A DNA stretch of 64,000 nt from Roseovarius sp. (GTDB taxonomy: Bacteria; Pseudomonadota; Alphaproteobacteria; Rhodobacterales; Rhodobacteraceae), in the NCBI GenBank assembly GCA_029212365.1, contig JARGOC010000008.1, positions 62,001 to 126,000 of the forward strand. The letters are read 5' to 3'. This document shows positions 1 through 64,000 of this stretch, piece by piece. Made by a program: the position numbers and the translations under genes. The notes beneath the pieces were generated by a model. That model saw only the letters and a list, made by a program, of their open reading frames with translations. It made no database searches and had not been told where the DNA came from. Position 1 is the first letter of the stretch; every line of letters starts with the position of its first letter.

Positions 1-244
1 CAAGGGCTTGCAGGGCCAACCCCAGCAAAACGGCGCCAAGGCCGAGCAGCACCATTGCCGCCACACCTTTGATCCGAAGCGAAGCGCCGGTGTTTGAAGT
101 ACCGGTGTTTAGCGTTTCATCCAGCCATCCAACTGCACGACCCATCAACACTGCGGGGTGGGGGGCTCGGTCCCACAACCAGCGCGGCTCGCCCAGGGCT
201 GCGTCCAGTAGCATCGCCAGTACCAAAATCAGCGCGAGGCTCAT
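1..244 (-). CDS. cobD: Adenosylcobinamide-phosphate synthase CobD/CbiB, N-terminal part (cut by window edge)
   Basis: The first 81 codons of a membrane protein read leftwards and run off the window at base 1. The N-terminus carries the family's opening pattern: a hydrophobic helix, then LDAALGEPRW and HPAVLMGRAVGWLD at about residues 13-43, followed by a second hydrophobic segment. CobD/CbiB attaches aminopropanol (or its phosphate) to adenosylcobyric acid in the inner membrane. The start ATG at 244 overlaps the cobC stop by four bases (ATGA), so the two are translationally coupled. That fits their roles, because CobC makes the aminopropanol phosphate that CobD uses. Only about a quarter of the expected protein of roughly 300 residues is visible. 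Confidence 0.9.
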   Translation of the reverse strand, partial: MSLALILVLAMLLDAALGEPRWLWDRAPHPAVLMGRAVGWLDETLNTGTSNTGASLRIKGVAAMVLLGLGAVLLGLALQAL

Positions 245-1176
245 AGCGCAGAGCCTAGCCGGGCCCAATCATCCGGGCCGGGCAGGCCAAGACGCAGCAG
301 GGTGTCGGAATACGGAAAGATGCGTGTCCAGATGCGGTGGCTGGCCAGTCGGTTTTGCCAATCTTGTGCATTGTGCACCCGGTACAGCCGAAACAGCGAT
401 GTGCCACCTGCGCATTGTGCACCTGCGCCCGTCATCATCTGGTCCAGTCGGTTTGCGTCACTGTTTAGCCGGACGCGGGTCTGGTTGGCCCAGTCCGCAT
501 CGCTCAGGGCTGCGCTGGCGATTTGCAGCGCAGGGCCTGACACGGGCCATGGCCCCAGATTGGCGCGCAGCACGTCGATGGTATCGGGGCGGGCGATGGC
601 AAACCCCAACCGCAGCCCCGCCAACCCCCAGAATTTGCCAAAGCTCTTGAGAACAATCGTGCCCGGCTCAGCCGCATGAGCCACCAATGAGCGTTCTGGC
701 GCAACATCTCCAAAACTTTCGTCGATGATCATCAGCTTGGCGGTCAAATCCTTGCTCTCGTACCAATCCCCCGTCGGATTGTTCGGGTTCACGATCACTT
801 TGGCCTGTGCCGGGCCGTCGGTTTCTTGCCAGCCATGTGTCGCAAAGGCGGCGGCGTGTTCGTTGTAGGTCGGCGAGGGGATATGCACCTGAGCGGCAGG
901 GGCCAAAGTTGGCAATTGCGCGATAAGGGCTGAGGCCCCGTTGGCGGCCAGAATATCACAGCTCTCTGGGACGTGCCACAGGCGACGCGCAGCGATCAAC
1001 ATTCGCTCCATCGCACCCTGATCGGGCAGAGCAGCCCAGGCATCGGCAGAAATCACAGGCACAGGATAGGGCACCGGGTTAATTCCGGTGGATAGGTCTA
1101 TCCAATGCGCGCGGCCCCCACCAAACTGTGCAACAGCCGCATCCAAACCACCGCCGTGGTCACGTTTGGGCGTCAT
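241..1176 (-). CDS. cobC: Threonine-phosphate decarboxylase CobC (PLP-dependent)
   Basis: A 311-residue class I/II aminotransferase-fold protein. Visible motifs are the N-terminal HGG and DLSTGINP segments (7-34), NPNNPTG (130-136), IDESFGD (151-157) and SFGKFWGLAGLRLG (178-191), with K181 the expected PLP lysine. This is the CobC/CobD(Salmonella) pattern. The enzyme decarboxylates L-threonine-O-3-phosphate to (R)-1-amino-2-propanol phosphate, the linker of the cobalamin nucleotide loop. It starts 3 bases after the DUF1636 gene and overlaps cobD by four bases, giving a three-gene minus-strand operon. A histidinol-phosphate aminotransferase role is unlikely, given the short length and cob neighbours. 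Confidence 0.93.
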   Translation of the reverse strand: MTPKRDHGGGLDAAVAQFGGGRAHWIDLSTGINPVPYPVPVISADAWAALPDQGAMERMLIAARRLWHVPESCDILAANGASALIAQLPTLAPAAQVHIPSPTYNEHAAAFATHGWQETDGPAQAKVIVNPNNPTGDWYESKDLTAKLMIIDESFGDVAPERSLVAHAAEPGTIVLKSFGKFWGLAGLRLGFAIARPDTIDVLRANLGPWPVSGPALQIASAALSDADWANQTRVRLNSDANRLDQMMTGAGAQCAGGTSLFRLYRVHNAQDWQNRLASHRIWTRIFPYSDTLLRLGLPGPDDWARLGSAL

Positions 1177-1179
1177 TGT

Positions 1180-1554
1180 TTAGTCATTCTTGGTGGGCAG
1201 CGGCGGATGACGGGTGACAAAATGACCCTTGATGGCCTGAGGCCATTCGCGGAAGGGCACCTGTCCTGTATCGCTCGCGGCGTGTTTCTGGGCATATTCA
1301 ACGATACCAGCGGCGGCATCGGTGCTCGGCTCAAACCGCCCCAGCGTATAGGCCAGTTTGCCTTCGGCCTGAATGGCGACATTGCACCCATGCGCACAGC
1401 CCATCAGGCACGAAACGCGCCGGGTCTGAACATCCAAGCTATGGTCTGTGCTTTCCACCAGATCAGCCAGCGCTTCACCATCGGTCTGAGTGTGGGTCTC
1501 AGCATCCCAGTCGTCGCGCTTGCAGGTGTCGCAAATTGTGATCCAGGTGGTCAT
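1180..1554 (-). CDS. DUF1636 family cysteine-rich protein (putative metal/Fe-S binding)
   Basis: A 124-residue soluble protein with paired cysteines, ICDTC near the N-terminus (C8, C11) and SCLMGCAHGC (C49, C53, C57), matching DUF1636. The Cys layout resembles thioredoxin-like [2Fe-2S] ferredoxins, but no biochemical role is established to my knowledge. It is the first gene of the minus-strand unit DUF1636-cobC-cobD, 3 bases before cobC. DUF1636 genes are often linked to cobalamin genes, which suggests redox or metal (cobalt) handling for B12 synthesis. That role is inference. Confidence 0.8.
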   Translation of the reverse strand: MTTWITICDTCKRDDWDAETHTQTDGEALADLVESTDHSLDVQTRRVSCLMGCAHGCNVAIQAEGKLAYTLGRFEPSTDAAAGIVEYAQKHAASDTGQVPFREWPQAIKGHFVTRHPPLPTKND

Positions 1555-1648
1555 TTCGGCCTCATTTCGCTTATTTCGATACCTTCAAGCGGAATTGTGC
1601 GCAAGATTCAAGCGGAGACCGTATTCACGACCATGTGTAATGACTTTG

Positions 1649-1698
1649 TTTACCATTTGTTAATTATTCGTGTGAATGACGGGTTAAAAAAGTGTAAA
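1649..1698 (+). promoter_or_regulatory. Two near-consensus CtrA-type boxes upstream of the receiver-like gene
   Basis: TTTA-N7-TTAA lies at 1649-1663 and TTAA-N7-TAAA at 1684-1698. Each has one mismatch to the alphaproteobacterial CtrA box TTAA-N7-TTAA. The first also reads TTTACC-N4-GTTAA, close to the TTAACC-N4-GTTAA variant. They lie 30-79 bases before the ATG at 1728, in an AT-rich stretch shared with the divergent DUF1636-cobC-cobD operon. CtrA control is inference; no -35/-10 pair could be fixed. Confidence 0.4.
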
Positions 1699-1727
1699 CG
1701 GTGGGGGATTTGTAGGTTGATAATTCC

Positions 1728-2090
1728 ATGAAGGTACTGATTGTCGAAAGCAACCCAACGCTTGGCGAGTTATGGAAAAACCATATGGTTCGCCAAGGGC
1801 TTGATGTTGAGTTGGCACTGGATCAATCCCAGGCGGCGCTGGCGCTGAACGGGGATAAGATTGATGTCATAGTACTTAATGTGGTGTTGAGCGAAGGGAG
1901 CGCATTGGCCGTGGCCGATCTTGCCTCATATCGACAACCAGATATTCAGATTGTCTTTGTGACAGGCACATCTTTCTTCTCGGATGGATCAATCTTTAGC
2001 TTGAGCGCCAACGCGCGAGCCTTTTTGCAGGATGACACCCCGCCAGACGACCTGACTGCGATGGTCGAGCACTTCGGGCGCGCTGTCTAG
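1728..2090 (+). CDS. Receiver-like protein lacking the phosphoacceptor aspartate
   Basis: A 120-residue single-domain protein with the length and alternating strand/helix pattern of a CheY-type receiver. It opens MKVLIVESNP, where E7 takes the acidic-pair position. The site normally holding the phosphorylated Asp is N51 (DVIVLNVVL), FVTGT keeps the conserved Thr (T79 or T81), and the conserved Lys is replaced (AFLQDD, Q101). It therefore probably cannot be phosphorylated in the usual way and may act as a constitutive protein-protein module. There is no output domain and no adjacent kinase. Candidate CtrA boxes lie upstream. Product class is sure; function is unknown. Confidence 0.8.
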   Translation: MKVLIVESNPTLGELWKNHMVRQGLDVELALDQSQAALALNGDKIDVIVLNVVLSEGSALAVADLASYRQPDIQIVFVTGTSFFSDGSIFSLSANARAFLQDDTPPDDLTAMVEHFGRAV

Positions 2091-2164
2091 AACCAGATCA
2101 AAGTCAGCCCGCACCATCCATCAAAGTAAACTTCTTTGCCGGGCTATGGCCCCGGAACGCAAGA

Positions 2165-3376
2165 TCACCCCGCTCGCGTCTCAATCTTTGAGGTGCGTTC
2201 CAATGTGCGATGCACCGGACAGCGATTCGCAATTTCCAACAAACGCTGGCGTTGTTCAACATTCAGATCGCCTTCCAGATATACCACTCGAGTAAAGGTA
2301 TCGGCCCTTGCCCCGCTGGCATCATCCGCATCCTGCGCGTGCACTTTGTCGTGGCACACATCAACGCGCACATGGCTCAGCGGCCATTTTTTGCGCCGTG
2401 CATACATGCGGATTGTCATTGAGGTACAAGCCCCCAAGCCAGACGACAAATATCCATAAGGCGACATGCCCTTGTTTGTGCCACCATAAGCCACGGGTTC
2501 ATCTGCCAGCACATGATGGTCGGGGCCAGAATTGATGTCCTGCAAAAACCCGTCGGGATCTGCCTCGTTCACACGTACTATCCCCTCGGGTGCGCCGGGT
2601 GGTGGGGCAGGTGGCGACAGTTTCAGATATTTCTTTGCCCAGGCCGAAATTATTGCCGCCGCATATTCGGCGTCTTGCGAACGGGTGATAAGATGATCGG
2701 CATCGTCCAGGGTGACAAAGCTCTTGGGGTGTTTGGCTGCGCTAAAAATCTGGGCGGCGTTTTCAATGCCAACAGTTTGATCGCGCGGGGCGTGCAGTAT
2801 CAACAAAGCACGGTGGAGGTTGCGAATATCCTCTTCCAGGTTTTCGGCTTTTACGCTTTGCACAAAATCACGGCCAATGCGAATGGGGCGACCACCCAAT
2901 TGCACCTCGGCAACACCTTCGGCATCAATTGTATTCAGCGCATCCCCGAAATTGTGGGTCACATGACCCGGATCAAAGGGCGCACCGATGGTGACAACGG
3001 CTTTGACGCTCTCAATGTGGCGCGCAGCCCCCAGCACAGCAGCCCCGCCCAGCGAATGGCCAATCAACAGGCTGGGTGGTTTGCCTTGTGCATTGAGGGC
3101 CTCGCCAGCCAGCACGAGGTCACGAATATTGGAGGAGAATGAGGTGTTCTCAAACTCGCCCCCGGAATGGCCCAGGCCCGTGAAATCAAACCGCAACACA
3201 GCAATACCAGCCCCTGCCAAACGCGCCGATATGCGCCGCGCGGCTGGAATGTCCTTTGAACAGGTGAAACAATGGGCGAACAGCGCCGTGGCCAAATGTG
3301 GCCCATCTGGCATGTCCAGACGCGCTGCCAACTCCGAGCCATCGTGCCCCGTGAAGGAAAATCGTGTGGTTGGCAT
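2165..3376 (-). CDS. Bifunctional alpha/beta-hydrolase / OsmC-family protein
   Basis: A 403-residue fusion. Residues 1-255 form an alpha/beta-hydrolase with nucleophile elbow GHSLGG (S108), an acid in the RDQTV segment and a catalytic His in DADHL. After a proline-rich linker (PPAPPPGAPEG), residues 270-403 form an OsmC/Ohr-like domain with Cys in LGACTSMT and in NRCPVHRTL, the two positions used by peroxide-reducing OsmC proteins. OsmC domains reduce organic hydroperoxides; the hydrolase substrate is unknown. The fusion is a recognised architecture, so this is not an assembly artefact. It is a monocistronic minus-strand gene, divergent from the diguanylate cyclase. Confidence 0.9.
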   Translation of the reverse strand: MPTTRFSFTGHDGSELAARLDMPDGPHLATALFAHCFTCSKDIPAARRISARLAGAGIAVLRFDFTGLGHSGGEFENTSFSSNIRDLVLAGEALNAQGKPPSLLIGHSLGGAAVLGAARHIESVKAVVTIGAPFDPGHVTHNFGDALNTIDAEGVAEVQLGGRPIRIGRDFVQSVKAENLEEDIRNLHRALLILHAPRDQTVGIENAAQIFSAAKHPKSFVTLDDADHLITRSQDAEYAAAIISAWAKKYLKLSPPAPPPGAPEGIVRVNEADPDGFLQDINSGPDHHVLADEPVAYGGTNKGMSPYGYLSSGLGACTSMTIRMYARRKKWPLSHVRVDVCHDKVHAQDADDASGARADTFTRVVYLEGDLNVEQRQRLLEIANRCPVHRTLERTSKIETRAG

Positions 3377-3692
3377 GGTCGCTCCTTTGTTGCGTGTGGC
3401 ATCAAGCTAGGGGCTTGGGACGGGCACCGCCAGAGGTGTAACACAGACGTCACGCGATGGTGAAATGACCGAAAATTACTGGGTTTAGCACCCCGCTGGT
3501 GATGATTGACCTCGCTGGGATGCTGGCGCGGGGGCTTTGTCGCCCACTCCGGAATGCGCGCGACACTTGGGAGAGATACATTCAAAGTGAATAGTTTTTG
3601 AACTGTTTTCGCTGCATTTTCACGGGCGGCAGACGGGGTATTGTTAACCTTTGATCGGCGATTATCCCCTGCGCGTCAGACGTGGGTAAGAT
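3377..3692. other. 316-base divergent intergenic region
   Basis: Lies between the starts of the hydrolase-OsmC gene (minus) and the diguanylate cyclase (plus), so it must hold both promoters. It contains one CtrA-type half-site, GTTAACC, at 3643-3649, without a matching second half. The part near 3590-3650 is AT-richer. No convincing ORF, RNA or hairpin was seen. Confidence 0.5.
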
Positions 3693-4484
3693 ATGCATCT
3701 TCGGCTAAAATCTCTTCAAGAGGTCAGGTTATTTTCACTGACGATTACCGTTCTGGTGATGTTTGGTACTGTACTTTTGCACAGGCTGATGTTGCCTGCC
3801 GACTTGGCTCTTGTGATGCGTGTTCCGGGGGTGATCATGTCTGCAATGCTTGCAGCACCCACCGCCTATTACATTGGCCTCAAACTTCTTGATGTGCATT
3901 TGCTGACGGCCCAGCTTGAACATGTAGTTGATCACGACATGCTGACCGGGGTCAGCACGCGAACAAGCTTTTACAAGAAGATTGAAGGCCAGTTAACCGC
4001 ACCCCTTGCGGTGATTGTTGCGGATATCGACTATTTCAAGAACATCAATGACAAATATGGCCATCAATCAGGCGATCTTGCGCTCAAGCAATTCACTGCC
4101 TCGCTTGTGCGCAATTGCCGGGAGGATGATATCGTCGCCCGTTTCGGGGGGGAAGAGTTCGTTATTCTGTTGCAGAATGCAGGTCTGAAAGAAGGACTGG
4201 CTGCGGCCAACCGTCTGTGCCAGCGTATCCGGGAAAAGCCACTGGTGCTGAATGGCAAGCAAGTACAAATCACGGCCAGTTTTGGTGTGGCGCAGCTGGA
4301 TGATGTCGTGGAAGTGGATAGGGCGATTAACCAGGCAGATTTCGCGGTATATCGCGCCAAACAATCCGGGCGTGATCAGGTGTGCGCCTTTGATCCAAAG
4401 CTGGATATTGCGCCAACGCCAGTGGTGGCCGCAGCGCAAGAAAACAGCTACCCCCGCCCCATCAGCGCATCATCAAACGGATAG
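3693..4484 (+). CDS. Membrane-anchored diguanylate cyclase (GGDEF domain)
   Basis: A 263-residue protein with two N-terminal hydrophobic helices (about 13-33 and 40-68), then a GGDEF domain. The active site is GGEEF (152-156), preceded by DIDYFKNINDKYGH (111-124), which holds metal and substrate contacts. An I-site RxxD (REDD, 143-146) sits the usual five residues before GGEEF, so product inhibition by c-di-GMP is expected. The enzyme condenses two GTP into c-di-GMP at the inner membrane. There is no PAS or other sensory domain. Its last 37 bases overlap the convergent 3' end of dddP. Confidence 0.93.
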   Translation: MHLRLKSLQEVRLFSLTITVLVMFGTVLLHRLMLPADLALVMRVPGVIMSAMLAAPTAYYIGLKLLDVHLLTAQLEHVVDHDMLTGVSTRTSFYKKIEGQLTAPLAVIVADIDYFKNINDKYGHQSGDLALKQFTASLVRNCREDDIVARFGGEEFVILLQNAGLKEGLAAANRLCQRIREKPLVLNGKQVQITASFGVAQLDDVVEVDRAINQADFAVYRAKQSGRDQVCAFDPKLDIAPTPVVAAAQENSYPRPISASSNG

Positions 4485-5791
4485 GTTGTCAGATTTTCAT
4501 AACCGCCCGCAGTGATCAGCACCTGATCCTCCAACTTGATGGAAAACGCGCCTCCCTCTTCACCGACAAGGGCTTCGACACATACGACCATACCCGGCTC
4601 CAGTGCGTAATCAAACGCGCCAGCCACGGCATGATCGGGATAGGATATCAGCGGCCATTCATCACACAGACCCACACCATGCATTAGGCAGCCATACTTC
4701 AGCGCCTGATACTTGTCGTCCAATCGGTGGCTTTGCTCAATCAGCTCAGGGATCATCAGGCCGGGTTTCAACAAATTCATGTTGGTGGTGATATGTTCGT
4801 GGGCATGTTGCATGGCATAGACCATCTGGGCGGGCGGGGCCTCATCGCCAATCCACCAACTGCGCGAAATATCAACGCAGATGCCATAGCTGCCCACCAG
4901 ATCCGTGTCGAAGGATATGATCTCGTTGTTCTGGGTGATCCTTGGCCCACATTCCTGAAACCAAGGATTGGTGCGCTGGCCCGAGCTTAACAGCCGTGTT
5001 TCAATCCATTCGCCGCCACGTTTGATATTTTCTGCATGTAGCACTGCCCAGATATCATCTTCGCTCACGCCCCCTGCTGGCACATTCGCGCGCGCGAAAT
5101 CTTCCATCGCTTTGACAGAGGTTTCGCAAGCATGACTGGCACAGCGCATCGCCAGAATTTCATCAGGGCCTTTGATTGAGCGGCTCTTTTCAGTGACTTC
5201 CTCACCGTCCATAATCTCAAAGCCCTGCGCCTCAAGCGCGCGAAGCCCATGCAGCATGATCTTATCCACCGCGAGGCGCGTGTTGCCGGGGGCATGTTCG
5301 TGCAACATCACGCGCACCTCATTGGAAAACACGTCAGCAGCCCGGTCAATCTTATCGCCGCGATCAAAATAAAAGAAATCCGCGCCCGAGCGTTGCTCGC
5401 GCACCAAAGGGTTGAACGTGGTCAGAAAGGGCGAGTTCTTGTAATCCCAGATCACCATATAGCCATCCGAACACAAGAGCAGCGCCCGAAACGGATTGTG
5501 GGTGTTCCAAAGCTGCATATTGGTGCTGTCGGTGGCATAGCGAATGTTGAGCGGGTCGAACATCAACAAACCTGCATAGCCACGATCCACGATATGCCGG
5601 GTCAGCCGCCTCCAGCGGTAGTCGCGCATCGCGGGCAAGTCCGGCAATGCCAGCCCCGCATCTTCCCATTCCCGATAGGCCAGTTGTGTTGGCCCGATCT
5701 CAATCCGGTCATTATCATTGGGGGTATTATCCCCCAGCACCGCGCCTTTGTTGGGGTCAATTTTGCGGGCATCGCGGTAATGGGTGGTCAT
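4448..5791 (-). CDS. dddP: DMSP lyase DddP (M24 metallopeptidase-fold)
   Basis: Cleaves dimethylsulfoniopropionate to dimethyl sulfide and acrylate. From the chosen ATG at 5791 (AAAGGAG seven bases upstream) the protein is 447 residues, the DddP length. The six metal ligands known from roseobacter DddP fall at the same numbers: D295 and D297 (FDTD), D307, H371, E406 and E421, with the catalytic D377 in HGVGLCDEW. The N-terminal signature NDNDRIEIGPTQ and DPLNIRYATDSTNMQLWN are also DddP-like rather than Xaa-Pro peptidase-like. An upstream in-frame ATG at 5848 would add 19 residues but lacks a good ribosome site. It stands alone, with no transporter or acrylate genes beside it. Confidence 0.95.
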   Translation of the reverse strand: MTTHYRDARKIDPNKGAVLGDNTPNDNDRIEIGPTQLAYREWEDAGLALPDLPAMRDYRWRRLTRHIVDRGYAGLLMFDPLNIRYATDSTNMQLWNTHNPFRALLLCSDGYMVIWDYKNSPFLTTFNPLVREQRSGADFFYFDRGDKIDRAADVFSNEVRVMLHEHAPGNTRLAVDKIMLHGLRALEAQGFEIMDGEEVTEKSRSIKGPDEILAMRCASHACETSVKAMEDFARANVPAGGVSEDDIWAVLHAENIKRGGEWIETRLLSSGQRTNPWFQECGPRITQNNEIISFDTDLVGSYGICVDISRSWWIGDEAPPAQMVYAMQHAHEHITTNMNLLKPGLMIPELIEQSHRLDDKYQALKYGCLMHGVGLCDEWPLISYPDHAVAGAFDYALEPGMVVCVEALVGEEGGAFSIKLEDQVLITAGGYENLTTYPFDDALMGRG

Positions 5792-6110
5792 GGCCGGCTC
5801 CTTTGGCTTGGCCCATCGTCCAGCCGCGGTGATTGGCGTGCATGCCATTTAACGACGCGAAACGCCGCTTTCACAGCATGGCGCGCAATCAAGGTGCCGC
5901 CGATTGCCCGAGCGTTTCTATGTTTGCGCTGCCTGCTCAAGCGCCTTATACATTCCCCAACGATGCCCGGATTCGGGCCGGAAAGATGTGTAGCCAGGCC
6001 GCTGACCCATACCGGGGGTGACCGCTGCAATCGTCAGGTGCCAGATGCGGCGCCCAACCATGCTTTTCCGGTTCAGATTTGGGCAAGACCACCACAAACA
6101 GGGGCTTGCC
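5792..6110. other. 319-base divergent intergenic region before the cobalamin operon
   Basis: Separates dddP (minus) from the DUF6732-cbiX unit (plus) and should hold both promoters. I looked for a cobalamin riboswitch and found no convincing B12-box-like core or its flanking helices. A 47-codon open frame on the minus strand (5918-6061) is present but unsupported. No terminator or repeat seen. Confidence 0.45.
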
Positions 6111-6335
6111 ATGATACGTTTTCTGATCCTTTCGGGTGCTGCGATGTTTGCCACATCTGCCTCCGCGCATACTGGCCATTTGGCCGAAGCGGCGGGCCAT
6201 GGTCACTGGCTAGGCGCGGCCGCTGTCGGGGCGGCCATCGCGATTGGGCTTTGGGCGGCTACAAAGGGGCGCAAGGCGGCTGAACCCACAGATGAGGTTG
6301 AAGCCCCCAACCCAGACGACGGGCAAGAGGCCTGA
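6111..6335 (+). CDS. Small exported or membrane protein, DUF6732-like
   Basis: A 74-residue protein from ATG 6111 (AGGGG just upstream). It has an N-terminal signal-type helix (MIRFLILSGAAMFATSASA), then AHTGHLAEAAGHGHW with several histidines, one transmembrane helix (GAAAVGAAIAIGLWAA) and a short acidic tail. The His-rich exported face suggests metal binding. This organisation matches small DUF6732 proteins of Rhodobacterales. It is 4 bases before the cbiX-like chelatase gene, whose C-terminus is also His-rich, so a role in cobalt handling is a reasonable guess. An upstream in-frame ATG at 6018 gives an unlikely extension lacking the signal peptide. Confidence 0.7.
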   Translation: MIRFLILSGAAMFATSASAHTGHLAEAAGHGHWLGAAAVGAAIAIGLWAATKGRKAAEPTDEVEAPNPDDGQEA

Positions 6336-6339
6336 ACAC

Positions 6340-7563
6340 ATGTCAAAAATTGGCGTCATGATCTGCGGCCACGGCTCGCGTTCGCAATCAGCAGTGGATG
6401 AATTCGCCACCTTGGCGCAAAAGCTGCCTCCGCTGCTGCCCCCTGACTGGGAAACCGAATATGGCTACCTCGAATTTGCCAACCCGGTGATCCGTGATGG
6501 TCTGGACAGTCTACGCGCCAAAGGATGTGACAAAATCCTCGCTGTGCCGGGCATGTTGTTTGCGGCCATGCACTCCAAAAATGACATTCCAACGGTGCTG
6601 AACACCTATGCCATCAAGCACGGGGTCGATGTGTCCTATGGGCGTGAGTTGGGGGTTGATCCCAAAATGATCGCCGCCGCCGGAGATCGTATCGCGCAAG
6701 CCATTGACGCCGCCAATGCCGAACATGGCCCTGTGGATCTGCATGACACCTGCCTTGTGGTCATCGGGCGCGGCGCGTCTGACCCGGATGCCAATGGCAA
6801 CGTCTCAAAAGTCGCGCGACTGCTGCAAGAGGGTATGGGCTTTGGCTGGTGCGAAGTGGGCTATTCGGGCGTGACATTCCCACTGGTCGAGCCCTGCCTG
6901 CAACATGTGGTGAAACTGGGGTACAAACGCGTTGTTGTTTTCCCCTACTTTCTGTTTTCGGGCATTCTGATTGATCGCATCTATGGCTTCACCGATCAGG
7001 TTGCGGCTGAAAATCCCGGACTGCAATTCGTCAAAGCCGACTATCTGGGTGACCACCCGCAAGTGCTGGCCACCTTCGCCGAGAGGATCACCGAACAGAT
7101 GGCTGAAACGCCCCCCCCCAATTGCGGCACTTGCGCGTATCGCACGCAGGTTTTGGCAATAGACGGGGGTGAAATACGCGAAATTTCTGCCGCCGAGCGG
7201 GCCAGCCACCCAGCATTTGGATCAGCGCCCCCCCCCACATGCATTATGTGCAAATACCGCACCCAAGTGCTGGGATTTGAGGCCGAAGTGGGCGCGGTGC
7301 AAGAAAGCCACCACCACCATGTGGAAGGTCAGGGCGCCTCAGCCCCCGGTTCTAACGTCGAAGACTGCAAACTGTGTGATACATTCTGCACGGGTATGTG
7401 CCGGTTGGAAATGCAAGACCATCACCACGATCACCATCACCACCACGATCATGGCCATTCGCATGACCACACGCACACACATGATGACCACCATCATCAC
7501 GCGCAATACCCCCATGCCAACCATCCGCATGGTCCCGAGAGTGCGCGCAAACCCAGCGCGTAA
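6340..7563 (+). CDS. cbiX: CbiX-type sirohydrochlorin cobaltochelatase with Cys- and His-rich C-terminus
   Basis: A 407-residue protein. Residues 3-125 and 135-255 form the two CbiX/chelatase halves, with the opening MICGHGSRS and a catalytic His in each half typical of class II chelatases, which insert cobalt (or nickel/iron) into sirohydrochlorin without ATP. The C-terminal third is unusual: two copies of C-x2-C-x-YRTQVL (CGTCAYRTQVL and CIMCKYRTQVL), a third cysteine cluster CKLCDTFCTGMC, and a tail of about 25 histidines. Bacillus CbiX also has a His-rich region and an Fe-S centre, so the cysteines may hold a cluster and the tail may store cobalt. It starts 4 bases after the DUF6732-like gene. 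ATG 6340 was chosen for the GHGSRS start. Confidence 0.85.
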   Translation: MSKIGVMICGHGSRSQSAVDEFATLAQKLPPLLPPDWETEYGYLEFANPVIRDGLDSLRAKGCDKILAVPGMLFAAMHSKNDIPTVLNTYAIKHGVDVSYGRELGVDPKMIAAAGDRIAQAIDAANAEHGPVDLHDTCLVVIGRGASDPDANGNVSKVARLLQEGMGFGWCEVGYSGVTFPLVEPCLQHVVKLGYKRVVVFPYFLFSGILIDRIYGFTDQVAAENPGLQFVKADYLGDHPQVLATFAERITEQMAETPPPNCGTCAYRTQVLAIDGGEIREISAAERASHPAFGSAPPPTCIMCKYRTQVLGFEAEVGAVQESHHHHVEGQGASAPGSNVEDCKLCDTFCTGMCRLEMQDHHHDHHHHHDHGHSHDHTHTHDDHHHHAQYPHANHPHGPESARKPSA

Positions 7564-7569
7564 CCCACC

Positions 7570-7603
7570 CATCTTCTTGCTGTAAATATCCCCGCCGGAG
7601 GCA
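7570..7603. repeat. Interspersed intergenic repeat, copy 1
   Basis: Contains CATCTTCTTG, a short spacer, AAATATCCCCG and CCGGAGGCA. The same pattern appears at about 27395-27424, 39821-39856, 39976-40011 and 48833-48867, always between genes. Here it lies between cbiX and cobH, just upstream of the cobH ribosome-binding site. Confidence 0.6.
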
Positions 7604-7633
7604 CCGACCCGCCTCAAAACCAAAGGTTACCGA

Positions 7634-8272
7634 TTGCGCCCCTACGAGAAAAACCCCTCGGCCATATACGCCGAAAGCTTCGCCACGGTCCGCCGTGAAG
7701 CGCGCCTTGATCGCTTTCCAGCGGGGCTGGATGCTTTGGCCATCCGCCTGATCCACGCATGTGGCATGGTTGAAGTGGCCGATCGCTTGGCGTTTTCCGA
7801 AGCGGCCTATGCAGCGGGCCATACGGCACTGAAATCCGGCGCGCCGGTGCTGTGTGATTGCGAAATGGTGGGGGCGGGTATCATTCGGCGGTATCTACCC
7901 GCGGACAATCAGGTGATCATCACCCTGAATGACCCAAAAACCCCGCAAATTGCGGCCGGTATCGGCAACACCCGTTCTGCCGCCGCGGTCGAGCTTTGGG
8001 CCGATCATCTCGAAGGTGCTGTTGTGGCGATTGGCAATGCCCCCACGGCGCTTTTTCATTTGCTGGAACTTCTCGATCAGGGCGCGCCCAAACCGGCTGT
8101 GATCCTTGGCTTTCCGGTGGGTTTTGTTGGCGCTGCCGAAAGCAAAGCCGAACTGGCCGCCAATCCGCGCGGATGCGAATATGTCGCCCTTCGCGGGCGG
8201 CGTGGTGGATCGGCCATTGCCTCGGCGGCTGTCAACGCATTGGCTGCCGGTTTACCGGAGGTTACTACATGA
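7634..8272 (+). CDS. cobH: Precorrin-8X methylmutase CobH
   Basis: A 212-residue protein that moves a methyl group from C11 to C12 of precorrin-8x to give hydrogenobyrinic acid. H41 (RLIHACGM) corresponds to the catalytic His of CobH/CbiC. TALKSGAPVLCDCEMV and GNAPTALF are further family segments. The start is TTG at 7634, preceded by AAAGG; no in-frame ATG exists near it. The stop overlaps the ATG of a 22-codon ORF (ATGA), which in turn couples to cobL. It belongs to the plus-strand cob operon. Confidence 0.93.
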   Translation: MRPYEKNPSAIYAESFATVRREARLDRFPAGLDALAIRLIHACGMVEVADRLAFSEAAYAAGHTALKSGAPVLCDCEMVGAGIIRRYLPADNQVIITLNDPKTPQIAAGIGNTRSAAAVELWADHLEGAVVAIGNAPTALFHLLELLDQGAPKPAVILGFPVGFVGAAESKAELAANPRGCEYVALRGRRGGSAIASAAVNALAAGLPEVTT

Positions 8273-8337
8273 GCGCGCATTTTTTCGTGAAAAAAATGGA
8301 TCAAAAAATTACCAAAATTTTTTGGGGTCCGGCGTGA
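8269..8337 (+). CDS. 22-codon coupled ORF between cobH and cobL
   Basis: Starts with an ATG overlapping the cobH stop (ATGA) and ends in a TGA overlapping the cobL GTG start (GTGA). The peptide MSAHFFVKKMDQKITKIFWG(PA) is basic and aromatic. The GGAGG at 8257-8261 lies seven bases before the ATG. The stretch is strikingly AT-rich against its GC-rich neighbours and holds two A/T inverted repeats (TTTTTT-CGTG-AAAAAA; AAAAAATT-ACCAA-AATTTTTT). It could be a real microprotein, a translational coupler that delivers ribosomes to cobL, or a regulatory RNA segment. No homologue is recognised. Confidence 0.45.
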   Translation: MSAHFFVKKMDQKITKIFWGPA

Positions 8338-9536
8338 GAGCGCCCTGGCTGCACATTGTTGGCATTGGCGAGGATGGCATGGACGGCCTGCTGCCTGCCA
8401 CGCGCGCTGTGGTTGAGGCCGCAGATGTGATCATCGGCGGCGATCGCCATCACCAGCTTTCAGGCTCGATCAATGCCGAGCGCCTGGCCTGGCCGTCGCC
8501 TTTTGATGCCTTGATTGAACAACTGCATTCCCTGCAAGGCCGCCGTGTTGTGGTATTGGCCACGGGCGATCCTTTGTGGTTCTCGGTGGGGGCCCGCATT
8601 GGGCGTTCGATTGAGCCCTCCCAGATCACCTATCATCCACAATTGTCAGCGTTCCAGCTTGCCTCGGCCCGCATGGGGTGGAGCATGGCGGATGTGGAAA
8701 CGCTTACCGTTCATGGCCGCCCGGTTGAGCAGATGATCGCCTTTATTCAACCTGACGTGCGGTTGTTGATCCTCACCACGGGCGCACAAACCCCAGCCCA
8801 GATCGCACAGTTCCTGACAGACCGCGGATTTGGCCAGTCCAAGCTGACTGTTTTGGCGGCTATGGGTGGCTCTGATGAGGCGCGTTTTGATGGGGTGGCG
8901 CACAGCTGGAACCACCAGGTGCCGGCGTTCAACACGCTCGCGGTGGAATGTATCGCCGCATCGGATGCGGCCCTGTTGCCGCGTGTGCCGGGGTTGGCGG
9001 ATGATTTGTTCCAACATGATGGCACCATGACCAAGCAAGAGGTGCGCGCCGCCACCTTGGCAAAGTTGATGCCGATGCGTGGCGCGTTACTTTGGGATAT
9101 TGGCTCGGGCTGCGGGTCGGTCGCGGTGGAATGGATGCGTGCGGCACGGTATTCCCGCGCGATTGGGATTGAGCCGCGCGCGGATCGTCGCGCCTTTGCT
9201 GCGGCCAATGCGTTGGCGTTGGGCGTGCCCAAACTGGAACTGATTGATGGGCAGGTGCCTGCGGCCTTAACCGGTTTGGAGGCACCCGATGCAGTGTTCA
9301 TCGGTGGTGGCCTCAGCCATGAGACATTTACGGCCGCCTGGGCCGCATTGCGCCCTTTGGGGCGGCTGGTGTGCAACGCGGTGACGCTGGAAAGCGAAGC
9401 CTTGCTTTTGGACATGCACAAGGAACATGGCGGGCAATTGGTGAAGCTGTCGATCAACCGAGCCGAGCCGATCGGCGGGTTGACCGGCTGGAAACCCCTG
9501 ATGCCCGTGACGCAGTGGAGTTTGGTGAAACGATGA
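8334..9536 (+). CDS. cobL: Precorrin-6Y C5,15-methyltransferase (decarboxylating) CobL
   Basis: A 400-residue fusion of the CbiE and CbiT activities. Residues 1-200 are a tetrapyrrole methylase with the opening WLHIVGIGEDG and the ATGDPLWF motif. Residues 210-400 are a Rossmann methyltransferase with SAM motif LLWDIGSGCGSVAVEW. CobL methylates C5 and C15 of precorrin-6B and decarboxylates the C12 acetate side chain, giving precorrin-8x for CobH. The GTG start at 8334 was chosen because family similarity begins at once and it overlaps the preceding small ORF's stop. A 76-residue upstream extension in frame would be out of family. Confidence 0.93.
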   Translation: MRAPWLHIVGIGEDGMDGLLPATRAVVEAADVIIGGDRHHQLSGSINAERLAWPSPFDALIEQLHSLQGRRVVVLATGDPLWFSVGARIGRSIEPSQITYHPQLSAFQLASARMGWSMADVETLTVHGRPVEQMIAFIQPDVRLLILTTGAQTPAQIAQFLTDRGFGQSKLTVLAAMGGSDEARFDGVAHSWNHQVPAFNTLAVECIAASDAALLPRVPGLADDLFQHDGTMTKQEVRAATLAKLMPMRGALLWDIGSGCGSVAVEWMRAARYSRAIGIEPRADRRAFAAANALALGVPKLELIDGQVPAALTGLEAPDAVFIGGGLSHETFTAAWAALRPLGRLVCNAVTLESEALLLDMHKEHGGQLVKLSINRAEPIGGLTGWKPLMPVTQWSLVKR

Positions 9537-9552
9537 TGCAGGACGGCACGAA

Positions 9553-10254
9553 ATGAGCGGCAAGTTGATTGGCGTGGGGGTTGGGCCGGGCGATCCTGAG
9601 TTGATGACGCTCAAGGCCCACCGCCTGATAGCTGCGGCCAAAGTGGTGGCTTATCCGGCGCTGGCGGGAACTGAAAGTTTCGCGCGCGCGATTGCAGCGG
9701 ATGCCATTGCGCCGGGGTGCCATGAGATCGTGATGAACGTGCCCATGACCCCCGCGCGTGAGCCCGCACAATCGGCCTATGACGACGGTGCTGCCAGAAT
9801 CGCAACCGAACTGGATGCGGGCCGTGATGTGGTGTGCCTCTGCGAGGGTGACCCGTTTTTTTACGGCTCTTTCATGTATCTTTATGCGCGCCTTAAGGGG
9901 CGGTTTGAGGTTGAGGTGGTGCCAGGTGTGACCTCAATCACCACCTGTGCTGCACGCGCAGGCATGCCGCTGGCGGCCCGCAATGAACGGCTGACAGTGT
10001 TGCCCGGCCCCTTGCCTGAGGATGAGTTGCGCGCACGCATCGAGGGTGCCGAAAGCGTGGCCATCATGAAAGTGGGCCGCCACCTGAGCAAAATTCGCGC
10101 CGTGATTGATGCGCTGGGGCTGACCGCACAGGCCATGTATATCGAGCGCGCAAGCCTTGCCGATGAGGTGGTGTTGCCCTTGTCGGATGCCCCTGAAAAG
10201 GCACCGTATTTTTCAATGATCCTGCTAACAAAAGGGGCCGATCCATGGCTGTAA
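9553..10254 (+). CDS. cobI: Precorrin-2 C20-methyltransferase CobI
   Basis: A 233-residue SAM-dependent tetrapyrrole methylase. It has the family's glycine-rich start (LIGVGVGPGDPELMTLKA, residues 5-22), the CEGDPFFYGSFMYL motif and VVPGVTSITTCAA, all CobI/CbiL-like. It adds the C20 methyl group to precorrin-2, the first committed corrin methylation after sirohydrochlorin. It starts 16 bases after cobL and overlaps the next gene by 10 bases, so it is within one transcription unit. Confidence 0.93.
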   Translation: MSGKLIGVGVGPGDPELMTLKAHRLIAAAKVVAYPALAGTESFARAIAADAIAPGCHEIVMNVPMTPAREPAQSAYDDGAARIATELDAGRDVVCLCEGDPFFYGSFMYLYARLKGRFEVEVVPGVTSITTCAARAGMPLAARNERLTVLPGPLPEDELRARIEGAESVAIMKVGRHLSKIRAVIDALGLTAQAMYIERASLADEVVLPLSDAPEKAPYFSMILLTKGADPWL

Positions 10255-12047
10255 CTCCGGTTGTACTGGCGCTGTCGCGCTCGGGTGAGGCCACGGCCCA
10301 CCGTGTGGCAAAGCTGATTGGCGCTAAGGTGCATGGGCGGGCCGATAGGGTGGATGCGGCCGATGCCTTTTTCCCCAATGCGCTGGATCATGCGCGCGAT
10401 CTGTTTGCAGCGGGGGTGCCGGTTGTCGGTGTCTGTGCCTCAGGCATTCTGATCCGGGCCGTCGCGCCCTTACTGGCGGATAAAACGAGCGAACCACCTG
10501 TGGTATCGGTCTCGGATGACGGCTCTGTCGTGGTGCCATTGCTGGGCGGGCATCGCGGTGCCAACCGGTTGGCGGCACAAATTGCCCAAGGGTTGGGGGC
10601 AACTGCCGCTGTGACCACGGCGGGTGATGTCGCCATGGGCGTGGCGCTGGATGCGCCGCCTGCGGGCTATCGGTTGATGAACCCCGAACACGCCAAATCC
10701 GCCATGGCCACGATGCTGGCAGGTGGCGGTGTGCGTGTCACCGGTGAAAACATCTTTGACATCGCAGACACTGGCGGCGCGGTTGAATTGCACATTGGCG
10801 AGGCGCCCATGCAAGGGGGCGATGAGCGGTTGATCTATCATCCACAACGCTTTGCGCTGGGCGTGGGATGTGCCCGCAATGCCGATCCGGAAGATCTGTG
10901 GTCGTTGGTGCAAGATACGCTGAAGGCCGCGAATATTGCACCCGGTGCGATTGCCTGTGTCGCGTCGATTGACCTTAAGGCCGATGAGCGCGCGATGAAT
11001 ATTCTGGCCACCCGATTGGGTGTGCCATTCCGGCTGTTTAACGCCGAAGACTTGGAAGCTCAGGCCAGTCGGCTGGCAAACCCATCGGATGTGGTTTTTG
11101 CCGAGGTCGGATGTCATGGCGTTTCTGAAGGCGCGGCATTGGCCTGTGGCGGAGATTTGGTGGTTCAAAAACACAAGAACGCCACCGCCACCTGTGCTGT
11201 GACGCGCGCTGATGCGCCGATCACCAAAATGCCGGGCCGTGCCCGAGGCCGATTGTCTGTCGTGGGCATCGGGCCGGGGCAGGCCAGTTGGCGCACACCT
11301 GAGGTGTCGCGTTTGGTGGCAGAGGCCGAAGAACTGGTGGGCTATGGCCTCTATATTGATTTGCTGGGGCCATTAGCCGTTGGAAAAACCCGCTCGGATT
11401 TCCCGCTGGGCGGCGAGGAGGCACGCTGCCGCTATGCGCTGGAACAGGCGGCGCTGGGCAAGAACGTCGCGCTGGTCTGTTCGGGGGATGCGGGCATTTA
11501 CGCCATGGGCGCGCTGGTGTTTGAGCTTCTGGACCGCGGCCCGCACGAACAAGGTGTGTCTGACGCGGCCCACCGGGTCGAGGTTGTTTGCTCACCTGGT
11601 GTGTCGGCATTGCAGGGCGCAGCGGCGCGTGCGGGCGCCCCATTGGGGCATGATTTTTGCACGATTAGCCTGTCTGATCTGCTAACCCCGCGTGATGATA
11701 TTATCCGACGGCTGCATGCGGCGGCGGAAGGGGATTTTGTGATCGCCTTTTATAATCCGGTGTCCAAAACCCGCCGGACCTTGCTGGCCGAGGCGCGCGA
11801 CATCCTGTTGCAACATCGACCTGCGGATACACCGGTCATGCTGGCTTCAAATCTGGGCCGACCCGAGGAAGATGTGCGTTATCGTCGGTTGGACCAGCTG
11901 GAAGTGGACGAGGTCGACATGCTGACCGTTGTGCTGGTGGGATCCAGCAACTCGCGGCTGGCAGAATTGGGCGAAGGCCCGCGCATGTTCACACCGCGTG
12001 GCTATGCCCGCAAAATTGATGGTGATCTGGCAAAAGGTCAAGGTTGA
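10245..12047 (+). CDS. cobJ: CbiG-CobJ fusion: cobalamin biosynthesis CbiG domain plus precorrin-3B C17-methyltransferase
   Basis: A 600-residue fusion. Residues 1-330 resemble CbiG: the N-terminal part has GVCASGILIRAVAP and VPLLGGHRGANRLA, and the following part has FALGVGCARNAD and SIDLKADE as in the CobE/CbiG C-terminal domain. Residues 336-600 form a CobJ/CbiH tetrapyrrole methylase (LSVVGIGPG, CSGDAGIYAMGAL, VVCSPGVSALQGAAARAGAPLGHDF, FYNPVSKTR), which methylates C17 with ring contraction. CbiG opens the delta-lactone in the cobalt-early route, so its presence beside CobH/CobL/CobI is notable. The gene overlaps cobI by 10 bases and is followed by cobM. Confidence 0.9.
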   Translation: MAVTPVVLALSRSGEATAHRVAKLIGAKVHGRADRVDAADAFFPNALDHARDLFAAGVPVVGVCASGILIRAVAPLLADKTSEPPVVSVSDDGSVVVPLLGGHRGANRLAAQIAQGLGATAAVTTAGDVAMGVALDAPPAGYRLMNPEHAKSAMATMLAGGGVRVTGENIFDIADTGGAVELHIGEAPMQGGDERLIYHPQRFALGVGCARNADPEDLWSLVQDTLKAANIAPGAIACVASIDLKADERAMNILATRLGVPFRLFNAEDLEAQASRLANPSDVVFAEVGCHGVSEGAALACGGDLVVQKHKNATATCAVTRADAPITKMPGRARGRLSVVGIGPGQASWRTPEVSRLVAEAEELVGYGLYIDLLGPLAVGKTRSDFPLGGEEARCRYALEQAALGKNVALVCSGDAGIYAMGALVFELLDRGPHEQGVSDAAHRVEVVCSPGVSALQGAAARAGAPLGHDFCTISLSDLLTPRDDIIRRLHAAAEGDFVIAFYNPVSKTRRTLLAEARDILLQHRPADTPVMLASNLGRPEEDVRYRRLDQLEVDEVDMLTVVLVGSSNSRLAELGEGPRMFTPRGYARKIDGDLAKGQG

Positions 12048-12110
12048 CGGTTGGCGCTGTCTGCCTTTGGCAAAAACGCCCCACCCGCCATCCCGTAAGG
12101 AGTTGAAATA

Positions 12111-12884
12111 ATGACAGTTTATTTTATTGGTGCAGGCCCCGGCGATCCGGAGCTTTTGACTAAAAAAGCCGAACGGGTGATCGGTGAATGCCCGGTGTGT
12201 CTTTATGCCGGATCCTTGGTGCCGCCTGAGGTGGTATCCTGTGCGCCTGCAGATGCGCGCGTGTTGGACACCGCCCCGATGACATTGGACGACACCCACA
12301 GCGAGATTGTAGCCGCCCATGCCAAAGGCCAAAACGTGGCGCGAGTGCATTCCGGTGATCCATCGCTTTATGGTGCCATTGCCGAGCAAATCCGGCGATT
12401 GCGCGCTGAGGGGATCGAGTATGAAATCATCCCCGGTGTGCCTGCTTATGCTGCTGCAGCGGCTGCCTTGGGGCAGGAATTGACCATCCCGGAGGTCGGC
12501 CAGTCTATTGTCCTGACCCGTGTGTCGATGAAATCCACCTCAATGCCCGAACATGAGACGCTGGAAAACTTTGCGCGCACCCGCACGACGCTGGCGATTC
12601 ATCTGGGCGTGCGTAACCTGCGCGAGATTGAGCGCCAGTTGACGCCTTATTATGGGGCGGATTGCCCTGTGGTGGTTGCCTACCGTGTGGGGTGGCCTGA
12701 TCAGCTGTTTATCCGCGGCACACTGAGCGACATTCAAAAGAAAGTGCGCGCTGAGAAACTGACTCGTACAGCGCTGATTCTGGTGGGGCCTGTGCTGGGA
12801 GAGGTCACGGATTTCAAGGATAGCGCCCTCTATGATCCCGAAATGCCACATGTTTTGCGGCCAATTGCGACAGTTGCCAATTAA
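12111..12884 (+). CDS. cobM: Precorrin-4 C11-methyltransferase CobM
   Basis: A 257-residue methylase with VYFIGAGPGDPELLTKKA at 3-20, VARVHSGDPSLYGAI and IIPGVPAYAAAAAALG, all diagnostic of CobM/CbiF. It adds the C11 methyl to precorrin-4 to form precorrin-5. A strong AAGGAG site precedes the ATG at 12111. It is the last recognisable cob gene of the plus-strand unit. CobF, CobG/CobZ and CobK are not encoded in this window. Confidence 0.94.
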   Translation: MTVYFIGAGPGDPELLTKKAERVIGECPVCLYAGSLVPPEVVSCAPADARVLDTAPMTLDDTHSEIVAAHAKGQNVARVHSGDPSLYGAIAEQIRRLRAEGIEYEIIPGVPAYAAAAAALGQELTIPEVGQSIVLTRVSMKSTSMPEHETLENFARTRTTLAIHLGVRNLREIERQLTPYYGADCPVVVAYRVGWPDQLFIRGTLSDIQKKVRAEKLTRTALILVGPVLGEVTDFKDSALYDPEMPHVLRPIATVAN

Positions 12885-12964
12885 TTCACGAAAAAGTGGA
12901 AAATTAACGTGACCGTCATGTTTGGCTGCGACATTCTGGGCGCAAACGTGCTGGGGAGCGTACA

Positions 12965-13324
12965 ATGACAACCTATTTACCGCCAGATGTGCAAGCGGGG
13001 CTTGATGCTGCGCGTCGCCTTGCGCGCAAAACGTCAAGCCGTCTTCGGATCGAAGTGGGTGACGACGTTTACCATGTACTGCGGGCATGGGACGATGGAT
13101 TTGCACTGGATGCACAAACCACACCACAATTGCGCGGCCGGGTTGCGCTTTATGATGGAACGCGGCTTTTGTCACATGGGCTGATCATCGCATCTGAGGA
13201 AGATGGCGGTGAATTGCGGTTTGAATTCAAGCGCCTGACAGAGGCGCATGAAGAGCAACCGCTTGATTTCTACCGTGCGCCCGATGCGCCAGTGGCACTA
13301 TTGGAATCAACGCCAGGTCACTGA
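12965..13324 (+). CDS. Conserved-looking hypothetical protein, 119 residues
   Basis: Not recognised. It is a soluble protein without cysteines or transmembrane segments. It begins with a short helical region (VQAGLDAARRLARKTSSRLRI), then alternating strands (GDDVYHVLRAWDDGFAL, RGRVALYDGTRLLSHGLII) and an acidic C-terminal part. The pattern suggests a small beta-barrel or PilZ-like fold, but no PilZ RxxxR...DxSxxG motif is evident. GGGGAGCG precedes the ATG. It lies 80 bases after cobM and its last 7 bases overlap the convergent MalY-type gene. Codon use matches its neighbours, so it is likely real. Confidence 0.6.
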   Translation: MTTYLPPDVQAGLDAARRLARKTSSRLRIEVGDDVYHVLRAWDDGFALDAQTTPQLRGRVALYDGTRLLSHGLIIASEEDGGELRFEFKRLTEAHEEQPLDFYRAPDAPVALLESTPGH

Positions 13325-14490
13325 AGGTCCGAAAATGCATCTTGCAGGCGCGCGACGGCTTCTTGAAGCTGGGCCTTTTGCGTGGCGATGTTGAAGCGTA
13401 AATAGAATTCACCTCCGCTGCCAAAATCAGCCCCGATGCTGGGGGCAATGCGCGCATCGCCTTTCACGCGGCGAATGACTTCTTCCATGTCCATTCCGGT
13501 ATTGGCAAACCCAACCCAGGCCAAATAGGTGGATTGCATTGGCATCGCACTGAGCCCAGGGATTTGCGCGATACCATCCAGGAAAATCTGCCGATTGGTA
13601 TCGAGATAACCGATCAGGGCGTCCACCCATTGTGCCCCGCGCGGGGAATAGGCCGCTTCGCTCAGAACACATCCCAACAGGTTCGGGCTGAGGTCAATGC
13701 CGCGGACCGCACCGGCAAATGGTTTGCGCAGCGTTTCATCGGGAATCGTCACAACGCCCAGCCGCGCGCCGGCGATGTTGAAGGTCTTTGACGCGGAGGT
13801 CATCATCACCAGCCGGTCTATGATTTCTGGTGCAGCGACAGGAAGCGGCGTGTGGGTGAAACCGGGCAAGACCAGATCTTGATGTATTTCGTCCGAAATC
13901 AGCAACAGATCATGGCGCACGCAAAAATCCGCCAGCGCGCGCAGCTCGTCGTGGGTCCATACCCGACCTGCCGGATTGTGAGGCGAGCAGAACAGCACCA
14001 CTTTTTCACGGCCCGTCAAAGAGGCCTCCAACGCCTCAAGATCCATACGGTAGATTCCATCGTCGATGACAAGCGGGCTTTCCTTTACCACGCGGCCTGT
14101 CTTGTTAATCTTGGCGGTAAATTCATGGTAGACCGGAGTGAAAATAATCACCTCATCGCCCGGTTCTGTATAGGTATGCAGGCAAATGGCGATGCCGTTG
14201 CCAAGCCCCCCTGTCGAGGTTATCGCCTTTGGCTCCACATCCCAGCCATGCCGGTTTTTCATCCACCAACTGACAGCCTCTTTCATGGATTGTTCGCCGG
14301 TGAAATACCCGTAATTCGCCTTTTCAATCAGTCCTTGCACTGCGTCCTGCAAAAAGTCAGCGGCACGGAAATCCATGTCGGCCACCCACATAGAAATGGC
14401 GTCAGGCGCGGTGACGCCCGTTGCTGCGGCCATGCCGTCCCATTTGGCAGAATTGGTATTGCGGCGGTCGATGGTCTCGTCAAAATTCAT
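13318..14490 (-). CDS. MalY/PatB-family PLP-dependent C-S lyase (putative cystathionine beta-lyase)
   Basis: A 390-residue fold-type I PLP enzyme from ATG 14490, with GAGG-like bases upstream. Motifs: SMWVADMDF (33-41), an N-terminal MalY/PatB hallmark; CSPHNPAGRVW; DEIHQDLV; and the lysine segment SASKTFNIAG with the Schiff-base Lys. MalY/PatB enzymes cleave C-S bonds in cystathionine or Cys-conjugates to thiol, pyruvate and ammonia. An in-frame upstream extension to 14736 is out of family. The promoter must lie in the 96-base gap divergent from def. It is monocistronic. The true substrate is not deducible. Confidence 0.88.
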   Translation of the reverse strand: MNFDETIDRRNTNSAKWDGMAAATGVTAPDAISMWVADMDFRAADFLQDAVQGLIEKANYGYFTGEQSMKEAVSWWMKNRHGWDVEPKAITSTGGLGNGIAICLHTYTEPGDEVIIFTPVYHEFTAKINKTGRVVKESPLVIDDGIYRMDLEALEASLTGREKVVLFCSPHNPAGRVWTHDELRALADFCVRHDLLLISDEIHQDLVLPGFTHTPLPVAAPEIIDRLVMMTSASKTFNIAGARLGVVTIPDETLRKPFAGAVRGIDLSPNLLGCVLSEAAYSPRGAQWVDALIGYLDTNRQIFLDGIAQIPGLSAMPMQSTYLAWVGFANTGMDMEEVIRRVKGDARIAPSIGADFGSGGEFYLRFNIATQKAQLQEAVARLQDAFSDLQ

Positions 14491-14586
14491 GGGGGTCCTC
14501 TTTGCATGTTGTCGGCAAGCTATCCGAATGCGCGCGGGGTGCAAGAGCCGTTGCAGAATGCGTTCGGCTGGCCTAAATGAAACGCC

Positions 14587-15105
14587 ATGAAACGTTCGAT
14601 CCTCATTCACCCTGATCCGCGCCTTAAAAAGGTGTGCGCCCCTGTGCCGGATTTGTCTGATGCCCTGCGCAAGCTGGCTGATGATATGTTGGAAACCATG
14701 TATGATGCGCCCGGCATTGGGCTGGCCGCGCCACAAATCGGTGTGCTGGACAGGCTGATCGTGATGGATTGTGTCAAAGAAGACGGGGTCGAGGCAAAAC
14801 CGATGGTGTTGTTCAACCCCGAGATCATGGCCTCATCAGACGATCTTAACGTCTATGAGGAAGGCTGTTTGTCGATCCCCGAGCAATATGCCGACGTGAC
14901 CCGTCCGAGCGAAGTGGACGTGCGCTGGATGGATCGTGACGGCAATGCTCAGCAGCAGACCTTTGACGGGCTGTGGGCCACTTGTGTGCAGCACGAGATT
15001 GACCACCTGAATGGCAAATTATTCATTGATTATCTTGGCCCGATGAAGCGTCAGATGATCACGCGTCGGATGCAAAAGCTGAAACGCGAACAGGCGCGGG
15101 CCTGA
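14587..15105 (+). CDS. def: Peptide deformylase
   Basis: A 172-residue metal-dependent deformylase with all three family motifs: GIGLAAPQ (43-50), EEGCLSIP (91-98) with the metal Cys, and HEIDH (136-140) with both metal His and the catalytic Glu. It removes the formyl group from the N-terminal Met of nascent proteins. It is the first gene of a def / def-like / fmt unit, 4 bases before the second deformylase-like gene, so formylation and deformylation are co-expressed. Confidence 0.96.
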   Translation: MKRSILIHPDPRLKKVCAPVPDLSDALRKLADDMLETMYDAPGIGLAAPQIGVLDRLIVMDCVKEDGVEAKPMVLFNPEIMASSDDLNVYEEGCLSIPEQYADVTRPSEVDVRWMDRDGNAQQQTFDGLWATCVQHEIDHLNGKLFIDYLGPMKRQMITRRMQKLKREQARA

Positions 15106-15109
15106 GCCG

Positions 15110-15610
15110 GTGACAGCACGGCGTTGTTTACCCTGGCCCGACAAACACCTGCGCACGGCCGCGGCACCCGTCACGGCGATCACAGATGACATACGCGCAA
15201 TCTGGGCGGATATGATCGACACGATGGAGGCGATGCCGGGTGTCGGATTGGCGGCCAATCAGATTGGTGTGTTGCAGCGATTGGCGGTTGTTGATGCCAG
15301 TTCCGAGAGGGGCCAGGCGGTGCGTATGGCCAACCCTGAGGTGCTGCATGCCAGTGTTGAGCCGCGCGAGCATGAGGAAGCCAGCCCCAATCTGCCCGGA
15401 GTTTCGGCCAAAATCACCCGCCCGCGTGCGGTGACGGTGCGGTTTGTGAATGCGCAGGGCGAGGTCGAGGAGCGCGATTTTGTCGGGCTTTGGGCCACAT
15501 CCGTGCAGCATCAGATCGATCACCTCAACGGGCGGATGTATTTTGACCGGCTCAGCAAGGTCAAGCGAGACATACTGTTGCGCAAAGCCAGAAAGGCAGG
15601 GACATCATGA
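15110..15610 (+). CDS. Degenerate peptide-deformylase-like protein
   Basis: A 166-residue paralogue of the preceding deformylase starting at GTG 15110. Motif 1 is kept (GVGLAANQ, 44-51). Motif 2, normally EGCLS, reads EEASPNLPG (89-97), so the metal-binding Cys is gone. Motif 3 reads HQIDH (134-138), with the catalytic Glu replaced by Gln (Q135). Catalysis as a standard deformylase is unlikely. The frame is intact, the overall domain is preserved and codon use matches its neighbours, so it is probably a functional non-catalytic or altered protein rather than a decaying gene. Its stop overlaps the fmt ATG (ATGA), and it may assist or modulate translation start processing. Confidence 0.88.
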
Positions 15611-16515
15611 GAGTGATCTTCATGGGGACTCCCGATTTTTCGGTGCCGGTACTTGAGGCATTGGTGCAGGCCGGTCACGACATCGTTGCCGTCTATTGCC
15701 AGCCCCCGCGCCCTGCTGGACGGGGCAAAAAGGACCGGCCCACCCCAGTGCATGCGCGCGCCGAGGCGTTGGGTTTGACAGTGCATCACCCGGTGAGCCT
15801 GAAAGGCAGCGATGCCCAGGCTGAGTTTGCCGCGCTCAACGCTGATATCGCCGTGGTCGTCGCCTATGGGCTGATCTTACCGCAAGCCGTTTTGGATGCA
15901 CCCACCCATGGCTGTCTCAATATCCACGCATCGCTTTTGCCGCGCTGGCGTGGTGCTGCGCCCATTCACCGTGCGATTATGGCCGGGGATGAAGAAACCG
16001 GTATTTGCATCATGCAGATGGAGGCCGGATTGGACACCGGCCCGGTGTTGCTGCGCAAGGCGACACAAATCGGCAAAGAAGAAACCACCGGACAGCTGCA
16101 TGACCGGCTGTCTGACCTGGGTGCGTCACTGATTGTTGACGCATTGCAGCAGCTGGATGGGCTGACACCCGTGCCGCAATCTCAAGAGGGCGTCACCTAT
16201 GCGGCCAAGATTGACAAGGCCGAGGCGCGCATCGACTGGGGCGGAACCGCCGCTGAGGTGGATCAGCATATCCGTGGCCTGTCACCCTTTCCCGGTGCCT
16301 GGACCCAAACGCAGGGTGAGCGCCTAAAGGTGCTGGCATCGCGCCTGTCACAGGGGAGCGGTGCGCCGGGGCAGATCCTGGACGATGCGCTGAGCGTGGC
16401 GTGCGGGCGCGGGGCGGTGCAGCTTTTGCGCTTGCAACGGGCGGGGCGGGGCGCGCAGGATGCGCAGGAGTTTCTGCGCGGCACCCCCCTACCAAAGGGC
16501 ACCCGCCTGACATGA
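15607..16515 (+). CDS. fmt: Methionyl-tRNA formyltransferase
   Basis: A 302-residue protein. The N-terminal formyltransferase domain opens [18 protein letters not shown] and contains [15 protein letters not shown], the Fmt folate-site signature, and VVAYGLILP. The C-terminal OB-like tRNA-binding domain follows from about residue 205. It transfers a formyl group from 10-formyl-THF to initiator Met-tRNA. Translational coupling to the degenerate deformylase gene (ATGA) and the upstream def gene gives a compact initiation-processing operon. Confidence 0.96.
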
Positions 16516-16528
16516 GAGGCAGATAACA

Positions 16529-16771
16529 ATGTTCATGGTTTTGTTCGGAACTGTCGTCGTCGCCGGGATCGTTGGATATGTCAGTGAAAAGTCAGGCTTC
16601 ACCCGGAACGGGTATCTACCGTCGATCATCATCTGTGTCGGGGGGGCGTTCCTGTTTTACTTCGTGCGAATCATGTTCGGCATTAAATTCGGGGCGCCGG
16701 GGGTGGATGCAATCATCTCATCCATTGGAGCGCTGATCATTGTGCCGACACATTGGCGTGGGCGCCACTAA
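16529..16771 (+). CDS. Small integral membrane protein, possibly GlsB/YeaQ/YmgE-like
   Basis: An 80-residue hydrophobic protein with three predicted helices (about 2-18, 31-50 and 60-75) and a short basic end. Size and a Gly-rich third helix (GVDAIISSIGALIIV) fit the three-helix GlsB/YeaQ family, though the similarity is weaker than in its neighbour. It is 13 bases after fmt and 14 bases before a second small membrane gene, suggesting a two-gene pair that could be a stress-linked membrane module. Function unknown. Confidence 0.65.
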   Translation: MFMVLFGTVVVAGIVGYVSEKSGFTRNGYLPSIIICVGGAFLFYFVRIMFGIKFGAPGVDAIISSIGALIIVPTHWRGRH

Positions 16772-16785
16772 AAGGAGATCAGATT

Positions 16786-17025
16786 ATGTCTGTCATTTTA
16801 TTGATTATCATTGGCGCGGCGGCCGGGTTTCTGGCCACACGCCTGATGAACATCGAGGCGGGTATCGTGCCAACCGTTGGTATTGGTATCGCAGGCGCGC
16901 TGGTGGGCGGTCTGGTGCTTCAGGTTTTGTTGCGCGTTATGGGCGCAATGGCCGGCTTTGTCGGGGCTGTGCTGGGGGCGCTCTTGCTGATCTGGCTGTG
17001 GCAAACCTATGTAAAGAAGCCTTGA
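16786..17025 (+). CDS. Small membrane protein, GlsB/YeaQ/YmgE-like
   Basis: A 79-residue protein from ATG 16786, preceded by a strong AAAGGAG. Three hydrophobic helices are seen (1-15, 25-46, 51-73), with glycines spaced as in GlsB/YeaQ/YmgE (IIIGAAAGFLATRLM, GIGIAGALVGGLVL, GAVLGALLLIWLW). An in-frame ATG at 16753 overlaps the previous gene and is less likely. The family is induced in stress in some bacteria and its mechanism is unsettled. It ends three bases before a hairpin. Confidence 0.75.
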   Translation: MSVILLIIIGAAAGFLATRLMNIEAGIVPTVGIGIAGALVGGLVLQVLLRVMGAMAGFVGAVLGALLLIWLWQTYVKKP

Positions 17026-17027
17026 GC

Positions 17028-17060
17028 AAAAAAAGGGCTGGACAGTTTCCTGCCCAGCCA
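17028..17060 (-). terminator. Rho-independent terminator (minus strand)
   Basis: The stem GGCTGG/CCAGCC (17036-17041 and 17054-17059), extended by CAG/CTG after a mismatch, has a TTTC loop. Read on the minus strand it is followed by seven Ts (17034-17028). It would end transcripts from the TRIC-like gene, 270 bases upstream on that strand. On the plus strand it directly follows the GlsB-like gene but lacks a T-run. Confidence 0.7.
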
Positions 17061-17329
17061 TGTCCTGTTGGACGTCGTTTTCTGCGCCGCCTAACCTGGG
17101 AGGAGGATAGGCTGACGGCGCTTAGTTGAACTACAGAACCAAGGGAGGAGGTATGGCCTGCAATCGCTCTAGAGTAACTTCACAATGCTGCGTTGCGGCG
17201 AGATCGGCAAGAGGATATTTAAATATTTTTAGAATATTCGGAAGTCACAGATTTAAATGACTAAATTTTAGCACTGCAGAGGGGAAATGACTAATAATCC
17301 AACACAAAAATGCTGCAACTGCGAAATGA
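17061..17329. other. Intergenic stretch with an AT-rich block
   Basis: Together with the terminator this makes 304 bases without a gene between convergent genes. Bases 17210-17300 are much richer in A+T than the surroundings (runs such as GGATATTTAAATATTTTTAG). A 40-codon open frame starts at 17287 but overlaps the convergent gene and has no family resemblance. No repeat ends, target duplication or tRNA was found. It may be the 3' untranslated region of the TRIC-like gene or an old insertion scar. Confidence 0.4.
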
Positions 17330-17953
17330 TTAATTCCTGGGCGGTCGTGCGCGATAAACTGGCAATTTCCAGCCAAACAGCAATGATCCGGCGCGCAACG
17401 TCCATGTGACCCCGGCACAGACGATCAACCCCAGCTCAGGTTGATACAGCATGTCAGCCACAATCACTCCGGCCAATGAGCCGCCAAATGCGGCTGAGAT
17501 ATAGAGCTCGCCCTGTTTGAGCACCAATGGCACTTCGCCCACCACCACATCACGCAACAATCCCCCCATGCATCCGGTCAACACACCCATCAACACCATG
17601 ATCAGCGACGGTTGCAGCATCTGCATGGCCAGACCCACGCCCGCTGGCACGGCCACGGCCAGGGCAAAACTATCCAGCCATAACAGCCAGCGGTATCGGC
17701 TCTCCACCAGATGTGCGCTCAGAAAGATCAGCAAGGCCGCGCCGCAGGCAATCAGGATGTAATTCGGATTGCCGACCCAAAACACCGGGTTACGATCCAG
17801 CAGCACGTCGCGCAGCGTGCCGCCGCCCACAGCCGTCAGACAGGCGACAAAGGCAAAGCCGACGATATCCAGCTGCGCGCGGGATGCGACCAGCGCGCCG
17901 GTAAGTGCAAATATCAGCACCGAGGCATAATCGAGCAGCATCAACAGTGTCAT
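17330..17953 (-). CDS. Trimeric intracellular cation channel (TRIC/UPF0126, YicG-like) family protein
   Basis: A 207-residue membrane protein of about seven helices made of two repeated UPF0126 units. Each repeat carries the Gly-Arg-Asp motif: VGGGTLRDVLLDRNPVFWV and MGGLLRDVVVGEVPLVL. Prokaryotic TRIC proteins form homotrimeric potassium/cation channels in the inner membrane; the physiological role in bacteria is unclear. It is the last gene of a minus-strand run (LysE, methyltransferase, rnhA, this gene), 8 bases after rnhA, and a terminator lies 270 bases beyond its stop. Confidence 0.9.
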   Translation of the reverse strand: MTLLMLLDYASVLIFALTGALVASRAQLDIVGFAFVACLTAVGGGTLRDVLLDRNPVFWVGNPNYILIACGAALLIFLSAHLVESRYRWLLWLDSFALAVAVPAGVGLAMQMLQPSLIMVLMGVLTGCMGGLLRDVVVGEVPLVLKQGELYISAAFGGSLAGVIVADMLYQPELGLIVCAGVTWTLRAGSLLFGWKLPVYRARPPRN

Positions 17954-17961
17954 AAATCGTC

Positions 17962-18417
17962 CTAGCTTGGTTTGAACGGAGCCATGCCGGCGCGGGCCAA
18001 TTCATCCGCGCGCTCGTTTTCGGGGTGGCCCGCGTGGCCCTTGACCCATTCCCAGGTCACAGTATGGCGTGCCTGGGCCTCGTCCAGCCGTTGCCACAGC
18101 TCCACGTTTTTGACGGGTTTTTTGTTTGAGGTCCGCCACCCATTGCGCTTCCAGCCATGTATCCAGCCGGTCACACCGTTCTTCACATAAGCGCTGTCGG
18201 TGACAATGGTCAGGGTGCTGGGCCGTTCCAGCACCTCAAGCGCATGGATTGCGGCCAGCAGCTCCATCCGGTTGTTGGTGGTGTCGGCCTCACCGCCTTG
18301 TAACTCGCGTTCTTTGATGATCTTGCCGTCTTGCACGGCGCGCATCAAAACCCCCCAGCCGCCGGGGCCAGGATTGCCGGAACATGCTCCATCGGTATAG
18401 GCAAACAGCTCAGCCAT
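17962..18417 (-). CDS. rnhA: Ribonuclease HI
   Basis: A 151-residue RNase H from ATG 18417. Catalytic acidic residues are visible in [17 protein letters not shown] (D9), NRMELLAAI (Glu), VTDSAYV (Asp) and [10 protein letters not shown] (Asp), and [14 protein letters not shown] gives the basic region and His. It degrades the RNA strand of RNA-DNA hybrids. The start overlaps the upstream methyltransferase stop by 8 bases. An in-frame start at 18453 would lie inside the neighbour and add an unlikely N-terminus. Confidence 0.95.
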
Positions 18418-19003
18418 GGGCGGTGATACACACCCAAGAGGCCAACTTGCCATCCATCCCTTTTTCGGCGCCGGTGGTTGATGAGAAAGGCGTAAAGCCT
18501 GCGTTCTTTAGAAGTTCTGTCAATTCATGTTCCGTATAATAAGAATATAGCCGACCAAGGCTGTCTCGGTGCTCTCCGGTGCCAGTTTTCATGCCGATAT
18601 GGAACAGCCCACCAGGTTTCAGCGCATGGCGAAGGCGCGCCAGATGGGCAGGCATATCTGCCTTTGGCGCGTGCAGCAAACTGAAGTTGGCCCAAATGCC
18701 ATCATAAATGTTGTCACCGCTGATTTCATCAAACCGTGCAAGGCGTGCTGTGACGCCGGGCTGTGCCGCTGCCAAAGCCACCATTTCAGGCACCGCATCG
18801 GTGGCGTCAACTGTCAGACCTGCGCGGGCCATGGCAGCGCCGGAGTTGCCCGGCCCACAGCCCAGATCCAGAACATGCGCACCACCCTGCAACCCGCCAA
18901 TAAAGGCCGTCAGCTGCGGGCTCTTGTCCTCATTGTGTACCAGTGCTGAATATTCATCGGCCCGTTGGGCATAGACATTCAGCGTCTCAGAATCGTGGCT
19001 CAT
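18410..19003 (-). CDS. Class I SAM-dependent methyltransferase
   Basis: A 197-residue single-domain methyltransferase with motif [17 protein letters not shown] (44-59), an acidic post-I loop ([10 protein letters not shown]) and a small-molecule-type motif around [11 protein letters not shown]. The substrate is unknown; the small size suggests a soluble methylase of metabolites or a protein residue. It overlaps rnhA by 8 bases and follows the LysE-type exporter gene region by 5 bases on the other side, so it is probably co-transcribed with rnhA. Confidence 0.85.
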
Positions 19004-19008
19004 CGGTT

Positions 19009-19620
19009 TTAGGCCCTTTCAAATGCCAGCCGTGTGGCAAGAGCGGCAAATATGGCGGCAAAGCTGCGGTTCAGCCAGCGCATGATCCGGGCCGAGCCAA
19101 GAATGTGATCACGCGCACCGGCAGCAAAAACACCGTAGAGGGTAAACACCGCCAATGTCATCGCCATGAAAACCGCACCCAGAACCGTCATCTCGGAGGT
19201 GGCCAGAGCAGGGTCGCCCGACAAAAATGGTGGCAGCAGGGCCAGAAAGAATATCGACAATTTGGGGTTCAACACGTTGATCAGCGCGCCACGGCGCGCC
19301 ACGATCCAACCGGGCTCGGGCTGGCGGTTTGGCTGCACCGACAATGCCCCGCCCGAGGACAGCGATTGCCACGCCAGATACAGCAAATAAGCAACACCTG
19401 CGAATTTCACGATCAGAAACAGCAAAGCCGAGGCGTGCAACACCGCCGCCACGCCCAATATCGCAGCAGCGAGATGCGGCAAAATCCCGAGTGTGCAGCC
19501 CAAAGCCGCGAAAATCGCAGCGCGATGCCCCTGGCCCAATCCGATAGCCAGCGTGTAAATCACACCTGTTCCGGGGGCCAACACCACGACAAACGCGGTG
19601 ATCAGAAATTGCAGGCTCAT
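19009..19620 (-). CDS. LysE/RhtB-family amino-acid exporter
   Basis: A 203-residue inner-membrane protein with six hydrophobic helices. The N-terminal LysE signature is present (LAPGTGVIYTLAIGLGQGHRAA), as are a central LYLAWQSLSSG and the C-terminal MRWLNRSFAAIFAALA helix. Such proteins export amino acids or derivatives. ATG 19620 was chosen because GAGG lies nine bases upstream; further in-frame ATGs upstream (19629, 19635) are less well placed. It lies upstream of the methyltransferase gene on the same strand with 5 bases between them. The substrate cannot be predicted. Confidence 0.88.
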   Translation of the reverse strand: MSLQFLITAFVVVLAPGTGVIYTLAIGLGQGHRAAIFAALGCTLGILPHLAAAILGVAAVLHASALLFLIVKFAGVAYLLYLAWQSLSSGGALSVQPNRQPEPGWIVARRGALINVLNPKLSIFFLALLPPFLSGDPALATSEMTVLGAVFMAMTLAVFTLYGVFAAGARDHILGSARIMRWLNRSFAAIFAALATRLAFERA

Positions 19621-19728
19621 GGGCATTGACCTCATTGAATGTCGCTCGGGCGAGTGAGGCCACAGCGCGCTGGGGCTGTCAACCACGCGAGCGCGGCGCG
19701 CCAATGCGGGCCCCTGAAAAATCAAAGG

Positions 19729-20679
19729 TCACGCAACTCCGCGCAGTACGCGTGGCACCTTGAAATGCACGTTCTCGACAGCGGTTTCAACTTGCTCAAC
19801 ACTCACGTCATACCGTGCACGAAAGGCGTCAATCACCTCGTTGACCAACACTTCGGGGGCCGAGGCCCCTGCGGTGATCCCGATTGAGGCAATGCCATCC
19901 AGCGCACGCCAATCAATGTCAACGGCGCGTTGTACCAACTGGGCGTAAGCGCAGCCGGCTTTGGCACCCACCTCAACCAATCTGCGCGAGTTTGACGAAT
20001 TAGGCGCCCCCACCACCAGCATGGCGTCGGCTTTGGCGGCCATCGCTTTGACTGCCTCCTGGCGATTGGTGGTGGCATAGCAGATGTCTTCCTTGTGCGG
20101 GCCTTTGATGGCCGGAAAACGGGCTTGCAATGCGGCGACGATATCTTTGGTGTCATCCACCGATAGCGTGGTCTGGGTGACAAACGCCAGCTGGGTTGCA
20201 TCGCGCACATCCAGATGGATCACATCCTCGACAGTTTCGACCAGCAGCACCTGACCTGGTGGCAGCTGTCCCATGGTGCCGATGGTTTCAGGGTGGCCTT
20301 CATGGCCAATCATGATGATCTGAAGGCCGTTCTCAAAGTGCCGTTCGGCTTCGATATGAACTTTGCTCACCAAGGGGCAGGTGGCATCCACATAGATCAT
20401 TTCACGTTTCGCGGCCTCTGCGGGCACAGATTTGGGCACGCCGTGGGCTGAAAAAATCACCGGGCGATCATCCGGGCAATCCTGCAGGTCTTCGACAAAC
20501 ACCGCCCCCTTGGCGCGCAGATCGTCGACAACAAATTTATTATGCACGATTTCATGGCGCACATAGACCGGTGCACCCCACTTTTTCAGGGCCAGTTCAA
20601 CGATCTGGATGGCGCGGTCAACACCTGCGCAAAACCCACGAGGGGCGGCCAAGTAAAGCGTGAGAGGTGGTTTGGACAT
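19729..20679 (-). CDS. ispH: 4-hydroxy-3-methylbut-2-enyl diphosphate reductase IspH (LytB)
   Basis: A 316-residue Fe-S enzyme, last step of the MEP isoprenoid pathway, producing IPP and DMAPP. Cluster cysteines lie in [14 protein letters not shown] (C17), [12 protein letters not shown] and [28 protein letters not shown] and ITAGASAPE are substrate-binding signatures. ATG 20679 gives the family N-terminus; an in-frame extension to 20826 is out of family. The gene appears monocistronic, 108 bases upstream of the LysE gene on the same strand. Confidence 0.95.
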
Positions 20680-20824
20680 GACGGCAGCTCCTGTTATCCT
20701 GATAGGTAAGGATTTGTCAGGGGCGGGTCCAGCCCGGATGATCAGAAAGCTGGACCAATTGGACCGCAGGTGCCAGACATTCACTTCGGGCAGGAGGCAC
20801 GCAAGAAACGCGCCGGCCGCACCC

Positions 20825-20849
20825 AAAAACCGGGGCGCGTTGGCCCCGG
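20825..20849 (-). terminator. Rho-independent terminator after the NYN gene
   Basis: A perfect 7-bp GC stem, CCGGGGC (20830-20836) and GCCCCGG (20843-20849), with a 6-base loop. On the minus strand it is followed by TTTTTGGG. It lies 7 bases after the NYN gene stop and so separates that gene from ispH. Confidence 0.8.
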
Positions 20850-20855
20850 ATTCAA

Positions 20856-21431
20856 TTACTCGTGTGCGGTGCTGTAAGCGCCTTCGCTCTCAGGCATTGG
20901 CTCGCGCGGAGGGCGCCCAATCACTTCTTTGAGGCCTTCTAGCTCAATGAAGTTATCCGCCTGGCGACGCAAATCATCCGAGATCATCGGTGGCTGGCTG
21001 CGAATGGTCGATACAACCGACACGCGCACGCCCTGACGCTGAAGACTTGCCACCAGGGGGCGGAAATCGCCATCACCTGAGAACAAAACGATGTGATCTA
21101 CACGCGGAGCAAGCTCCATGGCATCCACCGCCAGCTCAATGTCCATATTGCCTTTGACTTTGCGACGGCCCTGGCTGTCGGTGTATTCTTTGGCTGGTTT
21201 CGTCACCATCGAAAACCCGTTGTAATTCAGCCAATCCACCAGCGGGCGAATGGGAGAATACTCATCATTTTCCAACAAAGCTGTATAATAAAAGGCCCGC
21301 AGAAGTTTGCCACGTCGCATGAATTCCGTACGCAGAAGCTTGTAGTCAATATCGAACCCAAGAGACTTTGAAGCTGCATACAGATTTGAGCCATCGATGA
21401 ACAGCGCAAGCCGTTCGTCTTTATAAAACAT
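20856..21431 (-). CDS. NYN-domain (LabA/DUF88) family protein
   Basis: A 191-residue protein with a PIN-like NYN nuclease fold. The acidic sites are in place: [10 protein letters not shown] (D13), [13 protein letters not shown] (D97, D103) and [13 protein letters not shown] (D120, D122). The family is predicted to bind metal and cleave RNA; in some bacteria it is linked to RNA turnover or gene regulation. The C-terminal tail after residue 165 is proline- and glutamate-rich and likely disordered. The gene is monocistronic, divergent from folK, and ends at a clear terminator. Confidence 0.9.
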
Positions 21432-21500
21432 TCGAAAGTCCTTCCAATCGATTTTGGTCTGCTTAGAATGTAAGCGTGTGAGTGGTTTAAAATAAAACAG

Positions 21501-21511
21501 ACCTGACAGGT
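21501..21511. promoter_or_regulatory. Short palindrome ACCTG-A-CAGGT in the NYN-folK divergent gap
   Basis: A perfect 5-bp inverted repeat in the 140-base AT-rich gap between the divergent NYN and folK starts, 61 bases before the folK ATG. It may be an operator or may be chance. No matching copy elsewhere in the window was noticed. Confidence 0.25.
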
Positions 21512-21571
21512 GAAAATAGGTATTTCATAGAAAATACGCAATAGGTTTCCGCTCATTCAAAAGGATAGGTT

Positions 21572-22141
21572 ATGATGACTACGGGTCAAGAATACTTGAT
21601 CGCGCTCGGCGGAAACCTGCGGTCCGAGGCGGGTGTGCCCCAACAAACACTGCGTGCAGCCCTGGCCATGTTGGAGGATGAGGGCGTACAACTTAAGGCA
21701 GTGAGCGATTTTTACCGCACAGCTTGTTTCCCGCCCGGTGCTGGCCCTGATTATGTCAATGCGGCAGCTCGTGTCGGGTATGCCGGTGGTCCACAAGATT
21801 TTTTGGCGGTTTTACACAGTGTTGAATCTCAGTTTGGGCGCGAACGCCAACAGCGTTGGGGCCGTCGTACGCTGGATCTGGATCTGGTGGCGGCGGGGCA
21901 GTTGGTCTTGCCGGATCAGGCAATACATGCCGATTGGCGTAATTTGCCCCCTGAAAAGCAAGTCGAAAGCACGCCCGATCAGCTGATCGTCCCGCATCCC
22001 CGCCTGCAAGACCGGGCATTTGTATTGGTGCCTTTGGCGGATGTGGCCCCCGATTGGATGCACCCGATTTTGGGCCTCAGCGTGACTGAAATGCTAGAAC
22101 ACCTGCCGCCCGCGTCACGAAACGACGTGGTTGAATTGTAG
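21572..22141 (+). CDS. folK: 2-amino-4-hydroxy-6-hydroxymethyldihydropteridine diphosphokinase
   Basis: A 189-residue HPPK with the family start IALGGNLRSEAG, SDFYRTACFPPG, the WGRRTLDLDL signature and IVPHPRLQDRAFVL. It transfers diphosphate from ATP to the pterin in folate synthesis. AAGGA lies six bases before the ATG at 21572; ATG 21575 is also possible. It is followed by 179 bases without a feature before pdxJ. folP and folB are not adjacent. Confidence 0.93.
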   Translation: MMTTGQEYLIALGGNLRSEAGVPQQTLRAALAMLEDEGVQLKAVSDFYRTACFPPGAGPDYVNAAARVGYAGGPQDFLAVLHSVESQFGRERQQRWGRRTLDLDLVAAGQLVLPDQAIHADWRNLPPEKQVESTPDQLIVPHPRLQDRAFVLVPLADVAPDWMHPILGLSVTEMLEHLPPASRNDVVEL

Positions 22142-22320
22142 ATCACCAGCCGACCTCAATGTTCTGGTGCCCTCAGGCAGATTAGCGGGGCGTCGGCCAA
22201 CCGTGCGCTTGATTGGGGCAAGCCAATGCTGACATCGGCGTTTCGCAGCCTGCACTGTTGTCATCCTACAAAGTGTTCTACGCTGCTCACGACTCACAGC
22301 ATTCTCAGGAGGATACGCTG

Positions 22321-23085
22321 ATGTCTGGCCCTCTACGCCTTGGTGTTAATATTGATCACGTCGCCACCGTGCGCAACGCGCGCGGCGGTGAATATCCTGA
22401 TCCGCTACGTGCGGCAAAAATCGCGGAAGAGGCCGGCGCCGATGGCATCACGGCCCATCTGCGCGAGGATCGTCGCCATATTTCGGACCGCGATATCGAC
22501 CGGTTGATGGACCATCTGACCGTGCCGCTGAATTTTGAGATGGCCGCCACGGAGGAGATGCAGCAAATCGCCCTGCGCCACAAACCCCATGCGGTGTGCA
22601 TCGTGCCCGAAAAACGCGAAGAAAAGACCACAGAAGGCGGGCTAGAAGTGGCGCGTGAAGAGAACCGTTTGGCCCATTACCTTGCCCCTCTGCGAGAGGC
22701 AGGTTGCCGGGTGTCGATCTTTGTCGCCGCCGATAAACGCCAGATTGAAGCGGCACATCGCATCGGTGGTGAAGTGGTTGAATTGCACGCCGGGGCGTAT
22801 TGCGACGCCCATGCTGAGGGCCGCTTTGACGACCGCGACCGCGAATTTGCCGCGCTGCGTGAAATGTCACAATTCGCGCATTCGCTGGGTCTGGAAGTGC
22901 ATGTTGGCCACGGGCTGACCTATGATTGTGTGCAACCCGTCGCAGCCCTGCCCGAGGTGATGGAGCTGAACATCGGCCATTTCCTGATTGGCGAGGCGAT
23001 CTTCATGGGGCTGGACCCCGCCATACGCCATATGCGCGGGTTGATGGACGGCGCGCGCAGGTCTGAGTACCGGTCGGCCATATGA
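22321..23085 (+). CDS. pdxJ: Pyridoxine 5'-phosphate synthase PdxJ
   Basis: A 254-residue TIM-barrel enzyme. Family segments: RLGVNIDHVATVRNARGG at 5-22, ITAHLREDRRHI, LNFEMAAT, VCIVPEKREE, ELHAGAYC, VHVGHGLTYD and LNIGHFLIGEAI. It condenses 1-deoxyxylulose 5-phosphate with aminoacetone phosphate to form pyridoxine phosphate. AGGAGG precedes ATG 22321. An upstream in-frame extension to 22213 is outside the family. Its stop overlaps the next gene by four bases (ATGA), starting a run of small genes leading to acpS. Confidence 0.96.
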   Translation: MSGPLRLGVNIDHVATVRNARGGEYPDPLRAAKIAEEAGADGITAHLREDRRHISDRDIDRLMDHLTVPLNFEMAATEEMQQIALRHKPHAVCIVPEKREEKTTEGGLEVAREENRLAHYLAPLREAGCRVSIFVAADKRQIEAAHRIGGEVVELHAGAYCDAHAEGRFDDRDREFAALREMSQFAHSLGLEVHVGHGLTYDCVQPVAALPEVMELNIGHFLIGEAIFMGLDPAIRHMRGLMDGARRSEYRSAI

Positions 23086-23519
23086 ACTATGTCCGATACG
23101 GATTGGTATTTGCCGCCGTCGCTCTGGGGGCGGCTTTTGCTGTCAAAATCTTGAACACCACGACAGATAATGTGCTTGGGTCTTCGGCGCAATTGATGGT
23201 GCCGGCGATGATTGCCGCCTTGATTGAGGGCCAGCAGTTTGCCCGCACCCACAAGCGCCGCCCCCGCAGCGCAGAAATCTGGGGGTTTGCCTGGATCGCC
23301 ACGTTGATCGCCGTGGTGCTGAATGTGGCGCTGGCTTTTGGGGCAGGAGGCTTGGCACCGGTGTTTGGCAGATTGGCCATCGCCGCCGCATCTGTCCAAC
23401 AATTCGCGCTGCTTTTGGGCATCTATGCGGGGGGCTATCTGATCTGCAACCGCTTCTTTGCAGGCATTGGGGCGGGCAATCAGCTCAGCGTTATGCGCAA
23501 CCGAGGTGAGTTGGAATGA
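23082..23519 (+). CDS. Small integral membrane protein (possibly ABZJ_00895 family)
   Basis: A 145-residue protein with about four hydrophobic helices and a central polar loop, QFARTHKRRPRSAEIW, reminiscent of ABZJ_00895-type proteins, which have R-x-P near the middle. Function unknown. It overlaps pdxJ by four bases and the following secreted-protein gene by four bases, so it is translated as part of the pdxJ-acpS run. Confidence 0.65.
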   Translation: MNYVRYGLVFAAVALGAAFAVKILNTTTDNVLGSSAQLMVPAMIAALIEGQQFARTHKRRPRSAEIWGFAWIATLIAVVLNVALAFGAGGLAPVFGRLAIAAASVQQFALLLGIYAGGYLICNRFFAGIGAGNQLSVMRNRGELE

Positions 23520-23956
23520 CTCGCCTTCTTACCCTGATGGTCCTGCTTTTCAGTGCCCTGCCTGCAACTGCTCAACACGTCCAGCCTTGTGATTGGATTG
23601 CGCGCGCCGATGGCATTGTCGAGCCGTGGAAGGACAACACCCGTACCTTTGCCAATGGGGCGGTGCGTCTGGCTCTGCTGGACGTGGTCGAGCCAGCCGC
23701 GGGCGCATTGCACCTGTTGATCCTGTCGCCGCCTCACAACGAGTTGGGGGAACGCCAATGCCTGACCTTGGGAATGTCCGAAAATATTGGCTTTACCAAT
23801 GCTGAGTTTGATACGCTCACGGCTGACTATGACGCCTCGGTAGGGCTGGTGTTTGAGATGACTGTTCAGGTATTTGACGGCGAGGATTACAGACCGGCCA
23901 TTTTACGCTTTACCCTCAACCAGGCCACCGGCGTCGTGCGCGCCGTGCTGCAATAG
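23516..23956 (+). CDS. Exported protein of unknown function, 146 residues
   Basis: An N-terminal signal peptide (MTRLLTLMVLLFSALPATAQ, cleavage near residue 19-20), then a compact all-beta-looking domain with two cysteines (CDWIARADG and QCLTLGMS) that could form a disulfide in the periplasm. No family recognised. It overlaps the membrane-protein gene before it by four bases and precedes the LysE remnant by 23 bases. Confidence 0.7.
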   Translation: MTRLLTLMVLLFSALPATAQHVQPCDWIARADGIVEPWKDNTRTFANGAVRLALLDVVEPAAGALHLLILSPPHNELGERQCLTLGMSENIGFTNAEFDTLTADYDASVGLVFEMTVQVFDGEDYRPAILRFTLNQATGVVRAVLQ

Positions 23957-23979
23957 ACGCCGACAAGTCGGAGAGAGTG

Positions 23980-24303
23980 ATGATTTCAATTCCCAAAATA
24001 TTGGCCGTAACACCGGGGCCTGCCAATCGGTCCAACGCCACAATGGTGCTGCGCTATGGCCGCAAGACCGGCTTGACCTATGGAGCGGCGCTGGATTCGC
24101 CAGGCACAATGTTGTCTGTCGTGCTCAGCGCCATTGTTTGCATGGTGGTCGCGATCCTGAATAACGTAATGTATTCAATCACCTTTTCCGCAGATAGCAT
24201 GAGGGCTGTCTATCGTCGGTGGTGCCGTTGGATTGATGGGATCAGCGCGGCGCTATTCGCAATCGCAGGCCTTGCCCTGATCCGATCGGCGTTTACCAGA
24301 TGA
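23980..24303 (+). pseudogene. LysE-family translocator remnant with internal deletion
   Basis: A 107-codon open frame whose ends match a LysE/RhtB exporter but whose middle is missing. Residues 6-33 carry the N-terminal signature (ILAVTPGPAN then YGRKTGLTYGAAL). Residues 45-107 carry the last two helices and the C-terminal [22 protein letters not shown] pattern. Intact relatives are about 200 residues with six helices, so roughly 90 residues (helices 2-4) are absent. The deletion is in frame, so a short membrane protein could still be made. GGAGAGAG precedes ATG 23980, and the stop overlaps acpS by four bases. Translation through the remnant may be kept to couple acpS. Confidence 0.7.
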
Positions 24304-24722
24304 TCCTGGGCATTGGCACTGACCTGGCCAATATTGAGCGTATCAGCGCCACGTTAGAGCGTTTTGGCGACCGGTTTCGCAATCGTGTGTTCACCGATAT
24401 TGAACAGGCCAAAGCCGAAGCGCGCGCCGACACGCCCGGCACCTATGCCAAGCGCTGGGCCGCAAAAGAAGCCTGCTCAAAGGCGCTGGGCACGGGCCTG
24501 CGCATGGGCATTTCGTGGAAGGATATGGCCGTGAGCAACCTCAAGACCGGCCAGCCTGTCATGCAGGTCACTGGCTGGGCGGCGCAACGTTTGGCCAGCA
24601 TGACGCCCGATGGGCATGAGGCCATCATTCATGTCACATTGAGCGATGATCACCCCTGGGCGCAGGCCTTTGTTGTGATCGAAGCGCGCCCGATAGTGCA
24701 GGGGGGCGTGTCAGCGCCTTGA
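24300..24722 (+). CDS. acpS: Holo-[acyl-carrier-protein] synthase AcpS
   Basis: A 140-residue phosphopantetheinyl transferase. The metal-binding Asp is D8 in [14 protein letters not shown], and the Glu is in [14 protein letters not shown], the AcpS signature pair. It transfers 4'-phosphopantetheine from CoA to acyl carrier protein. The start overlaps the LysE remnant stop (ATGA). It leads into lepB, rnc, era and recO, a common alphaproteobacterial order. Confidence 0.95.
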
Positions 24723-24779
24723 CACCTCTCCAAGCAAACCGCATGTAACCTGCGAGCACAAACACGAGCGGAGACCACC

Positions 24780-25616
24780 ATGACCACCGAGGCCACAAAG
24801 GGCAGCGCCATTCTGGAAACCGTCAAAACGGTGTTTTGGGCACTTGTGATAGCAGGCATTTTCCGCACCATCCTGTTTCAGCCGTTCTGGATTCCGTCAG
24901 GCTCGATGAAAGACACGCTGCTGATCGGGGATTTCCTGTTCGTGAACAAATTCGCCTATGGCTATTCCTATGCGTCCTGCCCCACCATCCGCATCGCGCG
25001 GTTGGGCGTGGATGTGGATGCCAAGGACATCTGCGGCTGGCTGGACGGCGACAACACCCGCCTGATGGGCAGCGAGCCCGAGCGTGGTGATATCATCGTC
25101 TTTCGCCACCCGGTGAACGGCACCGATTTTATCAAGCGGGTGGTTGGACTGCCGGGTGACAAGGTGCAGATGATCGACAGCGTGCTGCATATCAACGGCG
25201 AGGCAGTCAAGCTGGAAGATGCCGGCGTATTTGAAGAAGAATTTGCGGCCCAAGGCCCGATGCAACGCCGCCCGCGGTGTGAAAACGGTGCTGTGGGCGA
25301 AGGGGCGATATGCGCCAAGTCCCGTCAACGCGAGACATTTTCAAACGGGCGCAGCCACTCGGTACTGAATATCACCAAACAACTCTCGGATGATACAGGT
25401 GTCTATTCGGTGCCTGAGGGGCATTATTTCTTCATGGGTGACAACCGTGATAATTCAACCGACAGCCGCTTTCCACAGGCGGTGGGCGGAGTTGAATTTG
25501 TCCCATATGAAAATCTGATTGGCCGTGCTGACCGGGTGGTATTTTCCTCTGCCGGGCGCTCGATGTTGTACTTCTGGACCTGGCGTGGAGACCGCTTTTT
25601 CAAGGGGTTGGAGTGA
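24780..25616 (+). CDS. lepB: Signal peptidase I
   Basis: A 278-residue inner-membrane serine protease. One N-terminal helix (17-34) is followed by the catalytic Ser in IPSGSM (S42) and Lys in DFIKRVVGLPGD (K119). GDNRDNSTDSR is the C-terminal signature. A roughly 50-residue insert around 155-200, with cysteine pairs (CENGAVGEGAIC), is typical of alphaproteobacterial LepB. It cleaves signal peptides at the periplasmic face. The stop overlaps the GTG start of a second signal peptidase gene (GTGA). Confidence 0.96.
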   Translation: MTTEATKGSAILETVKTVFWALVIAGIFRTILFQPFWIPSGSMKDTLLIGDFLFVNKFAYGYSYASCPTIRIARLGVDVDAKDICGWLDGDNTRLMGSEPERGDIIVFRHPVNGTDFIKRVVGLPGDKVQMIDSVLHINGEAVKLEDAGVFEEEFAAQGPMQRRPRCENGAVGEGAICAKSRQRETFSNGRSHSVLNITKQLSDDTGVYSVPEGHYFFMGDNRDNSTDSRFPQAVGGVEFVPYENLIGRADRVVFSSAGRSMLYFWTWRGDRFFKGLE

Positions 25617-26644
25617 GCGCCCCTGGCAAAAGCCCCTCGGCCTCGAACCTGATCAGGCGGGGCTTTGACTGGTCGGGCACCACGCCACGACTGCCTTATA
25701 TTTTGATGACGCTGGCCGTGATTTGCCTGGCCTCTCTGATCCCGGTGACACGCAATTTTTCGGGCGCCAACACGGCTGTGTTTGTCTCGCTCACCATGGC
25801 CTTTCCGATCTGGCTGGGCCACACCCGTCGTCGCCTGCGCGATGTGGGCTGGTCGGGTTGGCTGATGTGGGTGGCCATTCTGCCGGTTGTGGGATTGATC
25901 CTGACGATCTTTTTGGCGTTCAAACCGGGTGGCAACCTCGATGCGCAAACTGATGCACGCTATTCCAAACTGGGGTTTGTTGTTTCGCTGATTGTGGGCT
26001 GCCTGTTGCTGTCACGCGCATTTTGGGCGCCCTATTGGATACCCGCTGGATCAATGAAGCCCAATTTGCTGATTGGGGATTTCGTGATTGTTGTGCCCGT
26101 CAATACCCCCCAGCGCGGAGATGTCCTGGTCTTTAACAAGCCAGGAAGCGACGCGGAATATATCAAACGCCTTATTGGCATGCCCGGCGAGTCTGTGCAG
26201 ATGCGTGATGGCGTGGTCTATGTGAACGACGACCCCTTGCCGCAAAGTGACGCACAGGAATTTTCCGAGCCATTTGCCCTGCAAGGGGCGATGCAAATTC
26301 AACCACGATGCGCAAATAATCCGGCGGCGGGTGAGGCTTGCCTGAAGACCCGGATGATCGAAACACAGCCGGGCGGGCGCAGCTATGCGATCCTCGATAT
26401 CAGCCCACATGTGGTGGACAATACTGGACGCCAGGTCGTGCCTGAGGGGCATTATTACTTCCTGGGTGACAACCGCGATAACTCATCAGATTCACGGATG
26501 TCGACCGATATTGGTGGAATGGGCCTGATCCCGCGCGAAAACATCACTGGGCGTGCGTCCTGGGTGCTGTTTTCCTCGGCGGGTGAGCGGCTTATGCAGA
26601 TATGGAACTGGCGGCCAAACCGTTATCTCATGAGGGTCAAATGA
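25613..26644 (+). CDS. DUF805 - signal peptidase I fusion
   Basis: A 343-residue protein starting at GTG 25613. Residues 15-110 resemble DUF805 (YhaH-like): membrane helices with [15 protein letters not shown] and a [13 protein letters not shown] end. Residues 120-343 are a complete S26 signal peptidase with Ser S147 (IPAGSM), Lys K185 ([12 protein letters not shown]) and [11 protein letters not shown], so it should be active. The extra helices replace the usual anchor and may alter membrane placement or substrate choice. It overlaps lepB and rnc by four bases each, so all three are translationally coupled. Confidence 0.88.
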
Positions 26645-27324
26645 AGATATCCACCGAGCTGAGCGCGTTTCAGACCCGTCTGGGTCATGAATTTGCCGAT
26701 CCTGGCCTGTTGGTGCGCGCTGTCACCCATGCTTCGATGTCGTCGGCCACGCGCGACGATAATCAACGGTTGGAATTCCTTGGTGACAGAGTTCTGGGGC
26801 TGGTGATGTCCGAGGCGTTGCTGGAGATTGATCCTAATGCCTCTGAAGGGATGCTGGCCCCGCGGTTCAATGCGTTGGTGCGCAAGGAAACCTGCGCCGA
26901 GATTGCCCGTGAAATTGATCTGGGTAAGGTCCTGAAGCTGGGCCGGTCTGAGATGATGTCAGGTGGGCGACGCAAACAGGCGTTGTTGGGGGATGCCATG
27001 GAGGCGGTGATTGCCGCCGTTTACCACGATGCCGGTTTTGATGTGGCGCGCGCGTTGGTGCTGCGGCTTTGGGGGGCGCGGGTCAGTACGGTTCAGGATG
27101 ACGCGCGAGATGCAAAAACAGCCTTGCAGGAATGGGCCCAAGGCCGTGGGTTGGCGCCACCTGATTATGTGGAAACTGCGCGCTCAGGCCCCGACCATGC
27201 CCCGCAATTCACCATTGAGGCGCGCCTGTCCAACGGGGCAAGCGCCACTGCGACAGCAGGATCCAAACGCCAGGCAGAACAGGCGGCCGCCCGTGCGTTG
27301 CTGGACAAGATCAATGTGGGTTAA
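26641..27324 (+). CDS. rnc: Ribonuclease III
   Basis: A 227-residue endonuclease for double-stranded RNA. It has the signature [14 protein letters not shown] with catalytic acids, then [16 protein letters not shown] (second acidic pair), and a C-terminal double-stranded RNA-binding domain from about 155 ([15 protein letters not shown] ... [11 protein letters not shown]). It processes rRNA precursors. ATG 26641 overlaps the previous stop (ATGA); an in-frame ATG at 26602 lies inside the neighbouring gene. Confidence 0.96.
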
Positions 27325-27339
27325 CGTGATCTGAATGAA

Positions 27340-27424
27340 TGCCTTCGGCATGCTCTCTCTTGGTAAATTGATGGGGGACGCTGTCCCCCAAGCCCCCTGG
27401 GATATTTAGCGCAAGAAGATGGGT
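27340..27424. repeat. Intergenic repeat with hairpin, copy 2
   Basis: Between rnc and era. It holds ATGCC-TTC-GGCAT, a strong hairpin GGGGGAC-GCT-GTCCCCC (27373-27389), and then the inverted form of the interspersed motif (CTGGGATATTT, spacer, CAAGAAGATGGG, about 27397-27424). There is no T-run after the hairpin, so it is a weak terminator at best; it could protect or process the transcript. Confidence 0.6.
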
Positions 27425-27493
27425 GCGCCATATGGCTGGTGAACTGCGCCCAGATAGGATAGGGCAGCAGGCCAGAGAAACAGGACTTAGAAA

Positions 27494-28399
27494 ATGACCA
27501 AACGCGCCGGATTTATTGCCCTGATTGGCGAGCCTAATGCAGGCAAGTCCACATTGTTGAACCGTATGGTGGGCGCGAAAGTGTCAATCGTGACGCATAA
27601 GGTGCAAACCACCCGCGCGCGCATTCGCGGTGTGGCGATGCAAGGTGAGGCGCAACTGGTGTTTGTCGATACGCCGGGTTTGTTCAAGCCGCGCCGCCGA
27701 TTGGATCGTGCCATGGTGGCTGCTGCCTGGGGCGGGGCTTCGGATGCGGATGTGACCGTTTTGTTGATCGAGGCGCATCGCGGTGTCACCGAAGGGGTTG
27801 AACGCATTCTTGAAAACCTGGCCGATGTGACCAAAGGCCGAAAGGTGGCTTTGGCCATTAACAAGATTGATCGGGTGCAATCTGAGGCGTTGTTGAGCCT
27901 GACCAAGGATCTGAATGATCGTTTTGCCTTTGATGAGACCTTCATGATTTCAGCCGAGAAGGGCCACGGTGTGGATGCGTTGCGTGAATGGTTGGCGGAT
28001 CAGCTGCCGGAAGGTCCGTGGCTGTATCCTGAAGATCAGATTGCCGACCTGCCTCTGCGTATGATCGCAGCCGAGATCACCCGTGAAAAGCTGACGCTGC
28101 GGCTTCATCAGGAATTGCCGTACCAGCTCACGGTCGAGACCGAGCAATGGGAAGAGCGCAAGGACGGATCGGCCAAGATTGATCAGATCATCTATGTGAC
28201 CCGTGATGGCCATAAGGGCATTGTATTGGGCCATAAAGGCGAGACAATCAAAGCGGTCAGCACAGCCGCGCGCCAAGAGTTGGAAGAGTTTCTAGGTCGT
28301 CGTATCCATCTGTTTTTACAGATCAAAGTGCGCCCGAATTGGCTGGATGAGGCCGAGAGATTTACCGAAATGGGGCTTGATTTTCGTGATGGGAAATAG
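27494..28399 (+). CDS. era: GTPase Era
   Basis: A 301-residue protein. The N-terminal GTPase has G1 GEPNAGKST (11-19), G3 DTPGLFKP and G4 NKID, and the C-terminal KH RNA-binding domain has GHKGETIKAVSTAAR. Era binds the 3' end of 16S rRNA and acts in small-subunit assembly. It lies 169 bases after rnc with a repeat in the gap, and is followed by a DUF1491 gene. Confidence 0.97.
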   Translation: MTKRAGFIALIGEPNAGKSTLLNRMVGAKVSIVTHKVQTTRARIRGVAMQGEAQLVFVDTPGLFKPRRRLDRAMVAAAWGGASDADVTVLLIEAHRGVTEGVERILENLADVTKGRKVALAINKIDRVQSEALLSLTKDLNDRFAFDETFMISAEKGHGVDALREWLADQLPEGPWLYPEDQIADLPLRMIAAEITREKLTLRLHQELPYQLTVETEQWEERKDGSAKIDQIIYVTRDGHKGIVLGHKGETIKAVSTAARQELEEFLGRRIHLFLQIKVRPNWLDEAERFTEMGLDFRDGK

Positions 28400-28444
28400 C
28401 CCGCGCCTTTTCTTGGTAAAACCCGCTGAAATGGTGACCCACCC

Positions 28445-28774
28445 ATGACCCGCCTTACGGCTGAGTTTTGGGTGCAGGCCTATCTCACCCGGCTGCGGTT
28501 GTCAGATATTCCGGCCTTCGTCACTGCCCACGGGGATGACACGGCGGGGGCTGTGCTGGTCAAGCTGAACACACTTGATGGTCAGGCACAGGCATTTCAA
28601 CGCAGCTTTGATGTGATGACCGGCGCGCGTGATTGGGCCGAGCTGTCCTCGGGTGCCGAGCAAGACGTGGATGAGGCCATTGCCCGCCAACGTTCTTTTG
28701 ATCCCGATCTGTGGGTGATCGAGGTCGAAGATCGTGCCGGGCGGCATCTGCTGAATGAGCCGGGACTAAACTAG
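28445..28774 (+). CDS. DUF1491 family protein
   Basis: A 109-residue soluble protein with family segments TAEFWVQAYLTRLRL at the N-terminus, GDDTAGAVLVKLNTLDG, and a C-terminal RQRSFDPDLWVIEVEDRAGRHLL. DUF1491 is widespread in alphaproteobacteria beside era and recO, and its function is unknown to me. It lies 45 bases after era and 153 bases before recO; that gap shows no feature. Confidence 0.85.
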   Translation: MTRLTAEFWVQAYLTRLRLSDIPAFVTAHGDDTAGAVLVKLNTLDGQAQAFQRSFDVMTGARDWAELSSGAEQDVDEAIARQRSFDPDLWVIEVEDRAGRHLLNEPGLN

Positions 28775-28927
28775 GGTTATTTGGCCCCGATCATCCGTCG
28801 TGGTGCCAGCACCGCTTAATCGTTGTCATCTGCGGCGTTATCAGTCGGACTGGTGCTGCTTGGCTCTTGGCATTTGGGCTACGCTGGTGTCGAATGACGC
28901 ACCCAACGCAAGGCATGAACCACGCAT

Positions 28928-29656
28928 ATGGAATGGCGCGACCAAGGCATCCTGTTGTCCTGCCGGACACACGGCGAGAATTCCGCCATAATCGAGGTGT
29001 TCACCCCCTCGCGTGGCCGCCATGCGGGGGTGGTGCGCGGTGGGGCATCGCGCAAACAAGCGCCCAATTTGCAGCCCGGTGCACAGCTTGATCTGGCCTG
29101 GCGCGCCCGGCTCGAAGATCATATCGGCACGTTTCAGGCCGAGCCAATCCGCTCACGCGCGGCGGCCTCTTTGGGGGATCGCTTGTCGCTTGCCGGGTTG
29201 AATGCGGTCACGTCATTGCTGCTGTTTTCACTGCCCGAGCGCGAGGTCCACGCCCGTCTTTACCAACAAACCGAAATCCTGCTGGATCTGTTGGGTCAAC
29301 CGGATGTGTGGCCGCTGGCCTATCTGAAATGGGAATTGGCGCTGTTGGAGGAGTTGGGTTTTGGCCTCGACCTTAGCTCTTGTGCGGTGAAAGGCATGCA
29401 GGCCAATGACCTGAGCTATATCTCGCCGCGCACTGGGCGGGCGGTCTCGCGGGCGGGGGCAGGGGAATGGGCCAGCCGTCTTTTGCCACTGCCGCCGTGT
29501 CTGTTGGGGCATGGTCCCGCACCTGATCCCGAGATTGCCGAAGGTCTGGATGTGACAGGTCATTTCCTGAACACGCGCTTGGCCCCTGAACTGGGCCACA
29601 AACCACTGCCTGAGGCACGTCAGCGCTTTGTTGACAGGTTCACGTCCCGGATTTGA
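28928..29656 (+). CDS. recO: DNA repair protein RecO
   Basis: A 242-residue protein with the N-terminal OB domain opening [20 protein letters not shown] and an alpha-helical C-terminal part containing [21 protein letters not shown], the RecO pattern. RecO loads RecA with RecR and anneals strands in recombinational repair. In the C-terminal region only one cysteine of the zinc-site type is evident, so zinc binding is uncertain. Its last 17 bases overlap the convergent META-domain gene. Confidence 0.92.
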
Positions 29657-30059
29657 AGACCATCTGCCTCCCGGCATCATTGCTGAGGATCAGGGTATCC
29701 CCGGCAACTTCGACCAGCGTCATGTCGCCAAGCGCCGCCAGAAACGCCGTTTCCGCGCTTAGGGCCGGACACGCCATTTCGGTTGCTACAATTGGGCCGG
29801 GCTTGAACCAGGGATACGGCGCTGTCTGTGTGGAGTGAAACCGGTTGCAGGGCGCTCGCCCGGCGATTTCCCCCGGTGCAGGGAACGTCAGCTCGGCGCG
29901 GGCTGCAAAGGCCTGCCCATCAAGGCTCTGCAACACCCAGATTTTATCGGCCGCGCCATACCCTGTCACGGTTTCATCCTTTTTGCAGCTCGTCAGCAAC
30001 ATAGTAGCCGTCAGCGCGGCACAGATTTGCCCAGTAAAGACTTGCACGGCAAACGTCAT
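29640..30059 (-). CDS. META/HslJ-like domain lipoprotein
   Basis: A 139-residue protein with an N-terminal hydrophobic segment and lipobox LLTSC (Cys C25), so probably an outer- or inner-membrane lipoprotein. Residues 38-139 match a META domain ([39 protein letters not shown]), with the typical Cys pair. Similar proteins (HslJ) affect motility and novobiocin resistance in enteric bacteria; the role here is unknown. Its start overlaps the upstream TetR gene stop by four bases. Confidence 0.85.
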
Positions 30060-30577
30060 CGCAGCGCCAACACCAGATCAACCAATGTGCCCATGGCCTC
30101 GGGGCCTGCCGTGTCGTCGGCGTCCAACTCGCGCATCCCCAAAGCTGCGGCATATAGAATGCGCGCCATTTCGGGGTTGGCGATACCTGTGTCGCGCAGC
30201 AGGGCCTCAAACTGTGCCAGCCGGGCGGCATCAACCTGTGACACAGATGTTGCGGCCTGCGCATTGCCCTTGGCCCAAGCCCGGATTGCAGGCTCGCCAG
30301 AGCCGCGCTCGGCCAGTTGCCCTGCCAATGCGCGCAGCTGCATCACGGCAGTTCCATCCCCACGCGTGATTTCGGATGTCGATTGCCACTGAGCCAACAG
30401 AGCCGCGTGATAATCAGGGACATCCCGAAAGTGCCAGTAGAATGAGCCCTTGGTGGTGTGCAACCGGCGTGCCAGCACTTCGGCCTTCAGAGCATCTGGC
30501 CCCTGATCGCAAAGCGCCTGCAGGCCGGTGATGATCCAGACGTCTCGGGTTAGGCGGGGTTTTGTGGGGCTGTTCAT
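30056..30577 (-). CDS. TetR/AcrR-family transcriptional regulator
   Basis: A 173-residue regulator. The N-terminal helix-turn-helix (residues 10-56) contains LKAEVLARRLHTTKGSFYWHFRD, the strongest TetR signature. The C-terminal half is a ligand-binding helical domain of unknown specificity. It is divergent from fosX (136-base gap), so the fosX-EamA pair is a plausible target as well as the downstream META lipoprotein gene, which it overlaps by four bases. Confidence 0.9.
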   Translation of the reverse strand: MNSPTKPRLTRDVWIITGLQALCDQGPDALKAEVLARRLHTTKGSFYWHFRDVPDYHAALLAQWQSTSEITRGDGTAVMQLRALAGQLAERGSGEPAIRAWAKGNAQAATSVSQVDAARLAQFEALLRDTGIANPEMARILYAAALGMRELDADDTAGPEAMGTLVDLVLALR

Positions 30578-30713
30578 ATCTGTAACGGATACGCCCCGAT
30601 ATTGGTTTGGGCAATCCCCCCGGCCACACCTGCGGCAAATCTTTGCTGCCCATGGTCATTGCCCGGTTGCCCGATTAGGCTGCCGTCAATCCGCCCCTGA
30701 AGAGATTTCGCAC

Positions 30714-31136
30714 ATGAGTACCGGCCTGTCGCATATCACCTTTATCACGGCTGATCTGGACCGGATGCAGCAGATCATGCAGCAGGTATTCAAAGCACAG
30801 CTGATCTACGCCAGTGGCGCGGATCAGTTTTCTGTGTCTGAGGAGCGGTTCTATTTGATCGGTGATATCTGGGTGGCCACCATGCAGGGTGATCCCTTGG
30901 CCACGCGCAGTTATAACCATGTGGCTTTTCAGATAGCTGAGGAAGATTTTGACGATCGTGAGGCCTGCATCCTTGCCTTGGGTCTGGAGTTGCGCCCACC
31001 GCGCCCACGCGTGCCGGGTGAGGGGCGCTCGCTTTACTTCTATGACCACGACAACCATTTGTTTGAGTTGCACACCGGAACACTTGAGCAGCGTTTGGCG
31101 CGCTATGGTGATCCAACAAAGGACCACACATCATGA
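30714..31136 (+). CDS. fosX: FosX-family fosfomycin resistance hydrolase
   Basis: A 140-residue vicinal-oxygen-chelate protein. The key residues fall at the same numbers as in Listeria FosX: metal ligands H7, H69 (YNHVAFQI) and E118 (HLFELHTG), and the catalytic base E44 (VSEERFYLIG). VPGEGRSLYFYDHDNHLFEL is the family hallmark. FosX opens the epoxide of fosfomycin with water using Mn(II). ATG 30714 gives the exact family start; upstream in-frame extension is unlikely. It overlaps an EamA transporter gene by four bases. In soil or marine bacteria the natural substrate may be another epoxide. Confidence 0.88.
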   Translation: MSTGLSHITFITADLDRMQQIMQQVFKAQLIYASGADQFSVSEERFYLIGDIWVATMQGDPLATRSYNHVAFQIAEEDFDDREACILALGLELRPPRPRVPGEGRSLYFYDHDNHLFELHTGTLEQRLARYGDPTKDHTS

Positions 31137-31981
31137 CCACGACAGTCTTTCTTATCGTTCTTATGGCAGCGCTGTTGCATGCCATATGGAATGCCTTGGT
31201 CAAAGGCGGCGCAGATAAGTTCACAGGAATGACAGCGGTGGTGTTGGGGCAGGGGGCCGTGGCCGGGGTCTGTCTGTTGACCGTTGCCCCATCCCCCGCA
31301 GCGGCCAGTTGGCCGTGGATCTGGGCCGGTGTGGCGCTGCATATTGGCTATCAGGTGTTTTTGATTGCCGCCTACCAGCGCGGAGACATGACCCAGGTTT
31401 ATCCAATTGCACGCGGAGTGGCCCCTTTGTTGGTGGCCGCCGTTTCTGTGGCCTTTCTGGGGGTAGAGTTTAGCGGGATGCAACTGGCTGCGATTGGCCT
31501 GGTTGCCATTGGCATTGCCAGCATCAGCCTTGCGCGCAATGCTGACGGGCTGTTTCAGGGGCAGGCGGCCGGGCTGGCGTTGGTCACCGGCATGTTTATT
31601 GCAGCATATTCGCTGGCCGATGGGGTGGGCGCGCGGTTGGCGGGCACATCTCTGGGCTTTTTCGGGTGGATCGCCTTTCTTAACAGTGTGATTTATGGGC
31701 TGGCCTGTGCTGTTTTTCGACCCGCTACGTTGCGCAAAGCCCTGCGCCTGCCGCATATTATGGCGCTGGGGGGTGGCGCTTCTTTTGTGGCGTATGCGTT
31801 GGTTGTCTATGCCTTCACCCAAGCGCCAATCGCCATGGTCACAGCGCTGCGCGAAACGTCAATTGTCTTTGCGTTGCTGATTGGCGTTGTCATTCTGAAA
31901 GAGCCGCTGAACCTGCTAAAGGTCGCGGCCACGGCCATCACGTTGGTGGGTGCGGCGCTGTTGCGGATTGCCAAAGGGTAG
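31133..31981 (+). CDS. EamA/DMT-family transporter
   Basis: A 282-residue inner-membrane protein with about ten helices in two EamA halves. The N-terminal HAIWNALVKGG and the C-terminal FTQAPIAMVTALRETSIVFALLIG motif are typical of drug/metabolite transporters. It is coupled to fosX (ATGA), which suggests export of an antibiotic or its product, but DMT substrates are not predictable from sequence. Confidence 0.88.
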   Translation: MTTTVFLIVLMAALLHAIWNALVKGGADKFTGMTAVVLGQGAVAGVCLLTVAPSPAAASWPWIWAGVALHIGYQVFLIAAYQRGDMTQVYPIARGVAPLLVAAVSVAFLGVEFSGMQLAAIGLVAIGIASISLARNADGLFQGQAAGLALVTGMFIAAYSLADGVGARLAGTSLGFFGWIAFLNSVIYGLACAVFRPATLRKALRLPHIMALGGGASFVAYALVVYAFTQAPIAMVTALRETSIVFALLIGVVILKEPLNLLKVAATAITLVGAALLRIAKG

Positions 31982-32031
31982 CTCTTTGGCCGGCATGCAG
32001 GGCTTTTCCAGATGCGGCAGGGCAGCACGCG

Positions 32032-32724
32032 TCAGGACAATGCGATGTCCTCAATTACTTGGAAAAACCCCGCTTCGTTCTCGCCCACCAGGCTCAATGT
32101 GTCTATAACAACGGGCCGGGGCAACAGCGGGGCAAGGCGGGGCGCTAATACGTCGCGCACCCTCCGGATTTGCGCCTTGGGATGCTTGCCCGTGAGGGTC
32201 ATATGAAAGCGGAATTCCTGCATAACATATGGATAGCCCCAGCGGATCAACAGACGGTCTTGTGCCTCACTCAGGCCCCGTTTGCGGTGCCGCTCTAAAT
32301 TCGATTGGCCAAGTGGCACCCGAAATGCATCGCAGGACTCAACCGCCCCGGTGGCCAGCAAGTGCAACGCATCACTGCTCTGTTCAGGCACAAGGGCCAG
32401 AAACCGGCCCAGTTGCGCCATCTCCAGCCCTTGCAGCTCAACAGCTGGGGCGCGCGCGCAATAGTCGCGCAGGGCCTGGCGCAAAGGCAAGAGGTCGCCC
32501 GCCAAATGAAACGGCGGCACGATCGTCGCATGAAACCCATAGCGGCGTGGGGTCTGTGTGATCTCGCTCACAGGCAGAGGCAGCCCCTGCAGCTCAGGAT
32601 GTGGCGCCGCGCACGCCCGGTGCATATCCCATCCCAGCCAGCCAGCGCCAAATGCGGCTAGGGCGGTGCCGGGGGCGGTGTAATACACGCCATATCGTGT
32701 GAAGGTCGTGGCCTCGGGCGGCAT
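32032..32724 (-). CDS. DUF1045 (phosphonate-operon-type 2H phosphoesterase-like) protein
   Basis: A 230-residue protein with two 2H-phosphoesterase motifs, RYGFHATIVPPFHL and FRFHMTLTG, and the N-terminal RYGVYYTAPGTALAAFGAGWLGWD that identifies DUF1045, the putative phosphonate metabolism protein family. Relatives sit in phn operons next to C-P lyase genes; none is present here. ATG 32724 was chosen for AGGA eight bases upstream; an ATG at 32760 is also in frame. It is convergent with the EamA gene and divergent from the FAH-family gene. Confidence 0.85.
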   Translation of the reverse strand: MPPEATTFTRYGVYYTAPGTALAAFGAGWLGWDMHRACAAPHPELQGLPLPVSEITQTPRRYGFHATIVPPFHLAGDLLPLRQALRDYCARAPAVELQGLEMAQLGRFLALVPEQSSDALHLLATGAVESCDAFRVPLGQSNLERHRKRGLSEAQDRLLIRWGYPYVMQEFRFHMTLTGKHPKAQIRRVRDVLAPRLAPLLPRPVVIDTLSLVGENEAGFFQVIEDIALS

Positions 32725-32826
32725 CGGGTGTTTCCTGACTTGGCTATTGCATGGGGTCATGGCACAAACAGCCCGTCACGCCAATGCTGGTGGCGGGCTT
32801 CATCCCCAACAAGATTAGGGCAAATC

Positions 32827-33519
32827 ATGGCATTAACCCCCGTTTTTCCAGTTGCACCGCCGCCATTGGTGCCCATCACTGACCAGCCCGGCCAGGGTTT
32901 TGCAGTGCACCGCATCTTTTGCGTGGGGCGGAACTATGCCGCCCATGCCGCCGAAATGGGCAATGAGGTAGACCGCGAAGCGCCATTTTACTTTACCAAA
33001 TCGGCCCATGCGCTGTGTCTTGATGACAGCATTCGCTATCCTTTGGGGACCACGGATTGCCATTACGAGATGGAGTTCGTGGTGGCGCTTGGGGCTGGGG
33101 CGCACAATGTGTCTGAGGCGGCGGCGATGGATCTGGTCTTTGGGTATGCCTGCTGTATTGATCTGACCCGCCGTGATCTGCAAGCCGCAGCCAAGGACAA
33201 ACGCCGCCCCTGGGATTTGGGGAAGGACTTTGAAAATTCGGCACTGATTGCGCCACTCACCCGTGCCGCTGATTTTGGCCGGATAGGGCCGCAAAGCATC
33301 ACTCTGGAGCATGATGGCGTCGTCGCACAGTCAGCCGTGCTGTCGGATATGGTCTGGTCTGTCCCTGAGATCATCAGCCATCTGTCGCGGTATTATCACC
33401 TGCGCGCCGGTGATCTGATCTATACGGGCACGCCTGCGGGGGTTGGCCCGGTTCAATCGGGCAGTCATCTGAATGGTCAGATTGATGGGCTCAGCCCGAT
33501 CCGGGTTGGTATCACATGA
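32827..33519 (+). CDS. Fumarylacetoacetate hydrolase (FAH) family protein
   Basis: A 230-residue FAH-fold protein. Metal ligands are in HYEMEFVVALG, with a later Asp in YACCIDLTRRDLQ, and the N-terminal IFCVGRNYAAHAAEMG is the family start. The C-terminal DLIYTGTPAGVGPVQ is typical. It is most like acylpyruvase/fumarylpyruvate hydrolases, which cut a C-C bond in beta-diketo acids. The substrate is unknown. It precedes a GntR regulator by 83 bases on the same strand. Confidence 0.87.
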   Translation: MALTPVFPVAPPPLVPITDQPGQGFAVHRIFCVGRNYAAHAAEMGNEVDREAPFYFTKSAHALCLDDSIRYPLGTTDCHYEMEFVVALGAGAHNVSEAAAMDLVFGYACCIDLTRRDLQAAAKDKRRPWDLGKDFENSALIAPLTRAADFGRIGPQSITLEHDGVVAQSAVLSDMVWSVPEIISHLSRYYHLRAGDLIYTGTPAGVGPVQSGSHLNGQIDGLSPIRVGIT

Positions 33520-33602
33520 CTGGCTGTGCATTTCGCCATTTTGCGAACATCGTGTAAGATGCATGGAAATTACTGTGTTTAGAATAGTTTGAGCAAAGCA
33601 CC

Positions 33603-34304
33603 TTGGGCAAAACCGACCTTAATAACTGGCAGGCCGTGCAGGCCGAAGTGCTGCGCCGCATTCACACGCGCATCTGGGTTCCGGGTGAGTTGATCCCGAC
33701 CGAACAAGCCTTGGCGCAGGAATTCGGCTGTGCAAGGGCCACGGTAAATCGTGCCCTGCAAGCCGTGTCAGAGGCGGGCCTGCTGGAACGCCGCCGCAAG
33801 GCCGGGACACGAGTTGCCTTGCATCCGGTGCGCAAAGCCAAACTGGACATCCCGATCTTGCGTCAGGAAATTGAAGGACTGGGCCATCGCTATGGTTATC
33901 ACGCGCTGATCAGCCAGACGCAAACACCCCCCCAAGCGGTGCAAACCCGGATGCAGGCGGATGTTGGAGATACGTTTTTGCGGGTCAAATCCGTACAGAG
34001 TGCCGATGGCGCACCCTTCGTGTTTGAAGATCGCTGGATCAATCTGACGACAGTGCCCACCGCCGCGCAGGCCGATTTCTCACAGATCAGCGCAAACGAA
34101 TGGTTGGTGATAAATGCGCCCTTCAGCCACGGTGAAATCGCGTTTTCAGCACTCAATGCCGATGCTGAGGTGGCCGCACAGCTTGCAGTACAACAAGGCG
34201 CGGCGATCTTTGTGATTGATCGGATAACATGGGACGAAAACCGCGCTGTCACATCCGTGCGGCAGTTCTTTCAGGCGGGCTATCAGATGCAAACGCGGCT
34301 GTAG
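33603..34304 (+). CDS. GntR/HutC-type transcriptional regulator (UTRA domain)
   Basis: A 233-residue regulator starting at TTG 33603. Residues 8-75 are a GntR winged helix (GELIPTEQALAQEFGCARATVNRALQ). Residues 85-233 form a UTRA ligand-binding domain (FVFEDRWINLTTVP, NAPFSHGEIAFSAL). HutC is of this type, but hut genes are absent nearby. The target may be the FAH gene upstream. No in-frame ATG exists near the family start. Confidence 0.87.
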   Translation: MGKTDLNNWQAVQAEVLRRIHTRIWVPGELIPTEQALAQEFGCARATVNRALQAVSEAGLLERRRKAGTRVALHPVRKAKLDIPILRQEIEGLGHRYGYHALISQTQTPPQAVQTRMQADVGDTFLRVKSVQSADGAPFVFEDRWINLTTVPTAAQADFSQISANEWLVINAPFSHGEIAFSALNADAEVAAQLAVQQGAAIFVIDRITWDENRAVTSVRQFFQAGYQMQTRL

Positions 34305-34328
34305 GGCAGGCACGATTTACCGTGACAA

Positions 34329-34348
34329 TGTGTGTTGGTGTGTGTTGG
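34329..34348. repeat. Perfect 10-bp tandem duplication
   Basis: TGTGTGTTGG occurs twice in a row in the 56-base gap between the convergent GntR and mcd genes. No function is evident. Confidence 0.5.
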
Positions 34349-34360
34349 TCGCCGCCAAAT

Positions 34361-36019
34361 TCACCCCAGAAGACGCCGCGCGATAACCTGTGCCTGAATT
34401 TCAGCGGCCCCTTCAAAGATGTTCAAAATCCGTGCATCACACAGGATGCGGCTGATCTTGTATTCGGTTGCAAACCCGTTGCCGCCGTGGATTTGCAGGC
34501 CATTGTCCGCCGCAGCCCAAGCCACGCGTGCCCCCAGCAGCTTGGCCATGCCAGCTTCAAGATCGCAGCGGTGGCCGTGGTCTTTCTCCCAGGCCGAGAA
34601 ATAGGTCAGCTGCCGCGCAACCATGATTTCAACCGCCATCATCGCCAGTTTGCCCGAGACACGCGGAAACTCGATCAGTGATTTACCAAACTGCTTGCGG
34701 TCCACAGCATATTGCATCGCCACATCGAGCGCCGATTGTGCCACACCTATGGCGCGTGCGGCGGTCTGGATGCGCGCGCTTTCGAACGTTTCCATGAGCT
34801 GTTTAAAGCCCTTGCCCTCTTCGCCGCCCAGCAGGTTCGCTCCTTTGACATGGAAATTATCAAACCCCAGTTCGTATTCCTTCATGCCGCGATAGCCCAG
34901 CACCTCGATTTCGCCGCCCGACATGCCTTCGGTGGGAAAGGGGGCCTCATCGGTGCCGGGTGTTTTTTCGGCCAGGAACATGGACAGGCCGCGATGGTCT
35001 TTGCTGTCAGGATCGGTGCGCGCCAGCAACGTCATCACATGGGTGCGTGCGGCGTGGGTGATCCAGGTTTTGTTGCCCGTCACACGGTAGTCATCGCCGT
35101 CCTTTACGGCGCGCGTGCGCAATGCACCCAGGTCCGATCCGGTGTTGGGCTCGGTAAACACGGCGGTCGGCAATATTTCGGCACTGGCAAGTTTGGGCAA
35201 CCAGTTGGCTTTTTGCTCATCCGTGCCGCCACAAAGGATCAGCTCTGCGGCAATCTCAGAGCGTGTGCCCAGTGATCCGACGCCGATATAGCCACGGCTC
35301 AATTCCTCAGACACAACAACCATCGAGGCTTTGGACAGGCCTAGCCCGCCGTGTTCCTCGGGGATGGTCAGGCCAAAGACGCCCATTTCGGCCAGCTCGT
35401 TGATCACCTCCATCGGGATCAGCTCGTCCTTGAGGTGCCAGTCATGGGCAAAAGGTTCTACCTTATCAAGTGCATAGCGCCGGAATTGCTCGCGGATCAT
35501 TTCCAACTCTTCATCGAGGCCGGTGGCCCCGACGGTGATCTCGGCATTGCGTTCCTGCATCAGCTGCACCAATCGGGTGCGCGCGTCCTGCGAATTGCCC
35601 TGGGCCATAAGCGCCTGCACTTCAACGCATTGAAAGCCCGAAAGCGCATCCCACCCCAGACCCATATCTGAAAGGCGCAGCACTTCACCCTGATTCATTG
35701 GGATGCCGCCCGCGATTTGGTTCAGGTATTCACCAAAGGCAATCTGGTGGATCAGCTGCTCAACTTCGCCAAATTGACCATCGGCGGTCAAACGCGTGGC
35801 CCAGGCCTGCATCTGGCGCAGGGCTTCGACATATGTGGCCAACCAGGCAAGGCCGTGCGCAGCAGTTTGCTGGGCCTCAATGGCGGCACCTGAGACACGC
35901 CCATCAACACTGACCAAGGTGCGAACCTTGTCTTTGGCAGCGCCCAGCACGTCCTCAGCAGGGGCAATTGCAGCTTCTGTCAGGGTCAGAAGATTATCCA
36001 GAATTATCGTGTTTGCCAT
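34361..36019 (-). CDS. mcd: Probable (2S)-methylsuccinyl-CoA dehydrogenase (Mcd), acyl-CoA dehydrogenase family
   Basis: A 552-residue acyl-CoA dehydrogenase with an N-terminal extension of about 170 residues (HGLAWLATYVEALRQM, GGIPMNQGEVLRLSDMGL) before the FAD domains. That extension and total length are characteristic of Mcd, which oxidises methylsuccinyl-CoA to mesaconyl-CoA in the ethylmalonyl-CoA pathway for acetyl-CoA assimilation. The core has TEPNTGSDLGALRTRA and QIHGGNGFATEY. ATG 36019 has AGGA seven bases upstream. Other pathway genes (ccr, meaA, mch, mcl1) are not in the window, and mcd is often unlinked. A plain fatty-acyl-CoA dehydrogenase is less likely given the N-terminus. 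Confidence 0.83.
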   Translation of the reverse strand: MANTIILDNLLTLTEAAIAPAEDVLGAAKDKVRTLVSVDGRVSGAAIEAQQTAAHGLAWLATYVEALRQMQAWATRLTADGQFGEVEQLIHQIAFGEYLNQIAGGIPMNQGEVLRLSDMGLGWDALSGFQCVEVQALMAQGNSQDARTRLVQLMQERNAEITVGATGLDEELEMIREQFRRYALDKVEPFAHDWHLKDELIPMEVINELAEMGVFGLTIPEEHGGLGLSKASMVVVSEELSRGYIGVGSLGTRSEIAAELILCGGTDEQKANWLPKLASAEILPTAVFTEPNTGSDLGALRTRAVKDGDDYRVTGNKTWITHAARTHVMTLLARTDPDSKDHRGLSMFLAEKTPGTDEAPFPTEGMSGGEIEVLGYRGMKEYELGFDNFHVKGANLLGGEEGKGFKQLMETFESARIQTAARAIGVAQSALDVAMQYAVDRKQFGKSLIEFPRVSGKLAMMAVEIMVARQLTYFSAWEKDHGHRCDLEAGMAKLLGARVAWAAADNGLQIHGGNGFATEYKISRILCDARILNIFEGAAEIQAQVIARRLLG

Positions 36020-36190
36020 TGCAGCATCCTGTCCGTCATGAGCCATGAATCACATCCCTTTATCGTCCCTGGTCTTCTACCCACTTTGCAGATGCGGCGC
36101 AACTATGCTGCTGGTGCAACAAAAAATATTGCCGAATATTGCGTGCTGTTTTTGCCCTTCCAGGGCCTCGTGATGTTGCTATGTAGGGGT

Positions 36191-36958
36191 ATGGAATACT
36201 TCTTTGGCATTGAGACAGGTCTTTTGTTGGTCACGGCTTTGGGCATCGGGTTTGTGGCTGGTATCATCAAGGGCGTGGTGGGGTTCGCAATGCCAATGGT
36301 GATGATATCCGGGCTGGGATCAATCACCAGTGCCGAGGTTGCCATCGCGGGCGTGATACTGCCTACGTTGGTGGCCAACAGTTGGCAGGCGCTGCGTCAG
36401 GGGCCTCAGGCCGCTTGGCACTCTACCCTGCGGTTTCGTCATTTCTTGATTACTGGGCTGTTGGTGCTGTTGATCAGCGCACAGTTTGTGCGGTTGGTGC
36501 CGGGGCAGCTGCTGATCCTGTTTATCGGGCTCAGCGTCAGCTTTTTTGTGGTCTTACAAATCATGGGGATGCAATTGCGCCTGCCCGCCGGAGTCGAGCA
36601 ACGCACCCAGGTCATTTTCGGGACCATTGCCGGCTTTTTTGGTGGATTGGCCAGTATCTGGGGGCCACCTACTGTGGCGATGCTGACTGCAATGAATACC
36701 GAAAAAGCCGAGCAGATGCGTGTGCAGGGTGTAATTTATGCGCTTGGCTCCGGCGCTCTTGTGCTGGCGCACCTGGGCTCTGGTGTTTTGCGCAGCGAGA
36801 CACTCCCGCTGACGTTGGTTCTGATCCCGCCTGCGGTACTGGGCATGGCGATCGGATTTCGCATTCAAGACCGGTTTGATCAGGCCAGTTTCCGCAAGGC
36901 GACCCTTGCGGTGCTGCTGTTTGGTGGCCTTAATCTGGTGCGGCGCGGGCTGATGTAG
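36191..36958 (+). CDS. TauE/SafE-family (TSUP) membrane transporter
   Basis: A 255-residue membrane protein from ATG 36191 with about eight helices. GIGFVAGIIKGVVGFAMPM near the N-terminus and GGLASIWGPPTVAMLTAM in the second half are the paired TSUP motifs. The family exports sulfite, sulfoacetate and other organic anions. The frame is open upstream to 36038 but that part lacks family character; the start is uncertain because no well-spaced ribosome site is seen. It is divergent from mcd and convergent with caiD. Confidence 0.82.
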   Translation: MEYFFGIETGLLLVTALGIGFVAGIIKGVVGFAMPMVMISGLGSITSAEVAIAGVILPTLVANSWQALRQGPQAAWHSTLRFRHFLITGLLVLLISAQFVRLVPGQLLILFIGLSVSFFVVLQIMGMQLRLPAGVEQRTQVIFGTIAGFFGGLASIWGPPTVAMLTAMNTEKAEQMRVQGVIYALGSGALVLAHLGSGVLRSETLPLTLVLIPPAVLGMAIGFRIQDRFDQASFRKATLAVLLFGGLNLVRRGLM

Positions 36959-36964
36959 CTTTGG

Positions 36965-37750
36965 CTATTTGCCCGTCCACACCGGATCACGCTTTTCGGC
37001 AAAGGCGCGTGCGCCCTCCAACTGATCGTCCGAGGCATAGAGCTTATCCACCGTTTCAAACTGACGCTGGGTGATACGGTTCATCGCATCCAGAAATGTC
37101 ATGCTTTCGGCCTCGCGCACGATCTGTTTGATCGCCGCATAGACCAAAGGCGGGCCTGACGCGAGGTGATTGGCCAGCGCACGCGCCTCAGCCATCAAAT
37201 CCGCAGCCGGAATTATCCGGTTGATCATGCCCCAGCGCGCGGCCTCTTCGGCATCAATCCAGCGCCCCGTCAGCAACATTTCCATGGCGATATGATAGGG
37301 GATGCGCTTGGGCAGCTTCACACTTGCTGCATCGGCCACCGTCCCCGAGCGGATTTCAGGCAGGGCAAAGCTGGCGTGATCTGCCGCCAATATGATGTCC
37401 GCACTCAGCGCCCATTCGAGGCCCCCGCCACAGCAAATGCCGTTCACCGCAGCAATGACCGGTTTGTTCATACCGCGTAGCTCCTGAAGCCCGCCAAAAC
37501 CACCCACACCATAGTCGCCATCCACCTCGTCACCGTCAGCGGCCGCTTTGAGATCCCAGCCGGGGCAGAAAAACTTCTCTCCGGCACCGGTGATAATGGC
37601 CACACGCAGGGTGTCATCATCCCGAAACTCGCGAAACACTTCGCCCATAAGACGGCTGGTATACAGATCAATCGCATTGGCCTTGGGCCGGTCCAGAGTG
37701 ACCTCAAGCACCGGACCATTGCGGGTGGTTTTCACGGGGGTATCGGTCAT
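36965..37750 (-). CDS. caiD: CaiD-like carnitinyl-CoA dehydratase (crotonobetainyl-CoA hydratase)
   Basis: A 261-residue crotonase-fold enzyme very close to E. coli CaiD throughout: LDRPKANAID near the N-terminus, RVAIITGAGEKFFCPGWDLK, NKPVIAAVNG and the C-terminal FAEKRDPVW. It interconverts crotonobetainyl-CoA and L-carnitinyl-CoA. The oxyanion hole is formed by the GWDLKAAA and GICCGGGLEWAL segments. It directly abuts the upstream CoA-ligase gene (stop TGA followed at once by ATG) and is the last gene of the minus-strand carnitine operon. Confidence 0.92.
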   Translation of the reverse strand: MTDTPVKTTRNGPVLEVTLDRPKANAIDLYTSRLMGEVFREFRDDDTLRVAIITGAGEKFFCPGWDLKAAADGDEVDGDYGVGGFGGLQELRGMNKPVIAAVNGICCGGGLEWALSADIILAADHASFALPEIRSGTVADAASVKLPKRIPYHIAMEMLLTGRWIDAEEAARWGMINRIIPAADLMAEARALANHLASGPPLVYAAIKQIVREAESMTFLDAMNRITQRQFETVDKLYASDDQLEGARAFAEKRDPVWTGK

Positions 37751-39790
37751 TCAGAGATCTCCTGTTCTGATGAGAGCATCGGCGGCCACAGCACGAGTAG
37801 GGGTGCAGATCAGCGGATTGATTTCCACCTCCTCCAGGTGGGCAGCATGGGCGGTAACGTAAGACTGCACGCTCAGCACGGCGTTGACAATCGCCCCTCG
37901 CTCAGCGGCGGGTTTGCCACGGTATCCGCGCAACATAGGCGCGATGCGCAGTGTGTCCAATGCGGCGTCGATATCTTCGGCGCGGGTGGGCAGTAAAAGC
38001 GAGACACTGTCGCGCAAAAGCTCGGTCAGCACACCGCCTGCGGCGAGGGTCAGCACAAATCCATGTGCCGGGTCGCGCACCACGCCAACCAGCATTTCAG
38101 CCACCCCACCAGTGATCATTTCTTCGACCAGAAAACTGTCACTTTGCATCTTGTGGGCGGCGTCAATGATCTCGGCCTCGCTGCTCAGGCCCAATGCCAC
38201 CCCGCCCAAATCGGATTTATGCGCCATACCTTCAGCTTTGAGGACCAGAGGCATCGGAATGTTGGCCAAAACACTGGCCAACACACTCAAGTTTTCGGCG
38301 CGCGCTGAGGCGGGCACAGATACGCCATGTTTTGCCAGTGCGGCCTTGGCCTCGGTCTCGCTCAGAAGCTGCGTGTCTGTGATTGTGGACGGCAGTAGCA
38401 ATGGATCGGCAGAGGTTGCATCCTTGCCCAACCAAGCCGCAGCTGAGATGGCCGCCAAGGCATCATCCAGCCCCAACAGTGGAATGAGCCCAGCGTTGAT
38501 GATCCGCTCAGCAAAGGGTTCAGGAAGGGCATCCGGCAGGGTGGCCACCAAGGCCAGTGGTTTACCGGTGGCTTTCCTTGTGGCGGCAGCGGCCTCAATT
38601 ATGCAGTCCCAGGCCTGCGCACTGCAACGATCTTCGCGCGGGAAATCGCAGATGATGCAGCCAATATCGACCTGTGCCCCTGCCATGATAGATGTGAATG
38701 TGGCCGTCATAGCGCCGGTGTCTGTCCAGATAAATGTGTGATAATCCAGCGGGTTGGCAAGGGCGACCATCGGACCAAGAGCGGCGCGCAAATTATTGCT
38801 TTGCTGTGTGTCGAGTGCTGGAAACTGCACATCGTAATCCAGTGCCGTGTCGGCCATCAAGCTGGCCTCGCCCCCCGAGCAGGACATGGACGCAATGCGG
38901 TTTGATGGCAACGGCCCGGCCAGGTGCAACAGTTTCAACGTTTCCAGCATCTCGGGCAGACTGCTCACCTGCGCGATGCGCAGTCTCGCCAGTAACGCCC
39001 GCGCGCCGCTGTCACTGCCTGCGAGTGATGCGGTGTGTGACACTGCCGCCATCTGTGCCTGTTCCGAACGCCCGGCTTTGAGCGCGACGATCGGTTTGCC
39101 CATGGTGCGCGCCGTTTGGGCCAAGGCCTCAAAGGCGCGCAGATCCCCGATGCCTTCGATATGCAAACCCAGCGCGGTGACGCGGGGATCATTTAACAAA
39201 GCTTGACCGATTTGCGATAGCCCGACCTGCGCCTGATTGCCCGCAGTGGCCACATAGGCGAGCGGCAATCCACGCGTCTGCATGGTCAGATTGATCGCCA
39301 TGTTCGAGCTTTGCGTCAGGATCGCAACACCGCGTTTGCTGCGTTGCCCGCCATGCTGATCCGGCCACAAAAGGGCGCCATCAAGGTAGTTGATAAACCC
39401 ATAGCAATTGGGCCCAACGATGGGCATATCGCCTGCGGCGTCCAGCAACGCATTTTGCAAATCTGCCCCATCGCCGGTTTCTGCCTGCGCTTCTTGAAAG
39501 CCGCTGGCAAAACACACGGCCCCACCCGCGCCCATGGCCGACAGGAGCGCTACGGTCTCAACCGTCACATGGCGGTTCACGCCGATGAAGGTGGCATCCG
39601 GTACGCCGGGCAAATCCTCTAACCGGGCAAAGCTGGGCAGCCCGCCCACGTCTGAGCGTTTGGGGTGAACAGGCCAGACCGGCCCATCAAAACCCATCTT
39701 GCGGCATTGCTCGATCACGGATGCACACCACGCGCCACCGCCAACAACGGCGATGGAAGAGGGGCGAAAAAGGCGAGACAGGTCGGGCAT
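37751..39790 (-). CDS. NDP-forming acyl-CoA ligase (acetate-CoA ligase family, ATP-grasp)
   Basis: A 679-residue protein in the order CoA-binding domain (1-130, SSIAVVGGGAWC), two succinyl-CoA-ligase-like domains (about 140-450, with GVAILTQSSNMA and the SCSGGEASLMAD segment) and a C-terminal ATP-grasp domain (about 460-679). It would activate a carboxylate with CoA and ATP. In the carnitine cluster the likely substrate is gamma-butyrobetaine, crotonobetaine or carnitine, taking the place of CaiC/CaiB; this is inferred from context. It abuts caiD and is separated from the acyl-CoA dehydrogenase gene by 230 bases holding two repeat copies. Confidence 0.88.
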   Translation of the reverse strand: MPDLSRLFRPSSIAVVGGGAWCASVIEQCRKMGFDGPVWPVHPKRSDVGGLPSFARLEDLPGVPDATFIGVNRHVTVETVALLSAMGAGGAVCFASGFQEAQAETGDGADLQNALLDAAGDMPIVGPNCYGFINYLDGALLWPDQHGGQRSKRGVAILTQSSNMAINLTMQTRGLPLAYVATAGNQAQVGLSQIGQALLNDPRVTALGLHIEGIGDLRAFEALAQTARTMGKPIVALKAGRSEQAQMAAVSHTASLAGSDSGARALLARLRIAQVSSLPEMLETLKLLHLAGPLPSNRIASMSCSGGEASLMADTALDYDVQFPALDTQQSNNLRAALGPMVALANPLDYHTFIWTDTGAMTATFTSIMAGAQVDIGCIICDFPREDRCSAQAWDCIIEAAAATRKATGKPLALVATLPDALPEPFAERIINAGLIPLLGLDDALAAISAAAWLGKDATSADPLLLPSTITDTQLLSETEAKAALAKHGVSVPASARAENLSVLASVLANIPMPLVLKAEGMAHKSDLGGVALGLSSEAEIIDAAHKMQSDSFLVEEMITGGVAEMLVGVVRDPAHGFVLTLAAGGVLTELLRDSVSLLLPTRAEDIDAALDTLRIAPMLRGYRGKPAAERGAIVNAVLSVQSYVTAHAAHLEEVEINPLICTPTRAVAADALIRTGDL

Positions 39791-39820
39791 GGTTGGCGGG
39801 GTCCTGATGAGAGTTATTTT

Positions 39821-40011
39821 GCCTTCGGCGAGGATATTTGGAGCAAGAAGATGGGGGGTAACACTAGATTAACCACGATGCATCATGTTCAAAGAACGGT
39901 ACAGGCGGGGACGCCGATGACCGTGCAAGGAGATGGGAGAAATCCCGCTTCTCGGGGAGGTCCGGATCAGGCTTCCCCATCTTCTTGTTGAAAGTATCCC
40001 CGTCGGAGACA
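39821..40011. repeat. Inverted pair of interspersed repeats (copies 3 and 4)
   Basis: Copy 3 (39821-39856) reads GGCGAGGATATTTGGAGCAAG then AAGATGGGG. Copy 4 (39976-40011) reads the opposite way: CCCCATCTTCTTGTTGAAAG, TATCCCCGTCGGAGAC. The inverted pair flanks about 120 bases without a gene, between the CoA-ligase and acyl-CoA dehydrogenase genes of the carnitine operon. The pair could fold into a long hairpin in the operon mRNA. Confidence 0.65.
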
Positions 40012-40020
40012 TCAAAACTC

Positions 40021-41184
40021 TTAAGCCCCCAGTGGGCGCAGCAACTCGCGGCTGATGATGTGGCGCTGGATTTCGCTGGTGCCTTCCCAAATGCGCTCAA
40101 CGCGGGCATCGCGCCAGATGCGCTCCAGCGGCAATTCATCCATCAAACCCATGCCGCCGTGAATTTGAATGGCTTCATCTGCGACAAAACCCAGCATTTC
40201 TGTGGCCTTCAGTTTGGCCATCGACATATCACTTTCGCTGACAGTGCCCTGATCAAACTTCCAGCCAGCAGCCCAAGTCAAGAGCTCTGCCGCCCTCAAT
40301 TCAGCGGCCATATCCGCCAGTTTAAAGGAAATGCCCTGGAATTTGCCGATCTGCTGGCCAAATTGCTTGCGTTCCGCTGCATAAGAGACTGCGTGCTCTA
40401 ACGCCCGCTCAGCCCGGCCCAAACAGGTGGCGGCCACCTGAAGGCGCGTGGCCCCGAGCCAGTCATTGGCCACCTGAAAGCCTTGGTGCACCTCGCCCAA
40501 CACAGCGGATTTAGGCAGGCGGCAATCGTCAAATTCCAGCACCGCGTTGGTGTAGCCACGGTGGCTTACGTTGCGATAACCCTCGCGCACAGTGAAGCCG
40601 GGCGTGCCCTTGTCGACAAAGAACGCGGTGATCAGTTTTTTGGGGCCGCGCGGGGTGTCTTCCTCGCCAGTGGCCATGAAAACAATGGAAAAATCAGCGA
40701 TGTCTGCATGGCTGATGAAATGTTTGGTTCCATTCAGAATAAAGTCATCGCCATCCTCACGCGCGGTGGCGCTCATACCACGCAGGTCTGATCCGGCATT
40801 CGGCTCAGTCATCGCCAGGCAATCCCATTTTTCGCCGCGAATGCAGGGATAGAGGTATTGTTCCTTTTGTGCGTCCGTTCCGGCCAGCAGAATGTTTGAG
40901 GGCCGTGCCACGCAGGTCCAGTGCAGGGCGTAATTGGCACGTCCCAGCTCGCGCTCATACATCAGCCACGTCAATGTATCGAGCCCGGCGCCGCCCACCT
41001 CTTCGGGCATGTTCGCCGCATACAATCCGGCGTCGATCGCCTTGGCCTGTATCTCCCTGATCAGCTCCATCGGCAGATGCCCGCTGCGCTCGATCTCCAT
41101 CTCATGTGGATATAGCTCGGTCTCGACAAAGCTGCGCGTGGTGTCGATGATCATCTGTTGTTCTTGGGTGAGCGCGAAGTCCAT
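40021..41184 (-). CDS. Acyl-CoA dehydrogenase of the carnitine cluster (probable gamma-butyrobetainyl-CoA dehydrogenase)
   Basis: A 387-residue flavoenzyme with CLAMTEPNAGSDLRGM (FAD/substrate), GTKHFISHADIADF, QFGQQIGKFQGISFKLADM and QIHGGMGLMDELPLERIWRD. Its place beside caiD and carnitine dehydrogenase suggests it oxidises gamma-butyrobetainyl-CoA to crotonobetainyl-CoA, which CaiD hydrates. A CaiA-like reductase in the reverse direction is the alternative; a strictly aerobic roseobacter makes oxidation more likely. It lies 5 bases after the carnitine dehydrogenase gene. Confidence 0.85.
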   Translation of the reverse strand: MDFALTQEQQMIIDTTRSFVETELYPHEMEIERSGHLPMELIREIQAKAIDAGLYAANMPEEVGGAGLDTLTWLMYERELGRANYALHWTCVARPSNILLAGTDAQKEQYLYPCIRGEKWDCLAMTEPNAGSDLRGMSATAREDGDDFILNGTKHFISHADIADFSIVFMATGEEDTPRGPKKLITAFFVDKGTPGFTVREGYRNVSHRGYTNAVLEFDDCRLPKSAVLGEVHQGFQVANDWLGATRLQVAATCLGRAERALEHAVSYAAERKQFGQQIGKFQGISFKLADMAAELRAAELLTWAAGWKFDQGTVSESDMSMAKLKATEMLGFVADEAIQIHGGMGLMDELPLERIWRDARVERIWEGTSEIQRHIISRELLRPLGA

Positions 41185-41189
41185 GGGGC

Positions 41190-42596
41190 TTACTCCGTTG
41201 CGTGCAAGGCGGCGAGCGCCTCGACTTTGGCTTTGACGTGGTCCGCAGGCGTGCAGGTGCGGCGGGTCTCAAGCGAGACATGCAACATAAGTTGGTCACA
41301 GCTGGCCAAAAGCTCGCCGTCGCTGGCGCGCTTCATTTCATGAAAGCAGCGCAGCTTCTTGCCCTCGCCCTGAGTGACACGGGTCTGCACCATCACCTCT
41401 TCGCCAGCATGGGTTTCGGTGATGTATTTGACAGTGGTTTCCACCGTGAAATAGCTTAGACCACCGGCAATATAGGCCTCATCTGCGCCGACATAGGCCA
41501 TGACCTCCTCGGCGGCATCGCTGAACAGTTGACCATAGCGGCCCTCATTCATGTGGCCGTTGATATCGGTCCAGTCCACCGGAATGGTCCGGCGGGTCGA
41601 GACCATGGGAGTGTCGGCCTCAGGCAGGGATTTAAGCGCCTTCTGGTGATCGAGGATCAGCGCACCGGCGGCATTGCCCTGTTGTTTGAGCGCGCGCATC
41701 ATGGCGATCAGATTGTTGTCACGCTTGCGCTCCAGCTCGCGGATGCTCAGGTGGCCTGATTGCGCGTCCGATTGATCGGCGATCAGATCAACCAGCTCGT
41801 CGGTGAACTCAGGCACATCCATCAGCTTGGTCCACGGCCATTTCAGGGCCGGGCCGAACTGCGCCATAAAGTGACGCATGCCCGCTTCGCCCCCCGCCAC
41901 GCGATAGGTTTCAAACAGGCCCATTTGCGCCCAGCGGATGCCAAAGCCATAGCGGATGGCGTTGTCGATTTCCTCGGTGGTGGCAATGCCATCTTTGACC
42001 AGCCACAGAGCTTCGCGCCAGACGGCTTCCAAAAATCGGTCTGCGATATGGGCGTCAATTTCCTTGCGCACACGCAGCGGATAAAGGCCCACAGACGTGA
42101 GAACATCCGAGGCCACATCCAGCGCCGCACCATCGGTTGCCGCAGATGGGACCACCTCGATCAGGGGCAAAAGATACACCGGATTAAACGGATGCGTGAC
42201 CATGATCTTGCCCGCATCCTGCGCGCCCTGTTGCAACTCGGATGGCTTGAAACCGCTGGTGGACGATCCAATGGGCGTGTCCGGATTGGCAGCCTGCACC
42301 TCGGCAAAGACCTTGTGCTTCATCTCCAACCGTTCCGACACGCTTTCCTGGATCCAATCAGCGCCAGTGACGGCCTCGCCAATCGTTGTGCAAAACCGCA
42401 GGGTGCCTTCCTTGGGTAACGCACAATCATACAGCATCGGCAGGGCATGGCGCGCGTTGGTCATCACCTCGCCAATCTTGCGTTCAGCGTCTGGATCAGG
42501 GTCAAACACCTGAACGTTCCAGCCGTTCAAAAGGAAGCGCGCGGCCCAGCCGCCGCCAATCACACCGCCGCCGATGATCGCTGCTGTTTTGGTCAT
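41190..42596 (-). CDS. lcdH: L-carnitine dehydrogenase fused to betainyl-CoA thioesterase
   Basis: A 468-residue two-domain protein. Residues 1-320 form a 3-hydroxyacyl-CoA-dehydrogenase-type NAD enzyme (IIGGGVIGGGWAARFLL at 7-23, SSTSGFKPSELQ, THPFNPVYLLPLIEVVP), which oxidises L-carnitine to 3-dehydrocarnitine. Residues 330-468 form a hot-dog thioesterase (VDWTDINGHMNEGRYGQLF with Asp and His-Met-Asn as in 4HBT) that would hydrolyse betainyl-CoA made by the BKACE enzyme. This domain fusion is known in alpha-proteobacterial carnitine catabolism. It is 15 bases from the next upstream gene and 5 bases before the acyl-CoA dehydrogenase gene. Confidence 0.9.
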   Translation of the reverse strand: MTKTAAIIGGGVIGGGWAARFLLNGWNVQVFDPDPDAERKIGEVMTNARHALPMLYDCALPKEGTLRFCTTIGEAVTGADWIQESVSERLEMKHKVFAEVQAANPDTPIGSSTSGFKPSELQQGAQDAGKIMVTHPFNPVYLLPLIEVVPSAATDGAALDVASDVLTSVGLYPLRVRKEIDAHIADRFLEAVWREALWLVKDGIATTEEIDNAIRYGFGIRWAQMGLFETYRVAGGEAGMRHFMAQFGPALKWPWTKLMDVPEFTDELVDLIADQSDAQSGHLSIRELERKRDNNLIAMMRALKQQGNAAGALILDHQKALKSLPEADTPMVSTRRTIPVDWTDINGHMNEGRYGQLFSDAAEEVMAYVGADEAYIAGGLSYFTVETTVKYITETHAGEEVMVQTRVTQGEGKKLRCFHEMKRASDGELLASCDQLMLHVSLETRRTCTPADHVKAKVEALAALHATE

Positions 42597-42611
42597 TGGT
42601 TTGATCTCCGT

Positions 42612-43148
42612 TCAGCGCGTTTCAAAGACGCTCATGTTGTATCCGTTAAACTCCAGCACCTCAGAGGCCGCGGTCATCCGGTCTGCGCCACCCGAGGTCT
42701 TGCGATCCACAATGAAGGCCATGTCACTATCGGGAGACCCAAGTGCTGCGGTGCGATACCCCTCGTCAATCCAAATCACCCACATCTCCATTTCGGTGTC
42801 GGTGGTTTGTGCCGTCAATTGCCAACGGTTCTGGGCCAGAGGCTCGGCCTGCCAATCATCGCTCAGTGCCTCGCAATTGCCATCCGCATCACAACTGGCG
42901 TGCAAGAACTCAAGCGTGTGCTGCGGTTTGGCGTTGGTGTTGAAGGTGAGGCTCTGAATGTCGCGGTATTGCGGCGAAGACGCCCGCACTTTCCATTCGC
43001 CCTGCATCGCGTCGGCTCCGCCGCGACTGATGATCGACAAAGGCACCGTGGGATTGCGCAGCAGACTGGGGTCATCAGGCGCGGGGGCTGTCAGGCACCC
43101 GATCAACAGGGCAGGGGCCAGACATGCGATTGCGCTGCGCAAGATCAC
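42612..43148 (-). CDS. Lipoprotein of unknown function in the carnitine operon (lipocalin-like pattern)
   Basis: A 178-residue protein with a lipobox LLIGC (C18) after a hydrophobic N-terminus. The rest is mainly short strands with aromatic residues (GEWKVRASSPQYRDIQSL, MEMWVIWIDEGYRTAALG, ADMAF-like end), consistent with an eight-stranded lipocalin-type barrel. Two further cysteines (HASCDADGNCEAL) may form a disulfide. It lies within the carnitine operon, 15 bases before lcdH, and its start overlaps the upstream SDR gene by four bases. A ligand or substrate-capture role is a guess. Confidence 0.65.
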   Translation of the reverse strand: MILRSAIACLAPALLIGCLTAPAPDDPSLLRNPTVPLSIISRGGADAMQGEWKVRASSPQYRDIQSLTFNTNAKPQHTLEFLHASCDADGNCEALSDDWQAEPLAQNRWQLTAQTTDTEMEMWVIWIDEGYRTAALGSPDSDMAFIVDRKTSGGADRMTAASEVLEFNGYNMSVFETR

Positions 43149-43918
43149 GGTACCAGGCTTTCTGTGTGGCCATCGACAGCCATGATTTGACCCGAGATTT
43201 TTGAGGCCGCAGCCGAGGCCAGAAACAGCGCCATGTCGGCCAGATCATCGGCGCTGACCCAAGACCGCAGGCTGACACCTTTCACATAGGTCTGACGCAG
43301 CTCTTCTATCGGCTTGCCTGAGGCGGCGGCCTCATTGGCCAAAACGCGCTCCATCCGCTCGCCCTCAACTGCGCCCGGTGCAATCGCGTTGACGCGCACA
43401 CCTGCGGGGCCAAGTTCACCAGCCAGGGTTTTGGTTAATCCAACAAGGCCCCATTTGGCCGTCGCATAAGGCGAGCGCAGCGGATAGCCAAACAAGCCGG
43501 CCGTTGATGTGGTCAGGATAATCAGCCCGCTGCCCTGCGCGCGCATCAGCCGCGCCGCCCAACGACACGTCAGGAAAGTGCCAAACAGATTGACGCCGAT
43601 ACAGTCCTTCCAATCGTCATAGCCCATATCTTCTATCCGGCCCGCAGGCCCGCCGGTGCCGGCATTGGCGCAAACCACATCAACACCGCCCCAAGCGGTT
43701 TCAACCTCGCCCAGAAATGCGCCCATCTGGGCCTCATCTGTGACATCAGCCTGCCGGGCAATGAAATCGGGGTAATCGGCCTTAACCTGCGTCACAGCAT
43801 CGGCATCAGCATCACAAAGGGCGATTTGCGCCCCCTCGGCGGCAAAACGCCGTGCCAGCGTCAGCCCAATGCCCGCGCCGCCGCCGGTGATCAATACCCG
43901 GTGCTTCACGCAGGGCAC
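43145..43918 (-). CDS. Short-chain dehydrogenase/reductase (SDR) in the carnitine operon
   Basis: A 257-residue classical SDR with cofactor site TGGGAGIG (11-18), NAG (85-87) and the catalytic Tyr-Lys pair in YATAK (Y151, K155). D36 after the second strand points to NAD rather than NADP. Its position in the carnitine operon suggests oxidation of a carnitine-related alcohol; D-carnitine to 3-dehydrocarnitine is an attractive idea, because the fused L-carnitine dehydrogenase handles only the L form. This is inference. Its stop overlaps the lipoprotein gene start, and its start overlaps the next upstream exported-protein gene by 13 bases. Confidence 0.85.
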   Translation of the reverse strand: MPCVKHRVLITGGGAGIGLTLARRFAAEGAQIALCDADADAVTQVKADYPDFIARQADVTDEAQMGAFLGEVETAWGGVDVVCANAGTGGPAGRIEDMGYDDWKDCIGVNLFGTFLTCRWAARLMRAQGSGLIILTTSTAGLFGYPLRSPYATAKWGLVGLTKTLAGELGPAGVRVNAIAPGAVEGERMERVLANEAAASGKPIEELRQTYVKGVSLRSWVSADDLADMALFLASAAASKISGQIMAVDGHTESLVP

Positions 43919-44259
43919 CGGGCAAAGCGAACGGGATCATCAATCCCCCACCACATCCACAGCACATCGCCATCGGTCATCACCAATTGCTTTTCGTCGT
44001 ATGTGTCACCTTCGGATTGGCACGAAAGGGTCAGCACCCAGGCGTTCAGGCCCGGCAATTCCTGGGCCTCTGTGATATCGCAGCTGTTCTCATAACCCAG
44101 CATTTCCTGCGCGTTCAGTGCAATCGGGGCGGGCGTCACACTGCCGATCTGCGCGGCGTTGGCGCACCACGCTGGGTCTGCGCTCCAGATGCCGTGCCAG
44201 CCTTCGGCGATTGCGGCAGACGGCAGCAAAAGTGCGGCGGCCAGTGCAAGGCGGGTCAT
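43906..44259 (-). CDS. Small exported cysteine-containing protein, unknown function
   Basis: A 117-residue protein with signal peptide (MTRLALAAALLLPSAAIA, cleavage after about 18) and a mature part with four cysteines (WCANA, SCDITE, SCQSEG, FARCPA), likely two disulfides in the periplasm. Aromatic-rich segments WHGIWSADPAWC and LWMWWG stand out and could cage a quaternary ammonium group, as aromatic boxes do in betaine-binding proteins, but no family is recognised. It overlaps the BKACE gene by four bases and the SDR gene by 13 bases. Confidence 0.7.
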   Translation of the reverse strand: MTRLALAAALLLPSAAIAEGWHGIWSADPAWCANAAQIGSVTPAPIALNAQEMLGYENSCDITEAQELPGLNAWVLTLSCQSEGDTYDEKQLVMTDGDVLWMWWGIDDPVRFARCPA

Positions 44260-45167
44260 GACGTTGGCCCCCGTTTGGTCAGGCCCAGTTTTTTGCGCAC
44301 CTCATCGGGGCCAATCACCCGCGCGCCCAGGTTTTCAATGATAGTGGCGGCGCGTTCCACCAGTTGCCAGTTTTCGGCCAGCACACCGCGGTCCAGCATC
44401 AGGTTGTCCTCCAGTCCGACGCGCACATTGCCACCCGCCAGCACCGAGACGGCGACATAGGGCATCTGGCTGCGCCCCAGTCCAAAGGCCGAAAACGTCC
44501 AGTCATCCGGCACGTTGTTCACCATGGCCATAAAGGTGTTCAGATCATCAGGTGCACCCCAAGGTACTCCCATGCACAGCTGCACCAGTGCGGGGCTGTC
44601 CAACACGCCGTCTTTGACCAATTGCTTGGCATACCAAAGATGGCCGGTGTCGAATGCTTCGATCTCGGGTTTCACGCCCAGCTTGGTCATCATTGTGCCC
44701 ATCGCCGTCAACATTCCGGGCGTGTTTGTCATCACATAATCGGCTTCGGCAAAATTCATCGTGCCACAATCCAACGTGCAGATTTCGGGCAGGCACTCTG
44801 CGATATGTTCAACCCGCTCGGACGCCCCCACCATATCTGAGGTATCGGACAGGGGCAGGGGTGCCTCGGGCGCGCCAAAGATTATGTCGCCCCCCATCCC
44901 AGCGGTCAGGTTCAGCACCACGTCGGTGTCGGAGGCGCGAATGATTTCGGTCAATTCGCGGTACAGTTTGGGATCGCGCGAAGGGGCGCCGGTTTCAGGG
45001 TCACGCACATGGCAATGCACCACCGCCGCCCCGGCTTTGGCCGCGGCAATGGCGCTGTCGGCAATCTGTTGCGGCGAGCGTGGCACATGCGGGCTGCGAT
45101 CCTGTGTGCCACCTCCGCCAGTCACGGCGCAGGTGATGAAAACGTCGCGGTTCATTTCGAGCGGCAT
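44256..45167 (-). CDS. BKACE (DUF849) beta-keto acid cleavage enzyme, probable 3-dehydrocarnitine:acetyl-CoA trimethylamine transferase type
   Basis: A 303-residue TIM-barrel with the zinc-site motif VVHCHVRDPETG (HxH and Glu) and ITCAVTGGGG at the N-terminus, the hallmarks of beta-keto acid cleavage enzymes. In carnitine clusters this family splits 3-dehydrocarnitine with acetyl-CoA into betainyl-CoA and acetoacetate, consistent with the fused thioesterase of lcdH and with the divergent CdhR-like regulator. It is the first gene of the minus-strand operon; GAGGA lies six bases upstream of ATG 45167. Confidence 0.9.
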   Translation of the reverse strand: MPLEMNRDVFITCAVTGGGGTQDRSPHVPRSPQQIADSAIAAAKAGAAVVHCHVRDPETGAPSRDPKLYRELTEIIRASDTDVVLNLTAGMGGDIIFGAPEAPLPLSDTSDMVGASERVEHIAECLPEICTLDCGTMNFAEADYVMTNTPGMLTAMGTMMTKLGVKPEIEAFDTGHLWYAKQLVKDGVLDSPALVQLCMGVPWGAPDDLNTFMAMVNNVPDDWTFSAFGLGRSQMPYVAVSVLAGGNVRVGLEDNLMLDRGVLAENWQLVERAATIIENLGARVIGPDEVRKKLGLTKRGPTS

Positions 45168-45246
45168 GTGAGATCCTCGGAATAGCGTGGGGTGTTCTCA
45201 GCGTAACGCTCTGGCGCGAGTCGCCAGTTTGCAGTAACAGTCAAAG
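45168..45246. promoter_or_regulatory. Divergent promoter region of the carnitine operon and its regulator
   Basis: The 79 bases between the BKACE gene (minus) and the GlxA/AraC regulator (plus) must hold both promoters and the operator. No clear inverted repeat stands out by eye. Confidence 0.4.
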
Positions 45247-46197
45247 ATGATGCCGCAATGGACAAATCCGGATGCACCGCCTGTGCATATCGCACTGCTG
45301 ATATTTGATCAGTTCTCAAACCTGTGTCTGGCCAATTGTCTGGAGCCTTTGCGCGCCGCCAACACGCTGAACCGGTCCCCAATTTTTAGCTGGCAAATCC
45401 TGACTCATGACGGGGGTGCGGCCTTGTCTTCCAGTGCGATGCAAGTGTTGCCCCAGGCCGGCCTGTCGGATTTGGCCCCGTGTGATTATCTATTTGTATT
45501 GTCCAGCTACGGACATGAACACCACGACACCCCTGACACGCGCCGCGCATTGCGGCAGGCCTCGGCCAAGGCGCGCATCATTGTGGGGATGGATACCGCC
45601 CCGTGGTTGTTGGCCTCAGCCGGGTTGCTAGAGGGGCGGCGCGCCACGGTTCACTGGGACTTGTTGGATGGATTCAAGGAGCGGTTTTTGCAAGTCGAGG
45701 CAGAACGCAGTCGTTTGGTGCGTGATGGCCGGGTCATCACCTGCGCGGGTGCGATGTCGGCGCTGGATATGACCTTGGGGTTGATTGCCGATCACGCCGG
45801 GCTGGCCGCGCGGCTGGATGTAGAAGCGTTGTTCATGCAGGGCGATCCACCCGTGGATACGATCCATGCGCGTGGAACAGTAACAGACCCAACGGTGCGG
45901 CGTGCCTTGGCCTTGATGCGTGAAAACCTGGAAAAACCGCTAAGCCTGCTGGAGTTGTCGCGCCTGTTGTCGTGCCAATCGCGGACGCTTGACCGGCGTT
46001 TTCGCAGCCGTCTAGGCGCTCCACCCGGCACGGTGTATCGCCATTTACGCCTGTCATCAGCGCGCAAGATGCTAGAGGGCAGCACCCTAAGCGTGGCCGA
46101 AATTGCCCTGCGCAACGGGTATGAAAGTCCGGCTGCAATGGCACGGGCGATGAAGCGGTATTATGGTGTCACGCCATCCAGCCTGCGACTTGGATGA
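45247..46197 (+). CDS. cdhR: GlxA-family (DJ-1 + AraC HTH) regulator, CdhR-like
   Basis: A 316-residue regulator. Residues 12-190 are a DJ-1/PfpI-like ligand domain (VHIALLIFDQFSNLCLANCLEPLRAAN, CAGAMSALDMTLGLIADHAG). Residues 205-316 are an AraC helix-turn-helix pair (LSLLELSRLLSCQSRTLDRRF, SVAEIALRNGYESPAAMARAMKRYYGVTPS). The layout and position match CdhR, the activator of carnitine dehydrogenase genes in Pseudomonas. It is transcribed away from the carnitine operon, which it probably activates when carnitine is present. Confidence 0.85.
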   Translation: MMPQWTNPDAPPVHIALLIFDQFSNLCLANCLEPLRAANTLNRSPIFSWQILTHDGGAALSSSAMQVLPQAGLSDLAPCDYLFVLSSYGHEHHDTPDTRRALRQASAKARIIVGMDTAPWLLASAGLLEGRRATVHWDLLDGFKERFLQVEAERSRLVRDGRVITCAGAMSALDMTLGLIADHAGLAARLDVEALFMQGDPPVDTIHARGTVTDPTVRRALALMRENLEKPLSLLELSRLLSCQSRTLDRRFRSRLGAPPGTVYRHLRLSSARKMLEGSTLSVAEIALRNGYESPAAMARAMKRYYGVTPSSLRLG

Positions 46198-46276
46198 GCG
46201 CGCAAGTGCCCTGCCCGAGCAAAGGGCAGCAGGCCGCGCCCTAAGTGCGGGCGAGGCGTACAGCACATGTGCAGGC

Positions 46277-47422
46277 TTACAAAGCCGCGCGGAACAGCCC
46301 TTCGAGGTTTTCCTCGGTCAGCTCAATCGGGTTGCCGCCACAACTGGGGTCAATGATAGCACCCGCCACCAGATCGGGAATGCTGGCCTCGGTCACACCC
46401 ATATCAGACAGTTTGCGGGGGATGTTCATGCTGTCGTTGAACTCCTGCACAAAGGCGCAAAACCCATCGAACCCGCCCTGTACGCCAATGTAGGACGCCG
46501 CCCTGTCAAACCGATCGGCAATTACTGGCGCGTTGAATTCCAGAACGGCAGGCATACACACCGCATTGGTGGTGCCGTGATGAGTGTTGAAATGGGCCCC
46601 GATGGGGTGGCTCATGGCGTGGATTGCACCAAGCCCTTTTTGGAACGCCGTGGCCCCCATCGCGGCGGCTGACATCATGTTGGCCCGCGCCTCAATATCC
46701 GTGCCATCGCTGTAGGCACGCGGCAGGTTTTCCACCACCAGACGCATACCTTCCAAGGCAATTCCCTGGCTCATCGGGTGGTAATGCGGGCTGGAATAGG
46801 CCTCAACACAATGGGCAAAGGCATCAAGGCCAGTGCCTGCGGTGATGAACTGGGGCATGCCAACAGTCAGTTCAGGGTCACAGATCACAATTTCTGGCAA
46901 CACCTTGGGGTGAAAGATGATTTTTTTCACATGGCTGACACTGTCGGTGATCACTGATGCGCGGCCCACTTCCGAGCCGGTTCCGGCGGTTGTGGGCACT
47001 GCAATGATCGGTGCAATCACGTCGGCATTGGCACGGTTCCACCAATCGCCAATATCCTCAAAATCCCAGATGGGCCGCGTCTGACCGGCCATAAAAGCCA
47101 CCATCTTGCCCAGGTCCAAGCCAGAGCCGCCGCCAAAGGCTACAACGCCGTCATGGCCGCCAGCCTTATACGCGGCAACACCGGCGTTAAGGTTGACCTC
47201 ATTGGGGTTGGGATCGACCTGCGAAAACATCGCGCGCCCCAGCCCGGCGGCATCCATGATGTCCAGCGTGGCCTGGGTAACAGGTAGATCCGCCAACCCC
47301 TTGTCTGTCACCAGCAAGGGGCGTTTGATGCCCGCCTGAGCGCACGCTGCGGGCAGTTCTGCAATGCGGCCTGCGCCAAATTTCATCACTGTGGGGTAAG
47401 ACCAGTTTCCAGTCAGGCTCAT
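46277..47422 (-). CDS. Iron-containing (group III) alcohol dehydrogenase
   Basis: A 381-residue enzyme from ATG 47422. NAD-site GGGSGLDLGKMVAF and the metal-binding stretch MSHPIGAHFNTHHGTTNAV with three His are characteristic of Fe-ADH; TTAGTGSEV is also present. It would oxidise a primary alcohol or a hydroxylated substrate to the aldehyde. Its start overlaps the aldehyde dehydrogenase stop by four bases (ATGA), so the two enzymes probably act in sequence. It is the last gene of the minus-strand unit from the amidohydrolase gene. A hairpin (CTGCCC...GGGCAG near 46213-46231) follows beyond its end but without a T-run. Confidence 0.9.
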   Translation of the reverse strand: MSLTGNWSYPTVMKFGAGRIAELPAACAQAGIKRPLLVTDKGLADLPVTQATLDIMDAAGLGRAMFSQVDPNPNEVNLNAGVAAYKAGGHDGVVAFGGGSGLDLGKMVAFMAGQTRPIWDFEDIGDWWNRANADVIAPIIAVPTTAGTGSEVGRASVITDSVSHVKKIIFHPKVLPEIVICDPELTVGMPQFITAGTGLDAFAHCVEAYSSPHYHPMSQGIALEGMRLVVENLPRAYSDGTDIEARANMMSAAAMGATAFQKGLGAIHAMSHPIGAHFNTHHGTTNAVCMPAVLEFNAPVIADRFDRAASYIGVQGGFDGFCAFVQEFNDSMNIPRKLSDMGVTEASIPDLVAGAIIDPSCGGNPIELTEENLEGLFRAAL

Positions 47423-48801
47423 GATGTGACCTTTTTCATATGGTAAGATTTGGGACGTGTCAGATTGTGATAGCCGATAATCGACAGACCACCGCCACGA
47501 CCGGTGTCTTTGCACCCGGTCCAGCACAGGCCAGGATCGAGGTAATCCGCCCGGTTCATAAACACGGTGCCGGTTTCAATCTGATCACCCACGGTAGTGG
47601 CGCGCTCCAGATCAGCGGTCCATAGGCTGGCGGTCAGGCCAAACTGGCTGTCGTTCATCAGCTCAATCGCCTCGGCGTCGTCCTTGACGGGCATGATGCC
47701 CACGACTGGGCCAAAGCTCTCGTCGCGCATGACGCGCATATCGTGGGTGACATTGGTCAGGATCTGGGGCGTCAGATATGCGCCTCCATCATCCTCGGCA
47801 AAGGTCTCGATATGTGCTTTGGCACCGGCGGCGACAGCTTCGGCAATCTGCGCACGCACCTCGGCGGCAAACCGCACGTTGGCCATCGGGCCCATGGTTG
47901 TGTCCGGGTCCATTGGATTGCCCAGCTTATAGCCCTTCACAATCGCCACGGCCTTTTCAACAAAAGCGTCATACAGGCTTGCCGCCACATAAATCCGCTC
48001 AATCCCGCAGCAGCATTGCCCGGCATTAAACATCGCGCCATCAATCAGCGTGTCCACGGCGGCATCCAGATCGGCGTCATCCATGACATAGCCCGGATCC
48101 TTGCCGCCCAACTCCAGCCCGACACCGGTGAATGTACCTGCGGCGGCGCGTTCCATCGCCTTGCCGCCCCCAACCGAGCCAGTGAAATTCACAAAATCAA
48201 AGGCCCGCTCAGCAATCAGTGTCGACGTTGTGTCGTGATCCAGAAACACATTCTGGAACACATCCTCAGGCACGCCAGCCGCGATAAAAGCCCGCACCAT
48301 CCGCTCGCCCACCAACAGGGTTTGTGTCGCATGTTTCAACACCACCGTATTCCCGGCAATCAGGGCAGGGGCCACCGTGTTGATCGCCGTCATATAAGGA
48401 TAATTCCAAGGCGCCACGACCAGCACGACACCATGCGGCACCCGTTTGATATATCGCTTGAAAGTGGCATCCTCGCTCACCTCAACATCCGCCAATGCCT
48501 CCTCGGCTATGCCTGCCATGTGGCTGGCGCGTTCATTGAACCCGTCAAATTCACCGCCATAGCGCACCGGGCGCCCCATCATATGGGCCAACTCGGGCAC
48601 AATTTCATCGTTCATGGCCCCCACGGCGGCCACACCGGCCATCACCAGGGCCGTGCGTTCGCTCAACGGTCGTGCTGCCCAGGCCACCTGCGCTGCCCGT
48701 GCACGTGCAGCCACCTTTGCGGCGGCCTCGCCAGTCAGCGTTTCGCGCTCTGCATAAACCGATCCATCAATCGGCGAGATACATTTCAACATCTGCGTCA
48801 T
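47419..48801 (-). CDS. NAD(P)-dependent aldehyde dehydrogenase
   Basis: A 460-residue ALDH with APWNYPYMTAINTVAPALIAGN, the catalytic Glu in LELGGKDPGYV and the catalytic Cys in FNAGQCCCGIERIYV (one of three consecutive Cys). The three cysteines in a row are uncommon. It is coupled to the Fe-ADH gene (ATGA overlap) and lies 82 bases after the glutamine-synthetase-like gene; that gap carries repeat copy 5. Together with the Fe-ADH it would take an alcohol to a carboxylate. The substrate is unknown. Confidence 0.9.
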   Translation of the reverse strand: MTQMLKCISPIDGSVYAERETLTGEAAAKVAARARAAQVAWAARPLSERTALVMAGVAAVGAMNDEIVPELAHMMGRPVRYGGEFDGFNERASHMAGIAEEALADVEVSEDATFKRYIKRVPHGVVLVVAPWNYPYMTAINTVAPALIAGNTVVLKHATQTLLVGERMVRAFIAAGVPEDVFQNVFLDHDTTSTLIAERAFDFVNFTGSVGGGKAMERAAAGTFTGVGLELGGKDPGYVMDDADLDAAVDTLIDGAMFNAGQCCCGIERIYVAASLYDAFVEKAVAIVKGYKLGNPMDPDTTMGPMANVRFAAEVRAQIAEAVAAGAKAHIETFAEDDGGAYLTPQILTNVTHDMRVMRDESFGPVVGIMPVKDDAEAIELMNDSQFGLTASLWTADLERATTVGDQIETGTVFMNRADYLDPGLCWTGCKDTGRGGGLSIIGYHNLTRPKSYHMKKVTS

Positions 48802-48832
48802 AGCGCCCTCATCTTTTCAAAAGCAGCAAGTC

Positions 48833-48867
48833 CATCTTCTTGCCAAAAATATCCCCGCCGGAGGCAT
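48833..48867. repeat. Interspersed intergenic repeat, copy 5
   Basis: Contains CATCTTCTTGCCAAAAATAT and CCCCGCCGGAGGCATCC, nearly identical to copy 1. It sits in the gap between the ALDH gene and the glutamine-synthetase-like gene, both minus strand. Confidence 0.7.
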
Positions 48868-48883
48868 CCGGACGGTGCAACCC

Positions 48884-50239
48884 TCACGCCAGCTCAAACC
48901 CGCGCGCCACTTCGTAATCCGTGACGATACGATCAAACTCTTCCAGCTCCCACTCGGCCGCACGGGCATAGTGATCCACCACGTCATCGCCAAAGGCCGC
49001 GCGCAGCATGTCCGACCCCTTAAGGGTCTCGCGGGCATCACGCAGGTTTTGCGGGATCATACCGCTGTCGCCTTGATACGCATCGCCAACTGTGGGCGGG
49101 GCCAGTTCAAGCGCCTCTTCAATCCCGGCGATCCCGGCGGCGATTTGCGCGGCCATTGCCAGATAGGGGTTCAGATCCGACCCACCGACACGGCACTCCA
49201 CCCGGATCGCCTTGGACCCGGTGCCACACAGCCGGAAACCAGCGGTGCGATTGTCCACCGACCAGATCGTTCGCGTGGGCGCAAAGCTGCCTTTTTGAAA
49301 CCGCTTATAGCTGTTCACATAAGGCGCCAGAAAGTAGGTGAAATCGGGGGCGTATTTCAACAAGCCTGCCATATATGTTTTCATCAATGTGCTCATGCCC
49401 AGCTTGTCATCCGGGTCGTAAAACACCGGCGCGCCATCTTTCCACAAGGATTGATGCACATGGCTGGAGGACCCAACCTTGTCATGGTGCCACTTGGGCA
49501 GAAAGGTCACCGCATGGCCTTGCTGATAGGCGATTTCCTTGATCGCGTGTTTGGCAATCGTGTGGTAATCGGCCGTATCCTGTGCCGCGGCATATTTGAT
49601 GTTCAGCTCTTCCTGGCCGGTTTCGGCCTCGCCCTTGGAATTTTCAATCGGAATGCCCGCGTCCCACAGATGGTTGCGGATCGGGCGCATCACATGTTCC
49701 TCGCGTGAGGTTTGAAGGATGTGATAATCTTCATTGTATCCGCTGATCGGCTCCAGATCGCGAAAGCCTGATTTGCGGATGTCGTCAAAGCTTTTCTCGA
49801 ACAGAAAGAACTCCAGCTCGGTCGCCATCATGGCGTCAAAGCCCATGGCCTCCAGCCGCTTTAGCTGCTTTTTTAGCACTGCGCGTGGGGAATGGGGCAC
49901 ATCCTGGTGCGTGTGGTGATCCAACACGTCACACAGCACCATCGCAGTGCCTTCCAACCATGGGACCATACGCAATGTATCCAGATCGGGCTTCATCACA
50001 TAGTCGCCATAACCTGTTTCCCAACTGGTCGAGGCATAGCCATCAGGTGTCGCCATCTGCAAATCCGTGGCCAGCAGGTAATTGCAGCAATGGGTTTCTT
50101 CCCAGGCCCCGGCGATGAAATGCCCGGCATGAAAGCGCTTGCCCATCAACCGGCCCTGCATATCCACAAGGCAGACCAGAACGGTGTCAATCTCACCGGC
50201 CTCATATTTTGTTTTCAGCGTGTCAAAGCTCAGGGTCAT
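48884..50239 (-). CDS. Glutamine-synthetase-family ligase (gamma-glutamyl-amide synthetase type)
   Basis: A 451-residue GS-fold enzyme. ELEFFLFE (141-148) gives the metal Glu pair, GSSSHVHQSLW is the ATP/metal His region of the family (GSGMHVHQSLW in GlnA-like enzymes), and RVECRVGGSDLNPYLAMAA is the C-terminal Arg segment. Relatives of this length make gamma-glutamyl amides of amines (GlnT, PuuA, IpuC, gamma-glutamylmethylamide or ethanolamide synthetases) rather than glutamine, and no adenylylation-site Tyr is obvious. The neighbouring ADH, ALDH, TRAP and amidohydrolase genes support an amine/amino-alcohol role. It starts 105 bases after dctP, with a hairpin between. Confidence 0.85.
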   Translation of the reverse strand: MTLSFDTLKTKYEAGEIDTVLVCLVDMQGRLMGKRFHAGHFIAGAWEETHCCNYLLATDLQMATPDGYASTSWETGYGDYVMKPDLDTLRMVPWLEGTAMVLCDVLDHHTHQDVPHSPRAVLKKQLKRLEAMGFDAMMATELEFFLFEKSFDDIRKSGFRDLEPISGYNEDYHILQTSREEHVMRPIRNHLWDAGIPIENSKGEAETGQEELNIKYAAAQDTADYHTIAKHAIKEIAYQQGHAVTFLPKWHHDKVGSSSHVHQSLWKDGAPVFYDPDDKLGMSTLMKTYMAGLLKYAPDFTYFLAPYVNSYKRFQKGSFAPTRTIWSVDNRTAGFRLCGTGSKAIRVECRVGGSDLNPYLAMAAQIAAGIAGIEEALELAPPTVGDAYQGDSGMIPQNLRDARETLKGSDMLRAAFGDDVVDHYARAAEWELEEFDRIVTDYEVARGFELA

Positions 50240-50304
50240 GGCAAGATCCGTTATGGGGGCAAAAAATTCTTCATAGAATTTTGCAATTTTCTTGGAAAAT
50301 TCAT

Positions 50305-50326
50305 CCCCCGGCCGATAAACCGGGGG
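50305..50326. terminator. Hairpin between dctP and the GS-like gene
   Basis: A 7-bp GC stem CCCCCGG/CCGGGGG with an 8-base loop (50305-50326). On the minus strand it follows dctP and precedes the GS gene, with only ATGAATTTT after it, so it is a weak terminator or a processing/stability hairpin. A second AT hairpin (AAAATTC...GAATTTT, about 50257-50276) follows, then TTTGCCCCC. Expression of TRAP and enzymes could differ because of it. Confidence 0.55.
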
Positions 50327-50344
50327 ATAAATCAGACGTTACGA

Positions 50345-51379
50345 TCAGCCGTAGCGGTAGGGCCGTCCGGCTTTTTGCATATCGGCGTTGTATTTCTTGA
50401 ATATCTCTACAACTTTCGCCTTGGTTGGCGATTCCGCTGCGATTTCATCCCAGAACACCAACGCGGCGTCTTCGACCTGCTTCCATTCCGCATCCGGGAT
50501 CGAGGTCAGCTCCATCTTGGGGCCGTCCACGCGCAGGCTGGCTTCACCACCCCAATACCACCATTGGCGATAGTAGTGTGACTGGTCACAGCACACCCGG
50601 AACAGGGTTTGCAGATCTTCTGGCAGTGCGTTCCAACGCTCTTGGTTGGCAAAGAACGATCCCGCCCAGGCACCTGAGATGTTGTTGGTCAGGAAGTAGT
50701 TGGTCACATCCGCCCAGCCGACGGTGTAATCTTCGGTGATACCTGACCATGCAATGCCATCCAGCTCGCCGGTTTGAACGGCCACTTCGATGTCTTCCCA
50801 GGGCAGGGTCACGGGCACCACGCCAAACTGCTGCAAGAATCGACCAGCGGTGGGGAAGGTAAAGACGCGTTTGCCCTTCAGGTCCGCCAGTGAATTGATC
50901 GGATCTTTGGTGGCAAAGTGGCAAGGATCCCATGCACCGGCGCTGATGTGTTTCACGCCGACTTTGGAATATTCCTCGTCCCAAATCTCATTCAAACCAT
51001 ATTGGTTGAACAGAACCGGCACATCCAGGCTGTAACGTGAGGCAAACGGAAAATAGCCGCCAAACACGGTGACTTCGGTGGGCGATGCCATGGAATCATC
51101 ATCCGATTGCACCGCATCAATCGTGCCGTTCTGCATAGCACGGAACAATTCACCCGTTGGCACCAGCTGATCGGCAAAGAACAATTCGATCTGCATCCGG
51201 TCGCCAGCGATTTTGTTGAACATATCAATCGCAGGCTTGATGACGTGCTCGGCCAGCGCCGGGCCAGCATAGGTTTGCATGCGCCATGTGATTTTGTCCT
51301 GCGCCAAGGCAGGGGTTGCCAATGGGGCAGCCAATGCGCCGACACCAGCGGTTTTCAGAAACTTACGTCTTGTTGTCAT
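50345..51379 (-). CDS. dctP: TRAP transporter substrate-binding protein DctP (Tat signal)
   Basis: A 344-residue periplasmic binding protein with an N-terminal twin-arginine signal (TTRRKFLKTAG ... ATPALAQ, cleavage near residue 27). KITWRMQTYAGPAL and the QLVPTGELFRAMQNGTIDA segment are typical of DctP, and the sequence resembles the TakP type that binds 2-oxo acids or related carboxylates. It supplies the DctM/DctQ permeases encoded upstream on the same strand. Its ligand is unknown and could be the amine or amino-alcohol derivative used by the enzymes downstream. Confidence 0.92.
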   Translation of the reverse strand: MTTRRKFLKTAGVGALAAPLATPALAQDKITWRMQTYAGPALAEHVIKPAIDMFNKIAGDRMQIELFFADQLVPTGELFRAMQNGTIDAVQSDDDSMASPTEVTVFGGYFPFASRYSLDVPVLFNQYGLNEIWDEEYSKVGVKHISAGAWDPCHFATKDPINSLADLKGKRVFTFPTAGRFLQQFGVVPVTLPWEDIEVAVQTGELDGIAWSGITEDYTVGWADVTNYFLTNNISGAWAGSFFANQERWNALPEDLQTLFRVCCDQSHYYRQWWYWGGEASLRVDGPKMELTSIPDAEWKQVEDAALVFWDEIAAESPTKAKVVEIFKKYNADMQKAGRPYRYG

Positions 51380-51427
51380 ATCGTCTCTCCTTGATGAAAT
51401 GGGGCCCCGTCATGAGGCTCTTCTTGG

Positions 51428-52750
51428 TTATTTTCCGTACACATAATCGGGCAGCCACAATGCGATCTGAGGAAACATCATCACCAGGCTCAGCGCCACA
51501 ACCATCACCAGTGCAAACGGGATGATTGAAATATAGATATCTCGCAGGCCAATTTCAGGCGGGGCCATGGCGCGCATTAAAAACAGGTTATAGCCGAAGG
51601 GCGGCGTCATATAGGCAATCTGTGTCGTGATCGTATAGAGCACACCATACCAGATCAGATCAAAGCCCAACTCGCCCACCAGCGGCACATAAAGTGGCGC
51701 AACAATGACCAGCATCGCCGTGTCATCCAGAAATGTGCCCATCACGATAAAGCTGAGTTGCATCAGGATCAGGATCATCCATGGATTGAGGTTCAGCTGA
51801 TCGGTAAACAGGCTTTCAATCGCCTTCACCGCACCAAGCCCGTCAAAGATGGCACCAAAGCCAAGTGCCGCCAGAATGATCCACATGAACATACATGAGA
51901 TTGCCAAGGTGGAGCGCACCGAGGTTTCAAACACCGCGCGTGTCATGCGGCCTTTCACGACAGCGGCCAAAAACGCCGTCATCGCCCCAATGGCCGAGCT
52001 TTCAACCAGGCTGGTCCAGCCCTTCACAAAGGGCACCATCATCGCGGCAAAAATCACCAGCGGCAAAAGGCCCGCGCGCAACAGGCGCAGCTTTTCGGCC
52101 ATCGACACGTTGCGTTCTTCTTCGGGCAAGGGCGGGCCCAATTCGGGCTGCAGCCGGCAGCGCACATAGATATAAATGATGAACATCGTGGCCATCATCA
52201 GCCCCGGCACCACACCCGCCAGCCACAGCTGGCCCACGGGCTGGCGCGCGATCATCGCATAAAGCACCAGCACGACCGACGGCGGTACAAGGATGCCCAG
52301 GCTTGATCCGGCCTGAATTACCCCCGTGACCATGATCTTATCATAGCCGCGTCGCAGCAGCTCTGGCAGCGCAATGGTGGCTCCAATGGCCATGCCCGCG
52401 ACACTCAGCCCATTCATCGCCGAGATCAGCACCATCAACCCGATCGTGCCTATCGCCAGCCCGCCTTTGACCGGCCCCATCCAGACATGGAACATTTTGT
52501 ACAGGTCATCGGCGATTTTGCTTTCCGACAGCACATATCCCATGAAAATGAACATGGGCAGGGTCAGCAGCGGATACCATTTCATCAGCTTCATCGCGGC
52601 GGAAAACGGGATTTCCACGCCGCCTGTGCCCCACAAAAGCATCCCCGCAGCGGCCCCGACAAACCCAATGGCCCCAAATACGCGCTGCCCGGTCAGCAAC
52701 ATCAGCATCATGGATGCGAACATCAAAATGGCGATCATATCATAGGACAT
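51428..52750 (-). CDS. dctM: TRAP transporter large permease DctM
   Basis: A 440-residue multi-helix inner-membrane protein of the DctM/IT superfamily. Conserved regions SAAMKLMKWYPLLTLPMFIFMGYVLSES and VIQAGSSLGILVPPSVVLVLYAMIA are visible, with LDDTAMLVIVAPLYVPLV in the second half. It carries the Na+-coupled transport. Its start overlaps the dctQ stop by one base, and it lies 48 bases before dctP on the same strand. Confidence 0.94.
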   Translation of the reverse strand: MSYDMIAILMFASMMLMLLTGQRVFGAIGFVGAAAGMLLWGTGGVEIPFSAAMKLMKWYPLLTLPMFIFMGYVLSESKIADDLYKMFHVWMGPVKGGLAIGTIGLMVLISAMNGLSVAGMAIGATIALPELLRRGYDKIMVTGVIQAGSSLGILVPPSVVLVLYAMIARQPVGQLWLAGVVPGLMMATMFIIYIYVRCRLQPELGPPLPEEERNVSMAEKLRLLRAGLLPLVIFAAMMVPFVKGWTSLVESSAIGAMTAFLAAVVKGRMTRAVFETSVRSTLAISCMFMWIILAALGFGAIFDGLGAVKAIESLFTDQLNLNPWMILILMQLSFIVMGTFLDDTAMLVIVAPLYVPLVGELGFDLIWYGVLYTITTQIAYMTPPFGYNLFLMRAMAPPEIGLRDIYISIIPFALVMVVALSLVMMFPQIALWLPDYVYGK

Positions 52751-53370
52751 CAGATTGCCTCGCCTTTGATGCGGCCCAAATCACGAAACAACTCGGCCAG
52801 ACATTGCAGCAGCATCAGGAAAATACCCAGACACAACAGTGATTTTACCGGCCACAGGTATGGTCTCCACGCGGTGGAGCTGCGTTCAAGATGGCCAAGC
52901 TTTTCCCCAGTGGCATCAAACCCTTGGGTGAAAAGCGTGCGGATCAGATCGCCAAAAAACTCATAGGTGCCAACGTTGTACGGCTGCCCCAGTGAGTAGG
53001 CAAACGAACTCAGCCCGCCATACAGCAGCACCCCCAGATAGAACATCAAAAAGAACACGGTGAACGCATCCATCCATGCCTTTTGTTTGTCACTCCAGCC
53101 GCCATAAAACAGGTCCATCCGCACGTTTGACCCAAGCTGGATCGAATAGGGCCCGCCCAATACATAATAGGCGACCATGACAAACTGAGCGGTTTCCAGC
53201 GTCCAGTATGAAGGTGAAAAAAGCGTCTTAGAGATCGACGACCACAGCAATACCCCCACCAGCACAAAGATCAGATACATCGCAATGCGCCCGATAAACC
53301 GGTTCATCGCGTCAATCGCACGGATATAGGCCAACACAGGTTTAGGCATGTTTGCGGGCTCCTGCGTCAA
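52750..53370 (-). CDS. dctQ: TRAP transporter small permease DctQ
   Basis: A 206-residue four-helix membrane protein with the TRAP DctQ look: LIFVLVGVLLWSSISKTLF, YVLGGPYSIQLGSNVRMDLFYG (the family's inward loop with Asn/Arg) and a C-terminal helix. It partners DctM. It overlaps the amidohydrolase gene by 29 bases at its start and adjoins dctM at its end, so all are translated together. Confidence 0.9.
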   Translation of the reverse strand: MTQEPANMPKPVLAYIRAIDAMNRFIGRIAMYLIFVLVGVLLWSSISKTLFSPSYWTLETAQFVMVAYYVLGGPYSIQLGSNVRMDLFYGGWSDKQKAWMDAFTVFFLMFYLGVLLYGGLSSFAYSLGQPYNVGTYEFFGDLIRTLFTQGFDATGEKLGHLERSSTAWRPYLWPVKSLLCLGIFLMLLQCLAELFRDLGRIKGEAI

Positions 53371-54115
53371 GAAGGGTCAATGCAGGACGCAAAAGGGTGA
53401 GTAGCTCACTTGCCAGTTTGATTTGACCGTTGGTGTCGGCAATCAGATCATTGCGAATTTCGATCATCACATTCAACAGGCCGTTGGCCATGCCGTGAAC
53501 TTGCAAGGAGTGGGTGACACCATCCTCGGGCCCATAGGGGGCATTTCGCATCACTGCACGATGCTCAAGGGCGCTGGCTTGGGCCAACATAGCATCGGCC
53601 AGTCGCGCGTCTGTGTCGTGTAGAATGCCGATTTCAACCGCGCGCGGCATGCCGAAATAAACCGGCGTAAAGCTGTGAATCGTCACCAAAACACTGTCCA
53701 GCCCCTTGGCGGCGCGTGCCTGTAACAGGGCAGTGACCTCGGCACAGAATGGCACATAAATACCGTTTGTGCGGGCGTCACGATCCGCCTGTGTCAGGGA
53801 TTGGTTGCCCGGCACATCTGTCGTTTCAGACCGCGCGGGCATGGCGCTGGCGTCTTCGGGCGGGCGATTGCAATCATAGACCAACCTTGAGGTCAGCCCC
53901 GCCACAAAGGGAGCATCCAACGCCCGCGACAACTCAAGCGATACAGCGCGCGCACCCGGATCCCAGGCAATATGGCCGGTGCGATCGGCCTCGCTCAGCC
54001 CCAGCCCATCCAGCGCGTCGGGGATAAAACTGGACGCGTGTTCACACAAAAGCACGACGCCTCCACGGCCATCGGCGTTCAGCGTTTCAACCGCATCCGA
54101 TTCGTTGAATTGCAT
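53342..54115 (-). CDS. N-formylglutamate amidohydrolase-family protein
   Basis: A 257-residue zinc hydrolase of the HutG/N-formylglutamate type: LLCEHASSFIP with zinc His, DPGARAVS, RLVYDCNRPPEDASAMP and TIHSFTPVYFG. No hut genes are nearby, so formylglutamate from histidine is not an obvious substrate. Because it is coupled to a TRAP transporter and followed by a GS-like ligase, ALDH and ADH, release of glutamate from a gamma-glutamyl conjugate is a reasonable hypothesis. It is the first gene of this minus-strand unit, 138 bases from the divergent RpiR gene. Confidence 0.87.
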   Translation of the reverse strand: MQFNESDAVETLNADGRGGVVLLCEHASSFIPDALDGLGLSEADRTGHIAWDPGARAVSLELSRALDAPFVAGLTSRLVYDCNRPPEDASAMPARSETTDVPGNQSLTQADRDARTNGIYVPFCAEVTALLQARAAKGLDSVLVTIHSFTPVYFGMPRAVEIGILHDTDARLADAMLAQASALEHRAVMRNAPYGPEDGVTHSLQVHGMANGLLNVMIEIRNDLIADTNGQIKLASELLTLLRPALTLLDAGARKHA

Positions 54116-54253
54116 GCATCATCCCCATTTTGAAAAAATCTTTCCACAACGGGTAAATTCTGTCAATAATTATCCAAATCGATTTTCATGTGTGTATAAA
54201 TAAGCGGCACAACACCTGAAATCCATAGTCTGACGAGCCATAGGGGGGGCCAG
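54116..54253. promoter_or_regulatory. Divergent promoter region, amidohydrolase-TRAP unit / RpiR-ABC unit
   Basis: 138 AT-rich bases between the amidohydrolase gene (minus) and the RpiR gene (plus). The RpiR protein may bind here. No clear palindrome was identified by eye. Confidence 0.35.
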
Positions 54254-55129
54254 TTGACACAGCCAGCCACAACCGTCCGAGAGCAAATCCGCTCACAGTA
54301 TTCGGCTCTGACCCAATCAGAGCGCAAATTCGCCAATGCGTTGCTGGAGAACTATCCAAGTGCTGGTTTGGCCTCGATCACCGTTGTGGCCGAAACGGCA
54401 GGTGTGTCCACGCCCACAGTGGCGCGTATGGTGCAAAAGCTGGGGTTCAAAGGCTTTCCGCAGTTCCACAAAGCGCTTCTGACCGAACTACAGGCCAAAG
54501 TGTCCGGCCCCACGCAACGCCGCGCCAATTGGGTGAGCGATGCCCCGGAATCGCATTTGCTCAACCGGTTTTCACTGGCCGTCACACAAAATCTGGAGCG
54601 CACGTTTTCCCATGTGGAACGTGCCGCCTTTGATGATGCCGCAGCGCTGCTGGCCCAATCTGACCGCCGACTCTATGCTGTGGGGGGGCGTATTACCCGC
54701 GCTCTGGCTGATTATGCCTTCACCCATTTTCAGGCGATCCGGCCACGGGTGACACATATGACGTCATCTTCGGCGACATGGCCGCATTATGTGCTGGATA
54801 TGGTCGAAGGCGACATCCTGCTGTTGTTTGATATTCGTCGCTACGAGGCCAATTTGCTGCGTTTGGCCGAACTGGCCGTCGAGCGGGGCGTCAAAGTGAT
54901 CCTGGTCACTGATCAATGGACCAGCCCGATTGCAGATGTTGCGACGCATACATTCAATTGCTGGGTTGAAATCCCGTCAGCCTGGGACAGTAACATCGCC
55001 ACAATGCTGCTGCTGGAGGCGCTGATTGCCGCTGCCCAAGAAGAGCTGTGGCCCGACACCAAGGATCGCTATGAACGCCTGGATGAACTTTTCAGCCAGT
55101 CACGCCTTTTTCGAAAACCGCCAAATTAG
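54254..55129 (+). CDS. MurR/RpiR-family transcriptional regulator
   Basis: A 291-residue regulator starting at TTG 54254 with a GGGGGG stretch five bases upstream. Residues 1-80 are the RpiR helix-turn-helix (LTQSERKFANALLENY, ISTPTVAR-like VSTPTVARMVQKLGFKGFPQFHKAL). Residues 125-270 are a SIS sugar/ligand domain (VGGRITRALADYAF, LFDIRRYEANLLRLAELAVERGVKVILVTD). It precedes the ABC transporter genes by 109 bases and probably regulates them. RpiR proteins often sense phosphorylated metabolites; the ligand here is unknown. Confidence 0.88.
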   Translation: MTQPATTVREQIRSQYSALTQSERKFANALLENYPSAGLASITVVAETAGVSTPTVARMVQKLGFKGFPQFHKALLTELQAKVSGPTQRRANWVSDAPESHLLNRFSLAVTQNLERTFSHVERAAFDDAAALLAQSDRRLYAVGGRITRALADYAFTHFQAIRPRVTHMTSSSATWPHYVLDMVEGDILLLFDIRRYEANLLRLAELAVERGVKVILVTDQWTSPIADVATHTFNCWVEIPSAWDSNIATMLLLEALIAAAQEELWPDTKDRYERLDELFSQSRLFRKPPN

Positions 55130-55238
55130 CAGGCAGGATGCTGCAATATGTGCCAAGTTAATGACAATCGCCCGGATTAAATTTGACTAACCGGTAAAAA
55201 TAAACAAACTGATCACAATCATAAAAACAAGGAGATCA

Positions 55239-56237
55239 ATGATGAAGTCACTTCTAAAACTGACGCGCCGCTCGGTGCTGGCGTCGGTGGCAGCCACATC
55301 TGTGATGCTGTCCGGCGGTATGGCCATGGCCATGGAAAAGGTGAAGGTCGCCGCGATCTACACCTTGCCGGTTGAACAACAGTGGATCAGCCGCATTCAT
55401 CTGGCATTGAACACCGCTGCCGAACGTGGCGATATCGAATATACATTCTCAGAAAACGTGGCCAACACGGATTACGAACGTGTCATGCGCGAATATGCCG
55501 AAGGCGGTGCGCAGCTGATCGTGGGCGAAGTATTTGGCCTTGAACGTGCTGCGCGCAAAGTGGCCAAGGATTATCCCGAAACGGGCTTCCTCATGGGGTC
55601 GTCCTTTGGTCCGGTAGCGCCCAACTTCTCGGTCTTTGACAACTGGATTCACGAACCCTCCTACCTGTCTGGCATGGCCGCAGGTGCGATGACCGAAAGC
55701 AACGTCATCGGTATGGTTGGCGGCTATGCCATCCCCGAAGTGAACCGCCTGATGAACGCCTTTATGGAAGGCGCGCGGGCCCAGAACCCGGATGTCAAAT
55801 TCATCGTGAACTTCATCGACAGCTGGTACGATCCCCCCAAAGCCAAGGAAAGCGCCTTTGCTATGATGGATGCCGGTGCTGACATCATGTACGCCGAACG
55901 CTTTGGCGTATCGGACGCGGCGGTTGAGCGCGGCGTAAAGGCTATTGGCAACGTGATCGACACCTCAGCCGATTATCCCGACACGATCCTCAGCTCAGCC
56001 ATCTGGCATATGGAGGCCACCATCGACAAGGCCATCGCCAATGTCGCAGGCGGATCATTCGAGGCCGCTGACTATGGTCAGTACAGCTTTATGGCGTATG
56101 GCGGTGGATCCCTGGTGATGGACGAAACCCTGGTGCCTGCCGATGTTATAACAGCGGTGCGTGCCAAAGAGGGCGAAATCATGGATGGGCTGTTCCGGGT
56201 GAACGTGAACGACGAACGCCCCGTTTCAGACAACTGA
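55239..56237 (+). CDS. BMP-family ABC transporter substrate-binding protein
   Basis: A 332-residue periplasmic binding protein of the Bmp/PnrA type, which bind purine and pyrimidine nucleosides. A signal peptide (to about residue 31, GGMAMA) carries no lipobox Cys, so it is a soluble periplasmic protein. IVGEVFGLERAARKVAKDYPETGFLMGSS and GMAAGAMTESNVIGMVGGYAIPEV are the family repeats. ATG 55239 and 55242 are both possible; GGAG lies 4 and 7 bases before them. It is the first gene of a Bmp-type ABC system. Confidence 0.92.
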   Translation: MMKSLLKLTRRSVLASVAATSVMLSGGMAMAMEKVKVAAIYTLPVEQQWISRIHLALNTAAERGDIEYTFSENVANTDYERVMREYAEGGAQLIVGEVFGLERAARKVAKDYPETGFLMGSSFGPVAPNFSVFDNWIHEPSYLSGMAAGAMTESNVIGMVGGYAIPEVNRLMNAFMEGARAQNPDVKFIVNFIDSWYDPPKAKESAFAMMDAGADIMYAERFGVSDAAVERGVKAIGNVIDTSADYPDTILSSAIWHMEATIDKAIANVAGGSFEAADYGQYSFMAYGGGSLVMDETLVPADVITAVRAKEGEIMDGLFRVNVNDERPVSDN

Positions 56238-56243
56238 TAGAAA

Positions 56244-56282
56244 AAGGAGGGGGCCGGCATATCGTTCCGGCCCCATCTGCCT
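56244..56282 (+). promoter_or_regulatory. Shine-Dalgarno bridged to the ABC ATPase start by a hairpin
   Basis: AAGGAG (56244-56249) is followed at once by an 8-bp GC stem, GGGGCCGG (56250-56257) and CCGGCCCC (56267-56274), with a 9-base loop. Then come exactly eight bases (56275-56282) and the ATG at 56283. Without folding the SD is 33 bases from the ATG; folded, the spacing is about eight. The stem also sits where a 3' hairpin could stabilise the binding-protein mRNA. Confidence 0.6.
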
Positions 56283-57830
56283 ATGACATCCCAGACAGTT
56301 TTATCTCTCAAAGGCCTGTCCAAGCGGTTCGGGTCGGTGATCGCCAATGACGCGGTTGATCTTGACCTGTGCCAGGGCGAGGTGCTGGCCCTGCTTGGCG
56401 AAAACGGCGCGGGCAAAACCACGCTGATGAACATGCTCTTTGGTCATTACCTGCCCGATGCAGGATCGGTCGAGGTTGCAGGAGTTGACGGCGCGCTGAA
56501 CGCCCTGCCATTGGGCCATCCGCAGGCCGCGTTGGCGGCAGGCATCGGCATGGTGCACCAACATTTCACATTGGCCGAAAACCTGTCGGTGATTGATAAC
56601 ATTATGCTGGGCGCCGAGCCTTTGCTGAGCCTGCGTCGATCTGGACGCGCCGCGCGCCAAAAGATCGAGGCGATCATGCAGCAAAGTGGGCTGAACGCGT
56701 CACTGGATACACGCGTCAGCCTGTTGTCCGTTGGCGAGCGCCAGCGGGTCGAAATCCTCAAGGCGCTGTACCGTGATGCCCGCATTCTGGTGCTGGATGA
56801 ACCCACGGCTGTGCTGACGCCACAAGAGGCGGACGCATTGTTTGAAAACATCGGTGCGATGACCAATACCGGCTTGTCGGTGATCTTCATTTCCCACAAA
56901 CTGCGCGAGGTGCTGGCCTTTTCCAACCGCATTGCTGTGCTGCGCCACGGGGTCAAAGTCGGTGAAATGGCCACATCTGACGCGGATGAGGCCGCGATTG
57001 CGCGCATGATGGTGGGGGCAGAAACCGCGCCCACTCAGCGCGCGCCGATGTCCCCCGGTGCCCCGGTGCTGCGGCTGGAAAACGTCGATGTGCACGGGCA
57101 ATCCAACCGCGATCGGCTGCGCGGCGTCACGCTGGATGTGCATGCGCATGAAATTCTGGGCATCGCAGGTGTGTCAGGAAACGGCCAGTCGGCGTTGGCT
57201 GGCCTGATCTCGGGGCTTGTCCAGGCCGATGCGGGACGAGTGAGCGTGGGGGACACAACCGTGACCCGCGCGCATCCCCTTGACATGATCCGCGCCGGTG
57301 TGGGCCGCATCCCAGAGGATCGCCATCATGACGGCATCGTTGGCGCGATGTCCATGGCCGAGAACATGATAATCGAACGTCTGGACGATCCCGAAGTTCA
57401 ATCCCGCGGGCTGATGAAACATGAGGCCATCGTGGCCAATGCTGAACGGTTGGCGCAGGAGTACGACGTGCGTGGCCCCGGCGTGGAAGCCCGCGCAAGG
57501 CTGCTGTCTGGCGGGAATATCCAAAAGCTGATTCTGGCGCGGGTGTTTGAGCAACACCCCAATCTGATCCTGGCCAACCAACCCACACGCGGCCTCGACA
57601 TGGGGGCTGCATCTGAAGTGGCGCGCCGCCTGATTGAGGCCCGCACACGCGGTGCTGGTGTGGTGCTGATCTCAGAAGACCTGGACGAAATTCTGAGTCT
57701 GGCAGACCGGATATTGGTGATCCACGAAGGCGAGTTGATCCAGGCCGACACCCGTGATCGCGCCGTCATCGGCCTGATGATGGCCGGAGAAACCGCACCA
57801 AGTGCACTCGCAACCGGAGAACCGGCATGA
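56283..57830 (+). CDS. ABC transporter ATP-binding protein (two ATPase domains, nucleoside uptake type)
   Basis: A 515-residue tandem ATPase of the type used with Bmp proteins. Domain 1 has Walker A GENGAGKTT (40-48), signature LLSVGERQRVEIL and Walker B ILVLDEPTA. Domain 2 has a degenerate Walker A (GVSGNGQSALAG), signature SGGNIQKLIL and Walker B LILANQPTRG, where Asp-Glu is replaced by Asn-Gln, so the second site is probably weak. The gene overlaps the first permease gene by four bases. The start is linked to the hairpin described before it. Confidence 0.93.
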   Translation: MTSQTVLSLKGLSKRFGSVIANDAVDLDLCQGEVLALLGENGAGKTTLMNMLFGHYLPDAGSVEVAGVDGALNALPLGHPQAALAAGIGMVHQHFTLAENLSVIDNIMLGAEPLLSLRRSGRAARQKIEAIMQQSGLNASLDTRVSLLSVGERQRVEILKALYRDARILVLDEPTAVLTPQEADALFENIGAMTNTGLSVIFISHKLREVLAFSNRIAVLRHGVKVGEMATSDADEAAIARMMVGAETAPTQRAPMSPGAPVLRLENVDVHGQSNRDRLRGVTLDVHAHEILGIAGVSGNGQSALAGLISGLVQADAGRVSVGDTTVTRAHPLDMIRAGVGRIPEDRHHDGIVGAMSMAENMIIERLDDPEVQSRGLMKHEAIVANAERLAQEYDVRGPGVEARARLLSGGNIQKLILARVFEQHPNLILANQPTRGLDMGAASEVARRLIEARTRGAGVVLISEDLDEILSLADRILVIHEGELIQADTRDRAVIGLMMAGETAPSALATGEPA

Positions 57831-58903
57831 TCCGTATTGAGCCTCGTGGCCGCACCACCAAAGCCCTCACCCTAGGCGTGCCGATCCTGTCGGCGATTGT
57901 GGCTTTGGCGCTGGCGGCCATCCCCTTGGCGTTTGCCGGGGCCAACATCGCATCGGCCTATGGCGAGATGTACAAAGGCGTCTTTGGGTCCCTCTTTGCG
58001 TTCTCAGAAATGCTCACCCGCGCCACGCCGCTGATTTTCACCGGCCTTGCTGCGGCTTTGGCGTTTCGCGCCAAGCTGTGGAACATCGGGGCCGAGGGCC
58101 AGCTATATTTGGGCGCCATGGCCGCCGTGACGGTTGGAACCGGGGTGTTTGACATCCCCGGTGTGATGCTGATCCCGCTGATCATCCTGATGGGCAGTGC
58201 GGCCGGGGCGGCTGGCATGGCGCTGCCTGCCTATCTGAAAACCAAATTTGGTGCGGATGAGGTGGTGACCACCTTGTTGCTGAATTTTGTCATTCTGATC
58301 TTCTTGCAAATGATGCTGGAGGGCCCGCTACAAGACCCAATGGGCCTTGGGTGGCCACAATCAGCGCCTATTCTGGAGCAAGGCATGTTGCCCACGCTGA
58401 TTGACCGGATGCGCCTGCATTCCGGGTTGATCATTGCGTTGATTGCGGCCGTGGTGGCGCAATTTATGCTGGCGCGATCAGTCTGGGGGTTCCGGCTGAG
58501 GGCGGTGGGCGAAAACGCCTCGGCGGCGCGCCATGCCGGCATAAGGGTGAAGCGCACATTGCTCAGCGTTGCAATCGTATCAGGTGCATTGGCCGGCATG
58601 GCCGGCGTGGGCGAAGTGGCGGGGCTAAAGGGGTATCTGACCGCCGATTTGTCGCCCGGCTTTGGCTATACCGGCATCGTTGTGGCGATGCTGGCGGGGC
58701 TGTCACCTGTGGGTGTTGTCATATCGGCCATATTCATCGCCTCGGTGTTTGTTGGTGCAGATTCAATGAGCCGCGCCATGGGCGTATCATCCTATCTGGC
58801 TGACCTTGTGGTCGCCATGTCGCTATTGTGTGTGCTGGTCGGCGGCTTTTTTGCGCGCTACCGCATCACCCGAGTGCGCCCCGTACAGGAGCAGGCATCA
58901 TGA
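57827..58903 (+). CDS. ABC transporter permease (nucleoside/nucleobase type), first
   Basis: A 358-residue integral membrane protein of the BPD_transp_2 type with about ten helices. GLAAALAFRAKLWNIGAEGQLYLGAM and GFRLRAVGENASAARHAGI are the permease signature regions. It is coupled at both ends: ATGA overlap with the ATPase and with the second permease. It pairs with the second permease to form the membrane channel. Confidence 0.92.
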   Translation: MIRIEPRGRTTKALTLGVPILSAIVALALAAIPLAFAGANIASAYGEMYKGVFGSLFAFSEMLTRATPLIFTGLAAALAFRAKLWNIGAEGQLYLGAMAAVTVGTGVFDIPGVMLIPLIILMGSAAGAAGMALPAYLKTKFGADEVVTTLLLNFVILIFLQMMLEGPLQDPMGLGWPQSAPILEQGMLPTLIDRMRLHSGLIIALIAAVVAQFMLARSVWGFRLRAVGENASAARHAGIRVKRTLLSVAIVSGALAGMAGVGEVAGLKGYLTADLSPGFGYTGIVVAMLAGLSPVGVVISAIFIASVFVGADSMSRAMGVSSYLADLVVAMSLLCVLVGGFFARYRITRVRPVQEQAS

Positions 58904-59844
58904 TGGATATCCTGCAAATTCTTGTCAGCGAGAGCTTTTGGGCGGCAAGCCTGCGCATCGCCACGCCGTTGATATTTGGCGTGTTGGGCGCGTTGTTGTG
59001 CGAAAAATCAGGTGTGTTGAACCTTGGTATCGAAGGTATTTTTGTGGCCGGTGCCATGGCAGGCTGGATGGCTGTCTGGCTGGGCGCTGGCCTGTGGGGC
59101 GGCGTGTTGGTGGCTGCGGGGGCAGGGGCATTCTTTGGCCTGATCCACGCGATCCTGACAGTGCCCTTGGGCCTGTCACAGCATGTGTCGGGGCTTGGAG
59201 TGACGATGTTTGCCACCTCTGTCAGCTATTTCGCCTATCGCACCGCGCTGCCCAATGTGTCCTCTCCGCCGCGGATCGAGCCGTTCAGGGCGCTGGATAT
59301 CCCTATCTTGTCTGATTTGCCTTTCGTTGGCCCGGTCCTGTTCCAGCAAACCGCCATGACATGGCTGGCCTTCGCATGTGTGGGCCTTGTCTGGTATGTC
59401 ATGAAACGCACCGCCTTGGGTGTGGCCATTCAGGCGGTGGGTGACAACCCCGACAGCGTTGAAGCCCAAGGGCTGTCGGTCTATGCGCTGCGCATGGGGT
59501 CTGTTGTGGCGGGCTCGGCGTTGATGGCGCTGGGGGGGGCATTTCTGACAATGTCGGCTTTTGATGCCTTCTTCTTTGGCATGGTCAACGGGCGTGGCTG
59601 GATCTGTATTGCCTTGGTGATCTTTGCCAGCTGGAAGCCGGGCAAGGCCCTGTTGGGTGCGTTGCTATTTGGGGCATTTGATGCCCTGCAAGTGCGCCTG
59701 CAAACCGAAGTGGGGGCATTGGTGCCCGGTCAGGTGTTCCTGATGGCACCCTATATCCTGTCAATTATTGCCCTTGTGATTGCAGCGCGCAGTGCGGATT
59801 ATCCAAGGGCATTGCTGACCCCATGGTTCAAAGGTCAGCGCTGA
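58900..59844 (+). CDS. ABC transporter permease (nucleoside/nucleobase type), second
   Basis: A 314-residue membrane protein from ATG 58900, with LLCEKSGVLNLGIEGIFVAGAMAGW, ALGVAIQAVGDNPDSVEAQGLSV and a late GRGWICIALVIFASWKPG. It is the smaller partner of the first permease, as in NupC/YufQ-type and RfuC/RfuD-type pairs. Overlaps the previous gene by four bases. The cytosine-deaminase-like gene follows 13 bases later, indicating uptake of a pyrimidine-like base. Confidence 0.92.
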   Translation: MMDILQILVSESFWAASLRIATPLIFGVLGALLCEKSGVLNLGIEGIFVAGAMAGWMAVWLGAGLWGGVLVAAGAGAFFGLIHAILTVPLGLSQHVSGLGVTMFATSVSYFAYRTALPNVSSPPRIEPFRALDIPILSDLPFVGPVLFQQTAMTWLAFACVGLVWYVMKRTALGVAIQAVGDNPDSVEAQGLSVYALRMGSVVAGSALMALGGAFLTMSAFDAFFFGMVNGRGWICIALVIFASWKPGKALLGALLFGAFDALQVRLQTEVGALVPGQVFLMAPYILSIIALVIAARSADYPRALLTPWFKGQR

Positions 59845-59857
59845 GAAAGGCCTACCC

Positions 59858-61144
59858 ATGTTCGATCTGATCCTTCGTAATGCCACGCTGCCAGATGGGC
59901 GCACGGGGGTAGATATTGCCTGCCGGAATGGTGTCATTGACGCCGTTGAAACAGGCATCACCGCCGAGGCGAAAGAGGTGATCGACGCCGGTGGTTATCT
60001 TGTTTCGCCGCCCCTCGTGGATCCGCATTTTCATATGGACGCTACCTTGTCACTGGGGCGCCCGCGTATGAATGTGTCAGGTACCCTGCTGGAAGGCATC
60101 GCCCTTTGGGGCGAGCTGAAGCCGCTGCAATCGGTGGACGAAATTGTTGAGCGTGCCCTGCGGTATTGTGATCTGGCCGTGGCTCAGGGCATTGGCGCGA
60201 TCCGCAGCCATGTGGACACCTGCGATGATGAACTGAAAGGCGTTGAGGCGCTGCTGGAGGTGCGCTCTCAGATGAAAGACTACCTTGATCTGCAACTGGT
60301 GGCCTTTCCACAAGACGGCGTGTTGCGCGATCCAACCGCGATGCAAAACACCCTTCGCGCCCTTGATATGGGGGTCGATGTGGTGGGCGGCATTCCGCAT
60401 TTTGAACGCACTATGGCGGATGGCGCGGCCTCGGTACGACAACTCTGTGAGATCGCCGCAGATCGTGGTCTGCGGGTGGATATGCATTGCGACGAAAGCG
60501 ATGACCCGATGAGCCGCCATATTGAAACGCTGGCCTATGAAACCCAACGATTGGGGTTGCAGGGGCGGGTGGCCGGATCGCACCTCACGTCGATGCATTC
60601 GATGGACAACTACTATGTCTCAAAACTGATCCCACTGATGGTTGAGGCGGGCATTCATGCCATCCCCAATCCAGCGATCAACATCATGATTCAGGGCAAA
60701 CATGACAGCTATCCCAAACGCCGGGGCATGACCCGCGTGCGCGAATTGCGTGATGCAGGCATCACCATCGGGTTTGGTTCGGATTGTGTGATGGATCCGT
60801 GGTATTCGCTGGGCAAGGCCGACATGCTGGATATCGCCTTTATGGGGTTGCACGTTGGTCAGCTGTGCAGCCGCGAGGACATGGCGTGGTGCTTTGATGC
60901 GGTTACGGCAAATTCGGCCCATATCATGGGGCTGGAAGGCTATGGGCTAACCAAAGGCAGCCAGGCCAACATGGTGCTGCTGCAAGCCCGCGACACGACC
61001 GAGGCAATACGGCTGCGCCCTACGCGACTGGCGGTGATCCGCCACGGCGCTGTGATCGCCCAAACGCCACGTCAGCTGAGCGCGCTGCGCTTGACGGGCC
61101 GCCCAGATCAGGTAGACCCGGCCTCCTACGCGCCCAAGACCTGA
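59858..61144 (+). CDS. codA: Cytosine deaminase-like amidohydrolase (CodA family)
   Basis: A 428-residue metal-dependent amidohydrolase close to E. coli CodA along its length. Metal and catalytic residues align: H57 and H59 (DPHFHMDATL), Q152 (AFPQDG), H210 and E213 (DMHCDES), H242, and D309 (GFGSDCVMDPW). At the position after that Asp, where CodA has D314, this protein has C310, and the preceding His is a Ser. In CodA that neighbour residue sets substrate choice, so the true substrate may be a cytosine analogue or other cyclic amidine. It follows the permease by 13 bases. Confidence 0.87.
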   Translation: MFDLILRNATLPDGRTGVDIACRNGVIDAVETGITAEAKEVIDAGGYLVSPPLVDPHFHMDATLSLGRPRMNVSGTLLEGIALWGELKPLQSVDEIVERALRYCDLAVAQGIGAIRSHVDTCDDELKGVEALLEVRSQMKDYLDLQLVAFPQDGVLRDPTAMQNTLRALDMGVDVVGGIPHFERTMADGAASVRQLCEIAADRGLRVDMHCDESDDPMSRHIETLAYETQRLGLQGRVAGSHLTSMHSMDNYYVSKLIPLMVEAGIHAIPNPAINIMIQGKHDSYPKRRGMTRVRELRDAGITIGFGSDCVMDPWYSLGKADMLDIAFMGLHVGQLCSREDMAWCFDAVTANSAHIMGLEGYGLTKGSQANMVLLQARDTTEAIRLRPTRLAVIRHGAVIAQTPRQLSALRLTGRPDQVDPASYAPKT

Positions 61145-61154
61145 GGTTTTGCCC

Positions 61155-62753
61155 ATGTCGTCATCATCCGATCCGTCTGACATCCGGGATTTGTTTGTTA
61201 TCGGCGGTGGTATCAATGGCTGTGGTATTGCGCGTGATGCGGCGGGCCGCGGGCTCAGCGTCACATTGGCCGAGAAAGGCGATCTGGCATCGGGCACGTC
61301 GTCGGGCTCGACCAAGCTGTTTCACGGCGGGCTGCGTTATCTGGAATATTTTGAAGTCCGATTGGTGCGCGAGGCACTGATTGAGCGCGAAACCCTGCTG
61401 CGTGCCATGCCCCATATCAGTTGGCCGATGCGCTTTGTGTTGCCCTATGCCAAAGACATGCGGTTTGACGGGCAGACGCCTTTGTCCCACCTGTTGGGCA
61501 TGGTGATGCCATGGATGAAAGGCCGCCGCCCGGCCTGGATGATCCGCATTGGTTTGTTCATGTATGACAATCTGGGCGGGCGCAAAATCCTGCCGGGCAC
61601 CAAGGTTTTGGACCTCACCACAGCCCCCGAAGGTGCACCACTGAACGATCGGTTCAAACGTGCCTATGAATATTCCGATTGTTGGGTCGAGGATGCGCGC
61701 CTTGTGGTATTGAACGCCCGCGATGCGCAGGCGCGTGGTGCCAGGATCCTAACCCAGACCGAGGTGACATCCGCCCGCGTTGTGGATGGCATCTGGGAGG
61801 TGACACTGCATGATCTGTCATCAGGTGAGACAGATATGATCCGCGCCAGATCACTGGTCAATGCTGGTGGGCCTTGGGTCAGTGATGTGATCGGCTCAAA
61901 GATAGGGGCCAATACGAATGCCAAGGTGCGATTGGTGCGTGGCAGCCATATTGTGACCCGCCAATTGTTTGATCACGGCAAATGCTATTTCTTTCAAGGC
62001 ACCGATGGGCGCATCATCTTTGCCATTCCCTATGAGACAGATTACACCCTGATCGGCACCACCGATATGGACCACCCTGATCCTGAAACACGCCCAGTGT
62101 GCACGCCCGAGGAACAGGCGTATCTGATCAACTTTGCCTCAACCTATTTCAAACAGCCCATTACAGATGAAGATGTGGTCTGGACCTATTCCGGGGTTCG
62201 CCCACTTTTTGAGGATGGCTCAGGCAGTGCCACAGCCGCGACGCGTGACTATACGCTGGTGCGTGACACCTCGATGGGCGCGCCTGCCTTGCATGTGTTT
62301 GGCGGCAAAATCACCACCTACCGGCGGCTGGCGGAAAGTGCTTTGGAAAAGATTGCGCAGGATTTCCCCGACCTGAGTGGCGACTGGACCGCCGGTGTCG
62401 CCATGCCGGGCGGTGATTTCCCGGTTGATGGTGTGGCTGACCTGACGGCAAAACTGCGCGCTGAGTATCCCTTTCTGAGCGCGCGCTGGGCACAAAGGCT
62501 GATCCGGGCCTATGGCACGGATGCCGCATTGATGTTGCAAAAGGCCAGGGATACTGCCGATCTGGGCCGTGAATTTGGCGCCACCCTGACAGAACGTGAA
62601 GTCATCTGGCTAATGACACATGAATATGCCCGCACAGCCGAGGACATCGTCTGGCGGCGCAGCAAACTGGGGCTGCGCTTAAACAAAGCTGACATTTCGG
62701 CGCTGGACGAATGGATGGCGGCGCACAAAGATAGCGCGCAACTTCAAATATAA
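61155..62753 (+). CDS. glpD: Aerobic glycerol-3-phosphate dehydrogenase
   Basis: A 532-residue FAD protein with the dinucleotide site LFVIGGGINGCGIARDAAGRG (about 13-33), SGTSSGSTKLFHGGLRYLE and a C-terminal DAO domain. It oxidises sn-glycerol 3-phosphate to dihydroxyacetone phosphate, feeding electrons to quinone. ATG 61155 was preferred over a TTG six bases earlier. It sits in the same run as the deaminase gene, 10 bases after it, and is followed by glpK. Confidence 0.95.
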   Translation: MSSSSDPSDIRDLFVIGGGINGCGIARDAAGRGLSVTLAEKGDLASGTSSGSTKLFHGGLRYLEYFEVRLVREALIERETLLRAMPHISWPMRFVLPYAKDMRFDGQTPLSHLLGMVMPWMKGRRPAWMIRIGLFMYDNLGGRKILPGTKVLDLTTAPEGAPLNDRFKRAYEYSDCWVEDARLVVLNARDAQARGARILTQTEVTSARVVDGIWEVTLHDLSSGETDMIRARSLVNAGGPWVSDVIGSKIGANTNAKVRLVRGSHIVTRQLFDHGKCYFFQGTDGRIIFAIPYETDYTLIGTTDMDHPDPETRPVCTPEEQAYLINFASTYFKQPITDEDVVWTYSGVRPLFEDGSGSATAATRDYTLVRDTSMGAPALHVFGGKITTYRRLAESALEKIAQDFPDLSGDWTAGVAMPGGDFPVDGVADLTAKLRAEYPFLSARWAQRLIRAYGTDAALMLQKARDTADLGREFGATLTEREVIWLMTHEYARTAEDIVWRRSKLGLRLNKADISALDEWMAAHKDSAQLQI

Positions 62754-62765
62754 GGACGAATGGCG

Positions 62766-64000
62766 ATGGGTTACATTCTGGCGATAGATCAGGGCACGAC
62801 TTCCTCGCGGGCGATCCTGTTTGATGGTGCGATGCATGTGGCAACAACCGCCCAGCAGGAGTTTCCCCAGCATTTTCCGCAATCCGGGTGGGTTGAACAT
62901 GACCCTGAGGATTTATGGGCAACCACATTGGCCACCTGCCGCAAGGCGATGGCGCAAATGCCTGATGCTCAGATTGCGGCCATTGGCATCACCAATCAGC
63001 GCGAAACCACTGTGGTCTGGGACAAAACCACCGGCAAGGCGATCCACAACGCCATCGTCTGGCAAGACCGCCGCACCGCCGAAACCTGCCGCGCCCTGCG
63101 TGAGGCAGGCCACGAGTCGATGGTGGCCGAGCGCACAGGCCTGCTGCTGGATCCCTATTTCTCGGGCACAAAGCTGGCTTGGATTCTGGACAATGTGGCA
63201 GGCGCACGGGCGCGCGCCGAGGCAGGTGAGCTGCTGTTTGGAACCGTGGACAGCTATCTGATCTGGCGGCTGACGGGTGGGCGTGTACATGCCACAGATG
63301 CCACCAATGCCTCGCGTACGATGCTGTATGACATTCGTGACGGGCGTTGGAGCCGCCGCATGTGTGATCTGCTGAACGTGCCGATGCAGATGCTACCCAA
63401 AGTACGCGATTGTGCCGCTGATTTTGGCGAAACTCAGGCTGATCTGTTGGGCAAATCCATCCCCATTCGCGGTGTCGCCGGTGATCAGCAGGCTGCCACC
63501 GTGGGGCAGGCCTGTTTCCAACCCGGCATGATGAAATCCACATACGGCACCGGATGTTTTGCCCTGTTGAACACTGGTGAAACTCCGGTTGCCTCGCAAA
63601 ACCGGCTGTTGACCACGATTGCCTATCAGCTGGATGGGGTGCCCACCTATGCGCTTGAAGGCTCGATCTTTGTGGCGGGGGCCGTGGTGCAATGGCTGCG
63701 CGATGGGCTAAAGATCATCGCGAATGCCAAGGACACGCAGGCCAACGCCGCTGCGGCGGATGACGGGCAGGATGTGATCATTGTTCCAGCCTTTACCGGC
63801 TTGGGGGCGCCTTACTGGAATGCGGAATGCCGCGGCGCTGTCTATGGTCTGACCCGCGCGACAGGCGCAAACGAGATGTCACGCGCCGCATTGCAAAGCG
63901 TGGGGTTTCAAACCCGTGACCTGCTTGAAGCGATGCGCGCTGATTGGCACGGCGGCGGGGGCGAGGCCGTCTTGCGGGTTGATGGCGGGATGAGTGCATC
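62766..64000 (+). CDS. glpK: Glycerol kinase GlpK, 5' part (cut by window edge)
   Basis: The first ~411 codons of a FGGY carbohydrate kinase, running off the end of the window. The N-terminal phosphate-binding [23 protein letters not shown], the central DRRTAETC stretch and the [14 protein letters not shown] motif identify glycerol kinase. It phosphorylates glycerol to the GlpD substrate. Two ATGs, 62760 and 62766, are possible; AAGGA lies 3 and 9 bases upstream, so 62766 is preferred. About 85 residues of the usual ~495 are missing beyond the edge. Confidence 0.93.

Follow-up and report, generated by a model that had tools for sequence, protein, structure and literature searches.

A further copy of the eto operon, predicted to serve ethanolamine use through glutamylation, in Roseovarius sp.

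A run of seven minus-strand genes in Roseovarius sp., faced by a divergent regulator gene, is a further copy of a described ethanolamine operon, whose pathway is already known. The run lies inside 46277-54115 of the window, by which we mean the whole 64,000-nucleotide stretch of DNA analysed. We are highly confident that it is an eto operon, dedicated to ethanolamine use by way of glutamylation; every function assigned here to this genome is predicted from homology and gene order. The pathway logic is very probably import, glutamylation, two oxidations and hydrolysis, with ethanolamine the most likely substrate and glycine and glutamate the products. The first-pass annotation had sketched TRAP import, gamma-glutamylation, ADH and then ALDH oxidation and glutamate release, which agrees with the assignment in the available part of the report on Phaeobacter (Roseobacter) sp. 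MED193 (PMC10132767). Its further statement that no pathway with exactly this set had been described does not hold, as that same part names the eight genes, in the same order, for MED193 (PMC10132767). Ethanolamine was already among the candidate amines listed at that stage.

In the pathway that we propose, the TRAP system EtoVWX would import ethanolamine and the GS-like ligase would combine it with glutamate and ATP to yield gamma-glutamylethanolamide. The Fe-ADH would convert this product to the aldehyde and the ALDH would convert the aldehyde to gamma-glutamylglycine, from which the FGase-family hydrolase would release glycine and return the glutamate for reuse. As long as neither ethanolamine nor a pathway intermediate is available, the divergent RpiR probably keeps the operon repressed.

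The ORF listing of the window and Pfam scores confirmed the seven-gene set and its families as initially annotated, each product exceeding the gathering score of its model (FGase, DctQ, DctM, DctP, Gln-synt_C, Aldedh and Fe-ADH, in transcription order). All seven genes are on the minus strand. The N-formylglutamate-amidohydrolase-family gene (53342..54115) is predicted, from MED193 homology, to encode a gamma-glutamylglycine amidohydrolase (GGAH of MED193). It is followed by genes for the TRAP small permease DctQ (EtoV; 52750..53370; 69% identity to MED193), the large permease DctM (EtoW; 51428..52750; 70% identity) and the solute-binding protein DctP (EtoX; 50345..51379; 93%), which carries a Tat signal and is predicted to bind ethanolamine. 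The GS-family ligase (48884..50239; 81%) is a predicted ethanolamine gamma-glutamylase (ETAGA of MED193), the ALDH (47419..48801; 83%) a predicted gamma-glutamylacetaldehyde-amide dehydrogenase (GAADDH of MED193) and the Fe-ADH (46277..47422; 86%) a predicted gamma-glutamylethanolamide dehydrogenase (GETADH of MED193). The Fe-ADH start is most likely 47422 (381 aa, MSLTGNW...) rather than 47527, because the longer form begins 35 codons further back, inside the ALDH gene, and the alignment with the MED193 homologue covers 381/381 residues of the shorter form. The RpiR/SIS-family regulator (54254..55129; Pfam HTH_6 and SIS; 76% to MED193 RpiR) is encoded divergently on the plus strand.

Conservation was assessed in the best 80 of at least 586 confirmed stretches, ranked by DctP similarity, a choice that says little about more distant relatives; a gene was scored present when its best tblastn piece reached at least 60 bits. 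A lack of joint conservation elsewhere, named in the first-pass annotation as an outcome that would refute its reading, was not seen: 65 of these best 80 of at least 586 loci hold the seven genes in order with the divergent RpiR, which adjoins the hydrolase gene in those 65, and so do 61 of the 69 with room on both sides. Since the same order recurs in 65/80, the arrangement is not due to chance. Seven failing loci are short of room on one side (L012, L037, L053, L059, L064, L069 and L087), and eight fail despite room. Three of the eight have single-gene gaps by tblastn at 60 bits (ALDH in L016, Fe-ADH in L044, FGase in L068); the other five of the best 80 of at least 586 (L009, L075, L078, L080 and L081) hold transporter genes with no ligase, ALDH or Fe-ADH nearby, a point against the eto reading, indicating that the transporter can occur without adjoining pathway genes. 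In seven Ruegeria loci, the operon contains an inserted gene of the Na/Pi-cotransporter family.

The binding protein is of the Csal_0678/EtoX type, given its identity to the MED193 protein and its 638.6-bit match, across its whole mature length (residues 26-343), to solved chain 4uab, which we take to be Csal_0678; the next solved match scores 70 bits. Its Phe173, kept in 79/79 aligned homologues, aligns with an Arg of chain 4yzz at the usual carboxylate-binding position. By this alignment the window DctP lacks the carboxylate-binding Arg of TRAP proteins, the 4yzz column being presumed, from its motif, to be TRAP Arg-147. According to the available part of PMC4646407, Csal_0678 is likewise without this Arg and has ethanolamine as ligand. 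The available part of PMC10132767 gives MED193 EtoX a Kd of 7.9 µM for ethanolamine by thermophoresis, reports that phosphoethanolamine, phosphocholine, G1P and G3P are not bound, and describes the binding protein as widespread in the ocean. A DctP homologue occurs in 87/149 genomes of the window's own family (E up to 1e-60), which fits ethanolamine as a common nitrogen and carbon source there.

Residue conservation was read from 79 DctP, 74 GS, 72 ALDH, 69 Fe-ADH and 73 FGase rows, leaving out homologues without a match of at least 60 bits and those whose translated piece contained a stop. The presumed catalytic residues of the ALDH, C264 and E230, are kept in 70/72 and 71/72 homologues, the remainder being gapped. 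D200, H204 and H272 of the Fe-ADH, which we take to be metal ligands, are kept along with H281/H282 in 67/69 homologues (2 gapped); H277, listed as a possible ligand, is variable. The hydrolase matches solved chain 2odf (Atu2144) at 259.6 bits and is only 61% identical to its MED193 counterpart, over 231 aa, which weighs against the eto reading; R221 varies in 3/73 and N222 in 2/73 FGase homologues. EutB, of the eut ethanolamine ammonia-lyase route, had no match in the Roseovarius genome (a 95.66% complete assembly), with a positive E. coli control.

The family names would also fit a glutamine-making GS-like protein and an ordinary N-formylglutamate deformylase among unrelated neighbours, a reading that we consider virtually untenable. 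The conserved eight-gene order (best 80 of at least 586 loci) speaks against it, as do both enzymes. The ligase, whose best solved match is 5dm3 (821 bits), scores under the NCBIfam glutamine synthetase cut-offs, shares only 24-29% identity with the five further GS-family proteins identified in the genome, and leaves a stronger Gln-synt_C match (445 bits) elsewhere; on these grounds we rejected glutamine synthesis as its function. Its Phe aligns with the Glu in the PGFEAP stretch of the genome's best GlnA, presumably the ammonium-site flap Glu. A hut function of the hydrolase was likewise rejected: the genome's only urocanase match, on contig 31, adjoins a different FGase-family gene, and the window gene has no such linkage to mark it as the hut formylglutamate step. 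The earlier statement that hut genes are missing thus stands for the neighbourhood and fails genome-wide.

We give as little credence to the operon being a side branch, for a methylated amine or amino alcohol, of the carnitine-type cluster at 41-46 kb. Within about 5 kb lie a GbdR-like regulator, a BKACE enzyme and a 3-hydroxyacyl-CoA-dehydrogenase/thioesterase fusion that we take to be carnitine dehydrogenase-like. However, fusion and BKACE homologues above 150 bits are absent from the stretches of the best 80 of at least 586 loci, on which ground we rejected the connection, and only the GbdR-like gene was matched, in three of them (L026, L039 and L041). The neighbours differ from those in MED193: in the window the regulator faces, in addition, a Bmp-type ABC transporter operon (55-61 kb) with no match on the MED193 stretch compared. 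We rejected it as part of the system on its absence from the compared loci: no Bmp, ATPase, permease or amidohydrolase homologues above 150 bits were found on stretches of the best 80 of at least 586, whose reach from DctP is about 10 kb at most and hence about 6 kb past the regulator start, many being shorter. Improbable, but less so, is that the same logic serves mainly another small amino alcohol (2-amino-1-propanol or 3-amino-1-propanol), ethanolamine being a secondary ligand. One solved binding-protein sequence has two PDB entries, 4uab and 4xf5, the latter presumably containing 2-amino-1-propanol, and the top NCBIfam model for the Fe-ADH is 4-hydroxybutyrate dehydrogenase, below its cut-off (357 versus 500 bits). 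Against this, the MED193 orthologues rise on phosphoethanolamine and EtoX binds ethanolamine at the affinity given above, according to the available part of PMC10132767; ethanolamine use is the reading that we prefer.

A candidate promoter and operator lies upstream of the hydrolase gene (54131..54166, minus strand), with TTGACA and, after it, TGGAAAGATTTTTTCA, an inverted repeat that overlaps a possible -10 (AAAGAT); the exact pattern occurs once in the whole genome. Repeats were sought 18-22 bases after the TTGACA start, with spacers of 2-5, in 69 TTGACA-bearing regulator-hydrolase intergenic regions. With at most two mismatches, the repeat falls 19-21 bases past that start in 35/69, a count that includes the window, whereas random anchors give 2%; 34/69, among them L008, L026 and L084, are without it, so that within this set the operator repeat is frequent without being universal. 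Anywhere in the 73 intergenic regions (72 loci plus the window, which are related and hence not independent), a spacer-4 repeat with at most one mismatch occurs in 19, against 0.1 expected from shuffles, and 45 have three or more mismatches. The motif was picked after frequent words had been viewed, making shuffles and random anchors post hoc controls. We tentatively raise the possibility, itself rather doubtful, that RpiR represses through TGGAAA-(2 or 4 bases)-TTTCCA over the -10 until a glutamylated intermediate releases it, and that some Ruegeria operons captured a phosphate-transporter-family gene, coupling ethanolamine use to the phosphate set free from phosphoethanolamine.

The finding is ordinary, and its use lies in better annotation of generically named loci of a described pathway; two plasmid records label such loci glutamine synthetase family and N-formylglutamate amidohydrolase. 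The ethanolamine pathway of Chromohalobacter salexigens, with its Csal_0678 binding protein, was reportedly described by Vetting et al. in 2015, and the window DctP matches 4uab, presumably that protein. Glutamylation logic is also common to both, according to the available part of PMC6529630. The same part describes the GlnA4 pathway of Streptomyces coelicolor, which shares a gamma-glutamylethanolamide synthetase, an alcohol dehydrogenase step and an ALDH, and proposes the same step order with a final enzyme of the formylglutamate-amidohydrolase family; its dehydrogenase is of the short-chain type, unlike the Fe-ADH of the window, and a single putative ethanolamine transporter gene is given, with no TRAP transporter named in that part (PMC6529630). 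The closest likeness is to the MED193 eto operon (MED193_10021 to 10056; locus L017 of our set): its published order in the available part of PMC10132767, RpiR / FGase, DctQ, DctM, DctP, GS-like, ALDH and Fe-ADH, matches that of the window gene for gene and strand for strand, with 61-93% protein identity. Five of its proteins rise on phosphoethanolamine, and the pathway figure in that part is termed 'predicted' (PMC10132767).

Seven open reading frames fill positions 46277-54115 on the minus strand and encode, in order of transcription, an FGase-family hydrolase, DctQ, DctM, DctP, a GS-family ligase, an ALDH and an Fe-ADH. All seven products exceed their respective Pfam gathering scores, bearing out the seven-gene set read by the first-pass annotation; comparison with the MED193 locus gives 47422 as a better start for the Fe-ADH gene. 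A divergent RpiR/SIS regulator, assigned by Pfam, occupies 54254-55129 on the plus strand. Judged by gene order and protein identity, this run is very probably the already known ethanolamine pathway. The available portion of PMC10132767 lists the Phaeobacter sp. MED193 ethanolamine genes, with consecutive locus tags, as RpiR, GGAH, EtoV, EtoW, EtoX, ETAGA, GAADDH and GETADH. The MED193 locus, recovered among our DctP-similar loci, matches the window in all eight genes with identical order and orientation, at identities of 76% (RpiR), 61% (FGase), 69% (DctQ), 70% (DctM), 93% (DctP), 81% (GS), 83% (ALDH) and 86% (Fe-ADH). The first-pass proposal of glutamylation, oxidation and hydrolysis is supported in its chemistry, but not as a pathway unlike any described, as the MED193 operon with the same order was already known.

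The window DctP matches solved chain 4uab, presumably Csal_0678, at 638.6 bits over residues 26-343, with the second-ranked solved match at 70 bits. At the column of an arginine in chain 4yzz it carries a phenylalanine, kept in 79 of 79 aligned homologues from the best 80 of at least 586 loci. According to the accessible text of PMC4646407, the arginine that usually binds carboxylates is missing from Csal_0678 of Chromohalobacter salexigens, and the protein binds ethanolamine, a ligand that PMC5812351, in the passage available, calls a particular surprise for TRAP systems owing to its positive charge. DctP homologues are present in 87 of 149 same-family genomes (own genome counted; E up to 1e-60).

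The genome holds six GS-family genes (seven matches, two being pieces of one gene), and the window ligase shares 24-29% identity with the other five proteins. In NCBIfam it matched four models, each below its cut-off and including glutamine synthetases and gamma-glutamylputrescine synthetase. It scores 821 bits against chain 5dm3, deposited as L-glutamine synthetase and, we assume, the C. salexigens protein encoded by the Csal_0678 neighbour gene. EutB had no match in the genome, the E. coli control being positive. Among four FGase-family matches, one lies about half a kilobase from the sole urocanase match, on contig 31; that gene, rather than the window's, is probably the hut hydrolase, and a hut role for the window's is unlikely.

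All eight genes occur in order at 65 of the best 80 of at least 586 loci fetched by DctP similarity, and at 61 of the 69 that extend far enough in both directions, confirming across genomes the conservation that the first-pass annotation had proposed checking. Annotated plasmid records of Ruegeria sp. B32 and Paracoccus denitrificans PD1222 carry this eight-gene set as well, with generic gene names. Seven of these 80 loci, all Ruegeria (L020, L033, L043, L054, L060, L063 and L067), place a Na/Pi-cotransporter-family gene between EtoX and the ligase, assigned by Pfam in L020 (11184-12869, with a PhoU domain) and by similarity to L020 in the other six. This insert hints at a connection with the phosphate of phosphoethanolamine. 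L100 has a partial match at the same position. Between DctM and DctP, three loci (L022, L049 and L056) have an open frame for a putative protein of about 230-260 amino acids, and L031 and L071 a similar-sized gap. EtoVWX-type transporter genes stand without ligase, ALDH or Fe-ADH nearby in L009, L075, L078, L080 and L081, with the hydrolase retained in L009 and the regulator in L080.

In the window's regulator-hydrolase intergenic region, the inverted repeat TGGAAAGATTTTTTCA, a candidate operator, begins 20 bases past the start of TTGACA and overlaps a possible -10. TTGACA occurs in 69 of 73 such regions (the window and 72 loci from the best 80 of at least 586). In 35 of these 69, a copy of the repeat with no more than two mismatches lies 19-21 bases from the start of TTGACA, and 34 lack it there; random anchors in the same sequences, a post hoc control, gave 2%. 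Two forms predominate: one (spacer 4, at 20 bases) accounts for 18 regions, including MED193, and the other (spacer 2, at 21 bases) for 13, including the Ruegeria locus L020. The combined candidate promoter and operator pattern has a single occurrence in the genome (4.03 Mb). PMC10132767, the sole paper found joining ethanolamine, RpiR and Roseobacter, names RpiR twice in its available text, in the Fig. 5 legend, with no operator.

On one side of the operon, an apparent carnitine/acyl-CoA cluster (34361-46197), which we take to be carnitine-type, encodes a 3-hydroxyacyl-CoA-dehydrogenase/thioesterase fusion, a BKACE enzyme, an ATP-grasp acyl-CoA synthetase-like protein and a GbdR-like regulator; an SDR and several acyl-CoA dehydrogenases were assigned there by visual inspection alone. 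On the other, Bmp/PnrA-type ABC transporter genes, an amidohydrolase and a GlpD-like FAD oxidoreductase (55239-62753) face the operon's regulator; for these genes, the stretches available from the best 80 of at least 586 loci gave no homologue scoring over 150 bits.

We infer every pathway step in this Roseovarius genome: ethanolamine would be imported and ligated to glutamate, the Fe-ADH and then the ALDH would oxidise the glutamylated ethanolamine, and gamma-glutamylglycine would be hydrolysed to glycine and glutamate. Shown outside this genome, in the accessible parts of the sources, are ethanolamine binding by purified MED193 EtoX (Kd 7.9 uM), the rise of five MED193 proteins on phosphoethanolamine (GGAH, EtoX, ETAGA, GAADDH and GETADH), with EtoX also raised under phosphate lack (PMC10132767), and the activity of Streptomyces GlnA4, stated to be a demonstrated gamma-glutamylethanolamide synthetase (PMC6529630). 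The latter source, as far as available, cites an in silico pathway prediction for C. salexigens, and its Streptomyces proposal has the same chemistry as the window pathway, with a last enzyme of the formylglutamate-amidohydrolase family.
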